Translations under genes and position numbers: made by a program
The notes under the pieces: model-generated
Seen by the model: the letters and a program-made list of their open reading frames with translations, nothing else
What the model was told of the DNA's origin: nothing
Database searches by the model: none
Assembly: GCF_013410775.1 (NCBI RefSeq)
Contig: NZ_JACCFH010000001.1
Span: forward strand, 2,232,001 to 2,296,000
Direction of reading: 5' to 3'
Length of the DNA: 64,000 nucleotides
Source of the DNA: Sphaerotilus montanus
GTDB taxonomy: Bacteria > Pseudomonadota > Gammaproteobacteria > Burkholderiales > Burkholderiaceae_C
Shown: in pieces, positions 1 to 64,000 of the stretch
Numbering within the stretch: the stretch's first letter is position 1
Layout: each line of letters opens with the position of its first letter

Positions 1-284
1 CAGCACGCATCGATACTGCCTGTCTACGAATGCTTGCCGCGCAGCCGGCCGCCCATGACAACCTTGTTCACACATTGCTTGGACTGATCGACGTGCGCAC
101 CGCACTCTACGAGCCAGCACTCGACCTGACTGCCGATTGCCGGCTTGGTGCAGGGCCGAAAGTTGCCGGCCAGGCAAGTGGGCGTGACGTTGATTGATCG
201 TACTTGTGTGTCTTGCAAGGTCACCTGAGTTGAGCGCGTAAAAATGAACCTCAACTTTCACATCCTAGGTTAAGTCGAAACAAC

Positions 285-638
285 ATGGACTTCAGCACAG
301 CCGCTAGTTTTGTCAGAACACTTGGACTGTTTTTCGCCACGGCAATTGCGGAGATTGTTGGCTGCTTCCTTCCATACCTGTGGTTGAGAAAACAGGGGTC
401 CGCATGGCTACTGTTGCCTGCCGTAGCCAGTCTTGTGTTATTCGTATGGCTTTTGACATTACACCCAGCCGCCAGCGGTCGCATTTACGCCGCATATGGT
501 GGCGTGTATGTCGCTACGGCACTGGTCTGGCTCCGTATCGTCGATGGGGTACGTTTATCGGCGCTGGATTGGCTCGGCGCTGGTGTGGCGATGTTGGGAA
601 TGTTGATCATCGTGGCAGGCTGGGGCAGCAGAAATTAG
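285..638 (+). CDS. YnfA/UPF0060 family small membrane protein
   Basis: A 117-residue integral membrane protein. The N-terminal stretch [20 protein letters not shown] and the central [10 protein letters not shown] are characteristic of the YnfA (UPF0060) family, which are four-helix, small-multidrug-resistance-like proteins of about 108-112 residues. Four hydrophobic segments are visible (about residues 10-28, 38-60, 68-85 and 92-112). Some family members have been linked to drug or dye efflux, but the substrate here is unknown. Its stop codon overlaps that of the convergent epsI gene. The ATG at 285 has only a weak ribosome-binding site. It lies at the left edge of the window in the imported segment. 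Confidence 0.88.
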
Positions 639-1318
639 TCACGCAAACCAGCCAGCCGCAGTCGGTCTGCGGCTGTGATCGATGTCAGCATTTCTTGGAT
701 GAATTTTTGCTGCATTGAAAATGCACGAGGCTTGTCAGGGTCAATACTGGAAACTCTGAACAAGAGTCCATCTGCGATATCACCTTGCATCGCGTATGAA
801 ATTTCCTTCAGTTTCTTGTCCAGCCCGGACTTGACGGTGTGATTGCCGATGGTTGTCCAGTAGGTGACTGGCTCGACCCTGCGGGACTGAAATGTGGTTT
901 CCAATTGCTTGGTGGGAATGTCACCGTAGGGCGTTGTCAGGGTCAGTTTTCGCGAGTCACCAACCTGAAATCCTTGCGCTGGGTAACATATCTCTGGTAG
1001 ATGCACTTGGAAGGAATCGTTCTGGTTTTTGCCGTAGGCAATCGATAACATAATCACGTAACCTTCGTTTGATACGTAAGTTCTTGCAACCAGCTCGGTG
1101 TAAAGTTCATCGAGTAACTGCTGCTGCTGTGGATTAACTATCCCTGTTGATACGTCCATTTTTTTCCAGGAGCCAAATTTCTCTGGAATTATGCTGGATA
1201 TTTTAATGCCGCCTCTCGTGTCAGACATGAAATTGGTTGGTTTGATTTGATTTGCGGAAAATCCGCTGAGCAACATTGCCGCACACAAAATGATGGCGGA
1301 TATAATTTCACGAGTCAT
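635..1318 (-). CDS. epsI: EpsI family exosortase-associated protein
   Basis: A 227-residue protein with an N-terminal membrane anchor (about residues 5-22) and a periplasmic domain. The segment [14 protein letters not shown] (about residues 105-118) is the hallmark of the EpsI domain found next to, or fused to, exosortases in PEP-CTERM/exopolysaccharide systems. Its biochemical role is not settled. The start overlaps the stop of the upstream xrtB gene as ATGA, so the two are translationally coupled. It is the last gene of the minus-strand operon 4,996-635. GC content is low compared with the resident genome, in line with transfer. Confidence 0.88.
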
Positions 1319-2208
1319 GATTTTTTAACGAAGATAAATCTGAGAAATCCATCAAATAAAATTATCAACAGCAAGGCTGCCATGAAAAGTACCATTCCGG
1401 CAAAGTCATGTAGAAAACCTTGCCCGGCTTCATCGCCAAGATGATAAGTGATTAGTGTCAACGCAATGACGCGAATGACGTTGGCGACAAAACTGATCGG
1501 CACTATGCAGATGGCTAAGACGATGTTTCGTGCTATTGATTGGTGTTTCACCAAGTTCAAGTAGAGTAGTCCCAGAGCCTCTAGTGTGAATAGTGTGTTC
1601 AATCCTGCGCAGGCATCCGCCACCAGTAACTGGTACTGTCCGATTTGCAAGATGACCCCACTACGGCTGATAGGATACCCAACAGCATAAAGTACCGACT
1701 CAACCACATAGGACACGGCGGTTTTCATGGGCTGAGTCATGGCATCGACAAACACGCCTGGCAGAGGAATCATGAAGATCATGAAAACCAGTGGAAACCA
1801 TAAATACCGCAAGGCTTCTGTTCCCCGAAGTATAAGCACGGTACATGCGACAATAACAATGAGTGAGCCAACCTCAAATATTAATATATTTTGAGATCTT
1901 CCAATTATATATATCAGCAATCCAAAAATCAGCAATGCCCAACCTACAAAAAAAGTAGGCCGTAGCGGTGCCGCAATGACTTGGAATGCTTGCTTCCAAA
2001 GCAGCCAGACAGAAACAGCTAATACGATGGGGCCATGTCCTTGCTGATCTCCGGCCCACAACCCATTGAACAGGTCTCGGAAAGTGGGGAAGTACATTAC
2101 CAGTAATCCGAGTAATGCAATGGCCCATGGAATTAATTCTTTTCTGGTGTCAGGTAGGGAAAACGGTTTTGCGGCTTTATGTATAGTGGCTTGATTTATT
2201 TTTGACAT
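1315..2208 (-). CDS. xrtB: Exosortase B (polytopic cysteine transpeptidase)
   Basis: A 297-residue polytopic membrane enzyme of the exosortase/archaeosortase superfamily. It is expected to cleave C-terminal sorting signals of PEP-CTERM type and transfer the protein to another acceptor. The expected catalytic triad is visible: Cys200 in VADACAGLN, Arg246 in NVIRV and His267 in FLHDFAG. About eight hydrophobic segments surround them. Length and the close pairing with EpsI suit the XrtB subgroup. It follows dsbA by 72 AT-rich bases and overlaps epsI by ATGA. No PEP-CTERM substrate is encoded in this window, so substrates must lie elsewhere. Confidence 0.88.
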   Translation of the reverse strand: MSKINQATIHKAAKPFSLPDTRKELIPWAIALLGLLVMYFPTFRDLFNGLWAGDQQGHGPIVLAVSVWLLWKQAFQVIAAPLRPTFFVGWALLIFGLLIYIIGRSQNILIFEVGSLIVIVACTVLILRGTEALRYLWFPLVFMIFMIPLPGVFVDAMTQPMKTAVSYVVESVLYAVGYPISRSGVILQIGQYQLLVADACAGLNTLFTLEALGLLYLNLVKHQSIARNIVLAICIVPISFVANVIRVIALTLITYHLGDEAGQGFLHDFAGMVLFMAALLLIILFDGFLRFIFVKKS

Positions 2209-2280
2209 TTTTTATTGATTGCCTGTATATAAGTTGACCAGTTAATGCATATATATTTCTGTAAATAATAATTATTTAAT

Positions 2281-2937
2281 TTAATTTCGCTTGGAGGCGA
2301 TTCGCTGCTGGGCGATTAATTGATTTAACACCTCAAAGACTTGAACTTCACCGCCCGCTTGATGAGGCTCCGTACTGAACTGTCCATTCACGATAAATTT
2401 TGGTACCCCATCTATTTTGTAAGCATTTGTCAGGGTTCTCATTTTGTTCACCTGAGCTTGCATGCCGAATGACTTGTACATGGACTCAAAAGCTTTGCTG
2501 TCTATGCCATTTTTTATCGCCCAGTTGATGATCGCTCCGTCTTCCCTAAAATTGATGCGGTCTTTGTGTATGGCTTCGAAAACAGCCATGTGATACTTCG
2601 AGAGGGAGTCCATTGCGCGCAGTGTTGCAAATATTTGGGCGTGGATGGAGGTTTCTTTTCTGGAATCCCAGACGATATGTTCTCGTCGAAAAGAGACATC
2701 GGCTGAAAGCTTCTTCTCCCACACATTCACCATTGGATCCACTTTGAAACAATGTGGGCAGCCGTACCAAAAAAACTCAACGATCTCAATCGTTTCAGCG
2801 TTGGCATTGGGGACGGGTGGCTTCATGGTGGAAAACACACCCTCAGCACCATGATCTCCTGCTGCTTGCGCCCAGTGTGGGATGGAAATTAGTCCAAGTG
2901 ACAATGATGTTGTGATGGCTCTTCGCAATTGATTCAT
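2281..2937 (-). CDS. dsbA: Thiol:disulfide interchange protein DsbA
   Basis: A 218-residue periplasmic thiol oxidase that introduces disulfide bonds into exported proteins. A signal peptide covers about residues 1-26 (ending HWAQAA). The thioredoxin-fold active site is Cys60-Pro-His-Cys63 in WYGCPHCF, the classic DsbA dipeptide, and the cis-proline loop is GVPKFIVNG near residue 180. It lies 36 bases downstream of the Sco gene and 72 upstream of xrtB, in the same direction. No dsbB is nearby, so it probably relies on the host DsbB. It may serve the exosortase or copper proteins of the same element, but that is inference. Confidence 0.92.
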   Translation of the reverse strand: MNQLRRAITTSLSLGLISIPHWAQAAGDHGAEGVFSTMKPPVPNANAETIEIVEFFWYGCPHCFKVDPMVNVWEKKLSADVSFRREHIVWDSRKETSIHAQIFATLRAMDSLSKYHMAVFEAIHKDRINFREDGAIINWAIKNGIDSKAFESMYKSFGMQAQVNKMRTLTNAYKIDGVPKFIVNGQFSTEPHQAGGEVQVFEVLNQLIAQQRIASKRN

Positions 2938-2973
2938 GATGCTTTGACTGTAAGATTATTCTGTTGATATAGG

Positions 2974-3588
2974 TTATGCGAGGAGGGCTTTTATGTCCGC
3001 AGAGAAGTCTGAGGCTGTCTGCTCATGTTTCATTGCCAGACGCAATAGCCCTTGTGTGTCGAATATATAGGTCAGCGTGGTATGGTCCATCGTGTAGGAT
3101 TGTCCTGTGGCTACTTTCTGATAAAAAACCTTGAATTCCTTGGCAAAGTCAGCGGTGGCTGCAGCACTGCCGCGCAAGGCGATGATTTTCTTGTCGAATG
3201 CACCAACATAGTCACGCAGAAGGGTTTCCGTGTCTCGCTCCGGGTCAATGGTGACAAAAATGATCCGAAGTTTCTTGGCGTCCTCCCCCAGTAAGCGACT
3301 GACTTCTGCCGCTCGCCCGAGCGCAGTTGGGCAGACATCAGGGCACTGTGTAAATCCGAAGAACAGCATGACAATGCTGCCTTTGAACTCAGACAGAGTT
3401 CTAGTTTTTCCATCTATGTCTGTCATGCTGAAAGACTGGCCGAATTTCGCACCGGTTAAGTCCAGTCCTTTGAATGAATATGGGACACGTCTCTCGCAGC
3501 CCATTAAAACCAAGGCTGATAGACAATTCATGGCCAGCCATGTACGGCGATTCCTGTAAGGTGATATGTCCATGGGGCTTGATTTCAT
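2974..3588 (-). CDS. SCO1/SenC family copper/redox protein
   Basis: A 204-residue membrane-tethered thioredoxin-fold protein of the Sco1/SenC/PrrC family. These proteins bind copper and help build copper sites such as Cu(A), or act as thiol reductases. The metal ligands are present: Cys82 and Cys86 in TQCPDVCPT and His169 in MDHTTLTYIFD. Residues 20-31 (ending VLMGC) look like a lipobox with Cys31. The ATG at 3,588 is chosen because it overlaps the stop of the upstream gene as ATGA. Longer in-frame starts would run into that gene. No cytochrome oxidase genes are nearby, so its client may be a redox or copper partner in this operon. Confidence 0.88.
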   Translation of the reverse strand: MKSSPMDISPYRNRRTWLAMNCLSALVLMGCERRVPYSFKGLDLTGAKFGQSFSMTDIDGKTRTLSEFKGSIVMLFFGFTQCPDVCPTALGRAAEVSRLLGEDAKKLRIIFVTIDPERDTETLLRDYVGAFDKKIIALRGSAAATADFAKEFKVFYQKVATGQSYTMDHTTLTYIFDTQGLLRLAMKHEQTASDFSADIKALLA

Positions 3589-4127
3589 TGTTGTTTCTTT
3601 CCGAGTGGCTTGCCAGATACCGTGCTGCTTGATGGATTTAGCTTTATCTCCGTGGTTTGAGGTGGATAACAAACCCCAAGCGTCTCGAAGCAGCCCTGGT
3701 ATCGTGCAATCAAAGTGATGGGGGTTGAGGTTTTTTCGGTGTTCGCAATTGTTCCGCGAATTTCAAAAGATTCTGGGTACACCTGCGTGGGGCCGAAACT
3801 CCTGTCTTGTTTGGTGATGGCTGCCGGATAATCTGTGCGCAGTAGCTTTACTCCGGTGGAGCCATTTATTTCAAGGCTCACCTTGTCTTTGTATAGATAA
3901 TAATATGGCTTCAGCGTAAACTGAACGCTGATCCTGCTAGGATCTAACAAGCGTGCTGAAACTTGAAATGCCTGTTCAGGGGGGAGCGGCTCGACAGCTT
4001 TCGTGCCGAACCATGCATTCAATCGCCCGGGCTCTGCGGCACTGATATTTGGCGCGCTAATATTGCCGACCACGAACAGCAATGCGCTCCAGATTTTTCT
4101 ACGACAGATGGATGAAAAAATGATCAT
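3585..4127 (-). CDS. Stand-alone DsbD N-terminal (alpha) domain protein
   Basis: A 180-residue exported protein with an N-terminal signal sequence (about residues 1-31). The rest matches the periplasmic alpha domain of DsbD (DsbDN, immunoglobulin-like). The sequence YQGCFETLGVCYPPQT (about residues 145-160) carries the two redox cysteines in the expected spacing. DsbD normally continues into an eight-helix membrane domain and a gamma thioredoxin domain. Both are absent, and the protein ends in a short polar tail. It starts in a TAATG overlap with lspA and ends in an ATGA overlap with the Sco gene. It probably shuttles electrons between a host DsbD/CcdA-like protein and DsbA, Sco or another partner. 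Confidence 0.8.
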   Translation of the reverse strand: MIIFSSICRRKIWSALLFVVGNISAPNISAAEPGRLNAWFGTKAVEPLPPEQAFQVSARLLDPSRISVQFTLKPYYYLYKDKVSLEINGSTGVKLLRTDYPAAITKQDRSFGPTQVYPESFEIRGTIANTEKTSTPITLIARYQGCFETLGVCYPPQTTEIKLNPSSSTVSGKPLGKKQQ

Positions 4128-4636
4128 TACGTGCTTTCACTCGTGGCTGCAGGGGTGCTGAAACTGATTGTCAGCAGCAAGAATGCTCCTGACATGACAT
4201 AAATGTCTGCAAGATTGAATGCTGGCCAATGCAAATCTGCCCAGTGAAAATCCAAGTAGTCAACTACAGCACCTATGCGTAACCGATCCAGTACATTACC
4301 GAGGGCTCCGCCTATAAGTAATATATAGGCAAAACTTTCTATAAAGCTTTGAATGCCCATCCAAAGTAATCGTGTCAAAATCGCACTGATAATTAATCCA
4401 AAAGCACTCAGAAAGTATTTCTGCCATCCACCTGAATTCGCTAGAAATGAAAATGCGGCGCCAGGATTGAGAACATGCACCAGATTAAACCATGCGCTAA
4501 CCTGTTCACTCGTGCCGACTGGCATGGTCAATGCCACACCAGCTTTGATTCCCTGATCCATCAAAATCAGTGCAGTCGCCAAAGAAAATATTGGCAATCT
4601 GTGCTGATTTGAATTAAATACGTGATTTTTTAACAT
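4127..4636 (-). CDS. lspA: Lipoprotein signal peptidase (signal peptidase II)
   Basis: A 169-residue four-helix inner-membrane aspartyl protease that removes signal peptides from prolipoproteins after diacylglyceryl transfer. The expected catalytic aspartates are present as Asp126 in VVDYLDF and Asp144 in FNLADIY, together with the conserved GNVLDRL and NPGAAFSFL. It is likely an extra copy, since it sits in an imported operon and a resident lspA is essential in most bacteria. The gene directly upstream ends six bases before its start, and the DsbD-alpha gene begins inside its stop codon. An element-borne LspA next to an exosortase suggests processing of dedicated lipoproteins. Confidence 0.93.
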   Translation of the reverse strand: MLKNHVFNSNQHRLPIFSLATALILMDQGIKAGVALTMPVGTSEQVSAWFNLVHVLNPGAAFSFLANSGGWQKYFLSAFGLIISAILTRLLWMGIQSFIESFAYILLIGGALGNVLDRLRIGAVVDYLDFHWADLHWPAFNLADIYVMSGAFLLLTISFSTPAATSEST

Positions 4637-4642
4637 CGAAGG

Positions 4643-4996
4643 TCAATTTATTATTTTAAATCTCGACAAATAGCCCAATAAAGATGCTATGCCAAAGATA
4701 ATCAACAGAAAAGCTGTCCTTTTGTTTTGCCGTCGTAGTTGACTCTTCTGCTGCTGTTGCGTGTGTGCGTTGTCCATGAACGGTGACCAAGATAAAACTT
4801 CTATTTCAAACCCTGCAGCAGGTGTAGGGTCAAATCCACCTGTAATACCCCTGACTTGGTTCAGGTTTTGAGAAGATGTCGCCGTGGTGAAGATGTCTCG
4901 AAGTTCTCGTGTGAGGTTTGAGATCTGTGCCGCGTCTTGGCAGGTTGGTTCCGAGCTACTCCCCTCCATCCAGTAGTGCTGAGGGTGCCAAGGCAA
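4643..4996 (-). CDS. Unknown protein with a C-terminal membrane anchor; possibly truncated
   Basis: An open frame of 117 codons starting at a TTG. An ATG at 4,969 is an alternative, and neither has a clear ribosome-binding site. The N-terminal 80 residues are hydrophilic, and residues about 94-111 form one transmembrane segment followed by a basic end. I do not recognise a family. The C-terminus lacks a Pro-Glu-Pro motif, so it is not a PEP-CTERM substrate. The gene lies exactly at the junction between low-GC sequence and the GC-rich copper island, so its 5' end may have been lost. It is the first gene of the lspA-to-epsI operon and ends six bases before lspA. Confidence 0.5.
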   Translation of the reverse strand: MPWHPQHYWMEGSSSEPTCQDAAQISNLTRELRDIFTTATSSQNLNQVRGITGGFDPTPAAGFEIEVLSWSPFMDNAHTQQQQKSQLRRQNKRTAFLLIIFGIASLLGYLSRFKIIN

Positions 4997-5017
4997 CGGG
5001 GTGACGAATTTCTAGAA

Positions 5018-5071
5018 GCAAGTCACTTGCACATGAGATCGGGGGCCATGCACAATGGTGCGCATCTCATG
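5018..5071. repeat. Nested inverted repeats at the composition junction
   Basis: A perfect palindrome GCAAGTCACTTGC (5,018-5,030) is followed by CATGAGAT (5,032-5,039) and its inverse ATCTCATG (5,064-5,071). They lie between the divergent unknown-protein gene and the copper efflux operon, where base composition changes abruptly. They could be operators, a hairpin or remnants of a recombination site. No T-tract follows, so a terminator is unlikely. Confidence 0.4.
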
Positions 5072-5169
5072 CTTGCACTTCTGCGCACTGTTAATGCTCC
5101 TGCCCAGACCATCCGTATCGGTGTGCTGTTGGTTGTGTGTCGGCTAAGGGCTGCTGTGAGGTGCGCAGC

Positions 5170-5616
5170 GTGAAGCGATCGTTCTTGCTGACAATCTGCC
5201 GCATGCTGGTCGGCGTCGTGCTGTTCGCGCAATTCGCGGTGGCCGCGTATGCGTGTCCAGGGCTATCGTTCGCCGGTACTCCGAAGCCAGGGATGGTCAT
5301 CCCTGTCGTGGCAGAGGTGCAGTCGATGGGGACCGATAGAGTGTCGATCACGCTGGCCGCCATGGACTGCGATGACATGGTGGGGTCGATGGACCCGTCG
5401 TTCGCCAACCTCTGCGCCGAACATTGCCGCCAGGGGCAGCAAAGTGACCAAGCCTCCGCACTGACGCTGCCGGCCATGCTGCTGACAGCTCTGTACCACC
5501 TCCCCCTGGCCCCTGAGCCACCTGCCCCCAGCCCGCGCCAGGTGGCCGAGGGAGTCAGTGCCCTGGCAGGGGCTTCTCCGCCGCACGCCATCCTGCACTG
5601 CTGCTTCCGAACTTGA
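5170..5616 (+). CDS. Exported small protein leading a Cus-type copper efflux operon
   Basis: A protein of 148 residues from a GTG start. This start is preferred because GAGGTG lies seven bases upstream. Another GTG 33 bases earlier lacks a comparable site. An N-terminal hydrophobic segment (about residues 4-26) acts as a signal or anchor. The mature part holds a Cys/Asp/Met/His-rich stretch (DCDDMVGSMD, then LCAEHCRQ) and a second hydrophobic patch. Similar unnamed proteins commonly precede cusC-like genes in Burkholderiales, and metal binding in the periplasm is plausible but unproven. The TolC-type gene follows 133 bases downstream. Confidence 0.65.
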   Translation: MKRSFLLTICRMLVGVVLFAQFAVAAYACPGLSFAGTPKPGMVIPVVAEVQSMGTDRVSITLAAMDCDDMVGSMDPSFANLCAEHCRQGQQSDQASALTLPAMLLTALYHLPLAPEPPAPSPRQVAEGVSALAGASPPHAILHCCFRT

Positions 5617-5749
5617 CTGTCCAGACCGCCTGACGCCGACGACCCTGCGGTCGATCCGGCGCCGTGGTCGTGCTCGTCCGGGCCCTGACACCAGTCTGCC
5701 ATCCGCACCGAGTCGACACGAAATCACCGTTTCGTTGTCTGGAGAATCC

Positions 5750-7063
5750 ATGTTCCATCCCCCATGGCCCCACGGCGCTCGCCGGGTGCCTGTCTATTGC
5801 CGCTTGGCCGCGCTGCTTGTCCTTGGCGTCGCATTGCTTCCGCTCGCCAGCCCGGCCCAGTCCACCCTGACGCTCGATCAGGCCCTGCAACTCGCACAGA
5901 ATCGCTCGCGCCAGCTTCCGGTGCAGGAGGCAGCCGCCACCACCGCCCGCGAGATGGCCGTGGCCGCTGGCCAGCGTCCCGACCCGACACTCAAGGTAGG
6001 CCTCAACAACTTGCCCCTCGACGGCCCGGACCGGCTCAGCCTGACACGCGACTTCATGACCATGCGCTCGGTCGGCGTGATGCAGGAGATCACACGCGGC
6101 GACAAGCTCGCGGCCCGGTCGGCGCGTTTCGACCGGGAAGCCGAGGCCGCAGAAGCCGCACGTGCGGTGGCACTCGCCCACCTGCGCCGCGACACTGCGA
6201 TGGCCTGGCTGGAGCGGCATTTCCAGGAGCGCGTGGTCGAACTCCTGCAGAGGCAACGCACCGAAGCCGGCCTGCAGGTCGAGGCCGCCGACGCGGCCTA
6301 CCGGAGTGGGCGTGGCGCGCAGGCTGATGTGTTCGCCGCCCGGGTGGCGGCGGCGCTGATCGACGACCGCCTTCGTCTGGCTGCACAGCAGGTCGAGGCC
6401 ACCACGATCCGGCTTGCCCGCTGGGTCGGCCCGGATGCGCAACAGCCACTCGGCGAACGTCCGTCCCTGACCACCGTTCCTGCTGCGGTGCATGATCTGG
6501 ATGCCCATCCGAGCCAGCATCCCGAGATCGCGCTGCTGGCCAGACAGCAAACCATCGCACAGGCCGACGCTGACCTTGCGCGGCTCAACCAGCGCCCGGA
6601 TTGGAGCGTGGAGCTGATGCTCAGCCAGCGCGGACCGGCCTACGCGAACATGGTCTCCGTCGGGGTGTCGATCCCGCTGCAGATTGACACCAGAAACCGC
6701 CTGGATCGCGAACTCGCCGCCCGGCTCGCCGTTGTCGAACAGGTCCGCGCCCAGCACGAAGAAGCCACGCGGGAGCACCTGACCGAAACTCGTCTTCGGC
6801 TCGTCGCATGGCAAGGCAACCAGGCGCGGCTGGCTCACTACGACCGCACGCTGATGCCGCTCACCACCGAGCGCACGCAGGCGGCGCTGGCCACCTACCG
6901 GGGCGGCAGCGGCTCGCTCGGCGCGGTGCTCGAAGCGCGGCGCCTGGAGATCGACACCCGCATGGACCGGCTCCGGCTCGACATGGAAACCGCCGCGCTG
7001 TGGGCCCAGCTCCACTACCTGATCCCGGCCGAGCGCAACGCCGCCGCCGTCACGGAGCAATGA
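5750..7063 (+). CDS. cusC: TolC-family outer membrane channel of a copper RND efflux system
   Basis: A 437-residue outer-membrane efflux protein. The ATG at 5,750 follows the ribosome-binding site GGAGA and begins a clear signal peptide (cleavage near SPAQS at about residue 33). The rest is the two-repeat, alpha-helical barrel architecture of OEP/TolC proteins, including LTLDQALQLAQNRS near the mature N-terminus and YRSGRGAQADVFAARVA in the first repeat. There is no lipobox cysteine, unlike E. coli CusC. Its stop codon overlaps the cusB start as ATGA. It is the outer exit of the CusCBA tripartite pump that expels Cu(I)/Ag(I) from the periplasm. Confidence 0.9.
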   Translation: MFHPPWPHGARRVPVYCRLAALLVLGVALLPLASPAQSTLTLDQALQLAQNRSRQLPVQEAAATTAREMAVAAGQRPDPTLKVGLNNLPLDGPDRLSLTRDFMTMRSVGVMQEITRGDKLAARSARFDREAEAAEAARAVALAHLRRDTAMAWLERHFQERVVELLQRQRTEAGLQVEAADAAYRSGRGAQADVFAARVAAALIDDRLRLAAQQVEATTIRLARWVGPDAQQPLGERPSLTTVPAAVHDLDAHPSQHPEIALLARQQTIAQADADLARLNQRPDWSVELMLSQRGPAYANMVSVGVSIPLQIDTRNRLDRELAARLAVVEQVRAQHEEATREHLTETRLRLVAWQGNQARLAHYDRTLMPLTTERTQAALATYRGGSGSLGAVLEARRLEIDTRMDRLRLDMETAALWAQLHYLIPAERNAAAVTEQ

Positions 7064-8721
7064 ACATGCAACTCAAACCCCTTCTGATCGGCTTGACGGC
7101 AGCCGGTGTCCTGGCCGCCACCGGCTACGGCCTGTACACCACCGGCCTGCAGCGCGGCATGGGCATGGCCGCCGCGCCGGCACCCGCAGCGTCGCCCGCG
7201 CAGGCCCTCCCTCAGAGCATCGCGCAGGGCGAGGACGCCACCCGCCGACATCTCACGGCGGGCCTCAAGGCTGGCGATGTCGATCCGGCCACCGGCCGCA
7301 GGATCCTGTACTACCACGACCCGATGGTGCCCGGGAACCGGTTCGACAAGCCTGCCAAGTCGCCCTTCATGGACATGATGCTGGTGCCCGTCTATGCGGG
7401 TGGCAGTGGCGACAACGGGGTCGGCGAAGGCAGCACGGTCACAGTCAGCCCCCGCCTGCAGCAGAACCTGGGCGTGCGCACGGTGCCGGTCACCGAGGGC
7501 ACGCTGTCGCCACCCGTCACCGCTGTCGGCAGCATCGCCTTCAACGAACGCGACCAGGCCACCGTGCAGGCCCGTGCTACCGGCTACGTCGAGCGCCTGC
7601 ATGTGCGGGCCACGCTTGACCGCGTGGCCAAGGGGCAGGCACTGGCCGAGCTGTACGTGCCGGACTGGATCGCCGCGCAGGAGGAGTTCCTGTCGGTGCG
7701 CCGCATGCAGGGCACCGACCTCGCGCCGCTGGTGGAGGCGGCCCGTCAGCGCATGCGCCAGGTCGGGATGAACGAAGCCCAGATCGCCTCGGTGGAGGGC
7801 AGCGGAAAGACGCAAGCCCGCACGATCCTCCTGGCGCCGATCAGCGGCGTGGTCACCGAACTGGCGGTGCGCGAAGGCATGACCGTGACGGCCGGCACCA
7901 CGCTGTTCCGTCTGAACGGCCTCGGCACGGTGTGGGCCAACGCCGAGGTGCCAGAGAGCCAGGCGGCCCTCCTTCGCCCGGGCACCCGAGTCAGGGCAAA
8001 GAGCACGGCCATGCCAGAGGTGACGCTCGACGGACAGGTGCAGGCGCTCCTGCCCGAGGTCAACCCGACGACCCGCACGCTGAAGGCGCGGCTCGAACTC
8101 GCCAACCCCGGCGGGCGACTGGTACCGGGCATGTCCGTGCAGATGCAGTTCACGGACTTGCAGGTGGGCAAGGCCCTGCTGGTGCCGACCGAGGCGGTCA
8201 TCCAGACCGGCCGGCGAACGGTGGTGATCGTGGCGGACGGCGAGGGCCGCAGCGGACACTTCCGGCCGGTCGAGGTCGAGATCGGCACCGAGGGCGGTGG
8301 CCAGACCGAGGTCAGACGCGGCCTGCAGGTGGGCCAGCGGGTCGTGGTCTCGTCGCAGTTCCTGATCGACTCCGAAGCCAGCCTGAAAGGGGTCGAAGCG
8401 CGACTGAACGCGGCCGAGTCCAAGCCGCAAGCAGAGGACACCACACCGCGCCATGAAGGCGATGCCACAGTGGAAAGCCTCAGCCGCGATGCGCTCACGC
8501 TGTCCCACGGTCCGATCCCGTCCCTTAAATGGGGCCCGATGACCATGGACTTCAAACCGCCACCACAGGGTCTGCCCAGCGGGTTGAAGGCCGGGGACAA
8601 GGTGCGTTTCGCGTTCTACATGGGCACGGACAATCTGCCGCAGCTCACGGTCGTGACCGTGCAGGCTTCTGCCTCCAAGGCCAAGCCGGTGACGGGTGCC
8701 AAGACCGGGAGCCAGCCATGA
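7060..8721 (+). CDS. cusB: Copper RND efflux periplasmic adaptor with fused CusF domain
   Basis: A 553-residue membrane fusion protein linking CusA to the outer channel. Order of parts: N-terminal membrane anchor (about residues 8-28); a heavy-metal-binding segment [14 protein letters not shown] ending [13 protein letters not shown] (about 80-113); the barrel-sandwich/lipoyl and beta-barrel domains of the CusB family (about 120-450); and a C-terminal CusF-like domain (about 475-545) with the ligand pattern WGPMTMDF, matching the Trp and two Met that bind Cu(I) in CusF. CusF is usually a separate protein, and one is also encoded at 18,319. The start and stop overlap the neighbouring genes by ATGA, so translation is coupled. 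Confidence 0.93.
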
Positions 8722-11700
8722 TCGCCCGTTTGATCCGTTGGTCGATCGCCAACCGCTTCCTCGTGCTGCTGGCCACGCTGATGCTCAGCGCCTGGGGGGT
8801 GTACTCGTTGCAGCGCACGCCGCTCGACGCGCTGCCCGACCTGTCGGACGTACAGGTCATCATCCGCACGTCCTACCCGGGCCAGGCGCCGCGCCTCGTC
8901 GAGAACCAGGTCACCTACCCGCTGACGACGACGATGCTGTCGGTGCCGGGTGCGAAGACGGTGCGCGGCTATTCCTTCTTCGGCGATTCGTTCGTCTATG
9001 TGCTGTTCGAGGACGGCACCGACCTGTACTGGGCGCGTTCGCGGGTGCTGGAGTACCTCAACCAGGTGCAGTCGCGCCTGCCACCCGGCGCGAAGGCGTC
9101 GCTCGGGCCGGATGCGACCGGCGTGGGCTGGATCTACCAGTACGCGCTCGTCGATCGCCGTGGCACACAGGACGCCGGGCAATTGCGGGCGCTGCAGGAC
9201 TGGTTCCTGAAGTTCGAGCTGAAGACGGTGCCGAACGTGGCGGAGGTCGCCTCGGTCGGCGGCATGGTGCGCCAGTACCAGGTCGTGCTCGACCCGGACA
9301 AGCTGGCGGCCCACGGCATCCCGCACACCCGGGTGGTCGAGGCGATCCAGCGGGCCAACCAGGAGACCGGTGGCTCGGTGCTCGAACTGGGGGAGGCCGA
9401 GTACATGGTGCGTGCGTCGGGCTACCTGCAGTCACTCGACGACTTCCGCCAGGTGCCGCTCGTGACCACGGAGGCGGGTATCTCGGTTCGGCTCGGCGAC
9501 GTGGCCCGCATCCAGATCGGGCCGGAGATGCGGCGCGGCATCGGCGAACTCGATGGCGAGGGCGAAGCCACTGGTGGCGTGATCGTGATGCGTTCGGGCA
9601 AGAACGCGCTGGAGACGATCGCCGCCGTCAAGGCCAAGCTCAGGACGCTGCAGGCCAGCCTGCCCGAAGGTGTCGAGATCGTGCCGGTCTACGACCGCTC
9701 GGGCCTGATCGAACGCGCCGTGGAGAACCTGGGGTTCAAGCTGCTTGAAGAGTTCGCTGTCGTTGCGGTGGTGTGCTTCGTCTTCCTCTTCCACCTGCGC
9801 TCGGCGTTCGTCGCGATCGTCTCGCTGCCACTGGGCATCCTGATGGCCTTCATCGTGATGCACCACCAGGGGGTCAACGCCAACATCATGTCGCTGGGTG
9901 GCATCGCGATCGCCATCGGCGCGATGGTCGATGCGGCTGTCGTGATGATCGAGAACGCGCACAAACACCTGGAGCACTGGGCCCATGAGCACCCCGGTCA
10001 GACGCTCGACGGCGAGGCCCGCTGGCGCGTGATCGGCGACTCGGCCGCCGAGGTCGGGCCGGCGCTGTTCTTCTCGCTGCTGATCATCACGCTGAGCTTC
10101 ATCCCGGTGTTCACGCTGGAGGCGCAGGAGGGGCGGCTGTTCTCGCCGCTGGCGTTCACCAAGACCTACGCGATGGCGGCGGCGGCGGGCCTGTCGGCGA
10201 CGCTGATCCCGGTGCTGATGGGCTACCTGATCCGGGGCTGCATCCCGCACGAGCAGGCGAACCCGCTGAACCGGCTGCTGATCGCCGTCTATCGGCCGCT
10301 GCTGAACAAGGTGCTGCAGGAGCCGAAGGTGACGCTGGTGGTGGCGGCGGCCATCCTGGTGCTGAGCCTGTGGCCGCTGCAGCACATCGGCGGCGAGTTC
10401 ATGCCCAAGCTCGACGAGGGTGACCTGTTGTACATGCCCACGGCACTGCCTGGGCTTTCTGCGGGCAAGGCGGCCGAGCTGCTGCAACAGACCGACCGCC
10501 TCATCCGGACCGTACCCGAGGTGGCAAGTGTCTACGGCAAGGCCGGCCGCGCCGAAACGGCCACCGACCCGGCGCCGATGGAGATGTTCGAGACGACGAT
10601 CCAGTTCAAGCCGAAAGACCAGTGGCGGCCCGGCATGACGCAGGACAAGCTCGTCGAGGAACTGGACACCATCGTCCGAGTGCCCGGTCTTGCCAACATC
10701 TGGGTACCACCGATCCGCAACCGCATCGACATGCTGGCCACGGGCATCAAGAGCCCCGTCGGCGTGAAGGTGGCGGGCGCTGACCTGGCCGTGATCGACC
10801 GCCTGACGGGCGAGATCGAGCGGGCGCTGAAGGACGTGCCGGGTGTGAGCAGTGCGCTGGCCGAACGGCTCACGGGGGGGCGTTACGTGGATGTGACGAT
10901 CCGGCGCGACGCTGCCGCACGCTTCGGGCTGAACATCGCCGATGTGCAATCGGTCATCACTTCGGCGGTGGGCGGGGACAACATCGGAGAACTGGTGGAT
11001 GGCCTGCAGCGTTTCCCGATCAACCTGCGCTACCCGCGAGAGGTCCGCGACTCGCTGGCGGCGCTGCGCGTGCTGCCCATCGTCACCGAGAAGGGTGCGC
11101 GGCTGGTGCTCTCCGACGTGGCCGACCTGCGCATCACGGATGGCCCACCCATGCTGCGCAGCGAGAACGCACGCCTGTCCGGCTGGGTGTACGTGGACAT
11201 CCGGGGCCGCGACCTGCGCTCGGCAGTGCAGGACATGCAGCGCGTGGTCGCCGAGAAGGTGATCCTTACCGCTGGCTACTCCATTTCGTGGTCGGGCCAG
11301 TTCGAGTTTCTGGAGCGGGCGACGGCGAAGCTGAAGGTGGTCGTGCCGTTCACGCTGCTGATCATCTTCGTGCTGCTCTACCTGACCTTCAAGCACTTCG
11401 ACGAGGCGCTGCTGATCATGGCGACACTGCCCTTCGCGCTGGTCGGTGGTGTCTGGCTGCTCTACCTGCTGGGCCACAACCTGTCGGTGGCCGGTGCGGT
11501 GGGCTTCATCGCGCTGGCGGGCGTGTCGGCCGAGTTCGGCGTGATCATGCTGCTGTACCTGAAGCAGGCGTGGGGCGAGCGTGTGGACGCTGGCACGACA
11601 ACGACCGACGATCTGCTCGACGCGATCCGCGAAGGCGCGGTGCTGCGCGTGCGGCCCAAGGCGATGACGGTGGCGGTGATCCTGGCCGGGCTGCTGCCGA

Positions 11701-11840
11701 TCCTGTGGGGCACGGGCACTGGCTCAGAGGTGATGCAGCGCATCGCCGCGCCGATGGTCGGCGGCATGGTCACGGCGCCGCTGCTGTCGATGTTTGTCGT
11801 GCCGGCGGTCTTCCTGCTGATGCGGCGCCACCGGTCCTGA
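8718..11840 (+). CDS. cusA: Copper/silver RND efflux pump, inner membrane subunit
   Basis: A 1,040-residue HME-RND transporter that uses proton motive force to export Cu(I)/Ag(I) from periplasm and cytoplasm. The start ATG overlaps the cusB stop and gives the typical [18 protein letters not shown] opening. The family signatures [37 protein letters not shown] and the C-terminal transmembrane bundle (about residues 870-1,030) are all present. Length equals that of E. coli CusA (1,047). The downstream cusS gene is convergent, with only nine bases between stops. The high GC of this block suggests donation from another GC-rich proteobacterium. Confidence 0.95.
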
Positions 11841-11849
11841 GATTCAGCG

Positions 11850-13247
11850 TCACGGTCGCGCCACCTCTTGCTGTCTTGGGAAGAGCATGCGAAACACGGT
11901 GAGCCCTTCCTGGGACTGTGCATCGACTGTCCCGCCATGGGCCTGCACGATGGCGCGGGTGATGGGCAGACCCAGACCTGCACCCTCGGACTCTGGATGC
12001 GCCCGTGATGGATCGGCGCGGTAGAACCGGTCGAAGAGGCGGGGCAGCACCACGGGATCGATGTGGTCCCCCGAGTTTTCCACCGTCACGAGGGTGCCTT
12101 CGACTGTCTCGCCAACCTTCACTGCCACCGTGCCTCGGTGATGGGTGTGGCGCAGGGCATTGGACAGCAGATTGCTCAGTGCCCTGCGGAACATCAGGCG
12201 ATCACCCAGGATGGCACCGTCGCCGTGCAGGCTCAGCGTGATGCCCTTTTCTTCCGCCACGGCTTCATAGAACTCCAGCAAAGCCTGCGCATCCTGGGCG
12301 GCCGAAAACGGCTCCTTGTGAGGAAGGTCCACACCCCGTTCGGTCTTGGCCAGAAAGAGCATGTCCGAGACCATGCGGGCGAGGCGCTGGTACTCCTCCG
12401 CGTTGGATTCCAGGGTGTTGCGGTAGGTCTCGGCATCACGCCTGGCAGACAAGGCCACCTGCGTTTGCGTCAGGAGGTTGCTGATGGGGGTACGCAACTC
12501 GTGTGCCAGGTCAGAAGAGAATTCCGATAACCGCCGGAAATCCTCCTGCAGGCGATCCAGCATCTGGTTGAGTTCCCGGGCGAGGTCGGCCATCTCGATC
12601 GGAACAGCCTCGACGGGCATGCGCTGGCTGAGCTGTTGGCCTGTGACGACAGAGGCCCGGGCTTTCATCGCCCGCAAGGGGGCCAAGCCTTTGTAGGCGG
12701 CAAACCAGCCCAGCACACCACTGACGCCGACGGCCAGCACCGCATACAACGCGAGGGTGCGCCGCAACTGGGCCATGAAATGCGTGTGGTGTACCGTGTC
12801 GATGGCGACCAGAACATCAAGTCTGTCGGATGAGGCATCGGCCAGGTTGGCCTGGAATCCCAGGCTGCGGAATTGATGACCCTTGTCACGCCAGTCCTGA
12901 ATGGCCGTCTGCGCACCGGCAGCGTGCGCCACCCACAACGACGCTGGTGGCTGAAATCCATTGGATCTGAAAATGGTTTCCCCTTGCCTGGATGCGACGA
13001 GGGCATACAGGCCATGGTGGTTGCCCAATGCCTCACCCAATCGCCACCGAGCGTCGTCGGTGGACTTGGCGGTGGTCAGGATCTCCTCGATCAGGTGCTG
13101 CTTGTCCTGCAGGGAGGACCGGTCCAGGTCCACGAAATGCCGCTCCGTCAGGACCATGAACAACACACCCAGACCCAGCACGATGGCCGCCGCTGCCATC
13201 GTGAAGAAAATGGTCAGCCGGCTCGTGAGCGAAAACGACCGAAACAC
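11850..13247 (-). CDS. cusS: Copper-responsive sensor histidine kinase
   Basis: A 465-residue membrane kinase of the heavy-metal sensor family (CusS/CopS/SilS). There are two transmembrane segments (about 12-33 and 166-188) flanking a periplasmic sensor with His-rich spots (GNHHGLY, TVHHTHF). They are followed by a HAMP segment, the phospho-acceptor box SSDLAHELRTPISNLL with His249, and an ATPase domain with EGAGLGLPITRAIV. It directly follows cusR; the cusR stop and cusS start abut. It should sense periplasmic Cu(I)/Ag(I) and phosphorylate CusR. Confidence 0.93.
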   Translation of the reverse strand: MFRSFSLTSRLTIFFTMAAAAIVLGLGVLFMVLTERHFVDLDRSSLQDKQHLIEEILTTAKSTDDARWRLGEALGNHHGLYALVASRQGETIFRSNGFQPPASLWVAHAAGAQTAIQDWRDKGHQFRSLGFQANLADASSDRLDVLVAIDTVHHTHFMAQLRRTLALYAVLAVGVSGVLGWFAAYKGLAPLRAMKARASVVTGQQLSQRMPVEAVPIEMADLARELNQMLDRLQEDFRRLSEFSSDLAHELRTPISNLLTQTQVALSARRDAETYRNTLESNAEEYQRLARMVSDMLFLAKTERGVDLPHKEPFSAAQDAQALLEFYEAVAEEKGITLSLHGDGAILGDRLMFRRALSNLLSNALRHTHHRGTVAVKVGETVEGTLVTVENSGDHIDPVVLPRLFDRFYRADPSRAHPESEGAGLGLPITRAIVQAHGGTVDAQSQEGLTVFRMLFPRQQEVARP

Positions 13248-13931
13248 TCAGGGGGTCTCCGGCATTTCCAGCACGTAGCCCATGCCGCGCACGGTCTGGA
13301 TCAGCTTGGGTTCCTGCCCCTCGTCGATCTTGAGGCGCAGGCGCCGCATCGCCACCTCGATGACGTTGGTGTCGCTGTCGAAGTTCATGTCCCAGACCTG
13401 TGAAGCGATCAGGGAGCGGGGAAGCACCTCGCCCTGTCGCCGCATCAGCAACTCCAGCAAGCCGAATTCCTTGGCCGTCAGGTCGATGCGCCGGCCGTTG
13501 CGGGAGACCCGGCGGCGCAGCAGGTCCAGTTCCAGATCCGCCACGCGCAGTGTGGTGGGCTCGGTACCGCTGCGCCCCCTGCGCAGGATGGTGCGCACCC
13601 GGGCCAGCAGTTCAGCGAACGAGAAGGGCTTGACCAAATAGTCGTCTGCGCCCAGCTCCAGGCCCTTGATCCGGTCCTCGACCTGATCGCGGGCGGTCAG
13701 GAACAGTACGGGCATGTGCAAGCCACGCTTGCGCAGGGAATGGAGCACTTGCCAGCCATCCATCCCGGGCAGCATCACATCCAGAATCACCAGATCGTGC
13801 TCGCCCTGTAGCGCCAGATGCAGCCCGTCCAGCCCGTCCTGCGCCAGGTCCACCACGAACCCGGCCTCTCGCAATCCTTGGCGCAGGTACTCGCCGGTCT
13901 TCGGTTCATCCTCGACGATCAGGATCTTCAC
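13248..13931 (-). CDS. cusR: Copper-responsive OmpR-type response regulator
   Basis: A 227-residue regulator with an N-terminal receiver domain (phospho-acceptor Asp51 in [13 protein letters not shown], with Lys in [13 protein letters not shown]) and a C-terminal winged-helix DNA-binding domain (about 128-222). Such regulators (CusR, CopR, PcoR) activate copper-resistance operons from a box of type TGACA-N4-TGT. Just such a palindrome lies at 13,994-14,011, between this gene and the divergent oxidase operon. Transcribed ahead of cusS. Confidence 0.94.
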
Positions 13932-13993
13932 GCACTCGCTCCGCTGTGTGGCATGGCGTGCAGTGTGCAGAGTTTCAGGGTGACTGGCCTGCA

Positions 13994-14011
13994 GATGACA
14001 GGAATGTCATC
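13994..14011. promoter_or_regulatory. Copper box (CusR/CopR-type operator)
   Basis: The perfect inverted repeat GATGACA-GGAA-TGTCATC occupies the 157-base region between cusR (leftward) and the oxidase operon (rightward). It matches the cop-box pattern TGACA-N4-TGTnAT known for CopR/PcoR/CusR. One operator could control both directions. I found no comparable box before the cusC operon at 5,170. Confidence 0.75.
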
Positions 14012-14088
14012 TTGCCGACAGCATCCTGACGGCCTCGGGTTTTCAGAATCTCCCCCCAACAAGTGTCGAGATTGCCCCCGAGGAGCCC

Positions 14089-14415
14089 ATGTCCACCACG
14101 AACCATCCTGTTGCTGTCAAAGACCTGCTGCCGCTGGCGTTGGTCTTGCTGGCAGGCACGGCAGCAGCGCAATCGCCTGCCGCACTGACCCAACCGGCCA
14201 TGCCGACCAGGCTGCAGTACACCTCCACGCTGAGCGGTTACCAAGCCTATGCGGACGAACCCGTCCAGTCCTGGCGCGAAGCCAACGACCGGGTGAGGCG
14301 TATCGGGGGATGGAAGGTGTATGCCAAGGAAAACCCACCGGGAGTGGCTCCGGCTGCAGAAACACCGGCGGCACCGCTGCCCCACGGTGCCCACCACGGA
14401 GGTGGCAAGCCATGA
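14089..14415 (+). CDS. Small exported protein of the copper operon, function unknown
   Basis: A 108-residue protein with a signal peptide (about residues 1-27, ending GTAAAQ). The mature part contains TSTLSGYQAYADEPVQSWRE and ends in a His-rich tail LPHGAHHGGGKP that could bind metal. Proteins of this look often precede an outer-membrane lipoprotein and a multicopper oxidase in copper clusters, but I know no established function. It is the first gene downstream of the copper box, and its stop overlaps the next start as ATGA. Confidence 0.7.
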   Translation: MSTTNHPVAVKDLLPLALVLLAGTAAAQSPAALTQPAMPTRLQYTSTLSGYQAYADEPVQSWREANDRVRRIGGWKVYAKENPPGVAPAAETPAAPLPHGAHHGGGKP

Positions 14416-15845
14416 AGCGTGTCCTGGACGTTTTTCGTGGCCGGCTGATGCTGTCCACCATCGCCCTGGCCGCACTGTCTGGTTGTGCCAGCGTCAGCCT
14501 GGAACAGCAGATGGCGAAGGTCAATGACGAGACGGGACCTTTCACCGACGGACGACTGGCCCTGGCGCGCACCGACCGCGAGCGCACCCAGCGGGCACAG
14601 ACCGCAGCCGACTTGCTGAAAGCGCCCGTGGGGCAGCGTGAGGCTGTGCATCTGGCCCTGGTCAACAGCCCGGCCTTGCAAGCCCTGCTGGCACGGGGAT
14701 GGGCCGAATCGGCCGATGCTGCACAAGTGGGTCGCATCGCCAACCCGGTGTTCAGTTTCGAGCGCATGGTCGCCGGCAGCGAACTGGAACTGGGGCGCGC
14801 CTTGTCCTTCGGGTTGCTGGATCTCCTGACCCTTCCCAGTCGCCAAGGCATCGCCCGACGCCAGATCGACCAGTCGCAACTGCGGCTTGCCAGCGAGGTG
14901 GTGGACCAGATCACGCAGGTGCGCCAAGCCTGGGTTCGTGCCGTCACGGCACAACAGACGTTCGCGTATGCCCAGCAGGTCTTGACCAGTGCCGAAGCCA
15001 GCGCGGACCTGGCTCGTCGCCTGCAGTCCGTCGGCACCTTCAACCGGCTCAGCCGGGCGCGTGAACAAGCGTTCTACGCCGACGCCGCCACCCGACTCGC
15101 CACGGCGGGTCATCAGGCCACGGCCAGCCGGGAAGAACTGGTGCGCCTGCTAGGGCTCGATGAAACGCAGGCGCAGGCCCTCCGCTTGCCCGAGCGCCTG
15201 CCCGATCTGCCCAAGCAGGCACTGGAACCCGATGCCGTGGGGTCGCTCGCCACCCGTGGCCGCCTGGACATTCGCCTGGCGCAGGCTGAGCTTCAGACCT
15301 CCGCCCAGGCGCAGGGGCTGAACACGTTCACCAGCTTCACGGACATCGAGCTGACCGCACGGCGCAACACCCGGTTCGACAACGAATCAGGGACGAAGTC
15401 CACCGCACGGGGATTCGAGATCGACGTGCGCCTGCCGGTCTTCGACTGGGGCGGGCTGCAACGTGATGCCATGAACGCACGCACGCTGGCCGCCACGAAC
15501 CGACTGGAGGCCACACTCCGGGTTGCGGGTTCCAGCCTGCGCGAGAGCTACTCGGCCTACCGCACGGCCTATGACATTGCCCGCCACCACCGCGACGAGG
15601 TCGTGCCGCTGCGCAAGGTCATCTCGGAAGAGAACCTGCTTCGCTACAACGGGATGCTCATCGGCGTGTTCGAGCTGCTGGCCGACTCGCGGGACCAGGT
15701 GAGCACCGTGATGGCCGCCATTGATGCAGAGCAGCAGTTCTGGCTGGCCGACGCGGCGCTGCAAGCCTCGCTGATTGGCCGTCCCACCAACACCACCCTG
15801 TCCGTGAATGCCAGCGCGCCCAGTGGGGGCGGTGCTGGTCACTGA
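14412..15845 (+). CDS. TolC-family outer membrane lipoprotein of the copper oxidase operon
   Basis: A 477-residue outer membrane efflux protein with a lipoprotein signal (AALSGCASVS, lipidated Cys near residue 21). Two OEP repeats follow, for example AVHLALVNSPALQALLARGW and the second-half FDWGGLQRDAMNAR. It is distinct in sequence from the CusC-like channel at 5,750. No pump or adaptor accompanies it here, although related genes are regularly linked to copper oxidases. It may be an alternative exit for the CusBA pump or support copper handling in the envelope. The upstream stop overlaps its ATG, and the oxidase gene starts 16 bases after its stop. Confidence 0.88.
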   Translation: MKRVLDVFRGRLMLSTIALAALSGCASVSLEQQMAKVNDETGPFTDGRLALARTDRERTQRAQTAADLLKAPVGQREAVHLALVNSPALQALLARGWAESADAAQVGRIANPVFSFERMVAGSELELGRALSFGLLDLLTLPSRQGIARRQIDQSQLRLASEVVDQITQVRQAWVRAVTAQQTFAYAQQVLTSAEASADLARRLQSVGTFNRLSRAREQAFYADAATRLATAGHQATASREELVRLLGLDETQAQALRLPERLPDLPKQALEPDAVGSLATRGRLDIRLAQAELQTSAQAQGLNTFTSFTDIELTARRNTRFDNESGTKSTARGFEIDVRLPVFDWGGLQRDAMNARTLAATNRLEATLRVAGSSLRESYSAYRTAYDIARHHRDEVVPLRKVISEENLLRYNGMLIGVFELLADSRDQVSTVMAAIDAEQQFWLADAALQASLIGRPTNTTLSVNASAPSGGGAGH

Positions 15846-15861
15846 GGGAAAGACCCGTTCC

Positions 15862-17274
15862 ATGACATCCAGACGAGATTTTTTCAGATACGCCGGGGTG
15901 ACCGGCGGAGCCGTGGCCATCAGTGCGGTGAGCCGTGTGGCGATGGCGGCACTGCCCGAGCCGGTGATCCAGACCCGGCCGGACACCATGCCGCCGCTGG
16001 TGCCCGACAGTGGCACGCCCTATAACCCGGTAGTCACCCTCAACGGGTGGACCCTGCCGTGGCGCATGAACCAGGGCGTCAAGGAATTCCACCTGGTGGC
16101 CGAACCGGTGGTGCGGGAGATGGCGCCGGGCTTCAAGGCCCACCTGTGGGGCTATAACGGCCAGAGCCCGGGGCCGACCATCGAGGTGGTCGAGGGCGAC
16201 CGGGTGCGGGTCTTCGTCACCAATAAGCTGCCCGAGCACACCAGCATCCACTGGCACGGCCAACGCCTGCCCAGCGGCATGGATGGGGTGTCGGGCCTGA
16301 CACAGCCCTCCATTCAACCCGGCAAGACCTTCGTCTACGAGTTCGTGGCACGCCGTCCCGGCACCTTCATGTACCACCCGCATGCCGACGAGATGACGCA
16401 GATGGCCATGGGCATGATGGGTTTCTGGGTGACCCACCCGAAGGCCCGGCATCCACTGATCGACGAGGTGCAGCGGGACTTCTGCTTCCTGCTCAACGCC
16501 TACGACATCGACCCGGGCAGCTACACGCCCAAGACGATGACGATGACGGACTTCAACCTTTGGTCCTGGAACAGCCGCATCTTTCCGGGCATCGACACGC
16601 TGAACGTGCGCCTGAACGACAAGGTGCGCATCCGCATCGGCAACCTGACCATGACGAACCATCCCATCCACGTCCATGGTCACGAGTTCACCGTGACGGG
16701 GACTGACGGCGGGCCGACACCCAAGGCATCCCGGTGGCCGGAGGTGACCGCCGACATCGCGGTCGGTCAGATGCGCCAGATCGATTTTGTGGCGGATGAA
16801 GAGGGCGACTGGGCGTTCCACTGCCACAAGAGTCACCACACGATGAACGCCATGGGCCACAACGTTCCGATGCTGATCGGTGTGGACCACAGCGGGGTGG
16901 CCCGGAAAATCAACAAGCTGATCCCCGAGTACATGGTGATGGGCGAGCGGGGCATGGCCGACATGACCGAGATGGAGATGCCCATTCCCGACAACACCGC
17001 GCCCATGATGACCGGGGAAGGCCCGTTCGGCTCGGTGGAGATGGGCGGCATGTTCAGCGTGCTCAAGGTGCGCCGTGACCAGAAGCCGGGCGACTACAAG
17101 GATCCGGGCTGGTTCAAGCATCCCGAGGGCACCGTGGCCCACGAATACACCGGTCCGCTGGCTGAGCCGGCGCGCTTCAAGGCCGAAGGAGGGCAGTCGA
17201 TGCCCCGCGTCCAGTCGCCGGCCAAGGTCACTGAAGTTCAAGTTCGCAAACCCGCGTCGCACAGCGGCCACTGA
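15862..17274 (+). CDS. Tat-exported multicopper oxidase
   Basis: A 470-residue periplasmic multicopper oxidase, probably converting toxic Cu(I) to Cu(II) at the expense of oxygen. The N-terminus has a twin-arginine signal (TSRRDFFRYAG). All four copper-ligand motifs are visible: IHWHG (His130, His132), YHPHADE (His172, His174), NHPIHVHGHEF (267-276) and FHCHKSHHTMNAM (320-331), with Met331 as the likely type-1 axial ligand. Beyond residue 340 a Met-rich segment (MVMGERGMADMTEMEM) resembles those that feed Cu(I) to CopA/CueO-like oxidases. It is shorter than PcoA/CopA (about 600), and the exact subfamily is uncertain. Confidence 0.92.
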   Translation: MTSRRDFFRYAGVTGGAVAISAVSRVAMAALPEPVIQTRPDTMPPLVPDSGTPYNPVVTLNGWTLPWRMNQGVKEFHLVAEPVVREMAPGFKAHLWGYNGQSPGPTIEVVEGDRVRVFVTNKLPEHTSIHWHGQRLPSGMDGVSGLTQPSIQPGKTFVYEFVARRPGTFMYHPHADEMTQMAMGMMGFWVTHPKARHPLIDEVQRDFCFLLNAYDIDPGSYTPKTMTMTDFNLWSWNSRIFPGIDTLNVRLNDKVRIRIGNLTMTNHPIHVHGHEFTVTGTDGGPTPKASRWPEVTADIAVGQMRQIDFVADEEGDWAFHCHKSHHTMNAMGHNVPMLIGVDHSGVARKINKLIPEYMVMGERGMADMTEMEMPIPDNTAPMMTGEGPFGSVEMGGMFSVLKVRRDQKPGDYKDPGWFKHPEGTVAHEYTGPLAEPARFKAEGGQSMPRVQSPAKVTEVQVRKPASHSGH

Positions 17275-17306
17275 GTTCCTTTCCCCCCACCCCTGGAGAT
17301 CCCCTG

Positions 17307-17795
17307 ATGCTTTCCAAGCTTTCGCGCACACAACAACTCATCACCGTCACCGCATTGGTTTTGTCGAACACGGCGTTTGCCGGCGGTACGCATGGGGGCG
17401 GCCACGATGCGGCAGAAACCGCCATCGGCAAGCCCGGCGTGGCGGCCAAGGCAGCCCGCACGGTGACCATCGAGATGAGCGACGCCATGCGCTACACGCC
17501 GTCGGACATCCAGGTCAAACAAGGCGAGACCGTCCGTTTCATCGTGAAGAACAGCGGCAAGGTCAAGCATGAGCTGAGCCTCGGCACCGAAAAGGAACTG
17601 CTGGAGCATCTGGAGCAGATGAAGAAGTTCCCTGACATGGAGCACGACGAGCCGAGCAAGGTTTCGCTGGCCCCCGGCAAGCAGGGTGAAATCGTCTGGC
17701 AGTTCACCAAGGCTGGGGCGGTCAACTTCGCCTGCCTGATGCCCGGGCACTACGAAGCCGGCATGAAGGGCGCGGTCAAGGTCGCCAAGAAGTAA
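17307..17795 (+). CDS. Periplasmic cupredoxin
   Basis: A 162-residue blue-copper-type protein with a signal peptide (about residues 1-25) and a His-rich spacer (GGTHGGGHDA). The cupredoxin fold shows type-1 ligands: His in VKHELSL, then Cys, His and Met in NFACLMPGHYEAGM. An Asp/Glu/Met-rich loop (MKKFPDMEHDE) lies between. It probably carries electrons to or from the upstream multicopper oxidase, or acts as a periplasmic copper buffer. The ribosome-binding site GGAGA precedes the ATG. It is in the same direction as the oxidase, 32 bases downstream. Confidence 0.88.
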   Translation: MLSKLSRTQQLITVTALVLSNTAFAGGTHGGGHDAAETAIGKPGVAAKAARTVTIEMSDAMRYTPSDIQVKQGETVRFIVKNSGKVKHELSLGTEKELLEHLEQMKKFPDMEHDEPSKVSLAPGKQGEIVWQFTKAGAVNFACLMPGHYEAGMKGAVKVAKK

Positions 17796-17822
17796 CGCAG
17801 CCGTCCACCAGGAGCCTTGTCG

Positions 17823-18311
17823 ATGCACCCGGCTGTACCTTCACTGAATCCCCGGCGACGCACACTGCTGTTGGGTGTGCTTGCGTTGAGTGCGGCCACG
17901 CCGACCTTGGCAAAAAAACCGCAAGTCGTAGCAGTCCCCATTCAGGTCTGGAAAGACCCGAGTTGCGGCTGCTGCAAGGATTGGATCACGCATCTCGAAA
18001 AGAATGGCTTTGCCGCGACGGCCCTTGATCAAGGCAATAGCGAGGCTCGGGTGCGGCTCGGGATGCCCCAGAAATATGGCTCCTGCCACACCGCGCTGGT
18101 GCAAGGCTATGTGATCGAAGGACATGTCCCGGCAGCGGACATCCAGCGCCTGCTCAAGAAGCGGCCCGAAGCACTGGGTCTGGCGGTGCCGAGCATGCCT
18201 CTCGGCTCACCTGGAATGGATGGCCCTGCCTATGGAGGTCGGCGTCATCCCTACCAAGTGCTGCTGATCCAGAAAGACGGCTCGGCTCAGGTTTTCAACT
18301 CCTACTCGTGA
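17823..18311 (+). CDS. DUF411 metal-binding protein
   Basis: A 162-residue exported protein of the DUF411 family, frequently linked with copper or other metal-resistance genes. The cysteine cluster DPSCGCCKDWITHLEKNGF (about residues 42-60) and the downstream SCHTALVQGYVIEGHVPA are family signatures and probable metal ligands. The signal has RRRTLLLGVLALSAA, a Tat-like opening. The ATG at 17,823 is chosen because GGAG lies at the right distance, and an in-frame TTG six bases earlier is less likely. The true role is undetermined. Confidence 0.87.
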   Translation: MHPAVPSLNPRRRTLLLGVLALSAATPTLAKKPQVVAVPIQVWKDPSCGCCKDWITHLEKNGFAATALDQGNSEARVRLGMPQKYGSCHTALVQGYVIEGHVPAADIQRLLKKRPEALGLAVPSMPLGSPGMDGPAYGGRRHPYQVLLIQKDGSAQVFNSYS

Positions 18312-18318
18312 AGAAACC

Positions 18319-18660
18319 ATGAACAAATTCAAACAGATTCTCGTCATCTCCGCCCTGATTTTGGGTGTCGCCTTGCCCATGAGCAGCTTCGCTCAGACAG
18401 CGATGGAGCCAGGCAAGATGGACATGTCGCAGCAGGCCGCCATGACAGATGGGGAAGTGAAGAAGATTGACATGGAGGCTGGAAAGATCACCCTCAAGCA
18501 TGGCGACATCAAGCACATGGATATGCCCGGCATGACCATGGTGTTCACCGCCAAGGACAAGAGCTTGCTCACCAACGTGAAGCCTGGCGACAAGGTCAAG
18601 TTCATGGTCGTTCAAGAGGGCGGCAAGATGTTGGTCACGTCCATCCAGCCGGCGAAATGA
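18319..18660 (+). CDS. cusF: Periplasmic copper chaperone CusF
   Basis: A 113-residue periplasmic protein with a signal peptide (about 1-25) and a small beta-barrel CusF domain. A Met-rich linker (MEPGKMDMSQQAAM) precedes it. The ligand stretch HMDMPGMTMVF fits the His/Met sites of CusF, with Phe where E. coli has Trp next to the last Met. CusF delivers Cu(I)/Ag(I) to CusB. A second CusF-like domain is fused to CusB in this window. The stop overlaps the next gene as ATGA. Confidence 0.9.
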   Translation: MNKFKQILVISALILGVALPMSSFAQTAMEPGKMDMSQQAAMTDGEVKKIDMEAGKITLKHGDIKHMDMPGMTMVFTAKDKSLLTNVKPGDKVKFMVVQEGGKMLVTSIQPAK

Positions 18661-19289
18661 GCATGCCGGGCCTGCGTGAACCTGCTGGTCAGGTTGCCCG
18701 AGATGCCGCGGCGAGGTCTGGGCTGCTGGACGAGTCCCAAGGCTACGGCCTCGTCTCGAAAGTGTTGCACTGGGTCGGCGGCTTGATGGCGCTATTGCTG
18801 TTCGGTGTCGGCACAGCCGTCTGGTTCACCAGTGGTTCTGACAGTTCCCACCTGCATCACAGGTTGTCGGCCCTGCATATTGCGCTGGGCGGCTTGTTTG
18901 CTCTGCCTTTGCTGGTCAGGGTATTGTGGCGCCTGTCAAGTGTTTGGGCAGGGCGCCACCCCTTACCGGTTCCCAGCCAAAACGGGACGAGAAGGCTTGC
19001 GCGGACAGTGCAGTTTGGTTTGCTCACCATGCTGACGGTACTGATCGTCAGCGGACCACTGCTGCGGTGGTGGAGCGGAAATCCGATCGAACTGTTCGGA
19101 GGGTGGTACATCCCCAATCCTTTAGAGGACAACAAGCTTCTGCGAGTCTATACACGGGCCATTCACCAGCGCGCTTGGCAAATCATGGCCGTGCTGCTGG
19201 TGTTCCACATCGGGGGTGCGCTGCTGCATCGGCGTTTGTCGTGGCAACGCATGCGATGGTTTGATTTTAGGTCTCGATGTCAGCTTTAA
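18657..19289 (+). CDS. Cytochrome b561-family membrane protein
   Basis: A 210-residue four-helix cytochrome b/b6 (b561-like) protein. Conserved histidines typical of haem ligation are seen in KVLHWVGGLMALLLF, LSALHIALGGLFALP, YTRAIHQRAWQIM and LVFHIGGALLHRR. It could exchange electrons between quinones and periplasmic copper proteins such as the oxidase and cupredoxin upstream. It is translationally coupled to cusF. Its stop codon overlaps the convergent tniQ stop, with no intergenic spacer, so the last residues (about FDFRSRCQL) may derive from a fusion to transposon sequence. Confidence 0.85.
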   Translation: MSMPGLREPAGQVARDAAARSGLLDESQGYGLVSKVLHWVGGLMALLLFGVGTAVWFTSGSDSSHLHHRLSALHIALGGLFALPLLVRVLWRLSSVWAGRHPLPVPSQNGTRRLARTVQFGLLTMLTVLIVSGPLLRWWSGNPIELFGGWYIPNPLEDNKLLRVYTRAIHQRAWQIMAVLLVFHIGGALLHRRLSWQRMRWFDFRSRCQL

Positions 19290-20380
19290 TAAGTCAGGTC
19301 AATTTCATCGGCTCGCGAGTCAAGGTTGATTTTATGGCGACGCTCGAAGAACGGCCGAGCACGAGTGGCGATCCTGTTGTTTACACAGTCCTCGTACCAT
19401 GCAGGCGGATCCTTCATGTCCCGGAGCAGAAAGTTATGTCGAATCGCACGCGCCCGACATGCCTGATGCAGCCGAACCTGCGGGTCTACCAATAACCAGG
19501 CGGCAAACTGCATGTACTGATTGCGCACATGGCACTGGTAGGACTCCAATGCAACACGATTGGTGTTGATGGGGACGTAGTCATCTGCGCCAACCATGTC
19601 CGCGACATGCTGGCCCAGGTGGTAGCGATTGCGCTCCTTTGAGACCATGGCTGTCATGTGGTGGAACAAGGAAACCTCTTTCAGGTCTATCTTCACCGAT
19701 TTCCCCGCAGAGAAATCATCGATGTCAGAGACGACCCGTCGAAGCCAGTCGAATGCTTCCTCATTGTAGACCTTGACAGGTTTGGCGGAAGCCGCTCTCA
19801 AATCGAAGCTGCATTCGTGACAGGTAGACAAAGGATCGAACTCAACGTGGTTGGGTTGGCCCATTCCGATGCGGTGATAGCTCACCGCGGAATCACATTG
19901 CGGGCATCGATCCATCAGCATGCAATTGTGCTTGAGGCACATGGTCTTAATCGCTAATCGCCACGTTTTGCGGAAATAGGAGACTTTGTCTTCTTGCAAG
20001 CAGATTGGGCAAAACTGCTGACCATAGCCCTCACGTTTCCGGTGATACATCTGCATCAGTTGTATCCACTGGAGCGGTCCAGCTTCTCGGTAGTGCTTGA
20101 CTAGAACACCATCAAATATTCGCAGGGTTGTTTGCTCAGCTTGCATTTGAGTTGCTCCAGTATGAAGTTTCAAATCATCTAGCAACCATTGCGGTGCAAG
20201 TCTGTCTATGTCTCTATTCCAGATTTGTCGTTTGTTGCCATACAACATATTGCAAAACGACTGAACCTTGAGCCCGTGCCCATGGGCAAGACGAACCAGC
20301 CAACTTGAGAGTAACTCGTCTTCCAGTGGCTTGTATCTGATGGGCCACAAATCTTGATGGAAGCGAGCCATGTGCCTCAT
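19286..20380 (-). CDS. tniQ: TniQ family transposition targeting protein
   Basis: A 364-residue protein of the TniQ/TnsD family, which bridges the target site and the AAA+ regulator TnsC/TniB. Two zinc-binding clusters typical of the family are present: FCPICLQED followed by MCLKHNCMLMDRCPQC, and a further TCHECSFDL. It is far shorter than Tn7 TnsD (about 508) and closer to the TniQ of Tn5053-like or CRISPR-linked elements. The start at 20,380 gives an ATGA overlap with the upstream tnsC; an in-frame start at 20,422 is also possible. No cas genes accompany it, so the targeting mode is unknown. Confidence 0.88.
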   Translation of the reverse strand: MRHMARFHQDLWPIRYKPLEDELLSSWLVRLAHGHGLKVQSFCNMLYGNKRQIWNRDIDRLAPQWLLDDLKLHTGATQMQAEQTTLRIFDGVLVKHYREAGPLQWIQLMQMYHRKREGYGQQFCPICLQEDKVSYFRKTWRLAIKTMCLKHNCMLMDRCPQCDSAVSYHRIGMGQPNHVEFDPLSTCHECSFDLRAASAKPVKVYNEEAFDWLRRVVSDIDDFSAGKSVKIDLKEVSLFHHMTAMVSKERNRYHLGQHVADMVGADDYVPINTNRVALESYQCHVRNQYMQFAAWLLVDPQVRLHQACRARAIRHNFLLRDMKDPPAWYEDCVNNRIATRARPFFERRHKINLDSRADEIDLTY

Positions 20381-21372
20381 AGCGGTGGGCGATAGTTCTT
20401 TCTCCGTGATGGGGGAACCCAATCAATTCCCTTGATCAATTTCAAGGATAGTTTTTCTTCTCCTGACTGAATCGCTGCAACTGCCACCTCCTTGACGAGA
20501 TCAAATATATCCCCCAGTGAACCTTCTGCACGGTTGACAATCGTCAGCAGAGACTCTGGCGAATCCAGGTCGGATGGATATTTGACAGGGATTCTCTTCT
20601 GTAGCGTGGCCAACAAAATTCCTGTGTTTTGGTCAGTGCGCCAACTTGGCAGTTTCAAGGGGATGAATCGGCTTGACATCTGCGGGTCAGCATTGAAGGC
20701 GTTGTACGCCTCGTCAATGCCGGCTGCCACCAGACAGACTTTGGTCTCGTTGCTCAGGCTCTTCAACGCATTTCTGAATTCACGCTGTCGATTTAGACTT
20801 CCGGCAATCAAATGGTGAATTTCGTCAATGATCAGCATCTTGACGCCGAGTTGTCGGAACATCAGTTTGATCTGGGAATATTTTTCGTAGCTGGCGGCTC
20901 GACTTTGGTACTTCGCCATGATGGCGTCAAGAATGCGACTGTAGAAGTCTGCTATGTCTGGTCTGGGTGGTGCGTCAATCATGACGACTGGACAGGTCAT
21001 GATCTCGCTTGCCGGATCCACATCCGGCGGATGTAGTGAAAGAAATCGCTCCAAGATTGTGCTCTTTCCACTGAAAGATGCGCCCACCAAGAGCAAGCTG
21101 GGCATGCGTGTCACCGGTGGATAGTCGAGCAACATTTCCATGCGTTCGATGGCTTCCTTCGCGTGCGGCAGAGGGAGCCAGGATCCTTGGCGGATCGCCC
21201 GAATTCTGACGGCGTCTGACTCTTTCATCAGATCACGCGCCACACTATTCAAGTGAGGATATGGCAGATCGTGTGCAAGGTCTGATTTCTGATCCTTTGT
21301 TTCAGATACCTGCTTGCTTTGGGTCTTTTTGACTTTTGGCTTTGCTGATGGGGTTGCTTCAATATTCGTCAT
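20377..21372 (-). CDS. tnsC: TnsC/TniB-type AAA+ ATPase of the transposon
   Basis: A 331-residue AAA+ ATPase that activates the transposase after target selection. Walker A is GASFSGKST (about residues 97-105), Walker B is MLIIDEIHHLI, and a sensor-like SSRFIPLKLP follows. The N-terminus is charged and Lys-rich. By length and sequence it resembles TniB/TnsC of compact Tn7-like elements rather than the 555-residue TnsC of Tn7 itself. It overlaps tnsB by 14 bases and tniQ by ATGA. Confidence 0.9.
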   Translation of the reverse strand: MTNIEATPSAKPKVKKTQSKQVSETKDQKSDLAHDLPYPHLNSVARDLMKESDAVRIRAIRQGSWLPLPHAKEAIERMEMLLDYPPVTRMPSLLLVGASFSGKSTILERFLSLHPPDVDPASEIMTCPVVMIDAPPRPDIADFYSRILDAIMAKYQSRAASYEKYSQIKLMFRQLGVKMLIIDEIHHLIAGSLNRQREFRNALKSLSNETKVCLVAAGIDEAYNAFNADPQMSSRFIPLKLPSWRTDQNTGILLATLQKRIPVKYPSDLDSPESLLTIVNRAEGSLGDIFDLVKEVAVAAIQSGEEKLSLKLIKGIDWVPPSRRKNYRPPL

Positions 21373-23266
21373 CCAGCGGCCTTACTTTCGATCGGTCATA
21401 ACCTGGCAGGGCTGGCGGTTCTGCACTTGCCGTGGGATTGCTGACTTTGGGTAGTTCGATTTCATTTTTAATGGCGCGAGCCTTTCGATGTTCTTTTTTG
21501 ACTTGCTGCGCATGGCGAGCCTGTTTTGTTTTCTGTGCAGCATCAGCTTCGAGGTCGCGCTGACGATTGAGGTAGGTGAACTTTGTTCGCTCGTCGTAGT
21601 CCTGTATTCCCAGATCCCGGGTTCTCTTCTGCGTTTCTCGCCATTCCCAAATGCTGGTCACTGGTAGACCGGAATCCCGGTATGGAATGGCATAATACTT
21701 CCGCATATCCGGATCGAAGAAGTAAAGCTGGCTGATGTCCCTTGGATCCCGGCGGAACCTGAATAGGCGAGCCAACTTTGGGTTGGCTGGATCACGTGAA
21801 TTGATCCATGGCCTGAGAACATCATGATAATAGTAGATCTTGTCCAAAAGGACGCCGTAATCTTGAATGGTCCGTTCTTCGAATGGCATGAAATCCATCC
21901 GCGCTTTCTCTTCGTCCAGCCGGATCAGTTGCAGTCCACGTCCTGGCGTAGTTTTGGTTCCGAAAATGCCTTCGCGCCATTTTGTCAGCGGAGTAGTGCC
22001 AATTCCCCTGTGGATATTAGAGTGATAGCGAGCAAAAACGAGCACCAGCCATTTTTCAAGCTCGCTAAGCGTCATACAGGCGTTGCCTTCGGCATCATAA
22101 TCTCCCTTCTCTTTGATGCCTGAGAATGTTGCCCCTCTGACGGACTTGAGTTCTTCTGAAACGGTTCCCATCAGTCGCTCAATATGAGCGCCATAGTGAG
22201 GTTTCTTGACAGGTCTCAACGTGACATCGATGTCATATTCAGCGCCGGCCGCTTTGAGCATGTCGCCTCTGAACTCTCGGGCGTTGTCCATGTGCAAGGT
22301 ATCCATCACGCCATAGCAGGGCCATTCCAAATCGGACATTCCCAAACGTAATAGCCACTTATTTTTCGGGAAGATGGCGTGCAGTACACACATTCCTGCA
22401 GACATGGCCGAAGGTGGGTCCAGTGTCAGGTACATGCCCACGCACATGCGACTGAACACATCGATGGCCAGTGTGATCCAGGCGCGGTTGATCGGCCTGC
22501 GATGTTCATCATCGACAATGATCACGGGCAGGAGCGTATGGTCCATCTGGACAATAGCTAAAGGCCAGTTGGCGTCAGGAATTTTTCCAATCTTTGGGTC
22601 GAACCGAAGCTTGGCAACACGATCGCCTTCACGCTGCTTGATTCTGGTTTGTTCATCGATCCATTCGATGTGGCGCCGCACGGTCGTTGCCGCAGGCATT
22701 GGAACTCCTGCATTACTGCAGCGACGTCGAACCTCTACGGTGGTTGCCGCGACAGATACCTTCTGCTGGGTGAGGTGAAAATTTTCAATACAGTCTTTGA
22801 GGATTGTTTCCACTTCAGGTGACAAGCGGCCTTTCATTTGTCCTCCATCACGCCGGTTAGGCAGTAATGATGACAATAACCCTGTGTTCCTGTACGTGGA
22901 CAACCAGCGATAAAGAGTCGCCACGCTGATGCCTGCTGCTTCTGCTTGCAGCTTGTATTCCGCACGAGATTGGCGCGTACCTGTTATCCAAGGATCGATG
23001 ATCGCCCGCCGGGCTTTGGCAATATCCCAGTCGTCTTGTGAAATGCTTTCAAGATCGATAGCCGGTGGAGTTGGTCCTTCGCTTGGCGCTACGGTGCGAG
23101 GACTCTGAAGTGAATCCAGTTGCAGAAGTACCTGCTGTTCTGAGCCAATTTCTTTCGCCAAGATCAGGTTCATGTCAACCAGACTTTGGACGACATAATC
23201 GCGGCCAAGGTGGTGGACAGTTGCTCCCTTGGTGATGCGCATGACGCTGGGCGGGGGCTTTTTCAT
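21359..23266 (-). CDS. tnsB: TnsB/TniA-type DDE transposase of the transposon
   Basis: A 635-residue transposase of the Mu/TnsB/TniA family. There are N-terminal helix-turn-helix segments (ISVATLYRWLSTYRNTGL, about 113-130) and a retroviral-integrase catalytic core with the DDE triad: Asp242 in VQMDHTLLP, Asp327 in LHMDNAREF and Glu363 in HIERLMGTVSE. A charged C-terminal tail should contact TnsC. The ATG at 23,266 is preferred because it begins two bases after the tnsA stop. It cuts the 3' ends and joins them to the target. Confidence 0.92.
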   Translation of the reverse strand: MKKPPPSVMRITKGATVHHLGRDYVVQSLVDMNLILAKEIGSEQQVLLQLDSLQSPRTVAPSEGPTPPAIDLESISQDDWDIAKARRAIIDPWITGTRQSRAEYKLQAEAAGISVATLYRWLSTYRNTGLLSSLLPNRRDGGQMKGRLSPEVETILKDCIENFHLTQQKVSVAATTVEVRRRCSNAGVPMPAATTVRRHIEWIDEQTRIKQREGDRVAKLRFDPKIGKIPDANWPLAIVQMDHTLLPVIIVDDEHRRPINRAWITLAIDVFSRMCVGMYLTLDPPSAMSAGMCVLHAIFPKNKWLLRLGMSDLEWPCYGVMDTLHMDNAREFRGDMLKAAGAEYDIDVTLRPVKKPHYGAHIERLMGTVSEELKSVRGATFSGIKEKGDYDAEGNACMTLSELEKWLVLVFARYHSNIHRGIGTTPLTKWREGIFGTKTTPGRGLQLIRLDEEKARMDFMPFEERTIQDYGVLLDKIYYYHDVLRPWINSRDPANPKLARLFRFRRDPRDISQLYFFDPDMRKYYAIPYRDSGLPVTSIWEWRETQKRTRDLGIQDYDERTKFTYLNRQRDLEADAAQKTKQARHAQQVKKEHRKARAIKNEIELPKVSNPTASAEPPALPGYDRSKVRPLDDEY

Positions 23267-23268
23267 GA

Positions 23269-23925
23269 TCAGTTTCCAGGCAGCCAGACCTCGACGTTTG
23301 AGGACAGCGGTTCTCTGTCTATGCTGAACATGATCCGGTTGCGGACCATCAGGTTCCACAAGATCGGTGTCCACTGCGCTTGCTCTTCTGGCGTTGCCCC
23401 GAGCATGTCAAGCAGAGACTGAAGTTCAGCGGTTCCCCCCAAGACTTGCAATCGCGCAAGTACGCCTGCTTCTTCTTCGGGAGCGGGTGAGAGGTTTCGA
23501 TACCTGCGTAAGAACTTCAGATTTGCCAAGCGCTGCGTTCGGATGTCCAGTTCGGTCTTCGTCAAGAAGATCCAACCGCGATCGGCGGCGTACTTCTCGG
23601 CGACGGCGAACTTTGGCTGAAGTTCCTCGGCCTTGCGAGTCAAGTCAGCGGTGGTCTTGACTTCGATGAGTTGTGCTGGAGGTCGGTGACCGGTCGCGTC
23701 TTCCCGGAATGTCACCAAGAGGTCTGGGGTGTAGCGGCGCGACCTGCCTGGCATCGGTATCGTCACGGGCTGCTCGACGTACTTTTCGACCATGGGGTCG
23801 AAGTCCAGCAGCATCATGTAGTCCTTCTCCAGCAGCGACTCGAAGCCGATCAGGACGTCCGACTTCGAACTGGCGTATGCGCCTGTGACCACCAAGTGGT
23901 TCTTCGGGATCTTTCGTGATGGCAT
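23269..23925 (-). CDS. tnsA: TnsA-type endonuclease of the transposon
   Basis: A 218-residue restriction-like nuclease that cuts the 5' ends of the element. The catalytic elements are all visible: acidic residues in GFESLLEKDY (29-36), Asp68 in YTPDLLV, and Glu88/Lys90 in IEVKTT. A C-terminal winged-helix-like part follows. With intact TnsA, the element should move by cut-and-paste, unlike Tn5053 and TnsA-less elements that form cointegrates. It is the first gene of the tnsABC-tniQ operon. Confidence 0.9.
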   Translation of the reverse strand: MPSRKIPKNHLVVTGAYASSKSDVLIGFESLLEKDYMMLLDFDPMVEKYVEQPVTIPMPGRSRRYTPDLLVTFREDATGHRPPAQLIEVKTTADLTRKAEELQPKFAVAEKYAADRGWIFLTKTELDIRTQRLANLKFLRRYRNLSPAPEEEAGVLARLQVLGGTAELQSLLDMLGATPEEQAQWTPILWNLMVRNRIMFSIDREPLSSNVEVWLPGN

Positions 23926-24409
23926 CGGCGGTGGCTCCCTGGGTGTTGTGCCGAGCTGGTGGCCGATTCAGTCTCGGCTGCTTCGAGACATTTTCAGATT
24001 TTGTTTTTCGGAACGAATGCGGGTAAACCCTTGGTTGGTTCAGCCGCCCCTCCGATGTCCTCTATCAAGGCGACAGGGATGTGCGAGGCCGAGGTGTCTG
24101 CACTTGACGGGTCGGTTCTGTTCCAGGTCAGCAGATCTGAGGGTGGTGCGCCATGACTGAAGAACAAGGCGTCTGTATCGGCTGGGGCGTGCCGTTCATG
24201 GTCGCGATGAGCAAGCCTGCCGATGTCGATGTCTTTCTGAGGAGGCCACTCTGGCTGAGGTAAGATTTCGGAACGGCATTGCTCGGTGCCCGCTGCTCAC
24301 CTCGGCAAACCCTGACGGGACGACACTGACTTGATCCATGACCGGTTCCCCTTCTGTGGCGAATCCCGGCAGTGAGCACCGTTGATTCGCACGCAGCCAA
24401 GGAACTGTC
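23926..24409. other. Gap upstream of tnsA, probable promoter region
   Basis: A 484-base stretch without a convincing gene. Short reading frames on the minus strand (24,128-24,522) look like chance frames. The AT-rich part at 23,980-24,020 (containing TTTTCAGATTTTGTTTTT) is the most likely site of the tns promoter. It includes one CTTCGAGA match to the right-end sites, perhaps a TnsB contact, but no full repeat. TTTCGGAACG occurs twice (near 24,006 and 24,266). Nothing else was recognised. Confidence 0.4.
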
Positions 24410-25174
24410 ATGCGTTTCATTCCCACGTCGGCGGCCATCGTCGAATCACTCAAGAAGCAAGCCAAGAAGCTCCAGCGCAACGGGGGCGGCAAGCACGCTG
24501 ATCTCCTTGACCGTGTCGCCAAAGGCGCGGGCTACCAGCATTGGCATCATGTGTCGATTTGCCTCAAACAGACCGAGACGAAGTCCGGCGTTGAGGCGCT
24601 GCACTTGGATTGCGACATCATCCTGCGCGCTGCCCGTGAGGGTGTTGAGAAGGTGATCGTCACCAATGCTGGTGAGTTGCCTGTGCCGCTCGTGATGTTC
24701 GCCTGCCAGCAGGATGCATGGTTGCTTGATCCCGACGAGAGCCTTGTGCTCTGCTTGATGTTTCAAGGGGAAGAGCAGGAGCGGCACTTCGAGGATAGCC
24801 CCCGCCAGATTCGCATCGGCTGGGATGGCACCTATGCTTTCAACGGCGAGGCGTTCGTCGTCGCGACTGAGCATCCGACGGTGGGTACACGTGTCATCCT
24901 CGGCTATCCATTGGAGGAACTGCGCCGGTGGATCGACAAGGCGCAGGCCTATGGCAAACGCTTCGACACGTCGATTGGCCAGGATGATGCGATTGACCTC
25001 ACGCCAGACTTGGTTGCACGCCTGATTGCGGAGGGCTGGGAGGTGAAATCGATCGAGGAAGGCCGGCGAGGTGGTGCACGCTTCAGTCCGAGCCGCAAGA
25101 GCCTGGTCTATCCGCCGCAGATTTCAGACAACGACGACGGCCTGGAGCCGGCTGCACCTTCAGTTGGCATGTAG
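24410..25174 (+). CDS. Unknown protein with an N-terminal helical domain seen in mobile elements
   Basis: A 254-residue soluble protein. The first 50 residues (SLKKQAKKLQRN, then HADLLDRVAKGAGYQHWHHV) resemble the short helical motif found at the N-terminus of many plasmid and transposon proteins of unknown function. That motif is sometimes annotated as a glyoxalase-superfamily N-terminal domain (PF20066). The remainder is acidic and unrecognised, with DLTPDLVARLIAEGWEV near residue 200. The gene lies between the tns operon and the proposed right end, on the opposite strand to tnsA. It is therefore probably element cargo or an accessory gene. GC is intermediate, about 58%. Confidence 0.7.
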   Translation: MRFIPTSAAIVESLKKQAKKLQRNGGGKHADLLDRVAKGAGYQHWHHVSICLKQTETKSGVEALHLDCDIILRAAREGVEKVIVTNAGELPVPLVMFACQQDAWLLDPDESLVLCLMFQGEEQERHFEDSPRQIRIGWDGTYAFNGEAFVVATEHPTVGTRVILGYPLEELRRWIDKAQAYGKRFDTSIGQDDAIDLTPDLVARLIAEGWEVKSIEEGRRGGARFSPSRKSLVYPPQISDNDDGLEPAAPSVGM

Positions 25175-25246
25175 GGCTTTTGACCGGATGCCCGTCACCG
25201 AGTCGTTCGTTTCAGTGGCGACTCGGGAGAGCGGGCGGCGGCCGAA

Positions 25247-25341
25247 TTTAGTCTCATCAACTTCGATATCTTTTCTCGCATGATGCGAGAAATTTTGGCT
25301 AAGTCTGGTGCTATTTTCTCGTTATCTTCGAGATGCTGTCA
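25247..25341. repeat. Putative right end of the Tn7-like element with three TnsB-type sites
   Basis: Three related sites of about 21 bp start at 25,247, 25,269 and 25,312, that is, 22 and 43 bases apart. They fit a loose pattern TnTTTTCTCG-N6-TTCGAG. The middle copy also forms a hairpin (TTCTCGCAT/ATGCGAGAA). Nine bases beyond the last site the sequence reads TGTCA (25,337-25,341), so read inward the element would start TGACAGCAT. Tn7-type ends likewise have a short terminus followed by abutting TnsB sites of about 22 bp. Resident 70%-GC sequence begins immediately to the right. Confidence 0.6.
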
Positions 25342-25395
25342 GGCACGGACCTCTGACCTCTGGCGCAGCGAACGCGGCCGCCCTGCGGACCGCGT

Positions 25396-27105
25396 TCAAT
25401 CGAAGTGGTATCCCTCGGCGGCGACCACCCGCCACGAGCCGTCCCCCGGCAGCTCCAGCACCCAGCGGTGGAAGGGCAGGATCGCCGGCCGGTGGCTGAT
25501 GCTGACCGGCGTGCTGCCGATGCCGGCGAGCTGGGCGTACAGCCGCTCCTCGTTGGCAGCGTCCAGCGCGCTGGAGGCCTCGTCCAGCATCACGTAGCGC
25601 GGTCGCGCCAGCAGCACCCGCGTGAACGACAGCCGCTGTTGCTCGCCGACCGAGAGCACCTTGGCCCAGTCGCGCTCCGCGTCCAGCCCGCCCACCCGGT
25701 CGGCCAGATCGGGCAGGTTGACCTGGTGCAGCAGCGCGCGCAGCTCCTCGTCGGTGACCTCGCGCTCGGGGTGCGGGTAGAGCATCTGGCTGCGCAGCGT
25801 GCCCGGGGACAGGTAGGGCTGCTGCGGCAGGAAGAGCATTTCCTCGTGGCCCGGCCGCACGACGCGCCCCGCGCCGGTCTGCCACAGGCCGGCCATCACC
25901 CGCAGCAGCGAACTCTTGCCGCAGCCGCTCGGCCCGGTGATCAGCAGCCCCTCGCCGGGCGCGATGGCGAGCGTGACTTCGCGGATCAGCGTGTGCTCGT
26001 GCCCGGGGGTCTGCACGGTGACCAGCTCCAGCGCGAGCTGGGGGCCGTCGGCGGTCTCGATGCCGGGTTCGGCGTCGGCGGCGGTCTGGTCGTCGAGCGC
26101 CTGCGAGAAGCTGTCGAGCCGGTTCACGCCGGCACCGAAGCGGCTCAGACTCTCGAAGTGCTGCACGATCAGCGTCAGCGCGCTCAGGATGGCGGTGAAC
26201 GCACCCGCGGCCTGCACCGCCCGGCCCACTTCCATGCGCCCCGACAGCACCTCGTCGGCAATGATCACGCTGGGCAGCGCGAGCGTGAGGAAGCTGTGCG
26301 CGTACTGGAACAGGTTGAGGTTGAACTGCCAGCGCAGCACGTGCCGGTAGTTGCGCAGCAGGTCGCCGAACAGGCGGCGCAGGCCCCCCAGCTCCTGCCC
26401 TTCGCCGCTGTGGAAGGCGATCGACTCGGCGTGCTCGCGCACCCGCACCAGTCCGAAGCGGAAATCGGCCTCGCGCCGCAGTTGCCGGAAGTTCAGCCCG
26501 ATCAGCCGCTGGCCGAACACCGCCCCGGTGAACCAGGTGCCCAGCAGCGCGTAGCCGATCAGGAAGGCCACCAGCGGCCGCGAGATGGTCCAGAGCACGC
26601 CGGTGAAGGCCACCAGATCGATCACCGCACCGAGCACCACCATCAGGAAGTACAGCGACTGCGAGGTGAAGCTGTTGACGTCCTCGGCGATGCGCTGGTC
26701 GGGGTTGTCGATGCCGGCGTGCGCGTTGAGGTGGTAGTAGGCGCGGCGGTGGAAGTAGCGCTGCAGCAGGTGGTCGGTGAGCCAGCGCCGCCACTGCATG
26801 CCCAGCGTGTCGCGCACGAAGTAGTAGCAGGCGTAGAGCGGCACGGCAGCCACCAGGATGACCGTGAAACGCCGGATCGCGGCCCAAAAGCGCTCAGCAT
26901 CCCCGGCGGCCAGCGCCGAGGTGAACTCGCCCGTCTCCTGGTTGAACAGGACGTTGAAGCCCGTCTGTCCCAGCAGCAGCACGACCAGCAGCGCCACCAT
27001 GGCGCGGGCGCGTACCCGCTCGTCCGATTGCCAGTACGGCGCGGCGATGTGGACGAAACGTTGCCAGAGGCGGCGGTCGGCGCCGGGTTCGTCGAGGGGC
27101 GGCAT
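25396..27105 (-). CDS. ABC transporter, fused permease and ATPase (YddA/SbmA-like)
   Basis: A 569-residue half-transporter. The N-terminal membrane domain (about 30-330, SbmA/BacA-like, with GMQWRRWLTDHLLQRYF and YYHLNAHAGIDNPDQRIAED) is followed by an ABC ATPase. The ATPase has Walker A GPSGCGKSS (about 408), signature LSVGEQQR and Walker B VMLDEASSALD. It belongs to the ABC group that includes E. coli YddA, with unknown substrates (peptides, cobalamin or fatty acyl compounds in relatives). It is likely co-transcribed with the glycosyltransferase at 27,127-28,659. The Tn7-like element ends 54 bases beyond its 3' end. Confidence 0.87.
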   Translation of the reverse strand: MPPLDEPGADRRLWQRFVHIAAPYWQSDERVRARAMVALLVVLLLGQTGFNVLFNQETGEFTSALAAGDAERFWAAIRRFTVILVAAVPLYACYYFVRDTLGMQWRRWLTDHLLQRYFHRRAYYHLNAHAGIDNPDQRIAEDVNSFTSQSLYFLMVVLGAVIDLVAFTGVLWTISRPLVAFLIGYALLGTWFTGAVFGQRLIGLNFRQLRREADFRFGLVRVREHAESIAFHSGEGQELGGLRRLFGDLLRNYRHVLRWQFNLNLFQYAHSFLTLALPSVIIADEVLSGRMEVGRAVQAAGAFTAILSALTLIVQHFESLSRFGAGVNRLDSFSQALDDQTAADAEPGIETADGPQLALELVTVQTPGHEHTLIREVTLAIAPGEGLLITGPSGCGKSSLLRVMAGLWQTGAGRVVRPGHEEMLFLPQQPYLSPGTLRSQMLYPHPEREVTDEELRALLHQVNLPDLADRVGGLDAERDWAKVLSVGEQQRLSFTRVLLARPRYVMLDEASSALDAANEERLYAQLAGIGSTPVSISHRPAILPFHRWVLELPGDGSWRVVAAEGYHFD

Positions 27106-27126
27106 GCGCAGCGGTTCAGAGGGGAA

Positions 27127-28659
27127 TCAGGGGCACCCGGGTGGAGGCGTGTCGACCACGGCGCGCCACAGGACGCCGTTGTTCCCCTTGTACACCTCCG
27201 CGAGCCCGGACAGGGCTGGCACGGGCTTCCACGCCAGGTCGGCGATGAACCAGACGGTGCCCGGTGTGCACAGCAGCGCTCCGGCCTGGTCGGTGCGCCA
27301 GAGCTGGCGTGCGGCGGCCGGCGGATCGAAACGCCCGGCGTCGAACAGCTCCTTGCGCCAGTTGTCGGTCCTGGGGAGGTTCGGGTCGTTCCAGTTCGAC
27401 AGCACGATCGGCGGCCGTGTCAGCCCGGCGTAGAAGGGCACGTCGAAGAAGGCGCCGTCGACGAACACCACGCGGTCCTGTGGCTGGTGCTGCCGGGCCA
27501 GTGCGTCGCCGAGGTCGCGGTGCGAATGGGGCGCCTGCCAGGCCAGCGCGGCCACGAGGCCGACGCACAGCACGGCCGCCGCCGGCAGCACCTGGCGCCA
27601 TGCCGACCCGCGCGCCACCGCCAGCCCCAGCAACATGCACAGCGGCGGGAGGGCGGGCAGGACATAGCCGACCAGCTTGGACGTCGGCATCGAGAAGAAG
27701 CCGGTGATGGCCACCAGCCACCACAGCACCAGACCGCGCTGCAGGCCCTGCGGTGGCGTGCGCCAGGCTGCCGGCAGCCACACGCTCCACGGCAGCGTCA
27801 GCAGCGGCAGCACGGCCACGTAGAACCACGCCGGCTGCGCGTTGTTGAAGCCGACCTGCGCGAAACGGCGGAAGTGCTGCTCCATGAAGAAGTAGTCGAA
27901 GAAGCCGGGGTAGCGGAGCTGCATCGCCACGAACCAGGGGGCTGCGATCAGCAGGAAGAGCCCCACCGCCAGCGGGTGCATCAGCCCCAGACACTGCCGC
28001 CAGCGCCGCTGCGCCAGCAGCCACGGCCCGACCACCAGCACCGGCAGCACCACGCCGATCAGCCCCTTGGCCAGCACGCCCAGCGCCATCGCGCCCCAGG
28101 CGGCGAGCAGCCAGCGCAGGTCGGTGCGCGCCGGGTCGTCCACCGCGCGCTGGCCGCAGAGGATGGCCACCGTGATCAGCCCCGCCACCAGCATGTCGTG
28201 GTTGGCGTACTGGCCGCCGATGAAGAAGAACGGCGTCGTCGCCATCACGCCCAGCGCGATCAGCGCCTCGCGCGGGCCGACGCGGCGGCGCAGGTCGAGG
28301 AACAGCGCCGCACCCATCAGCCACGCACCCAGCGCCGGCGCCACGCGGGCGGCGAAGGCATGGACACCCAGCAGCTGCATCCCGGCGATGTCCAGCCAGT
28401 ACATCAGCGGCGGCTTGTGGAAGAAGGGCAGCCCGAGCAGCGTCGGCACCAGCCCGTCGCCGTGCAGCATCTCGCGGGCGACCTCGGCATAGCGCCCCTC
28501 GTCGGGCAACAGCAGCGGACGCAGGCCGGTGGTGAGCAGCAGCCACAGGGCCAGCAGCGCCAGCGTCCAGCCGGGGCCTGGCCGCGTGGTCGATGCCGCG
28601 GTGGTCGTGGTGGAGAGGGGGGCTGTGGGGGTCATCGCGAGGGCTGGTCCGGATGCCAT
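27127..28659 (-). CDS. ArnT-like glycosyltransferase (GT39/PMT family)
   Basis: A 510-residue polytopic membrane protein of the dolichyl-phosphate-mannose mannosyltransferase family, to which the lipid A modifying ArnT belongs. Typical features are the acidic loop LLLPDEGRYAEVAREML with the catalytic Asp-Glu near residue 53 and FFHKPPLMYWLDIAG in the first periplasmic loop, followed by many transmembrane helices. The start at 28,659 has AGGGAGGG nine bases upstream, and a second ATG 24 bases later is weaker. It probably transfers a sugar from an undecaprenyl carrier to an envelope acceptor, but the sugar is unknown. Confidence 0.85.
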   Translation of the reverse strand: MASGPALAMTPTAPLSTTTTAASTTRPGPGWTLALLALWLLLTTGLRPLLLPDEGRYAEVAREMLHGDGLVPTLLGLPFFHKPPLMYWLDIAGMQLLGVHAFAARVAPALGAWLMGAALFLDLRRRVGPREALIALGVMATTPFFFIGGQYANHDMLVAGLITVAILCGQRAVDDPARTDLRWLLAAWGAMALGVLAKGLIGVVLPVLVVGPWLLAQRRWRQCLGLMHPLAVGLFLLIAAPWFVAMQLRYPGFFDYFFMEQHFRRFAQVGFNNAQPAWFYVAVLPLLTLPWSVWLPAAWRTPPQGLQRGLVLWWLVAITGFFSMPTSKLVGYVLPALPPLCMLLGLAVARGSAWRQVLPAAAVLCVGLVAALAWQAPHSHRDLGDALARQHQPQDRVVFVDGAFFDVPFYAGLTRPPIVLSNWNDPNLPRTDNWRKELFDAGRFDPPAAARQLWRTDQAGALLCTPGTVWFIADLAWKPVPALSGLAEVYKGNNGVLWRAVVDTPPPGCP

Positions 28660-28697
28660 TATCCGGGGCCCTCCCTGGGTAAACCCTCAGTCTGGAT

Positions 28698-30014
28698 TCA
28701 GGTGGGGGTCTCTGCTGCCGCGTGGGCAGGGGTCGGGCTGTGCGGCTGGGTGCGGCCACCACGGCCATAGCGCGCCATCGTCAGCCCCTCCATGCTGATC
28801 TCGGGCGTGCGGCCGCTGATCAGGTCGGCCAGCACGCGGCCGGTGCCGGCGGCCATGGTCCAGCCGAGCGTGCCGTGGCCGGTGGAGAGCGACAGGTTGC
28901 GCAGCCGGGTGGCGCCGAGGATGGGCGTGCCGTCCGGCGTCATCGGGCGCAGGCCGCACCAGAACTCCGCCCGCGACACATCGCCGCCCTTCGGGAACAG
29001 GTCGGTGACGACGAACTCCAGCGTGCGGCGGCGGGCGGCGTCCAGATCGAGGTTGAAGCCCGAGAGCTGCGCCGTGCCGCCGACGCGGATGCGGTCGCCC
29101 AGGCGGGTCACGGCGACCTTGTGCGTCTCGTCCATGATGGTGGACTCGGGCGCCTGCGCTGCGTCGGTGATCGGCACGGTGATCGAGTAGCCCTTGACCG
29201 GGTAGACGGGGATGTGCAGCCCGAGCGGCTTGAGCATCTGCGTCGAGTAACTGCCCAGCGCCAGCACGGTGTGGTCGGCGGTGAGCGTGCCGCGGCTGGT
29301 GCGCACGCCGGTGATCTGGTCGCCCGCGTGGTCGATGCCCTGGATGTCGACGCCGAAGTGGAACTGCACGCCCAGCGCCCGCGCCGCGTCTGCCAGCCGG
29401 TTGGTGAACTGGAAGCAGTCGCCGGTCTCATCGCCCGGCAGGCGCAGGCCGCCGACGAACTTCTCCTGCACGCCCGCGAGTGCTGGCTCGTGCTGCAGGT
29501 AGCCGGCGCGGTCGAGCACCTCGAAGGGCACGCCGTGCTGGCGCAGGATCTCGGTGTCCTTGCCGATGCCGTCGAGCTGCTTCTGGGTGCGGAAGAGCTG
29601 CAGCGTGCCCTGGCTGCGCGCGTCGTACTGGATGCCGATGTCGGCGCGCAGCTCCTTCAGGCAGTCGCGGCTGTACTCGGCCAGCCGGACCATGCGCGCC
29701 TTGTTGACGCGGTAGGCGCGTTCGTTGCAGTTGGCCAGCATCTGCAGGCACCAGGTCCACATGCCCGGGTCGAGCAGCGGCTTGATGACCAGCGGGCTGT
29801 GGTGCATCAGCAGCCACTGGATCGCCTTCAGCGGCACGCCCGGCCCGGCCCACGGCGCGGAGTAGCCTGGGGAAATCTCGCCCGCGTTGGCGTAGCTCGT
29901 TTCCAGACCGGGACCGGGTTGCCGGTCGACCACCGTCACTTCGTGGCCGGAACGGGCCAGGTAGTACGCCACCGAGGTGCCGATCACCCCACTGCCAAGG
30001 ACCAGGACGCGCAT
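28698..30014 (-). CDS. dadA: D-amino acid dehydrogenase, small subunit
   Basis: A 438-residue FAD-dependent dehydrogenase that oxidises D-alanine and other D-amino acids to 2-oxo acids and passes electrons to the respiratory chain. The dinucleotide fold [19 protein letters not shown] opens the protein, followed by [22 protein letters not shown], diagnostic of DadA. The C-terminal [16 protein letters not shown] and [12 protein letters not shown] are also typical. The ATG at 30,014 follows GGAG. A sigma-54 promoter and two palindromes lie upstream, next to a TyrR-like activator gene in the same orientation. Confidence 0.94.
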
Positions 30015-30044
30015 GTTGCTGTTCTCCAGAGTTGCCTGTTCAGC

Positions 30045-30059
30045 GCAATGACTGTGCCA
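30045..30059 (-). promoter_or_regulatory. Sigma-54 promoter of dadA
   Basis: Read on the minus strand the sequence is TGGCAC-AGTCA-TTGC, an exact match to the -24/-12 consensus TGGCAC-N5-TTGC. It ends 30 bases before the dadA start codon. This agrees with a sigma-54-dependent activator being encoded immediately upstream. Confidence 0.85.
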
Positions 30060-30105
30060 AGGGACAACGCGGGGGAACGGCCCGGGCGGCAGGTCGATTT
30101 GTCTG

Positions 30106-30162
30106 TGAATCAATACGATTCAGGTGGCCAAATGGAATGATTTCAATACGGCGTATCGAAAT
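30106..30162. promoter_or_regulatory. Probable activator-binding palindromes upstream of dadA
   Basis: Two inverted repeats lie 50-105 bases upstream of the sigma-54 promoter: TGAATC-AATAC-GATTCA (30,106-30,122, perfect) and ATTTCAATAC-GGC-GTATCGAAAT (30,140-30,162, one mismatch). This is the usual position of enhancer sites for sigma-54 activators. They differ from the E. coli TyrR box (TGTAAA-N6-TTTACA) but may be the target of the neighbouring TyrR-like protein. Confidence 0.6.
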
Positions 30163-30171
30163 CGTGGCGCG

Positions 30172-31695
30172 TCATCCCGCGCCGATGCCGTACTTCCGCA
30201 ACCGCACCGCGATCGCCGAATGCGAGGTCCGCAGCCGCTCGGCCAGCTTGCGCGTCGAGGGATGGTCGCGGTAGAGCCGCTGCAGCAGCGCCTTCTCGAA
30301 ACCGGCGACGGCGTCGTCCAGCGAGCCGATCTCTTCGACCGCCGGCGTGGTGCTGGTGTCTGCGGCGGGTGCCGGGGCGCTGCCGACAAACTCCAGATCC
30401 GCCGGCTCGATCACCGGCGCCTCGCTCAGCGTCACGGCGCGGAAGACGACGTTCTGCAGCTGCCGCACATTGCCAGTCCACGGATGCGCCAGCAGCGCCG
30501 CCGCCGCGGCCGCCCCGATGCGCGGCCGCGGCCGGCCGATCTGTGCACAGGCCCGCTCCAGAAACACCTGCGCCAGCGGCAGGATGTCCTCGGTGCGCTC
30601 GCGCAGCGGCGGCACCTGCAACTGCAGCACGTCGAGCCGGAACAGCAGGTCCTGCCGGAACGTGCCCGCGGCCACCATGTCCTCCAGCGAGCGGTGGGTG
30701 GCGCTGATGATGCGCAGGTCCGCCTTCAGCTCGCGCTCGCCGCCGACGCGCCGGAAGCTGCCGTCGTTGAGGAAGCGCAGCAGCTTGGCCTGCAGATAGG
30801 CCGACATCTCGCCCACCTCGTCGAGGAAGAGCGTGCCGCCGTCCGCCAGTTCCAGCAGCCCCGGCTTGCCACCGCGCAGCGCACCCGTGAAGGCGCCGCC
30901 GGCGTAGCCGAACAGCTCGCTCTCGGCCAGGCTCTCGGGCAGCGCGGCGCAGTTCAGCGCGAAGAAGGGCTGGTCCCGGCGGCGGCTGCCGGCGTGGCAG
31001 GCGTGGGCGATCAGCTCCTTGCCGGTGCCGGTCTCGCCGCGGATCAGCAGCGGCGCATCCACCGGCGCCATGCGCGCGGCGCGCTGCTTGAGCTGGCGGA
31101 TCGCAGGCGAGTCGCCCAGGATCGTCTCGAAGCCGCCCGCGCCGTGGTTGCGCAGCGCGCTCAGCCGCTCGCCGAGGCGGTGCGGCGCGTGCAAGGTCAG
31201 CACCGCGCCGGCCACCGCGCCGCCCGCCTCGTGCAGCGCCACCGATTCGAGCAGGTAGGACTGGCCACCGAGCTGCACCTCGCTGCCCGCGCGTGGCGTG
31301 TCCGTCCGGTCGGTCAGGCCGGGCAGGGCGCGCCCGATCAGCGCCGACTCGGCCAGCCCGCTGGCGCTGACCGCCGCCGCATTCGCCACGACCACCACGC
31401 CCGCGGCGTCGACCGCCAGCACCGGGTCTTCCTGCGCCGCCAGCAGCGCGTCCAGATACAAGCGCCGCCGCGCGCCCGGCAGCATCGCCACCGCGCCGAC
31501 CGACTGCACGCCCGCCACCCCCAGCAACTCGCCGCGCAGCTGCTCCAGCCCCTGCGCGTCCAGCGCGGGCGCTTCGAGGTAGACGTGCGGCGGCTCGACC
31601 TCGACCGCGGACACGTCCAGCGCCCGCTGCGCCAGCGTGGCGAGGATTTCCTGGGCGATGCCGACCCGGTCGGTGAAGAAGACGTCAATGCGCAT
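30172..31695 (-). CDS. TyrR/PhhR-like sigma-54-dependent activator
   Basis: A 507-residue regulator with the TyrR layout: N-terminal ACT domain (MRIDVFFTDRVGIAQEIL), PAS domain (about 80-185), central AAA+ domain (Walker A GETGTGKE, Walker [13 protein letters not shown]) and a C-terminal helix-turn-helix (STRKLAERLRTSHSAIAVRL). The sigma-54 contact loop GAFTGA is intact (GGAFTGALRGG), unlike E. coli TyrR, which uses sigma-70. It should therefore activate sigma-54 promoters in response to an amino acid. dadA with its sigma-54 promoter is immediately downstream. The start at 31,695 was chosen at the ACT domain; an upstream frame lacks homology. Confidence 0.88.
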   Translation of the reverse strand: MRIDVFFTDRVGIAQEILATLAQRALDVSAVEVEPPHVYLEAPALDAQGLEQLRGELLGVAGVQSVGAVAMLPGARRRLYLDALLAAQEDPVLAVDAAGVVVVANAAAVSASGLAESALIGRALPGLTDRTDTPRAGSEVQLGGQSYLLESVALHEAGGAVAGAVLTLHAPHRLGERLSALRNHGAGGFETILGDSPAIRQLKQRAARMAPVDAPLLIRGETGTGKELIAHACHAGSRRRDQPFFALNCAALPESLAESELFGYAGGAFTGALRGGKPGLLELADGGTLFLDEVGEMSAYLQAKLLRFLNDGSFRRVGGERELKADLRIISATHRSLEDMVAAGTFRQDLLFRLDVLQLQVPPLRERTEDILPLAQVFLERACAQIGRPRPRIGAAAAAALLAHPWTGNVRQLQNVVFRAVTLSEAPVIEPADLEFVGSAPAPAADTSTTPAVEEIGSLDDAVAGFEKALLQRLYRDHPSTRKLAERLRTSHSAIAVRLRKYGIGAG

Positions 31696-31795
31696 GTCAC
31701 GGATTCTGCGCGAATGAAAAGTTCGGTTAACCGGGGTAACGCCGTTCACTCCTGCATGGACAGGCGGCAAGAGCGGCCTCTACGATGCGAACGTG

Positions 31796-31810
31796 TGGGA
31801 AATTTTCCCA
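31796..31810. promoter_or_regulatory. Palindrome upstream of the DUF4382/DUF5666 lipoprotein gene
   Basis: TGGGAAA-T-TTTCCCA, with perfect seven-base arms, lies 35 bases before the lipoprotein start codon in the divergent promoter region shared with the TyrR-like gene. It is a possible operator for an unidentified regulator. Confidence 0.4.
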
Positions 31811-31844
31811 TTTTGAACACCGCCATCCTCCCTGGAGCGCACCG

Positions 31845-33266
31845 ATGCACCGCACCCGCCTGAACCAGTCCCTGATCCTGACCCTGTCGACGGCCGCACT
31901 GGCTGTGCTGGCCGCCTGCGGCGGTGGCGGCGACACGGCGTCCACCACGCCGACCGCGACCGCCTCGTCGGTCACGCTGCAGACCTACATCACCGACAAC
32001 CTCGCCACTGAATATTCGAAGGTCTGGGTCACGGTCAAGAAGATCACCGCCACCGACAGCACCGGCGCCGTCGTCACGCTGCTGGACGCGACCGCGACGC
32101 CGGTCGTCGTCAACCTGTCCTCGCTGGCGGACGTGGGCCAGTTCATGTCGAGCGTGACGCTGCCGGCCGGCCTCTACACGCAGGTCGCGGTGACGCTGGG
32201 CAATGACGTGCAGCTCGTCTCGCTGGACGGCGCCACCACCGTGACCGGCCAGCTGGGCAGCGGCACCAGCGACTTCGTGTGGAACGTGCGCAACCTGCGC
32301 TTCGACACCGCCACCACCGGCCAGCTCGTGCTCGACTTCAACCTCGCCCGCTTCACCTACAGCGCCGCCACCGGCCTCGTGACGCCGCAGGTCGACGTGC
32401 TGACGCCGACCGACGCCTTCCGCAAGTTCGTGCGCCAGCAGGCCGAGGTGCATTGCACGGTGCAGAGCGTGGACACCACCGCCGGCACGATCACCGTCAA
32501 CGACAGCCGCCTGGGCACGGGCGTGGTCGTCTCGCTCGCCACCGACGCGGTGATCACCAACGAGTCCACCGGCAGCACGCTGACGCTGGCCCAGCTCACC
32601 GCGGGCACCCGCATCGGCATCAAGGGCACGGTCACGCCGGGCGCCACCACTGCCGACCCGGTCACCGTGACGGCCACCGTTGTCCACGTCGAATCCGCCG
32701 TCACCCGCGCCCGTGGCGAGGGCACGGTCAGCGCCGTCAGCGGCTCGCTGGTCACGGTCAAGCTGAGTGACGCCAACTTCTTGCCCGGCAGCGACAGCGT
32801 GGTGGTCGACATCAGCACCGCCACCTTCCCGCACGGACTGGCCAGCGACCTGGTGGCGGGCGTGGCGGTGAGCTTCCGCGGGCAGGTCAGCGGCATCGGC
32901 TCGGCCGCGGTGATCACGGCGACGACCATGGACGTGCGCGGCGCGGCGTCGAACACGGCGCGCCAGGCGCATCCGGGCCGGACCTACGTCGGCAGCGGCG
33001 TGCGCGGCGCCGTGGGCACCGTCAACAGCGATGGCACGTTCACCTTCACGGTGAGCAGCGCCAGCGCCACCACCGCCGTGCCCGCCGGCACCTACACCGT
33101 CAACGCCGCCAGCGCGACCTACCACGACGGCACGGCGACCTGCCTGGTCGCCGGTGCCACGGTGAAGGTCGTCGGCACGCTCAGCGACACGACGCTGACG
33201 GCCACGGTGCTCGACGTGGCAGGCTGTGCCGGCCAGCCGCATTCGGCGCAGCACGGCAAGCGCTGA
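31845..33266 (+). CDS. DUF4382/DUF5666 domain lipoprotein
   Basis: A 473-residue predicted lipoprotein. The signal peptide ends in LAVLAACGGGG, with Cys26 as the likely lipidated residue. Residues about 40-205 resemble DUF4382 (KVWVTVKKITATDSTGAVV and LPAGLYTQVAVTLG), and the C-terminal half holds two or more DUF5666 beta-barrel-like repeats (CTVQSVDTTAGTITVND, GTVSAVSGSLVTVKLSD, GAVGTVNSDGTFTF). The function is unknown, and surface or periplasmic binding is likely. GGAG precedes the ATG. It stands alone, divergent from the TyrR-like gene. Confidence 0.8.
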   Translation: MHRTRLNQSLILTLSTAALAVLAACGGGGDTASTTPTATASSVTLQTYITDNLATEYSKVWVTVKKITATDSTGAVVTLLDATATPVVVNLSSLADVGQFMSSVTLPAGLYTQVAVTLGNDVQLVSLDGATTVTGQLGSGTSDFVWNVRNLRFDTATTGQLVLDFNLARFTYSAATGLVTPQVDVLTPTDAFRKFVRQQAEVHCTVQSVDTTAGTITVNDSRLGTGVVVSLATDAVITNESTGSTLTLAQLTAGTRIGIKGTVTPGATTADPVTVTATVVHVESAVTRARGEGTVSAVSGSLVTVKLSDANFLPGSDSVVVDISTATFPHGLASDLVAGVAVSFRGQVSGIGSAAVITATTMDVRGAASNTARQAHPGRTYVGSGVRGAVGTVNSDGTFTFTVSSASATTAVPAGTYTVNAASATYHDGTATCLVAGATVKVVGTLSDTTLTATVLDVAGCAGQPHSAQHGKR

Positions 33267-33275
33267 GCAGGCGCC

Positions 33276-33286
33276 GGGGGGGGGGG
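33276..33286. repeat. Run of eleven G residues between convergent genes
   Basis: An uninterrupted G11 tract sits in the 22-base gap between the stops of the lipoprotein gene and dctD. It is too far from any start to control expression by slippage. It may be a weak processing or termination signal, or a place of sequencing uncertainty. Confidence 0.6.
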
Positions 33287-33288
33287 CG

Positions 33289-34679
<1,391 letters not shown>

Positions 34680-34683
<4 letters not shown>

Positions 34684-36476
34684 GCGGGTTCGGGACGCTC
34701 GGGGCGTTCAGGGACGGCGGGCAGCTCGATGGTGAACGCGACCCCCGACGGAGCGAGGTTGCCCCCGTGCAGCCGACCGCCGAAGCCCTGCACGAGTCGC
34801 GCCGAGAGCACCAGCCCGAGGCCCAGGCCCTTGCCGGCCGGCTTCGTGGTGACGAAGGGCTCGAACAGGCGGGACAGCACCTCGGGGGTGATCGCCGGGC
34901 CATTGTTGCCGAGGACGAGCACGACCTGGTCCCCTTCCCGGCGGGCGCGCAGCGTGATGGCGGGCGCCGGTGTGCCCGCCAGCGCATCGACCGCGTTGGT
35001 CAGCAGGTTGACCAGCACCTGCTCCAGCCGCATCGCATCCGCCATGGCCTTCAGCTCGGGCGGCTCCACCGCCACGGTCACGGCGATGTCCGCCTCGCGC
35101 AGCCGCGGTGTCAGCCCGAACAGCGCGTCGCCGATGACCTTGTGCACGGTGACCGGGGCCGGCGGCTCGATCGTCTTGTGCGCAAACGCCTTGAGCTGGT
35201 AGGTGATGCGGCCCAGGCGCTCGACGAGGTGGCTGATGCGCACGAGGTTGGCGCGCGCCTCGGGCAGGCGCTGGTGGTCGAGCAGCACGGCGGCGTTGTC
35301 CGACAGCGTGTGCAGCGCGGCCAGCGGCTGGTTGAGTTCGTGGACGACGCCCGCCGACATCTGGCCCAGCGCGGCGAGCTTGCCGGCGTGGACCAGATCG
35401 GCCTGCGCGGCGCGCAGCTCGGCGGTGCGGGCCTGGACCATCTGGTCGAGCGAGTCGTGTGCGGCCTGCAGCGCGGCGCGGGTGGCGCGCTGCTGGCGGA
35501 TCTCGCGCCGCGCCTGCCACGCGACCACGGCCAGCAGCAGCAGCACGGCGGCGGCCAGGGCCGCACTGAGCGCGGTGTTGCGGGCGGAGGCCTGCGCGGC
35601 GGCTTCGGTGTCGAGCAGCAGCAGGCGCCAGCGGCCGTGGTTGATCGGGCGTTCGCTGGCCAGGTAGGCGGTGCCCTCCACCTGCACGCGCGTGACGCCG
35701 TCCGAGACGGGCTGGCGCGCCTGCCAGGCCAGCGGGTTCAGATCGGCGCTGCCGTAGCGGCGTGCCTGCGCGGCTTCGGCGCGGGCTTCGGCCGTCAGGG
35801 GCTGGAGCGGGCGGAATTTCCACGCCGCACGCGACGCCAGGATGACCACACCACGTTCGTCCACCACCAGCAGCTCGCCCGGCAGCCGCGGCCACTCGCG
35901 TTCGGTGGCTTCGAGGTCGATCTTGACGGCGGCGACCCCCTGCGCCCGGCCGTGGCGCGGCAGCGCGAACGAGCGGTAGTAGCCGGCGCGTCCGCTGGTG
36001 ACGCCGACGCCGTAGAACTGGCCTTCGCCGCGCGCCAGCGCGTCGTGCACGTAGGGGCGCCACGACAGGTCCTGGCCGAAGGGCGTGCCCGGCTGCTGCC
36101 AGTCGGCCGAGGCGACCACGGTGCCGGCGGTGTCGATGACGTAGAGGATGTCGGCGCCGGCGATGGCGTCGAGCGCGTGCAGCGTGCGGCTGACCTGCGC
36201 GCGCAGGGCGGGGTCGGCGGGTGCAGCGAGCAGCTGGAACACCTCGGACGAGGTTTCCAGCAGCGCGGGCAGGTAGTCGAAGCGGGCCAGCTCGCCGTCC
36301 AGCCGGGCGGCGGTCACGTCCAGCCGGTGGCGGGCCAGCTCGCCGGTGCGCTGCAGGCCGAGCTGCAGCGCCACGGCATGGGCGCCCCAGGCCACGGCGC
36401 CGATCAGCGCCAGCGCGAGCGCCGCCCAGGGCAGCAGGGTGCGTGAACGCCAGGACCGGGAGTGGAGCGGGACCAT
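34680..36476 (-). CDS. dctB: C4-dicarboxylate sensor histidine kinase DctB
   Basis: A 598-residue membrane kinase. There are two transmembrane segments (about 12-32 and 292-312) flanking a periplasmic double-PAS/dCache sensor (YRSFALPRHGRAQGVAAVKID is a typical DctB stretch). A coiled coil, the phospho-acceptor His379 in HELNQPLAALHTLSDN, and an ATPase domain with GKGLGLGLVLSARLV follow. It detects succinate, fumarate or malate and phosphorylates DctD. It is co-transcribed with dctD. dctA lies just downstream in the minus-strand reading of the neighbouring unit at 36,506-37,855. Confidence 0.9.
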
Positions 36477-36505
36477 GGCGCCGAGCGTACCCGGTTCGCC
36501 GCGTG

Positions 36506-37855
36506 TCAGCGGGCGGTGGCCGGGGCGACCGGCATGTGGTGGTCGATGGCGTCGATCACCTGCTCCGGCGCATTCGCGTCGGCGGCCGTCTCGTGGTCCA
36601 GCACGGCGGCCATGCGCGCGGTGTCGAGGTCACCCGTCCACTTGCCGACGACGACCGTTGCCACGCCGTTGCCGACCAGGTTGGTCAGCGCGCGGGCTTC
36701 GCTCATGAAGCGGTCGATGCCGAGGATCAGCGCGAGCCCCGCCACCGGGATGCCGCCCACCGCCGACAGCGTGGCCGCCAGCACGATGAAGCCCGAGCCG
36801 GTCACGCCGGCCGCGCCCTTGGACGTCAGCAGCAGCACCAGCAGCAGCGTGATCTGCTGCTGCAGCGTCATCGGCGTGTTGGTGGCCTGCGCGATGAAGA
36901 CCGCGGCCATCGTCAGGTAGATCGAGGTGCCGTCCAGGTTGAACGAGTAGCCGGTCGGGACCACCAGGCCGACGGTCGACTTGCGCACGCCGAGGTTTTC
37001 CAGCTTGGCCATCATGCGGGGCAGTGCGGCCTCCGACGAGCTGGTGCCCAGCACGATCAGCAGCTCTTCCTTGATGTACTTGATGAACTTCCAGATCGAG
37101 AAGCCGTGCAGTTTCGCGATGGTGCCCAGCACGACGAAGACGAACAGGAAGCAGGTCAGGTAGAAGGTGCCCATCAGCTTGCCCAGCGACAGCAGCGAGC
37201 CGACGCCGTACTTGCCGATGGTGAAGGCCATCGCGCCGAAGGCGCCGATCGGAGCGACTTTCATGATGGTGCCCACGATGACGAAGAGCACGTGCGAGAG
37301 CTTCTCGATGAAGTCGAAGATCAGCGTGCCGCGGCCGCCGAAGCGGTGCAGCGCGAAGCCGAACATCACCGCGATCAGCAGCACCTGCAGCATCTCGCCC
37401 TTGGGGAAGGCATCCACGACCGTGTTCGGGATGATGGCCAGCAGGAATTCGACCGTCGTCTGCATCTTGCCCGGCGCGGTGTAGGCGGCGATGCCCTTGG
37501 TGTCGAGCGTGGCTGGGTCGATGTTCATGCCCGCGCCCGGCTGGACGAGGTTGACGATGACCAGGCCGATCACCAGCGCCAGACTGGAGACGATCTCGAA
37601 GTAGAGCAGCGCGTAGCCGCCGGTCTTGCCGACCTTCTTCATGTCCTCCATGCCGGCGATGCCGACCACCACCGTGCAGAAGATGATCGGCGCGATGATC
37701 ATCTTGATCAGCTTGATGAAGCCGTCGCCGAGCGGCTTGAGCGCCACGCCCGTGTCGGGGGCGAAATGGCCGATCAGCACGCCGATCAGGATGGCGGCGA
37801 GGACCTGGATGTAGAGGGATCGGTAGAAGGGCAGGCGTGGGGTGGCGGGTTGCAT
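36506..37855 (-). CDS. dctA: C4-dicarboxylate/cation symporter DctA
   Basis: A 449-residue inner-membrane carrier of the DAACS family that takes up succinate, fumarate and malate with protons. Signatures include [19 protein letters not shown] at the start, the hairpin region [17 protein letters not shown] and the substrate site [21 protein letters not shown] lies just before the ATG at 37,855. A sigma-54 promoter about 60 bases upstream and a palindrome beyond it indicate DctBD control. Confidence 0.95.
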
Positions 37856-37915
37856 GGCGTCTCCAGTCGTTGTGGGCGACGTCGCGCGGAAAGTCGCGCG
37901 AAGTCCCCGGCCAAA

Positions 37916-37931
37916 TGCAACCTCGATGCCA
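37916..37931 (-). promoter_or_regulatory. Sigma-54 promoter of dctA
   Basis: On the minus strand the sequence is TGGCAT-CGAGG-TTGCA, matching the -24/-12 elements with one change in the first hexamer. It lies 61 bases from the dctA start codon, as expected for a gene activated by the adjacent DctD. Confidence 0.75.
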
Positions 37932-38056
37932 GGGCCGCCGGGCTGGTACTTGCGCGCCAACCCATTGATCCGATTGAGATTTTTTCGGAGATGCCGGTGC
38001 TGGTCCTCGGTGAAACCGTGCTGGCTCCGCGGGGAGCGTCCGGGCCGCCATACACC

Positions 38057-38079
38057 GGAATCCGGGTAAACCCGAATCC
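38057..38079. promoter_or_regulatory. Probable DctD enhancer site
   Basis: A near-perfect palindrome, GGAATCCGGGT-A-AACCCGAATCC in the plus direction, about 125 bases upstream of the dctA sigma-54 promoter. Position and symmetry suit an NtrC-family activator site. It also lies just beyond the 3' end of yfiB. A second tandem site was not clear. Confidence 0.45.
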
Positions 38080-38093
38080 CCTGCCGCAGAGAC

Positions 38094-38624
38094 TCAGTCG
38101 CCGCGCACCAGGACCACCACGCGGCGGTTCTGCGTGCGGCCGGCTTCGGTCGCGTTGTCGGCGATGGGCATGGTGGAACCGACGCCACGGATCTCGATGC
38201 GGGCTGCGGGCAATCCGCGGGCCGTGAATTCGCGCGCCACCACCTCGGCCCGCCGGGTGGACAGGCGGCGGTTGTACTCGTCGCCGCCGATGTTGTCGGC
38301 ATGGCCCTCGATGCGCAGGCGGGTCAGGTCCTCCTTGCGCAGCGTGTCGGCGATGCCGGTGACGGTCTGCAGGCCGTCGGGGCCCAGGCGCTCGTCGTTG
38401 AACGAGAACAGCACCTTGCCGGCCAGGTTCAGCTCCCAGCCTTCGGTCACTTCGGCGAAGCCCATCTGGCGCAGCGCCGTGACCTGGGCGGGCGAGAAAC
38501 GCGCTGGCGGTGCGGGCGGCGGCGGGGTGGCACAGCCGGTCAGCGTCAGCGTGACGACGAGGGCGAGGGCGCCGGCCGCCCCCAGGCTGCGGCGCCGGGC
38601 CGGATGGTGGTCATGTCGTGTCAT
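38094..38624 (-). CDS. yfiB: OmpA-domain lipoprotein YfiB
   Basis: A 176-residue outer-membrane lipoprotein with lipobox LTLTGCATP (Cys31) and a C-terminal OmpA peptidoglycan-binding domain ([25 protein letters not shown]). In Pseudomonas, YfiB sequesters YfiR and so frees the cyclase YfiN. The identification rests on its place as third gene of a yfiR-yfiN-yfiB operon with ATGA overlaps, because OmpA lipoproteins are otherwise common. Confidence 0.85.
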
Positions 38625-39907
38625 TGCGCGATCTTGTCGTGGGGGGTGGGGTAGGGGGTGCCCTGTCCGGTCAGGGGCTTGTGCCGTGCACGCTTGCCGG
38701 CGTGCTTGGCGCGGTACATGGCCCGGTCGGCGGTGTCGAGCAGGGCCGGGATGGTGTCGCCATCCAGCGGGTAGGTGGCCATGCCGGCGCTCAGGCCGCA
38801 GTGGAAGTGGCCGTGCTCGTCGAGATCGAAGGACTGCGTCATCAGGCTGTGGATCTTCTGGCCGACGCGGCGCGCATCGTCCACGCTGCGCAGCGGGTGC
38901 AGCAGCACGGCGAACTCGTCGCCCCCCAGCCGCGCCACCACGTCGGTCTCGCGCACGGCGGTGCGCAGCCGGTCGGCCATCATCGTCAGCAGGCGGTCGC
39001 CGGCGGCGTGGCCGGCCGTGTCGTTGACTGCCTTGAAGCCGTCCGCATCGAGGAAGAGCACGGCCAGGTGCCCGCCACGCGCGCCGGTGCTGTTCAGCGC
39101 TTCCTGCAGGCGGCGCTCGAACTGCGAGCGGTTGGCCAGCCCGGTCAGCTCGTCGTGCCAGGCCTTGTGCGCCAGCAAGTCATTGTCGGACTGCAGGCGC
39201 CGGTGGGTGGCCAGCAGCTCGGCCTGCCCGAGCTGCACCTCGTCGAGCATGGCATTGAAGTCCTCGCTGAGCGCCTGCAGCTCGGCGATGCGGGCGGGGG
39301 GCGCGCGCCGGTCGTAGGTGCGTTCGCTGCGGATCGAGCGTGTCAGTGCGGCGAGCTGGTTGATCGGCTCGATGAGCGAGCGCTCCATGCGCCGCGTCAT
39401 CAGCGTGCCGGCGGCCAGCGAGGCCCCGATGCACAGCACGGCCCCGACGGCGCCATAGACCAGCAGCCAGGCGTACAGCGTGCCGTCGCTGCGCACGCGG
39501 ACCAGGCCGATGGTGCGGCCGTCCAGCAGCACGGGCGAGCGGGCCTCGCTGTGCATCAGCACCTCGCCGACGCGCCGCATCAGGCGATCGACCGGTCCGC
39601 TGTCGGGCGTGACGTGGCTGGCCAGCACGGCACCGTCGGGCAGCAGCACCCGCGCGTCCACCAGCCCTTCGCGCCCGGCGATGTCGCGCAGCAGCTCTCC
39701 CGCCGTCTGCTCGTCCCGGAACGTGATGGCCGCCTCGACCGAGTAGCTCAGCGTGCGGGCCACCAGCTCCAGGTGGCGCTCCTGCACGCCGCTCATCAGG
39801 ACATGCGCGATCACCGCCAGCGTGCACCCGAAGGTCATCACCGCGGCGCTCGCCACCCGCAGATGGCCGCGCCGCAGCAGTTTCTGGAAGGTGGCAGGCC
39901 GGGTCAT
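38621..39907 (-). CDS. yfiN: Membrane diguanylate cyclase YfiN/TpbB
   Basis: A 428-residue diguanylate cyclase. There are two transmembrane segments (about 20-40 and 150-172) around a periplasmic CHASE8-like sensor, then a HAMP segment and a GGDEF domain with the active site RLGGDEFAVLL and an inhibitory RETD five residues before it. The start at 39,907 overlaps the yfiR stop as ATGA, and its stop overlaps the yfiB start the same way. YfiR normally holds it inactive; release raises c-di-GMP and promotes biofilm. Confidence 0.92.
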   Translation of the reverse strand: MTRPATFQKLLRRGHLRVASAAVMTFGCTLAVIAHVLMSGVQERHLELVARTLSYSVEAAITFRDEQTAGELLRDIAGREGLVDARVLLPDGAVLASHVTPDSGPVDRLMRRVGEVLMHSEARSPVLLDGRTIGLVRVRSDGTLYAWLLVYGAVGAVLCIGASLAAGTLMTRRMERSLIEPINQLAALTRSIRSERTYDRRAPPARIAELQALSEDFNAMLDEVQLGQAELLATHRRLQSDNDLLAHKAWHDELTGLANRSQFERRLQEALNSTGARGGHLAVLFLDADGFKAVNDTAGHAAGDRLLTMMADRLRTAVRETDVVARLGGDEFAVLLHPLRSVDDARRVGQKIHSLMTQSFDLDEHGHFHCGLSAGMATYPLDGDTIPALLDTADRAMYRAKHAGKRARHKPLTGQGTPYPTPHDKIAQ

Positions 39908-40485
39908 GGGGTCCCTCCCGGGCGTGGCTGGCCGATCTTGAGCACCTGCGGATGCACATGCAGCCCGCTGCGTGCGACGGCGTCGAGGTTGACCTCCACC
40001 CGCAGGTCGTTCTGGCGTGGCACCAGGCAGAACATGCCGCCGCGGCTGCAGAAATCGGTGCCTTCGCCCATGCTCAGCACCGGGCGGCCAGTCAACTGGG
40101 GCAGCGGCTCGATCGCGGGTGCCCCGGCACCCAGCCAGACTGCATCGCAGTCGGGTGGCAGTGCATCGGCGAGATCCAGCAGCCGCACGGGGGCGAGCTT
40201 GCCCGGTGGGGCGCTGTCCTGCAGCGTGCGCAGGTCGGTGGCGGCGCTGCTGCGTTCGCTGACGCACAGGGACAGGGGCCGCGCTGGCCGCTGCGGCCAG
40301 CGGGTGTGGGCCAGGATGCCGAGCACGGCATCGGCCACGGTGAGCCGCAGCGCGTTCGGGTAGGGGGCAGCGGCTGCGGTGTCCGTGACGGAGGGCGCCG
40401 ACCAGGCGGCCGATGACAGGGTCATCCAGCCCAGTCCGACCACACGGCCGAGCCCGGCGCGCCAGCGCAACAACATGTCCTGCAA
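39904..40485 (-). CDS. yfiR: YfiR-family periplasmic repressor of the cyclase
   Basis: A 193-residue exported protein (signal peptide about 1-30) with the YfiR/DUF4154 ending FCSRGGMFCLV, NLDAVARSGLHVHPQVLKI. The paired cysteines (one pair in FCSRGGMFC, others in SLCVSERSS and PPDCDAV) correspond to disulfides that control YfiR stability and link it to the periplasmic redox state. It is the first gene of the yfiRNB operon. It should bind and inhibit the periplasmic domain of YfiN. Confidence 0.9.
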   Translation of the reverse strand: MQDMLLRWRAGLGRVVGLGWMTLSSAAWSAPSVTDTAAAAPYPNALRLTVADAVLGILAHTRWPQRPARPLSLCVSERSSAATDLRTLQDSAPPGKLAPVRLLDLADALPPDCDAVWLGAGAPAIEPLPQLTGRPVLSMGEGTDFCSRGGMFCLVPRQNDLRVEVNLDAVARSGLHVHPQVLKIGQPRPGGTP

Positions 40486-40600
40486 TCCGATCCTGAAATG
40501 AGAGGCGGTCTCTGTCGGACCGGTGTTGGCTCATTGTGTGAGCCTGCTACCGGACTGGCAAGTACCACCCGCCATCCGATCGGGCGGGCTGCCGGATCCA

Positions 40601-42154
40601 TCACACTCGGTCTGGCGCGGTGTCCTCGATCTGGAACTTGTGCACAGCGTCGCTGAGCCGCAGCGATTCGTCGCGCAGGCTGTCCGCGGCGGCCGAGCTT
40701 TGCTCGACCAGGGCGGCGTTCTGCTGGGTGGCATCTTCGAGTTGCCGCAGGGCCTGGCCGATCTGGCGGATGCCGAGATTCTGTTCGTCGGAGGCGGTGG
40801 CGATGCGCGCGATGATGTCGGAGACCTGGCGCACTGCGGTCACGAGTTCGCTGATCGTGCTGCCGGCGTCGCGCACGAGCTGGGCGCCGTGGTCGACCGT
40901 CGTGACCGAGGCGCTGATGAGCGACTTGATCTCGCGCGCGGCTTCGGCCGAGCGCTGGGCGAGCGAGCGCACCTCGCTGGCGACCACCGCGAATCCGCGG
41001 CCCTGCTCGCCCGCCCGCGCCGCTTCCACCGCGGCGTTGAGTGCCAGGATGTTGGTCTGGAAGGCGATGCCGTCGATCACGCCCGTGATGTCGCCGATGC
41101 GGCGGCTGGAGGCCGTGATCTCGTCCATGTTCTGCACCACCCGCGCCACCACGGCACCGCCGCGCGTGGCGGTTTCTGCCGCCGTGGCGACGAGCTGGTG
41201 GGCCTGCACGGCGGCGTCGGCGCTGTTCTGCACGGTGCTGGTGAGCTGTGACATCGAGGCGGCGGTTTCCTGCAGGCTGCCGGCGGTCATCTCGGTGCGG
41301 CGGGACAGGTCCGCATTGCCGACCGCGATCTCGGCGCTGGCCGTCTGCATCGACGATGCGCCCGAGCGCACGTCGTGCACCAGCACACGCAGCGCGGCCG
41401 CCATGTGGGCCAGTCCGCGCATCAGGTCGCCCATCTCGTCCTGGCGGGCCGTGTCGGCCCGGTAGCCGAGATCACCGCCGGCGATCCGGCCGGTGGCCTC
41501 CAGCACCTGCCGGACCGGCCGCAGGATGGCGCGTGCGGTCAGCAGCGTCGAGACCACCAGCAGGGCCGCAAGTCCCAGCATCACTGCACCGACCACCGTC
41601 ACCGTCTGGCGCTGCTGCGTGGCACTGTGTTCGGCGATGGTGCTGGCCTGGCGAAACTGCAGCGCCACGGTTTCGCGCTGCGCGCCGATGTAGGCCGCCA
41701 GCGAGTCGCGCAGGCGCGCCATCTCGGTTTCGGGCACCGCGGTGCCGGCGCTGCGGGCCGCGCCGAGCTGCTTGCGCAGATCGACATAGACCTTGCGCGC
41801 CTGGCTGACCTTCTCCAGCGCGGCCACTTCCTCGGGCAGCGTCGACTGGGCCTCGACCGTCTTCTGCAGCGTGCTGATGCGCGCGGAGGTCGCCTCGATC
41901 TCGGGTTTCAGCCGGGCGCCCAGCCCCGCGTCGGAGCTGCCGAGTGCGGCCAGTGCGCGGGCGGCATTGGCCTCGGTCAGCCCGGCCCACTGGGTGGTCT
42001 TGTCGAGCTTGTCGAACTGGGTGGCCAGGGCCGTGCGGGTTACCTCGATCTGGGCATGGCTGTGCAGGACGGCCCAGCCTTCGACCAGCAGCAACAGGCC
42101 GGTGACGAGCAGCGGGGGGAGCCACAGACGGGCGGAGATCGACAGAGACTTCAT
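40601..42154 (-). CDS. Methyl-accepting chemotaxis protein
   Basis: A 517-residue chemoreceptor. There are two transmembrane segments (about 12-30 and 187-208) around a four-helix-bundle ligand domain, then HAMP (about 209-262) and a cytoplasmic signalling hairpin whose tip reads [20 protein letters not shown]. The ligand is unknown. No CheB/CheR pentapeptide tether is present at the C-terminus. It is a stand-alone gene. Confidence 0.93.
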
Positions 42155-42343
42155 GGTGGGGGACTCTTGCGCTGGTGCGGGCCAGCGATACTGTTCGGTC
42201 CCGTGGATGATCTGCGCGGGATCTCCTGCCAGTTCATTCGAAGTCCACCCCCAACACGGGTCATTTCCGGAGGAGGGCGGGCGGATGGGCCGCCATCATG
42301 GGCCGCCCTGCCCACGGCTGCGACCTCTTTCCAAGGAACTCCC

Positions 42344-44023
42344 ATGCCCGCCTGGCTGACCGCGCTGGACCGCTACTTTCCCATCCGCTATCTGGTCATG
42401 CTCTGCTGCGGTGCCATGGTGCTGGGTGGCGGGATCGGCTGGTGGGCCCACCACCTGGGCCCCTGGACTGCGCTCGTCGGCCTGGCGGGTCTGGGCATCG
42501 GCGTGCGCGACCTGCGCCAGCCGCAGCGCTCGGTGCTGCGCAACTACCCGGTGATCGGGCACCTGCGCTACCTGCTCGAATTCATCCGTCCCGAGATCCG
42601 CCAGTACTTCATCGAGAGCGACAACGAGGCCGCGCCCTTCTCGCGCCAGCAGCGCTCGCTCGTCTACCAGCGCGCCAAGGGCGACCCCGACAAGCGCCCC
42701 TTCGGCACCCAGCTCGACGTGCACCAGGAAGGCTTCGAGTGGCTCAACCATTCGCTGGCCCCCACCACGCTGACCTCGCACGATTTCCGCGTCACCATCG
42801 GCGCGGGCCGCGCGCAACCCTACAGCGCCAGCGTCTTCAACATCTCGGCCATGAGCTTCGGCGCGCTCAGCGCCAACGCCATCCTCGCGCTCAACGGCGG
42901 CGCCAAGCAGGGCGGCTTCATGCACGACACCGGCGAAGGGTCGATCAGCGCCCACCACCGCACCCACGGCGGCGACCTCGTCTGGGAGATCGGCTCCGGC
43001 TACTTCGGCTGCCGCGACGACGCCGGCCGCTTCAGCGAAGAGCAGTTCGTCGCCAACGCCACCGACCCGCAGGTGCGCCTGATCGAGGTGAAGCTGTCGC
43101 AAGGCGCCAAGCCCGGCCACGGCGGCGTGCTGCCCGGCCCGAAGGTGACGATCGAGATTGCGCAGGCGCGCGGCGTGCCGGTGGGGGTGGACTGCGTCTC
43201 GCCCGCGGCGCACAGCGCGTTCTCGACCCCGGTCGAACTGCTGCAGTTCCTCGACCGGCTGCGCACGCTCTCGGGCGGCAAGCCGGTCGGCTTCAAGCTC
43301 TGCATCGGACACCCGTGGGAGTGGTTCGCGATCTGCAAGGCGATGCTCGCCACCGGGCTGCGGCCGGATTTCATCGTCGTCGATGGCGGCGAAGGGGGCA
43401 CGGGGGCGGCGCCGCTGGAGTTCACCGACCACGTCGGCGCGCCGCTGCAGGAGGGGCTGCTGCTGGTCCACAACACGCTGGTCGGGCTGAACCTGCGCCA
43501 GCACATCCGGCTCGGCGCCTCCGGCAAAATCGTCAGTGCCTTCGACATCGCCCGGGCGATGGCGCTGGGCGCGGACTACTGCAACTCGGCGCGCGGCTTC
43601 ATGTTCGCGCTCGGCTGCATCCAGGCCCAGCACTGCCACACCGGCCAGTGCCCCACCGGCGTGGCGACGCAGGACCCCGGCCGCCAGCGCGCCCTCGTCG
43701 TGCCCGACAAGATCGAGCGCGTGCGCCGCTTCCACGAGAACACGCTGCACGCGCTGCAGGAGCTGGTCCAGGCCGCCGGTCTGCGCCATCCGGGCGAGAT
43801 CACCGCCGGCCACATCGTGCGCCGCGTCAGCAACGACCAGGTGCGGTTGCTGCGCAACCAGCTGTGCTTTCTCCAGCCGGGCGAGCTGCTGCGCGCCGAG
43901 CGGGGCGAATGCGACTGGCCGCACAAGGTCTACGAGATCTACTGGCCGCTCGCGCAGGCCGGGTGTTTTGCGCCCACCGACCCGAGCGATACCGCGCTGA
44001 CGGTGCGCGAAATGGCGACCTGA
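42344..44023 (+). CDS. FMN-binding glutamate synthase family protein
   Basis: A 559-residue protein with one or two N-terminal membrane helices (about 14-55) and a large domain of the glutamate synthase/FMN-dependent alpha-hydroxy-acid type. Visible motifs include NISAMSFGALSANAILALN, HDTGEGSISAHHRTHGGD, VVDGGEGGTGAAPLEF and the cysteine cluster CIQAQHCHTGQCPTGVAT, which probably binds a 3Fe-4S centre as in GltB. It lacks the glutaminase domain, so it is not a complete glutamate synthase; the true reaction is unknown. AAGGA precedes the ATG. It is monocistronic and divergent from the chemoreceptor. Confidence 0.85.
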   Translation: MPAWLTALDRYFPIRYLVMLCCGAMVLGGGIGWWAHHLGPWTALVGLAGLGIGVRDLRQPQRSVLRNYPVIGHLRYLLEFIRPEIRQYFIESDNEAAPFSRQQRSLVYQRAKGDPDKRPFGTQLDVHQEGFEWLNHSLAPTTLTSHDFRVTIGAGRAQPYSASVFNISAMSFGALSANAILALNGGAKQGGFMHDTGEGSISAHHRTHGGDLVWEIGSGYFGCRDDAGRFSEEQFVANATDPQVRLIEVKLSQGAKPGHGGVLPGPKVTIEIAQARGVPVGVDCVSPAAHSAFSTPVELLQFLDRLRTLSGGKPVGFKLCIGHPWEWFAICKAMLATGLRPDFIVVDGGEGGTGAAPLEFTDHVGAPLQEGLLLVHNTLVGLNLRQHIRLGASGKIVSAFDIARAMALGADYCNSARGFMFALGCIQAQHCHTGQCPTGVATQDPGRQRALVVPDKIERVRRFHENTLHALQELVQAAGLRHPGEITAGHIVRRVSNDQVRLLRNQLCFLQPGELLRAERGECDWPHKVYEIYWPLAQAGCFAPTDPSDTALTVREMAT

Positions 44024-44260
44024 GCAGGTCCCGCACGTCCTGCACCCGGCTGCGCGTGCCGCGCAGGCTGTGACGTCCGCCGCACTTGCCGGGTTCGGGG
44101 CGTGAACTATTGCGCGCGAATTTGCTGCTTCTGGAAAATCCGCTGCCTGCGGATGCACAGCGCGCGGGGCGCTCCCTAGACTGCGGCGGTCCCTGCCGGG
44201 CTGTTCAGATTTCCCAAAACGACAACTACAAGACAGCCGGCCGCCGCCTCCGCGACGTGC

Positions 44261-44968
44261 ATGTCCGCTCCCCCGATTTCCCCGATCCCCACGTACGACC
44301 GCTTCATCGAGCCGTTGCTGCGCTTGCTCGCCAGCCGGCCCGAGGGAGTGCCTGCGCGTGAGGCGCACGAAGCCGCCGCCGATGCGCTCGGGCTGGACGC
44401 GGCGGCGCGCCAGCAGTTGCTGTCGAGCGGCGCGCAACTGGTTTACAAGAACCGCGCCGGCTGGGCGCATGACCGGCTCAAGCGCGCCGGGTTGTCGGAC
44501 AGCCCGCGGCGCGGCTGGTGGCAACTGACGGAGGCCGGGCGGCGTTTCGTGGCCGAGCATGCCGGGCCGCTGAGCGCCGAGCAGGTCGCGACGCTGGCGA
44601 TGTCGCACATCGACACGCGGCTGCTGCGGCCCGTCGGCGGCTCGGGCGACGCGGGCATCGACGGGATCATTTCGCTGGACCGGCTCGGGCTGGAAAAGGT
44701 CTATGTGCAGGCCAAGCGTTGGCAGGGCACGGTCGGGCGGCCCGAGATCCAGGCGTTCTACGGCGCACTGGCGGGGCAGCGGGCCAAGAAAGGCGTCTTC
44801 ATCACCACGTCGGGCTACACCGCGCAGGCGCTGCAGTTCGCGCAATCCGTCGAGGGCATCGTGCTGGTGGACGGGGTGCGGCTGGCGGGGTTGATGGTGG
44901 ATCACGAAGTAGGGGTGACGGCGCGGGTGTTGAAGGTGCCGAAGGTGGATATGGATTATTTTGAGTAA
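44261..44968 (+). CDS. mrr: Mrr-like restriction endonuclease with an internal deletion
   Basis: A 235-residue protein aligned from memory with E. coli Mrr (304). Residues 11-100 match the N-terminal winged-helix domain (YKNRAGWAHDRLKRAGLS), and residues 123-235 match the catalytic half (VGGSGDAGIDG with Asp134, VYVQAKRWQ with Gln150/Lys152, ending KVDMDYFE). Between them (about 101-122), roughly 70 residues present in Mrr are missing in frame, including the helix that carries the first acidic residue of the nuclease. The protein may be inactive or altered. It begins a small defence patch with the AIPR gene 46 bases downstream. The catalytic parts and the ends are well conserved. Confidence 0.83.
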   Translation: MSAPPISPIPTYDRFIEPLLRLLASRPEGVPAREAHEAAADALGLDAAARQQLLSSGAQLVYKNRAGWAHDRLKRAGLSDSPRRGWWQLTEAGRRFVAEHAGPLSAEQVATLAMSHIDTRLLRPVGGSGDAGIDGIISLDRLGLEKVYVQAKRWQGTVGRPEIQAFYGALAGQRAKKGVFITTSGYTAQALQFAQSVEGIVLVDGVRLAGLMVDHEVGVTARVLKVPKVDMDYFE

Positions 44969-45675
44969 TAAGCGCGAATTCTTCGGGTAATTTAATTTGA
45001 TTGATTGGGTAAAAATGTCTCAGCTAAAAGTAAATCAGGTCCGACAAAGAATTGTCGAAATGTTTGAGCCGCACTTGGATCTTTCCGATGTTCCAGCTCA
45101 TGATAGTGATCGAGAAAGTAAAATTCTGAGCCGCTGCCTAGCTGCTTTAGCTGTCCATGTCCGCTCTGGATGCGATGAAAGGGCTGCCGCTCAGTGCATT
45201 TGGGATGGTGCTGACGATAATGGAATAGATGCTGCTTATTATGATTCTGGAGATAATAGGGTAATACTCGTTCAGTCTAAGTGGATAAAAAAAGGATCGG
45301 GAGAACCGGAGGCGGCAGATATTGGGACTTTTACAAAGGGTGTGGGGGATGTTGTTGAGCAGAATTGTGATGATTTTCACGTTAGGCTGCATGATAGATT
45401 AACAGAAATAAGTGGTAGGCTCAGAACGCCCGGGGTGTCTGTTCATGTGATAGTCGTGAGTACTGGCGCTAGCAAACTGGCGTCTCACGCGATGAGTAGG
45501 TTAAATAAATTGCTCGTCAATCTCAATGGGGAGGATTATCAGGATGATCCTATTGCAACCTACGAAGTTATGGGTTTGTCGGAGGTTTATGCGAGCTTGG
45601 TTGATGATCCATTGAATGGAAATCTTGGGTTGGAGGCGACAATATTTGATTGGTCTTATGTTGCGTCACCTTATA

Positions 45676-46954
45676 GGGCACTTCTAGAAACCGACCCTGA
45701 CCGCCGCCTGAGCCGCGCGCTGCGGCAAGATACCGCCCCATGATCACACCCCGCACCAAGCCATCGAGCTTCTTTCCTGAGGAGGCCGCGGACGACCTGT
45801 TCGTGGTGCAGCAGCGCAAGGCCAAGCTGGAGGGCTACGTACAGACGCTGGCGGCGATGGACGAACTGATCGACTTCGCAGCGATGGCCGCGGCGGTGGA
45901 CAAGGCCTGCCCTCGCGCTGACCGCAGCAAGGGCGGACGCCCGCCGTACCCGACCGAGGCGCTGGTGCGCATGGTGTTCCTGCAAGGGCTGTACAACCTG
46001 TCGGACGAGCAGTGCGAGCACCAGGTGCTGGACAGGATGAGCTTCCAGCGGTTCTGCCGGCTGGACGGCGCGCTGAACATTCCGGACGCACGCACGCTGT
46101 GGAACTTCCGGCAGCGGCTGGCCGAAGGCGGGCTGGGAGGCCGGGCGATTTTCGAGGCGTTGAGCCAGCAGTTGCAGCGGCACGGCTTCATCCCGAGGGG
46201 CGGGCAGATCGTGGACGCCAGCATCGTGCAGGCGCCGATCACGCAGGCCAACGCCCGGGAGCGCGATGCGCTGAACAAGGGGGAGGCGCCCGAGGGCTGG
46301 AGCAAGAAGCGCCTGGCGCACACCGACCGGGACGCGCGCTGGACGCAAAAGCACGGCAAGTCGTACTACGGCTACAAGCTGCACGGCAACGTGGACGCAC
46401 GCTACAAGCTGATCCGCCAGATGAAGATCACGGCGGCCAACGCCGACGACGGACAGCAACTGCCCGACGTGCTGCAGGTGGCGAACACGCGCAAGCGGCT
46501 GCTGGCCGACCGGGGCTACGACAGCGCGGCCAACCGTCAGACGCTGCAGCAGCACGGACTGGCCGACGGCATCGCGCGTCGCGCCAAGCCAGGGCAGACG
46601 GCCAAGGTTCGACTCAAGCAGCGCAACAAGACGATCAACCGCACGCGGGCGCGGGTCGAGCACGTGTTCGCGGCGCTGAGCCAGCAGGGCGGCAAGTGCG
46701 TGCGGGCGATGACGCTGGCGCGCAATGCGCTGGCGATCACGCTGCAGTGCGCGGCCTACAACGCGCGCAGGCTGGTGTGGCTGGTCAAGAGCGCAGGTCC
46801 GTCCGCACAGCCCGCGTGAGGGGAAAAACCCCGTCGCGGGGCACCGCGGCGGCGGGGACAGGGGCTCGCCGCCGTCATCCACTGCTCGTCTGAGCTGGAT
46901 TTGTGCAGGCTCAGACCAGGTTCAGGGCTGCAGGGCCGGTTTCTAGAAGTGCCC
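45676..46954 (+). mobile_element. IS5-family insertion sequence
   Basis: A complete element of 1,279 bp. The 24-bp terminal inverted repeats (45,676-45,699 and 46,931-46,954), starting GGGCACTTCTAGAAACCG, differ by one base. TATA flanks it on both sides (45,672-45,675 and 46,955-46,958) as a 4-bp target duplication. The target itself continues TATAGGGCAT, partly resembling the element end. One intact transposase lies inside. Excision restores the AIPR reading frame, showing a recent insertion. Confidence 0.92.
45740..46819 (+). CDS. IS5-family transposase
   Basis: A 359-residue DDE transposase with an N-terminal DUF772 domain (RPPYPTEALVRMVFLQGLY) and a DDE_Tnp_1 core: Asp in GQIVDASIVQAP, Asp in LADRGYDSAA and Glu in RARVEHVFAAL. 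Frame and length are intact, so it is probably functional. The GC-rich codon use matches the host and contrasts with the AT-rich gene it interrupts. Confidence 0.93.
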   Translation: MITPRTKPSSFFPEEAADDLFVVQQRKAKLEGYVQTLAAMDELIDFAAMAAAVDKACPRADRSKGGRPPYPTEALVRMVFLQGLYNLSDEQCEHQVLDRMSFQRFCRLDGALNIPDARTLWNFRQRLAEGGLGGRAIFEALSQQLQRHGFIPRGGQIVDASIVQAPITQANARERDALNKGEAPEGWSKKRLAHTDRDARWTQKHGKSYYGYKLHGNVDARYKLIRQMKITAANADDGQQLPDVLQVANTRKRLLADRGYDSAANRQTLQQHGLADGIARRAKPGQTAKVRLKQRNKTINRTRARVEHVFAALSQQGGKCVRAMTLARNALAITLQCAAYNARRLVWLVKSAGPSAQPA

Positions 46955-48026
46955 TATAGGGCATATTTTGGAATGATTGATGGTTTGCAATTGAAGAACT
47001 GGTGGGTTAAACATGGAAAGAGATTGGTCGCTAAAAATATTAGACACTCCCTTGGAAATACCGATGTTAATCTGCAAATAAGACAAACATCATTGGATAG
47101 CCCAGATTTATTTTGGTACTTCAATAATGGAATAACAATGATTGCTGATCGCACTGACAGGGCTCCCGCAGGTGCTGCGGCGCGATCGGCTGGCAATTTT
47201 ATTTTTAAAGGAGCATCCATAGTTAATGGTGCTCAAACTGTAAGTACATTGGGTAGAATATCTGAAGATGAAAAGTTGGGAATAGTTAGAGTTCCTTTTC
47301 GAGTAATTCTTTTGTCTGGTGCCCCAGAGGATTTGGGGCAGAAGATTACAAGGGCTAATAATCTTCAGAATCGAATAGAGTCGAGAGATTTTGTTGCGCA
47401 GGATCCGGAGCAAACAAGGCTTCGGCAGGAAATGGCAATTGAGAAGGTTGACTATCAATTTGTTCGGGGTGATGATGCTTCGTTGGGTGTAAACTCTTGC
47501 GAACTTCTAGAGTTAACGGCTGCTTTGGCGTGTGCGTCTGGGGATTCTTCCTTGGCTGTTCAGGTTAAGACTGGTATTGGTCGTTTCTTTGTTGACTTAA
47601 AGAAGGCTCCATATAAGACTTTATTTAACCCATCTGTGAGTGGTGCGAAGGCATTTAATTGTGTTTTGGTGTTGCGTGCAATAAATAATTGGATTGATGA
47701 TAAAAAATTGGGCATGGTAAAGAAGAGCGGGACTGAATGGGGTGTCCTTGTTCATGGAAATATGATTTTGACTGCAGCTATTTTTGCAAAGATACCGAGC
47801 AATAAACTTGATTGCCCTATTGCTGATTTTAGAAAAGAACTTGCTTTATTAGATATCGATGGTATTTCTGGTTCGGCTCTTGAAAAAATGGTTGATAAAA
47901 TTAAGAAAGAATATGCAAATAATTTCTTGGCTGTTCTTTTTAAGAACCCAACTATGAGCCGCAGCGTTTACGGGTCAGGAGTCGCTTGATGTGATTGAAA
48001 TTGGTGCAAGACACGGGCGAGCATCT

Positions 48027-48055
48027 CCCTGTCAACCTTATTCCGGCTGACAGGG
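48027..48055. terminator. Possible terminator hairpin between the AIPR and uvrA genes
   Basis: CCCTGTCA (48,027-48,034) and TGACAGGG (48,048-48,055) form a perfect 8-bp stem with a 13-base loop in the gap between the convergent AIPR and uvrA genes. The following sequence is AT-rich but lacks a clean T-run. Confidence 0.4.
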
Positions 48056-48112
48056 ACTTATTCAATAAAATATGAATAGTGTGTGCTGCGGCTTTCCGGC
48101 CGCCGTACGCCA

Positions 48113-53836
<5,724 letters not shown>

Positions 53837-54000
53837 CGGGAATGCTCTCGCTGGGCGGAAGCGGAACATTCTAGGGATGCAGCCGTCCGGGCGCTTGCGG
53901 CTGCGCATAGTCCGCAGGCCGCGCCAGCGCCGAGCCCGCCGGCCGCCCCCACGTCGCTTGGCCCCCGCGCCGCTCTGCCCTCGCGCCGCGCCCCCCGTTC

Positions 54001-54075
54001 GTCATGCCCGCGAAAGCGGGTACCCACGCCCCGAGGGGGCCGCGTGGATGGACTGCGTGGGTCCTCGCTTTCGCG
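54001..54075. repeat. Large palindromic intergenic repeat interrupted by an IS4-family element
   Basis: Left arm GTCATGCCCGCGAAAGCGGG and its continuation (54,001-54,029) pairs with the inverted arm at 54,055-54,075, which continues at 55,371-55,378 (AGGATGAC) on the other side of the insertion; about 25 of 29 positions pair. The general form (GTCATnCCCGCGAAAGCGGG) is a common scattered repeat in beta- and gammaproteobacteria. The region 53,837-54,000 before it holds the uvrA promoter area and otherwise nothing recognised. Confidence 0.75.
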
Positions 54076-55360
54076 CACTGCTGTCCGGTAAAACGCGAAG
54101 CCCAAAGTCTCCAGAGCTTGATCGGCGGAGTTGCGGCCCTCGACATGAAGGGCTATCGAACCCACTGAGGACCAACTCAGTTGTCGAGGAGCCGCAACAT
54201 GCAAAGCATGACACGACTGCAGGCGTTGTTGAAGCCACTGGCCAAGTCGGACGTGGACCGGCTGGCGCGTGAACACGGCGCACAACGCTATGGCAAGGGC
54301 GCGCTGACGGTGTGGGATCAGTTGCTGGTGATGCTGCACGGGCAGTTCGTGCAGGCACCCAGCCTGCGTGGAGCACTGCAGAGCTTCAATGCGCACAAGG
54401 CCCGTCTGGCTGCACTGCAGACGCACGAACTGCGCCGCTCGACGCTGTCGGACGGCAACCGGCGCGCCGGGTCGGCGACGGTGCTGTCGCAGGTGCTGCA
54501 AGGGCTGATCCGTCAGCTCGACGGCTGCCGCGACAAGCGTGTGCTGGGGGCGACCTCGCTGATCGACTCGACGCCGCTGACGCTCAAGGGGCGGGGCTTC
54601 GACGTCTGGACGCTGGGCACGAAGACCCGGCGTACGCAGGGCGTGAAGGTGCATGTGCAATGCGACGCAGCCACGCACGCCATCTCGCGCTGCGAGATCA
54701 GCGCCCCCAACGTCAACGATGTGGTGCAGGCGCGCCAGTGGGAGATCCAGCCGGGGACGACCTGCGTGTTCGACCGTGCCTACTGTGACTACGCATGGTG
54801 GGCGCGCATGATCCGGCAGGGGGTGAAGTTCGTCACCCGGCTCAAGCGCAACGCGGGCATGGTCGTCCTCGAAGCACTGCCCGTGCCCGAGACCGCCCGC
54901 GGGCGCATCCTTGACGACGAGCGCATCGCCCGCCGCTGGCGCCATCCCCGCAGCGGCAAGACATGGCGCGAGCCGCTCGTGCTGCGCCGCATCCGGCTAC
55001 GCACCGACGATGCACGCCTGCTCGTGCTGGTGACCAACGACTTCGAGCGCACCGCCATCGAGATCGGCGATCTCTACCGCTCGCGCTGGCAGATCGAGCT
55101 GCTGTTCAAGTGGATCAAGCAGCACCTGGCCATCCGCCGTACCTGGGGCACCAACGAGCACGCCGCTCACCTCCAGATCTACGCAGCCTTCATCGCCCAT
55201 GTCCTGTTGATGCTTCACCAGCAGGCCAGCCGCAGCACCACCGACTTGTGGGTGCTGCTGCAGCGCTGGCGATACGGCCTGTTCGAGCCCTGCGAGCAAG
55301 CCCTCATGCCTGTATGCGTGCCCCCTTGAGGGGGGCGTGGACGTTACCCGGACAGCAGTG
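54076..55360 (+). mobile_element. IS4-family insertion sequence
   Basis: A complete element of 1,285 bp. The terminal inverted repeats begin CACTGCTGTCCGG (13 perfect bases, then imperfect). The 10-bp direct repeat CGCTTTCGCG flanks it (54,066-54,075 and 55,361-55,370), a length usual for IS4-type target duplications. It sits within the right arm of a palindromic repeat. Confidence 0.93.
54199..55329 (+). CDS. IS4-family transposase
   Basis: A 376-residue DDE transposase with an N-terminal DUF4372-like domain and catalytic residues in SLIDSTPLTLKG, TCVFDRAYCDYAWW and the IS4 Y-(2)-R-(3)-E-(6)-K signature YRSRWQIELLFKWIKQHL. The ATG at 54,199 follows GAGGA at a good distance. The frame is intact, so the element may be active. 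Confidence 0.92.
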   Translation: MQSMTRLQALLKPLAKSDVDRLAREHGAQRYGKGALTVWDQLLVMLHGQFVQAPSLRGALQSFNAHKARLAALQTHELRRSTLSDGNRRAGSATVLSQVLQGLIRQLDGCRDKRVLGATSLIDSTPLTLKGRGFDVWTLGTKTRRTQGVKVHVQCDAATHAISRCEISAPNVNDVVQARQWEIQPGTTCVFDRAYCDYAWWARMIRQGVKFVTRLKRNAGMVVLEALPVPETARGRILDDERIARRWRHPRSGKTWREPLVLRRIRLRTDDARLLVLVTNDFERTAIEIGDLYRSRWQIELLFKWIKQHLAIRRTWGTNEHAAHLQIYAAFIAHVLLMLHQQASRSTTDLWVLLQRWRYGLFEPCEQALMPVCVPP

Positions 55361-55399
55361 CGCTTTCGCGAGGATGACGGGGGGCGTCTCTGCCGCAGA

Positions 55400-57559
55400 T
55401 CAGTCCGGGACTTTGAGCGTCGTGCCCGTCATCACGATCTGGTCGCCCGAGGCCGGTGCCGTGGCGATGGCCGGCACGTTGGTGGCCGAGAGCGCCGTGG
55501 CGCTGGTGGCCCGTGCCGTGGTCCGCACCACCTGGCTGACCGGCAGCGCGGCGCCGCTGTTCAGGTGGCTCCACATCGCGTTCAGCGCCTGGTTCAGGTA
55601 CGGGTGCAGCGGCACGGCCTTGGTGTCATAGCCGAGCAGCGCGCCGAAGGCGATGAAGGTGTCGAAGTGCTGCGCGTTGGTCACCTCGATGTAGCGCACC
55701 TTGGCGGCGTCGCTGGCGCTGTCGGTGAGCTGGTTCTTGCCGAAGTAGGCGCGGGCAGTGTGGTTGATCGGCAGCAGCGTGTCGCTGCGGCCGGCCACGA
55801 TGATCGTCGGCTTGCTGCGCAGCTTCGCGGTGAGCTGCACCTCGTTGATGCCGGCGATCACGCGGTCGGACTGGGCCTTGAGCGTGCCGGTGAGCGTCGC
55901 GCCCGTGGCCTCGTCCTTGCCGGTGACCAGCGAGCGCATGCACAGCGCGCCGTCGAGCGCGAAGTCGGCGGTGTTGCTGGTGGGCGAGACGGCCAGGAAG
56001 TCGAGCTTCGCGCCGCCGACCGACCGGTCGTAGACGAGGTTCACGCCGCCGGTCGGAGGCACGCCGTTGCCGCTGGCGAACAGGCCCGCCTGCGTCGCGG
56101 GGACTTGCGCGGCGACGTCGCCGGTGGCGGTCGTGTTCGCCATGCTGAAGCCGCACACGCTGTCGGTGACGCTGAAGCGGCCGTAGGTGTTGACGTAGGT
56201 GACGACGATCGAGTTGGTGGCGAAGCGGAAGTGCGACTGCTGGAAGAAGTTGCTCTCGGCCTGCCAGCCGTAGCTGTTGAGCTTGGCCAGCGCGGCATCG
56301 GCCTGCTCGGCCAGCGTGGCGCCGGTGAGCAGGCCCTTGGCGGCCAGTGCGGTGCAGCGGTTCTGCGCCGAGGTGGTGTATGCCGCTGGCCAGAACGCGG
56401 CCGACAGCCCCTGGTTCGCCTGCGCCGACAGCGCAGCGCAGGGCTGGTAGACGTTGGCGTAGGTGAAGTAGTCGATCAGCGGCTTGCTGTGCGTGGCCAC
56501 ATTGGCGGCGCCCTGCTGGATCGTCAGACCGGTGTTGGCGCCGGGCTGGGCGTTCGGCTCGGAGACCGCGACGCCGTCGATCAGGCCCTCGGTGTCCTGC
56601 TCGGCCGCGGCCAGCGCCGCGCCGCCACCGTTCGACACCGACGAGGCGATGACAAGGGTGTTGCCGGGGATGATGGTGCGGATCTTCTTGTTCGCGTCAG
56701 AGGCGGTGGCCGTGCCGAAGCGCTCGTTGAGGACGTAGAAGGCCAGCCGCACGGCATCAAGGGTGTTCTTGCCCCAGTCCTTCTCGGGGTTCTGCTGCGA
56801 GTGGGCGTGCTTGTAGGCGACGCGGTTGGGCGTGGCGGTGTTGAAGGCGGCGACGTCCGACGCGGCAGCGGCCGACTGGAAGACCGCCTTGCCGGCGGCC
56901 GTGGCGGCGGTGAGCATCGTGCCGTCGCGGGCCATCACGGCGCCGCTGGTCAGGTCGTGCAGGCCGTTGCCCGAGCCCTTGTCGGTGTAGGCGACCGCGC
57001 AGCCGCGCTTGAGGCCCCACTCGCCCGCCGTGCCGATGGCGCCGTAGACGCCGCGCGATCCGGACGAGGTGGCGGTGACGATGCAGGGCTTCTTCGCGTC
57101 GAAGCTGTCGGGTACCTGCACCATCAGCGTGACGTTCTGCTGGCCGGTGCCGTCGTCGGCAGTGGCGATGTACTCGCGGCCGGCGATCTTGCCTTCGCCC
57201 AGGGTGTTGCCGCCGTTCAGGTCGATGTTCGGACCGTAGAGCACGCCCATGCCGCCCGCGGCGGTGTAGTCCACCAGCGCGCGGTAGTTGTTGTAGATGG
57301 CGTTGCGGCGCAGTTCGGACGCGGTGGGCGTGGCCGGCACGGCGTAGGCGGGTGCGGCGCCCATCAGGCCGGTCTTGCCGAGGCCGCCCGTCAGCAGGTC
57401 GTCGGTCGTGCCGTCGTAGGCCTTCTCGGCGATCGCGCCGGCAATGCCGGCGGGCAGGGTGTTGATGTCGTCATGGCTGCTGGAGGCACAGCCGCCCAGG
57501 AAGATGGCGGCGAGGGCTGCGGCGGCAATGGGGGTGCGCTTCGGGATCGACTTGTTCAT
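55400..57559 (-). CDS. D-(-)-3-hydroxybutyrate oligomer hydrolase
   Basis: A 719-residue exported hydrolase that splits 3-hydroxybutyrate oligomers released from polyhydroxybutyrate. The signal peptide ends in a lipobox-like FLGGCASSS. The body matches the 3HB-oligomer hydrolase family (about 700 residues), including RNAIYNNYRALVDYTAAGGMG, VTATSSGSRGVYGAIGTAGEW, KHAHSQQNPEKDWGK and the nucleophile region IASSVSNGGGAALAA. The ATG at 57,559 follows GGGAGA. Intact and resident in composition. Confidence 0.9.
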   Translation of the reverse strand: MNKSIPKRTPIAAAALAAIFLGGCASSSHDDINTLPAGIAGAIAEKAYDGTTDDLLTGGLGKTGLMGAAPAYAVPATPTASELRRNAIYNNYRALVDYTAAGGMGVLYGPNIDLNGGNTLGEGKIAGREYIATADDGTGQQNVTLMVQVPDSFDAKKPCIVTATSSGSRGVYGAIGTAGEWGLKRGCAVAYTDKGSGNGLHDLTSGAVMARDGTMLTAATAAGKAVFQSAAAASDVAAFNTATPNRVAYKHAHSQQNPEKDWGKNTLDAVRLAFYVLNERFGTATASDANKKIRTIIPGNTLVIASSVSNGGGAALAAAEQDTEGLIDGVAVSEPNAQPGANTGLTIQQGAANVATHSKPLIDYFTYANVYQPCAALSAQANQGLSAAFWPAAYTTSAQNRCTALAAKGLLTGATLAEQADAALAKLNSYGWQAESNFFQQSHFRFATNSIVVTYVNTYGRFSVTDSVCGFSMANTTATGDVAAQVPATQAGLFASGNGVPPTGGVNLVYDRSVGGAKLDFLAVSPTSNTADFALDGALCMRSLVTGKDEATGATLTGTLKAQSDRVIAGINEVQLTAKLRSKPTIIVAGRSDTLLPINHTARAYFGKNQLTDSASDAAKVRYIEVTNAQHFDTFIAFGALLGYDTKAVPLHPYLNQALNAMWSHLNSGAALPVSQVVRTTARATSATALSATNVPAIATAPASGDQIVMTGTTLKVPD

Positions 57560-57717
57560 TGGAATCTCCCAGGGAAGGTGCCCGGTCGGTGTGCCGGGTG
57601 GATTCACCTTGCCACGCTGGCAGATTCACGCCATGCCGTAATCCCCCGAACCAGAGAAAACCCTGAGACGATCGTGGTGCGGCCGCGGCGCGGCACGGGG
57701 CTGAAAGTGGTGTGATT

Positions 57718-57764
57718 AATACCTATCCATACATGTGCTAATCTGCGCAAAATGAATAGGTATT
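57718..57764. promoter_or_regulatory. Inverted repeat around the tnpA start, probable TnpA binding site
   Basis: AATACCTAT (57,718-57,726) and its perfect inverse ATAGGTATT (57,756-57,764) bracket the region where the tnpA promoter must lie, the second half inside the first codons. This fits binding by the MerR-like domain of TnpA at the left end and possible self-regulation. Confidence 0.5.
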
Positions 57765-58378
57765 TGTCAATCGGCGAGGCCGCGAAATTGAAAGGCGTGA
57801 GCATCACGACGCTTCGGCGTTGGGAGGCTGACGGCAGCCTTGTGCCGACCCGCACTGAAGGCGGCCAGCGCCGCTACCTGTTGTCGCAGATCGACCCGGC
57901 AGCTGCCGCGTCGCGCCCGGTGGCGAGCCTGTTGACCGTGGCTTACGCCAGAGTCTCAAGCCACGACCAGAAGACCGATCTGGAGCGCCAGAAGCAGGTG
58001 CTGGAGCTGTACTGCGCCGCGCAGGGATGGACATTCGAGGTGATTGCCGACCTTGGTTCCGGCATGAACTACCAGAAGAAGGGGCTTCGGCGCCTGCTGA
58101 ACCAGATCATCGACGGCAAGGTGGGGCGCCTTGTCCTGACGCACAAGGATCGGCTGCTGAGGTTCGGCGCTGAACTGGTGTTCGCCATCTGCGAGGCCAA
58201 GGGCGTCGAGGTGGTCATCCTGAATCGGGGTGAAGACACCAGCTTCGAGGAGGATCTGGCGCAGGACGTGCTTGAGATCATCACGGTGTTCTCGGCTCGC
58301 CTGTACGGGTCACGGTCCCGGAAGAATCAGAAGCTCATCGACGCGGTGAAGAAGGCAGCCGAGGATGCGCAAGGCTGA
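57752..58378 (+). CDS. tnpA: IS607-family serine recombinase TnpA
   Basis: A 208-residue transposase: N-terminal MerR-type helix-turn-helix (YLSIGEAAKLKGVSITTLRR, 4-23, then RRYL) and a serine-resolvase catalytic domain (VAYARVSSHDQKTDLERQ with the nucleophile Ser69/70, and LVLTHKDRLLRFG). IS607 TnpA joins DNA without a target preference beyond a GG-type core. It overlaps tnpB by 14 bases. Confidence 0.93.
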   Translation: MNRYLSIGEAAKLKGVSITTLRRWEADGSLVPTRTEGGQRRYLLSQIDPAAAASRPVASLLTVAYARVSSHDQKTDLERQKQVLELYCAAQGWTFEVIADLGSGMNYQKKGLRRLLNQIIDGKVGRLVLTHKDRLLRFGAELVFAICEAKGVEVVILNRGEDTSFEEDLAQDVLEIITVFSARLYGSRSRKNQKLIDAVKKAAEDAQG

Positions 58379-60077
58379 CGAGCCGGAAGGCAAGACCTTC
58401 ACCTACCAGGCCCGCGTGCCGGTGGATGCGGGTGCAGCGGCGGCGCTGGACGCCTACGCCGAACTCTTCGGCCGGGTCGAGCGCACGCTGTTCGCGCAGT
58501 CCACGGCGCAGGGCGTGAAGCCCGAGAAGCTGAAGAACGAATACCTGAAGCGGTTCGGGATCACCGCCCGGCAGTTCAACGCCATCCGCGTCGGCTTGGA
58601 CGGAAAGACCGACTCGGTGAAGGAGCGCCGCACCGGCCTGATCGACGAGGCAAAGACGCGGCTGAAGAAGGCGCAGGCCACGCTGAAGAAGCTGGGCACG
58701 GCGCCCAAGTCCGAGACGCCCGAGGCGCGAGCGAAGCGGCTGGGCAAGCTGCACCAGAAGACGCGCCGCGCGGTCACCATGGCGGCCCGGCTGGAAGGCA
58801 TGCAGGCCGACCACAAGGCGGGGAAGGTCCGCATCGCCTTCGGATCGCGCCGGCTGTTCCGTGCGCAGTTCGACCTGTCGGGCAACGGCTTCGCGGATCA
58901 CGCGGCGTGGCGGGATGCGTGGCACCGCGCCCGGTCTGAGCAGTTCTCGGTGCTGGGCAGCAAGGATGAGACGGGCGGGTGCCAGGGCTGTGTCGCAACG
59001 CTGGCCGACGATGGCACGGTGTCGCTGCGGCTGCGCGTGCCCGATTCGCGGGTCTTGGCCAGCAAGTACGTCGAACTCCACGGCATCCGCTTCGCCTACG
59101 GCATGGACCAGATCCGCGCCGCCCTGGCGTGCGGCCGGGTGGTCGAGCGCGTGAGCGCCACCGGCAAGCCGACCAAGACCCGCGACGGCAAGGCGCTGAC
59201 CTGGCGCTTCGTGCGCGACGGCAAGGGCTGGCGCGTGTTCGTGTCCGTGTCGGTCGATCCGGTGGCCACGATCAGCACGGCGCAGGCCGGTGCGGTGGGT
59301 GCGGACTTCAATGCCGACCACCTCGCCGTGGCCGAAACCGACCGGCACGGCAACCTCATCGCTCACCAGCGCATCGATCTCGACACCCGCGGCATGAACG
59401 CCGACCAGCGCCGCGCCGCCATGGGTGACGCCGTGAAGCAGGTGGTCGAGCGCGCCCGCGCAGCCTCCAGGCCCATCGTCATCGAGCGGCTGGACTTCCG
59501 CGAGAAAACGGCCCGGCTGGAAGGCGCGGACCCGTGGCGTGCGCGCATGCTCAGTGCGCTGGCCTACAGAGATTTTGACTCGATGCTTCGCGCTGCAGCC
59601 TTCCGCAGCGGCATCGAGGTCATCGCGGTGAACCCCGCGTACACCTCCGTGATCGGCGCCGTGAACCACGCGGCCCGACTCGGCATCAGCGTCCACGCCG
59701 CGGCGGCGTTCGCCATCGCGCGTCGTGGACTTGGCTTGAAAGAACGCCCGTTCGCGGCCTACCGCAGCACTGCAACCGACTGCCAGCACGGCATCGTGGC
59801 GGTGCCGGCCCGCAACGGCGGCCATGTCACCTTCGCGCTACCTGCAAGGAATCGCGCGAAGCATGTGTGGACGCAATGGGCGGCCGTTCGTTCGAGCCAA
59901 TCAGCGGCCCATGCAGGGCACTTCCGGTCTGGCGCTGCGAAAGCGGCCCCGGCGCCTCTGTCTCAAGCCATTCAGGCCGTGAGCGCAACCCGGTGGACCA
60001 AGGTGCGATCCCTTGGCGCAAATCGTCAGCAGCACTGTTCGGCTGGCGTGCCTGTCTTCGACGATGTGCCTTTCTGA
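58365..60077 (+). CDS. tnpB: TnpB-family RNA-guided nuclease homologue, variant lacking the zinc ribbon
   Basis: A 570-residue protein, longer than typical TnpB (about 400). A charged helical N-terminal half precedes a RuvC-like core with Asp314 in VGADFNADHLAVAE and Glu374 in IVIERLDF. The segment VNPAYTSVIG (422-431) aligns with the point where TnpB proteins carry the CxxC zinc ribbon and then D-x-NA, but here it runs into RLGISVHAAAAFAIARRGLG with no cysteine pair and no matching Asp. It belongs to a TnpB branch with a rearranged last catalytic motif, or is nuclease-impaired. A GC hairpin overlaps its stop, where the guide RNA of TnpB systems usually lies. Confidence 0.85.
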   Translation: MRKADEPEGKTFTYQARVPVDAGAAAALDAYAELFGRVERTLFAQSTAQGVKPEKLKNEYLKRFGITARQFNAIRVGLDGKTDSVKERRTGLIDEAKTRLKKAQATLKKLGTAPKSETPEARAKRLGKLHQKTRRAVTMAARLEGMQADHKAGKVRIAFGSRRLFRAQFDLSGNGFADHAAWRDAWHRARSEQFSVLGSKDETGGCQGCVATLADDGTVSLRLRVPDSRVLASKYVELHGIRFAYGMDQIRAALACGRVVERVSATGKPTKTRDGKALTWRFVRDGKGWRVFVSVSVDPVATISTAQAGAVGADFNADHLAVAETDRHGNLIAHQRIDLDTRGMNADQRRAAMGDAVKQVVERARAASRPIVIERLDFREKTARLEGADPWRARMLSALAYRDFDSMLRAAAFRSGIEVIAVNPAYTSVIGAVNHAARLGISVHAAAAFAIARRGLGLKERPFAAYRSTATDCQHGIVAVPARNGGHVTFALPARNRAKHVWTQWAAVRSSQSAAHAGHFRSGAAKAAPAPLSQAIQAVSATRWTKVRSLGANRQQHCSAGVPVFDDVPF

Positions 60078-60091
60078 GCAGCTTTGCTCAG
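60074..60091 (+). ncRNA. Hairpin at the tnpB 3' end, candidate part of an omega RNA or a terminator
   Basis: CTGAGCA-GCTT-TGCTCAG forms a perfect 7-bp stem overlapping the tnpB stop codon, about 35 bases before the estimated right end. In IS605/IS607 elements the TnpB guide RNA comes from this region and ends beyond the element border. No T-run follows, so a simple terminator is less likely. RNA boundaries cannot be set from sequence alone. Confidence 0.4.
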
Positions 60092-60127
60092 GCTTGGGTA
60101 CGTCTGGATAGGTTTATAGGAACGGTG

Positions 60128-60859
60128 TCATTGCACCAGGGTGGTGAGCTGGTCGAGCGCGGCGAGGTCCATCGGCTCGAAGCGGCTAAAGTGCAGGTCC
60201 TCCAGGATCTTCTTGCCCGCCGGATCGGTGGCCATGCCACACAGCACGGCGCGCACGTCGTCGATCCGCCCGGCCAGTTCGGGGCCGACGCAGAAGCAGT
60301 GCGAGGCGCTCTGGCTTTCGGTGGCGGCGACGATTTCCAGCGCCTCGCGGGTCGAGGCGCTCAGGCCATGCCACGTCTCGTTGAAGACGAAGCCGACATC
60401 GGCCTGTCCGCCCAGCACGGCCTGTGCCGCCTTCAGGTGGTTGCCCGCCATGTGGAAGCTGCAGTCGGCCATTGGAATCTGCAGCTGGTTCAGCAGCGTC
60501 AGACCGAGGAAGTGCACGATCAGCTTGTCGGTGGCCGAGGCCACTTTCAGCGGCCGCGTCGCCGGCAGGCCGACGCCGCGCCGGGCGACCAGCATGGTCT
60601 CGTCGAACACCCCTGCCGGCCGTGCGACTGGCACGAAGCCGCGCTCCTGCACGTACCGCAGTGCGCTGTACGGATTGGCGTAGACGAGGTGGATACCGCC
60701 TGCGAGCACCTGCTCGCGCTCGACGTTGAAGTTGTCGCAGGGCTCGAAGCGCATCGCCAGCCCGAGCTGGCGCTGCAGGTAGGTGTTGATCAGGAACCAG
60801 CCAGCGAGGTTCTTGGCGGTGTCATGCGGGCAGACGGACAGTTGGTAGCGGGTGGACAT
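60128..60859 (-). CDS. PhnD/SsuA-like substrate-binding domain protein without a signal peptide
   Basis: A 243-residue protein of the PhnD-like periplasmic-binding fold (PF12974-like). Typical segments are QVLAGGIHLVYANPYSALRY, HLKAAQAVLGGQADVGFVFNETW and ATDPAGKKILEDLHFSRFEPMD. The ATG at 60,859 gives MSTRYQLSVCPHDTAKN with no export signal, and no ABC permease or ATPase gene is adjacent. It could be a cytoplasmic sensor-type protein or an orphan binding protein whose signal was lost. The IS607-type element ends at its 3' border. Confidence 0.72.
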   Translation of the reverse strand: MSTRYQLSVCPHDTAKNLAGWFLINTYLQRQLGLAMRFEPCDNFNVEREQVLAGGIHLVYANPYSALRYVQERGFVPVARPAGVFDETMLVARRGVGLPATRPLKVASATDKLIVHFLGLTLLNQLQIPMADCSFHMAGNHLKAAQAVLGGQADVGFVFNETWHGLSASTREALEIVAATESQSASHCFCVGPELAGRIDDVRAVLCGMATDPAGKKILEDLHFSRFEPMDLAALDQLTTLVQ

Positions 60860-60956
60860 CGTGTGGGGGGCGAAAATTCTGGGAGATGGCCCCGATTCTC
60901 CGTAACTCCGCTGACGACCGAAGGTCGGGAGACCCATGGAACTTCGGGGTTTCTCT

Positions 60957-61469
60957 TCAGCCCATCAGCGCGCAGGGCACCGACCAGAGCAGCTGTCCGG
61001 GCTGGGGGCTGCGGGGCTCGACCGTGATGCAGGTCAGCGAGGCCTTCTTGATCCGCACGATCGGGTGCGGGCTGCCGAGCAGGCGGCTGATCAGGTCGGA
61101 CAGGTCCGGCTCGTGGCCGACCATCCACAGCGAGTCGGTGGCCGGGTCCGCGTCGATGCTGTCGCGCAGGTGGGCGAGGGCTTCCGGCGTCGGGGTGCCG
61201 AGCCGCAGCCAGTCGACGATCTGCGGCATGGGGCAGTCGGGCAGGCGGTGGCTGAACTGGGTGGCCGTCTCGACCGCACGCACCAGCGGGCTGCTGAGCA
61301 GGCGCTGGGGCAGCAGCCCCTGGCGCTCGCAGAAGCGGGCCACGGCGCGGGCCTGGCCGAGGCCCTTTTCGGTGAGCGCACGTTCGGCATCCGGCATCGG
61401 CAGGGTGCGGTCCTGGGCCGTGGCGTGGCGGAGAAAGTAGAGGGAGGTCGGCACGGGGGGCATTGTCAT
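60957..61469 (-). CDS. sixA: Phosphohistidine phosphatase SixA
   Basis: A 170-residue histidine phosphatase with the catalytic RHG-type motif YFLRHATAQD (His15), the second region SSPLVRAVETA and the conserved MVGHEPDLSDLI. SixA removes phosphate from histidine residues of phosphotransfer proteins. Length equals the family norm (about 160). It has its own start and is 97 bases upstream of the PhnD-like gene on the same strand. Confidence 0.9.
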   Translation of the reverse strand: MTMPPVPTSLYFLRHATAQDRTLPMPDAERALTEKGLGQARAVARFCERQGLLPQRLLSSPLVRAVETATQFSHRLPDCPMPQIVDWLRLGTPTPEALAHLRDSIDADPATDSLWMVGHEPDLSDLISRLLGSPHPIVRIKKASLTCITVEPRSPQPGQLLWSVPCALMG

Positions 61470-61880
61470 CCAGTCCTGATCCAGCGGGGGGCTGGCCTGA
61501 ATGGAAGCTGTTGGAATCCGGCTCCGCGTCGCGTGGGGTCTGAACCTGGCGCTCTCTGCACCTCAGCCCGCGGCGATGGGATCGTCAGATTCCAACAGCG
61601 CCACCGTCAGCGCGCCGCACGGGGCGTGCGCTGCGCAGTCGTTGTCGTTGCCCGGTGCGTCCCGGGACAACATGGAATGCATTGACGCATGGCGCCGCGC
61701 AGCGCAAGTAACCAGATCTGCCCCGTACCTTTGTCGGGCTTGGTCGATCCAGGTGGTTCAATGGGCCTGTATCCGCTTAAAAACGTGCAAATTACCCATT
61801 TATTGTGGGATGTCCCCGTGATCCGGGGGTTCCGTTGCAAGTGCTTTCGATGCGTGCGGTAACAAACCCGCACCGGATCG
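61470..61880. other. Gap between sixA and the truncated acetoacetyl-CoA synthetase
   Basis: 411 bases without a supported gene. It holds a pair of perfect 12-base inverted repeats (61,507 and 61,588) and an AT-richer stretch at 61,780-61,805. It shows no trace of the missing 3' end of the synthetase in any frame I inspected. The sixA promoter should lie in the left part. Confidence 0.5.
61507..61599. repeat. 12-base inverted repeats 69 bases apart
   Basis: GCTGTTGGAATC (61,507-61,518) and GATTCCAACAGC (61,588-61,599) are perfect inverse copies just upstream of the sixA start. They could be paired operator sites, a long stem-loop, or the ends of a tiny 93-bp mobile remnant. Confidence 0.55.
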
Positions 61881-63476
61881 TCACACAGTCGCGGTGTTCG
61901 CTGCCTGGGTGTCGGTGTGGTCCGGGAGGACGACCCCGGTGTAGCCGTGCGCCGGGTGTGGCACCAGACGGAGCCGGCCACCAGGGGTCCGGACCGCGCA
62001 GTCGCTGGCGCACCAGAAGCCCGATGGCATCGACGGCATCGGCTGGGTGCAGACCAGCGTGCCCTCGCTGTCGTCCGGCGTGCTGCGGATGTCGATCGCT
62101 GCACCCAGACAGCGGCACTGCACCTCGCCGCGCACGTTCGGCAGTGTCGGCAGCCCGCCGACGAAGGCACTGGCCATGGCGGTACTGCCGACGATGGCGG
62201 TGATCCAGATCGGCAGGCCGTTCACCGGCGGCAGGTGTTCCCACAGCCAGTCGCAGCACGCGGGGGACAGTGGCGAGCCGGCCGAGCCGATGGCGCGCAG
62301 CGCGGACAGGTCGGTGATGCGGCGCAGGTCGATGTTCGCCTGCAGGACGCCGGTGTGGAAGGCCGCGCTGGCACCGAAGAAGGTCACCCCGGTCTCGCCG
62401 ACGAACTGCCACAGGCGCGTCCAGTCGGGCGATTCGGTGCTGCCGGCCGGGTGGCCGTCAAAGAGGCAGAGGGTGGTGCCGCCCAGCAGTCCGCCGACCT
62501 GCAGGTTCCACACCATCCCGCCGGTCGACGCGTACCAGTGGAACCGGTCGCCGGTATCGACCGTGGCGCCGAGGTTGTTGTGCAGCGTGTTGAGCTTGAG
62601 CGACTCCAGCACGATGCCGCCATGGCCGTGCACGATGGGCTTGGGCAGGCCGGTGGTGCCGCTGGCGTAGACGATCCACAGCGGGTGGTCGAAGGGCAGC
62701 CACTCGGGCTCGAACTCGGGATTGCCGGCCAGCAGCGGGCGCAGGTCGTAGGCGCGGCGGCCGGGCCGGGCGAACTCGTCGACCTCGGCGTCCTTGTCGA
62801 GGCAGGGCCAGAGCACCACATGCCCGACGCTGGGCAGGCCGTCCAGCAGGGCGTGGACCAGCGGCAGGCGGTCGTGGTCGCGGCCGCCGTAGGTGGTGCC
62901 GTCGCAGGCGATCAGCACCTTGGGTTCGATCTGGCGGAAGCGGTCGAGCACGGCCTGCGCGCCCATGTCCGGCGAACACACCGACCAGACCGCCCCGAGG
63001 CTGGCGCAGGCGAGGAAGGCGACCACCGTCTGCGGCGCATTGGGCAGGTAGGCCGCGACGCGGTCGTTGCGCTGCACGCCCATGCCGCGCAGTGCGACCG
63101 CCAGCGAGGCGACTTCTCGGCGCAGTTCCGACCAGCTCAGCGACAGCGTGCGGCCGGCGTCCTGCAGCATCTCGTTGCGGAACAGGATGGCCGGAATGTC
63201 GGCGCCGTGCGCGGCATCGGCATGGCGGAAGACCTGTCGGGCGTAGTTGAGCTGCGTCCCCGGGAACCAGACAGCGCCTGGCATGCGCGCGTCGGCCAGC
63301 GCCTGGGTCGGCGGCGTGGGCGACGCGATCTCGAAGTAGTCCCAGACCGATTGCCAGAACCCGTCCAGGTCGGTGACCGACCACTGCCACAGCGCATCGT
63401 AGGTGTCGAAGGTGCGCTGGCGGTTGCGGGTCAGCCAGTGGCGGTAGCGGGTGATCTGCGGCTCGGTGAGCACCAT
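61881..63476 (-). pseudogene. Acetoacetyl-CoA synthetase, C-terminally truncated
   Basis: A frame of 531 codons that follows the acetoacetate-CoA ligase family from its start (RYRHWLTRNRQRTFDTYDAL) through the AMP-binding loop WIVYASGTTGLPKPIVHGHG (about 265-285), HWYASTGGMVWNLQVGGLL and GEVQCRCLGAAIDI up to TQPMPSMPSGFW (about 487). After that the family sequence stops. The last 44 residues are unrelated, and about 120 residues of the usual 650-660 are missing, including the C-terminal lid with the catalytic lysine. It is therefore probably inactive, a deletion or rearrangement product. It should have activated acetoacetate with ATP and CoA, related in theme to the nearby hydroxybutyrate hydrolase. 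An upstream in-frame TTG at 63,515 is an alternative start. Confidence 0.8.
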
Positions 63477-63543
63477 GTCGGATCCAATGTTGGCTGTTAC
63501 AGCGAAAGATGCCAACTTTTTATCAGAAACGGGGCCATGTCGG

Positions 63544-64000
63544 CTATTTCGGTGTCAGTGTCTGCGGCGCTTCGATGTCGATGTACGGCCACCAGGTCAG
63601 CCAGAACGGCGCCCGCCGGTAGCCGATCACCTGCGGTTGCGTCAGGTCGGTGATGAGCCGGTGCACATGGAAGCGGTAGGGCGCGTAGGCCAGCAGCAGC
63701 CGGTTGGCTTCGCGGAAGGCCGCGAGTCGCTCGGGGCCGTCGGGCAGGGCGGTGATGCGCTCGTAGACCTGGTCGAACGCCGGCAGCTGGAAGCGCGCCA
63801 TGTTGCCCTTGCCGACCGAGGCGCTGTAGCCGCACTCCAGCGCGCCCTGTCCGTCGGGCGAACCGGCGCTGGAACCGACGCGCCACAGCATGAACTTGCC
63901 CGCCCGCGTGGACTTGAGGTTCTCGCTCCACTGGCCGACCTTCAGCTCGACCTTCAGGCCCAGCGTGTCCAGGTTCTTCTTGTAGATCTCGTCGAGCTGG
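63544..64000 (-). CDS. ABC transporter solute-binding protein family 5, C-terminal part (runs off window)
   Basis: The last 152 codons of a periplasmic binding protein of the peptide/opine/nickel type (SBP_bac_5). The sequence EIYKKNLDTLGLKVELKVGQ, then GKFMLWRVGSS and YAPYRFHVHRLITDLTQPQV, with the C-terminal WWPYIDIEAPQTLTPK, is typical of the closing lobe of this family. The 5' end lies beyond base 64,000. Transport genes are not visible. It ends 67 bases before the synthetase gene on the same strand. Confidence 0.82.
   Translation of the reverse strand, partial: QLDEIYKKNLDTLGLKVELKVGQWSENLKSTRAGKFMLWRVGSSAGSPDGQGALECGYSASVGKGNMARFQLPAFDQVYERITALPDGPERLAAFREANRLLLAYAPYRFHVHRLITDLTQPQVIGYRRAPFWLTWWPYIDIEAPQTLTPK

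Follow-up and report, generated by a model that had tools for sequence, protein, structure and literature searches.

We propose that a 44,832 bp copper-resistance element in Sphaerotilus montanus is a transposon of the Tn7 kind, from a lineage that targets the 3' end of lipA (lipoyl synthase) on the chromosome and has a single short TniQ as its putative target selector. We consider this very probable. The window, which is the whole stretch of 64,000 nucleotides that we analysed, contains the right part of the element and the host gene beyond it:

1..25341, no strand: part of the element in the window (from the GGCAC duplication, the termini, and the arrays of sites)
638..4636, minus strand: low-GC cluster with DUF3485, exosortase, DsbA-like, SCO1, DsbD N-terminal domain, and signal peptidase II genes (Pfam)
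6808..11840, plus strand: CusB-type adaptor (with a CusF domain) and RND pump genes (Pfam)
11850..13931, minus strand: CusS-type sensor kinase and response regulator genes (Pfam)
15808..19289, plus strand: multicopper oxidase, cupredoxin, DUF411, CusF, and cytochrome b561 genes (Pfam)
19286..20422, minus strand: tniQ, 378 aa, start uncertain, the putative lipA selector (Pfam TniQ, 2e-27; tree)
20377..21372, minus strand: tnsC, a TniB-type AAA ATPase of 331 aa (Pfam TniB, 7.3e-63)
21359..23374, minus strand: tnsB transposase, 671 aa (Pfam Mu-transpos_C, 8.7e-08)
23269..23925, minus strand: tnsA endonuclease, 218 aa (Pfam TnsA N domain, 7.5e-16, and C domain, 5.2e-06)
23972..23990, plus strand: lone TnsB-site-like sequence directly upstream of tnsA (matrix score 15.1)
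24410..25174, plus strand: ORF of 254 aa between tnsA and the right end, within the element (no Pfam match)
25252..25341, plus strand: right end, with TnsB-site-like repeats at 25252, 25274, and 25317 and the terminal sequence TGCTGTCA
25342..25346, plus strand: target-site duplication GGCAC (left copy at L057:505-509)
25396..27105, minus strand: host gene for an SbmA/BacA-like ABC transporter, which is convergent with lipA and flanks the right end (Pfam)

The core of four overlapping genes on the minus strand is as the first-pass annotation described it, and by Pfam the set of Tn7-like genes is complete (TnsA, TnsB, TnsC, and a TniQ-domain protein). TnsB is 35-69% identical to its relatives. 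The claim that all four proteins are catalytically complete stood for two of them: TnsC has Walker A (GASFSGKS) and Walker B (MLIIDE) motifs, and the zinc-cluster residues of TniQ (C138, C141, C162, H165, C173, C176, C201, and C204) are invariant in an alignment (n=38). The TnsB DDE triad and the nuclease residues in TnsA were read by eye only. No TniQ match other than the 378-aa protein was found across the 5.07-Mb genome, so the element was rightly described as having one short TniQ and no tnsD. The structure model of this TniQ has a pLDDT of 85.5, and its best Foldseek matches are TniQ and TnsD from type I-B CRISPR-associated transposons. The reported lack of cas genes also held, as Pfam gave no Cas family among the tested ORFs of the element (a subset of its ORFs). 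An exact 20-mer repeat search found no CRISPR-like array in the element. We found no near relatives on plasmids: the TnsB matches listed were all below 60% identity, as were 309 of 309 TniQ matches. When genome contigs were scanned with a single TnsB sequence there was no match; a TniQ alignment as the query did find relatives.

The right terminus (window 25341) reads TCA where ACA is expected. The left terminus reads TGT and is 19,491 bp to the left of window base 1, at C1:2212510 (L057:510). Non-TGT ends are already known from Tn7-like elements (PMC11406308, in the part available). Both ends have arrays of TnsB sites, and GGCAC, a 5-bp duplication of the Tn7-like kind, flanks both exact termini. 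We located the ends from site motifs read in the right ends of relatives; an inverted-repeat search gave no usable pair of ends. The left terminus was first placed near TAAGAAAA and was replaced by TGTGAGTG after the GGCAC duplication was seen.

The left end, which is the end away from tnsA, sits inside the last codons of lipA. If the flanks are joined without the element, they restore a lipA that ends in HAGVGTDL*. Across the 13 elements with matching duplications, the terminus is 24-32 nt after the YHAD-type codons, and in six of them it is at 26. In most cases the lipA frame reads on into the left end and terminates within it, which leaves LipA at about its normal length and presumably functional. 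TniQ would bind the conserved coding stretch R-S-S-Y-H-A-D of lipA and, via TnsC, would set TnsA and TnsB about 26 nt downstream of it. The first-pass annotation suggested that the element has its own attachment site. It does, but this site lies at the 3' end of lipA rather than of the ABC transporter gene, and many relatives share it.

Wherever lipA adjoins the relatives' elements, it is always at the left end, away from tnsA; relatives at random positions, the finding named beforehand as refuting an attachment site, were not seen. Where the left side was fetched, lipA was at this end in 8 of 11 relatives (the stretches fetched for G754, G558, and G235 have no lipA). Among 50 further genomes, 30 have lipA on the tniQ contig, on the side and strand that fit; of the remaining 20, 18 have it on a different contig and 2 gave no match, which leaves no same-contig case against the lipA site. 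(The lipA searches covered 72 genomes from 80 loci. L106, L115, L120, L124, L142, L144, L156, and L158 were left out: the contigs of the first five were already included under other handles, and L144, L156, and L158 duplicate the record or genome of another locus.) The lipA of L162 is on the wrong strand. In Variovorax L132, about 85 kb of contig on the left-end side of tniQ is free of lipA, and the gene is on a different contig. Matching 5-bp duplications were present in 5 of the 7 elements that had a readable right terminus (the host's and 4 of 6 relatives) and absent from 2; in a second test they were present in 8 elements and absent from 8 (16 loci, after setting aside 3 of 19 without tnsA). 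Repeats with a 20-bp spacing follow lipA at 32 of 39 occupied sites, compared with 1 of 11 genus controls (2 of 22 distant lipA genes have no anchor motif). The hosts of the lineage range from Neisseria to Methylobacter.

The TniQ tree separates these elements from others. All 40 of the 40 rows with lipA on the same contig are on one side of a branch (SH-aLRT 99), and the other side has none. Three rows on the lipA side are labelled as not lipA (L134, L143, and L164). In the L134 genome, a TnsE-like ORF adjoins lipA. On the non-lipA side, 12 of 25 TniQ rows are short as well (334-410 aa). Also on that side, the genomes of L163, L170, L173, and L179 carry, on a different contig, a lipA with a left-end-like junction or a remnant of TnsE, perhaps from a second element. 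From the tree, and from the finding that no other gene besides tnsE is shared, we infer that TniQ is probably the reader of lipA. Against this stand the shortness of the protein, taken in PMC10293859 (in the part available) as a sign of an additional selector, and the short TniQs on the non-lipA side. We lean somewhat towards a fuller reading, in which a TniQ of ~325-390 aa, with no TnsD-type extension, TnsF, or Cas protein, reads lipA alone; the left end is a replacement, in-frame, harmless tail for LipA; and one lineage extends through the beta- and gammaproteobacteria. As part of this reading, the tail supplied by the left end would make an insertion inside an important gene harmless.

The element was first described as having no tnsE, which was incorrect: a divergent homologue of TnsE is encoded at its other end, beyond the window (L057:619-2349, near the left end, on the strand opposite to the tns core). 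The assignment is clearest in a profile-profile comparison with annotated TnsE (Prob 94.5, E 8.4e-08, 457 columns). Comparisons with a single TnsE sequence were weak or failed, Pfam TnsE_C matched 2 of 19 of the TnsE-like proteins (best E 0.0068), the top Foldseek matches were the C-terminal domain of TnsE (E about 1), and a PDB sequence search with the protein gave no match. Since this gene is present in 26 of the 26 elements compared (G308 was left out of this comparison) and usually adjoins lipA, lipA might be recognised by the TnsE-like protein, either by itself or together with TniQ, and TniQ might be a mere adaptor. Short TniQs elsewhere do require a partner (PMC10293859, in the part available). 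However, the same family is also found beside the long TniQ of L163, L171, L179, and L049, where the contig or fetched stretch showed no lipA. A Tn6022-like plasmid element from Acinetobacter has it too. Known TnsE acts in plasmid targeting, according to the available part of PMC11406308. We therefore think it quite unlikely that TnsE selects lipA. By analogy to Tn7, the divergent TnsE would instead offer a second route, to conjugating plasmids.

Alternatively, what brings TniQ to lipA might be a small RNA, a protein of the host, or some cargo product that went unrecognised. This would fit with a TniQ that has no long C-terminal extension, and host factors and small RNAs are invisible to sequence comparison. 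On the other hand, the commonest cargo family besides tnsE is in just 7 of the 26 elements, the element has no CRISPR-like array, and a TnsF-like gene, which Tn6022 has after tniQ, had no match in the 26 elements. (The query was the 480-aa hypothetical protein encoded after tniQ in L264, a Tn6022-like element; it is taken to be TnsF solely from its position, its size, and its CxxC motifs.) We consider such a guide unlikely. As for the ABC transporter gene, the element does adjoin it downstream, with 54 bases between the right terminus and the ABC stop codon. Its 3' end was suggested to be the target, but the gene that recurs in the relatives, at the opposite end of their elements, is lipA, and in the element-free relatives G702 and G789, lipA and the ABC gene are plain neighbours. 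The sole ABC match among 20 fetched relatives is at 30%, in the ATPase domain, and is ~5 kb from the L047 tnsA. With no close ABC match in those relatives and with lipA recurring, we reject the ABC gene as the target; it is very improbable.

Our best reading makes the element a sister lineage of Tn6022, with lipA as its homing site and the short TniQ as the means of reaching it. The two groups share separate TnsA and TnsB, a TniB-type TnsC, a TniQ of ~360 aa, a TnsE encoded away from the core, close to the left end and on the other strand (L264/L266; PMC10293859, in the part available), and copper cargo, which is found in a Tn6022-like plasmid example. They differ in their site, which is comM for the Tn6022 group, and TniQ similarity is limited to residues 26-210 (35% identity). 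The CRISPR-associated transposons (I-F3, I-B, and V-K) share the TniQ fold, but here we found no Cas family among the tested ORFs and no array. The Tn5053 family also has one TniQ, but it is said to target plasmid resolution sites (PMC11406308, in the part available), and the present element is in a chromosomal gene. This element has tnsA, which Tn5053 is not known to have. Prototypic Tn7 is similar in its TnsABC, TniQ-domain protein, TnsE, 5-bp duplication, and use of a conserved gene's 3' end as the homing site. It differs in that it homes to glmS with a TnsD of 508 aa (in the R721 copy), whereas the sole TniQ here is 378 aa and the site is lipA; in that its tnsE is within the operon instead of at the far end; and in that its att site faces the right end (PMC11406308, in the part available) rather than the left.

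Known homing sites of Tn7-like elements include glmS, yhiN, comM, tRNA genes, and parE (PMC11406308, in the part available), and lipA joins this list. No paper describing lipA as such a site was among the literature matches listed, and neither "lipA" nor "lipoyl" occurs in the main text of PMC10293859, PMC11406308, or PMC8649781. The part of PMC10702557 that was available describes a Burkholderia metal island with four tns genes and names no insertion gene; the available parts of PMC9301364 and PMC5658596 have unrelated content. As a rule, a short TniQ points to an additional selector; the lipA lineage seems to break this rule, so it may be a small, protein-only system for asking how TniQ reads DNA. 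It would also be a case of insertion into a coding gene in which the transposon supplies the protein's end. A fixed insertion site accounts for the copper-resistance island. The metal cargo proposed in the first-pass annotation is indeed there and is of the copper type, with efflux and oxidation genes. The 254-aa ORF near the right end has a weak NCBIfam match to an N-terminal helicase region (6.5e-06, below the cut-off).

We propose that the target of this element is lipA, the gene for lipoyl synthase. The four genes that the first-pass annotation placed at 19286-23925 of the window, tnsA, tnsB, tnsC and tniQ, are all there, as overlapping ORFs on the minus strand, and the entire genome (5,068,925 bp in 3 contigs; the window is C1:2232001-2296000) has just one match to the TniQ domain. 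To locate the ends, we used a site matrix built from the relatives' repeats, such as TCGCATCTACTTCGATATT, in the DNA upstream of tnsA. The matrix matched at 25252-25335 of the window, which is the right end, and at a cluster of left-end sites 45 kb away. To place the left terminus, we took the 5 bases just outside the right terminus and looked for a copy of them directly before TG(T/A); this gave GGCAC followed by TGTGAGTG at genome position 2212510. The element is 44,832 bp long, is flanked by GGCAC on both sides, has the termini TGT (left) and TCA (right), and includes the ORF at 24410-25174; the right 57% of it is inside the window.

The ABC transporter gene had been suggested as the attachment site, but the left flank of the element is the 3' end of lipA (identified from its sequence). 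Joining the flanks in silico restores a lipA that ends HAGVGTDL*, 39 nt before the convergent stop codon of the ABC gene; with the element inserted, LipA ends HAGVGTVSDSE*. Within the genus, 12 of 13 genomes have a match to lipA and 7 of 13 to the ABC gene (own genome counted in both). The two genes are directly adjacent, with no element, in G702 and G789; they are about 0.9 kb apart in G635, separated by about 2.9 kb of other genes in G791, and distant or on separate contigs in G786 and G454.

A sequence resembling a TnsB site lies directly upstream of tnsA, about 1.26 kb from the outer right-end sites and separated from them by a 254-aa ORF. Since the right-end sites are all grouped together in several relatives, the stretch at 23972-25251 may have been inserted there after the right end had formed.

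Searching with TnsB, we found matches in 24 of 399 genomes for the order (E ≤ 1e-100) and 11 of 399 for the family (E ≤ 1e-130), own genome included. Among 20 fetched loci of relatives, 19 have matches to TnsA, TnsB, TnsC and TniQ; the exception (L047) is missing tniQ and most of tnsC. Where the left side was fetched, lipA is at the left end of 8 of 11 elements (G626, G013, G189, G243, G491, G377, G308 and G348); the left-side stretches of the other three (G754, G558 and G235) showed no lipA. The lipA element of G377 (L044) may be inactive, as its tnsB is split into several reading frames.

We also scanned genome contigs with a TniQ-alignment profile and retained the best 80 of 129 relatives. 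lipA is within the fetched stretch at 19 of the 80 loci, which include Chromobacterium, Massilia, Neisseria, Methylobacter, Thiomicrospira, Hydrogenovibrio, an Alteromonadaceae bacterium and unclassified proteobacteria. We searched 50 of these genomes for lipA: in 30 it shares a contig with tniQ and lies to the left-end side, on the opposite strand (for 12 of these the contigs were matched by length); it is on another contig in 18, of which 10 have a left-end junction after it; and two of the 50 gave no match (48/50 matched). More distant genomes have lipA too (21/22), but it is the left flank of tniQ in 0 of 22 (another contig in 20, wrong strand in 1). In Polynucleobacter, a single contig (323,428 bp) has two lipA-lineage tniQ copies (L117 and L144), arranged in line ahead of one lipA. 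The junction at this lipA has one left end and then a second repeat type close by, an arrangement that resembles two elements stacked at the same site.

Matching 5-bp duplications were found for 5 of 7 elements in a first set (own element included) and, in a second set, for 8 of the 16 named loci that have tnsA; 7 of those 8 lie 135-143 bases upstream of the tnsA match. In the 13 elements with duplications, the distance from the YHAD-type codons to the start of the terminus is 24-32 nt (26 nt in 6). We compared 39 occupied lipA genes (our own, 7 other relatives with G numbers, and 31 from named genomes). Repeats spaced by exactly 20 bp (with 13 or more of 18 bases matching) follow lipA at 32 of 39 occupied sites, at 1 of 11 genus controls, and at 2 of 20 scored distant lipA; our own left end lacks them, and its best repeat is at a spacing of 30. 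Counting by eye, the lipA frame continues for 10-21 residues past the D codon in 32 of 39; in the other 7 it ends short of the terminus, at residue 7 or 8. We infer that the in-frame LipA tail may be under selection.

The element had been described as lacking tnsE, but a TnsE-like family is present in all 26 elements compared (the next commonest gene family is in 7). In most of them the gene is within 140 bases of lipA and reads inward from the left end. A profile of the family matches seven annotated TnsE (E = 8.4e-08), while a single TnsE as query does not match it. At 35 of the 39 occupied sites, a TnsE-like ORF lies within 2.5 kb of lipA. In the other-contig set this is so for 9 of 15 lipA genes, compared with 1 of 22 distant lipA genes and none of the 11 genus controls. 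The profile also matches in L163, L171, L179, L049 and a Tn6022-like plasmid element of Acinetobacter; those four loci have TniQ of 522-540 aa with the same TnsE family nearby. PMC10293859 reports that Tn6022-like elements have a TnsE encoded remotely, close to their left end.

A quick tree of TniQ (87 rows) splits into sides of 62 and 25 rows (SH-aLRT 99). The larger side holds all 40 rows with lipA on the same contig, all 10 with the junction on another contig, 9 unknowns and 3 labelled not-lipA. Every row on the smaller side is labelled not-lipA; in the genomes of four of these (L163, L170, L173 and L179), lipA is on another contig and has a left-end-like junction or remnant beside it. TniQ is 325-387 aa in 39 of the 40 same-contig rows; on the smaller side it is 511-556 aa (n = 11), 334-410 aa (n = 12) or over 900 aa (n = 2). 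In the model of the window's TniQ (pLDDT 85.5), the C-terminal part from residue 221 is all-helical; the model's best Foldseek matches are type I-B CAST TniQ and TnsD. Because the site and the TniQ clade go together, and the sole other shared gene, tnsE, also occurs without lipA, the best-supported interpretation is that TniQ would do the reading of lipA.

The nearest kin are the Tn6022 group, which feature TnsF (encoded after tniQ) and target comM. A TnsF-like protein had no match in the 26 elements compared, and the insertion here is in lipA rather than comM, so we do not file the element in that group; we read it as a sister lineage that homes to lipA. BLAST aligns the TniQ of the Tn6022-like plasmid element to the window's TniQ over residues 26-210 only. 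According to PMC11406308, Tn7-like elements do not all turn the same end towards the recognised gene, and the nearer end is usually the one with overlapping sites; here, lipA is faced by the left end, whose sites are closely spaced. lipA did not appear as a Tn7-like site in the portions of the literature that we searched. The supplements of the main surveys were outside this scope, and such elements may appear in them with no comment on where they insert.

Left of the window (fetched as L057), the element has an IS66-type transposase near its left end (L057:5735-7459). At L057:9148-13206 it encodes an AAA protein (TRIP13-like match) together with two calcineurin-like phosphoesterases; these are possibly a defence set, with weak to moderate PADLOC matches. 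At 44001-48000 of the window, the G+C content falls to 0.54-0.60, versus near 0.70 for the genome; this is possibly another island.
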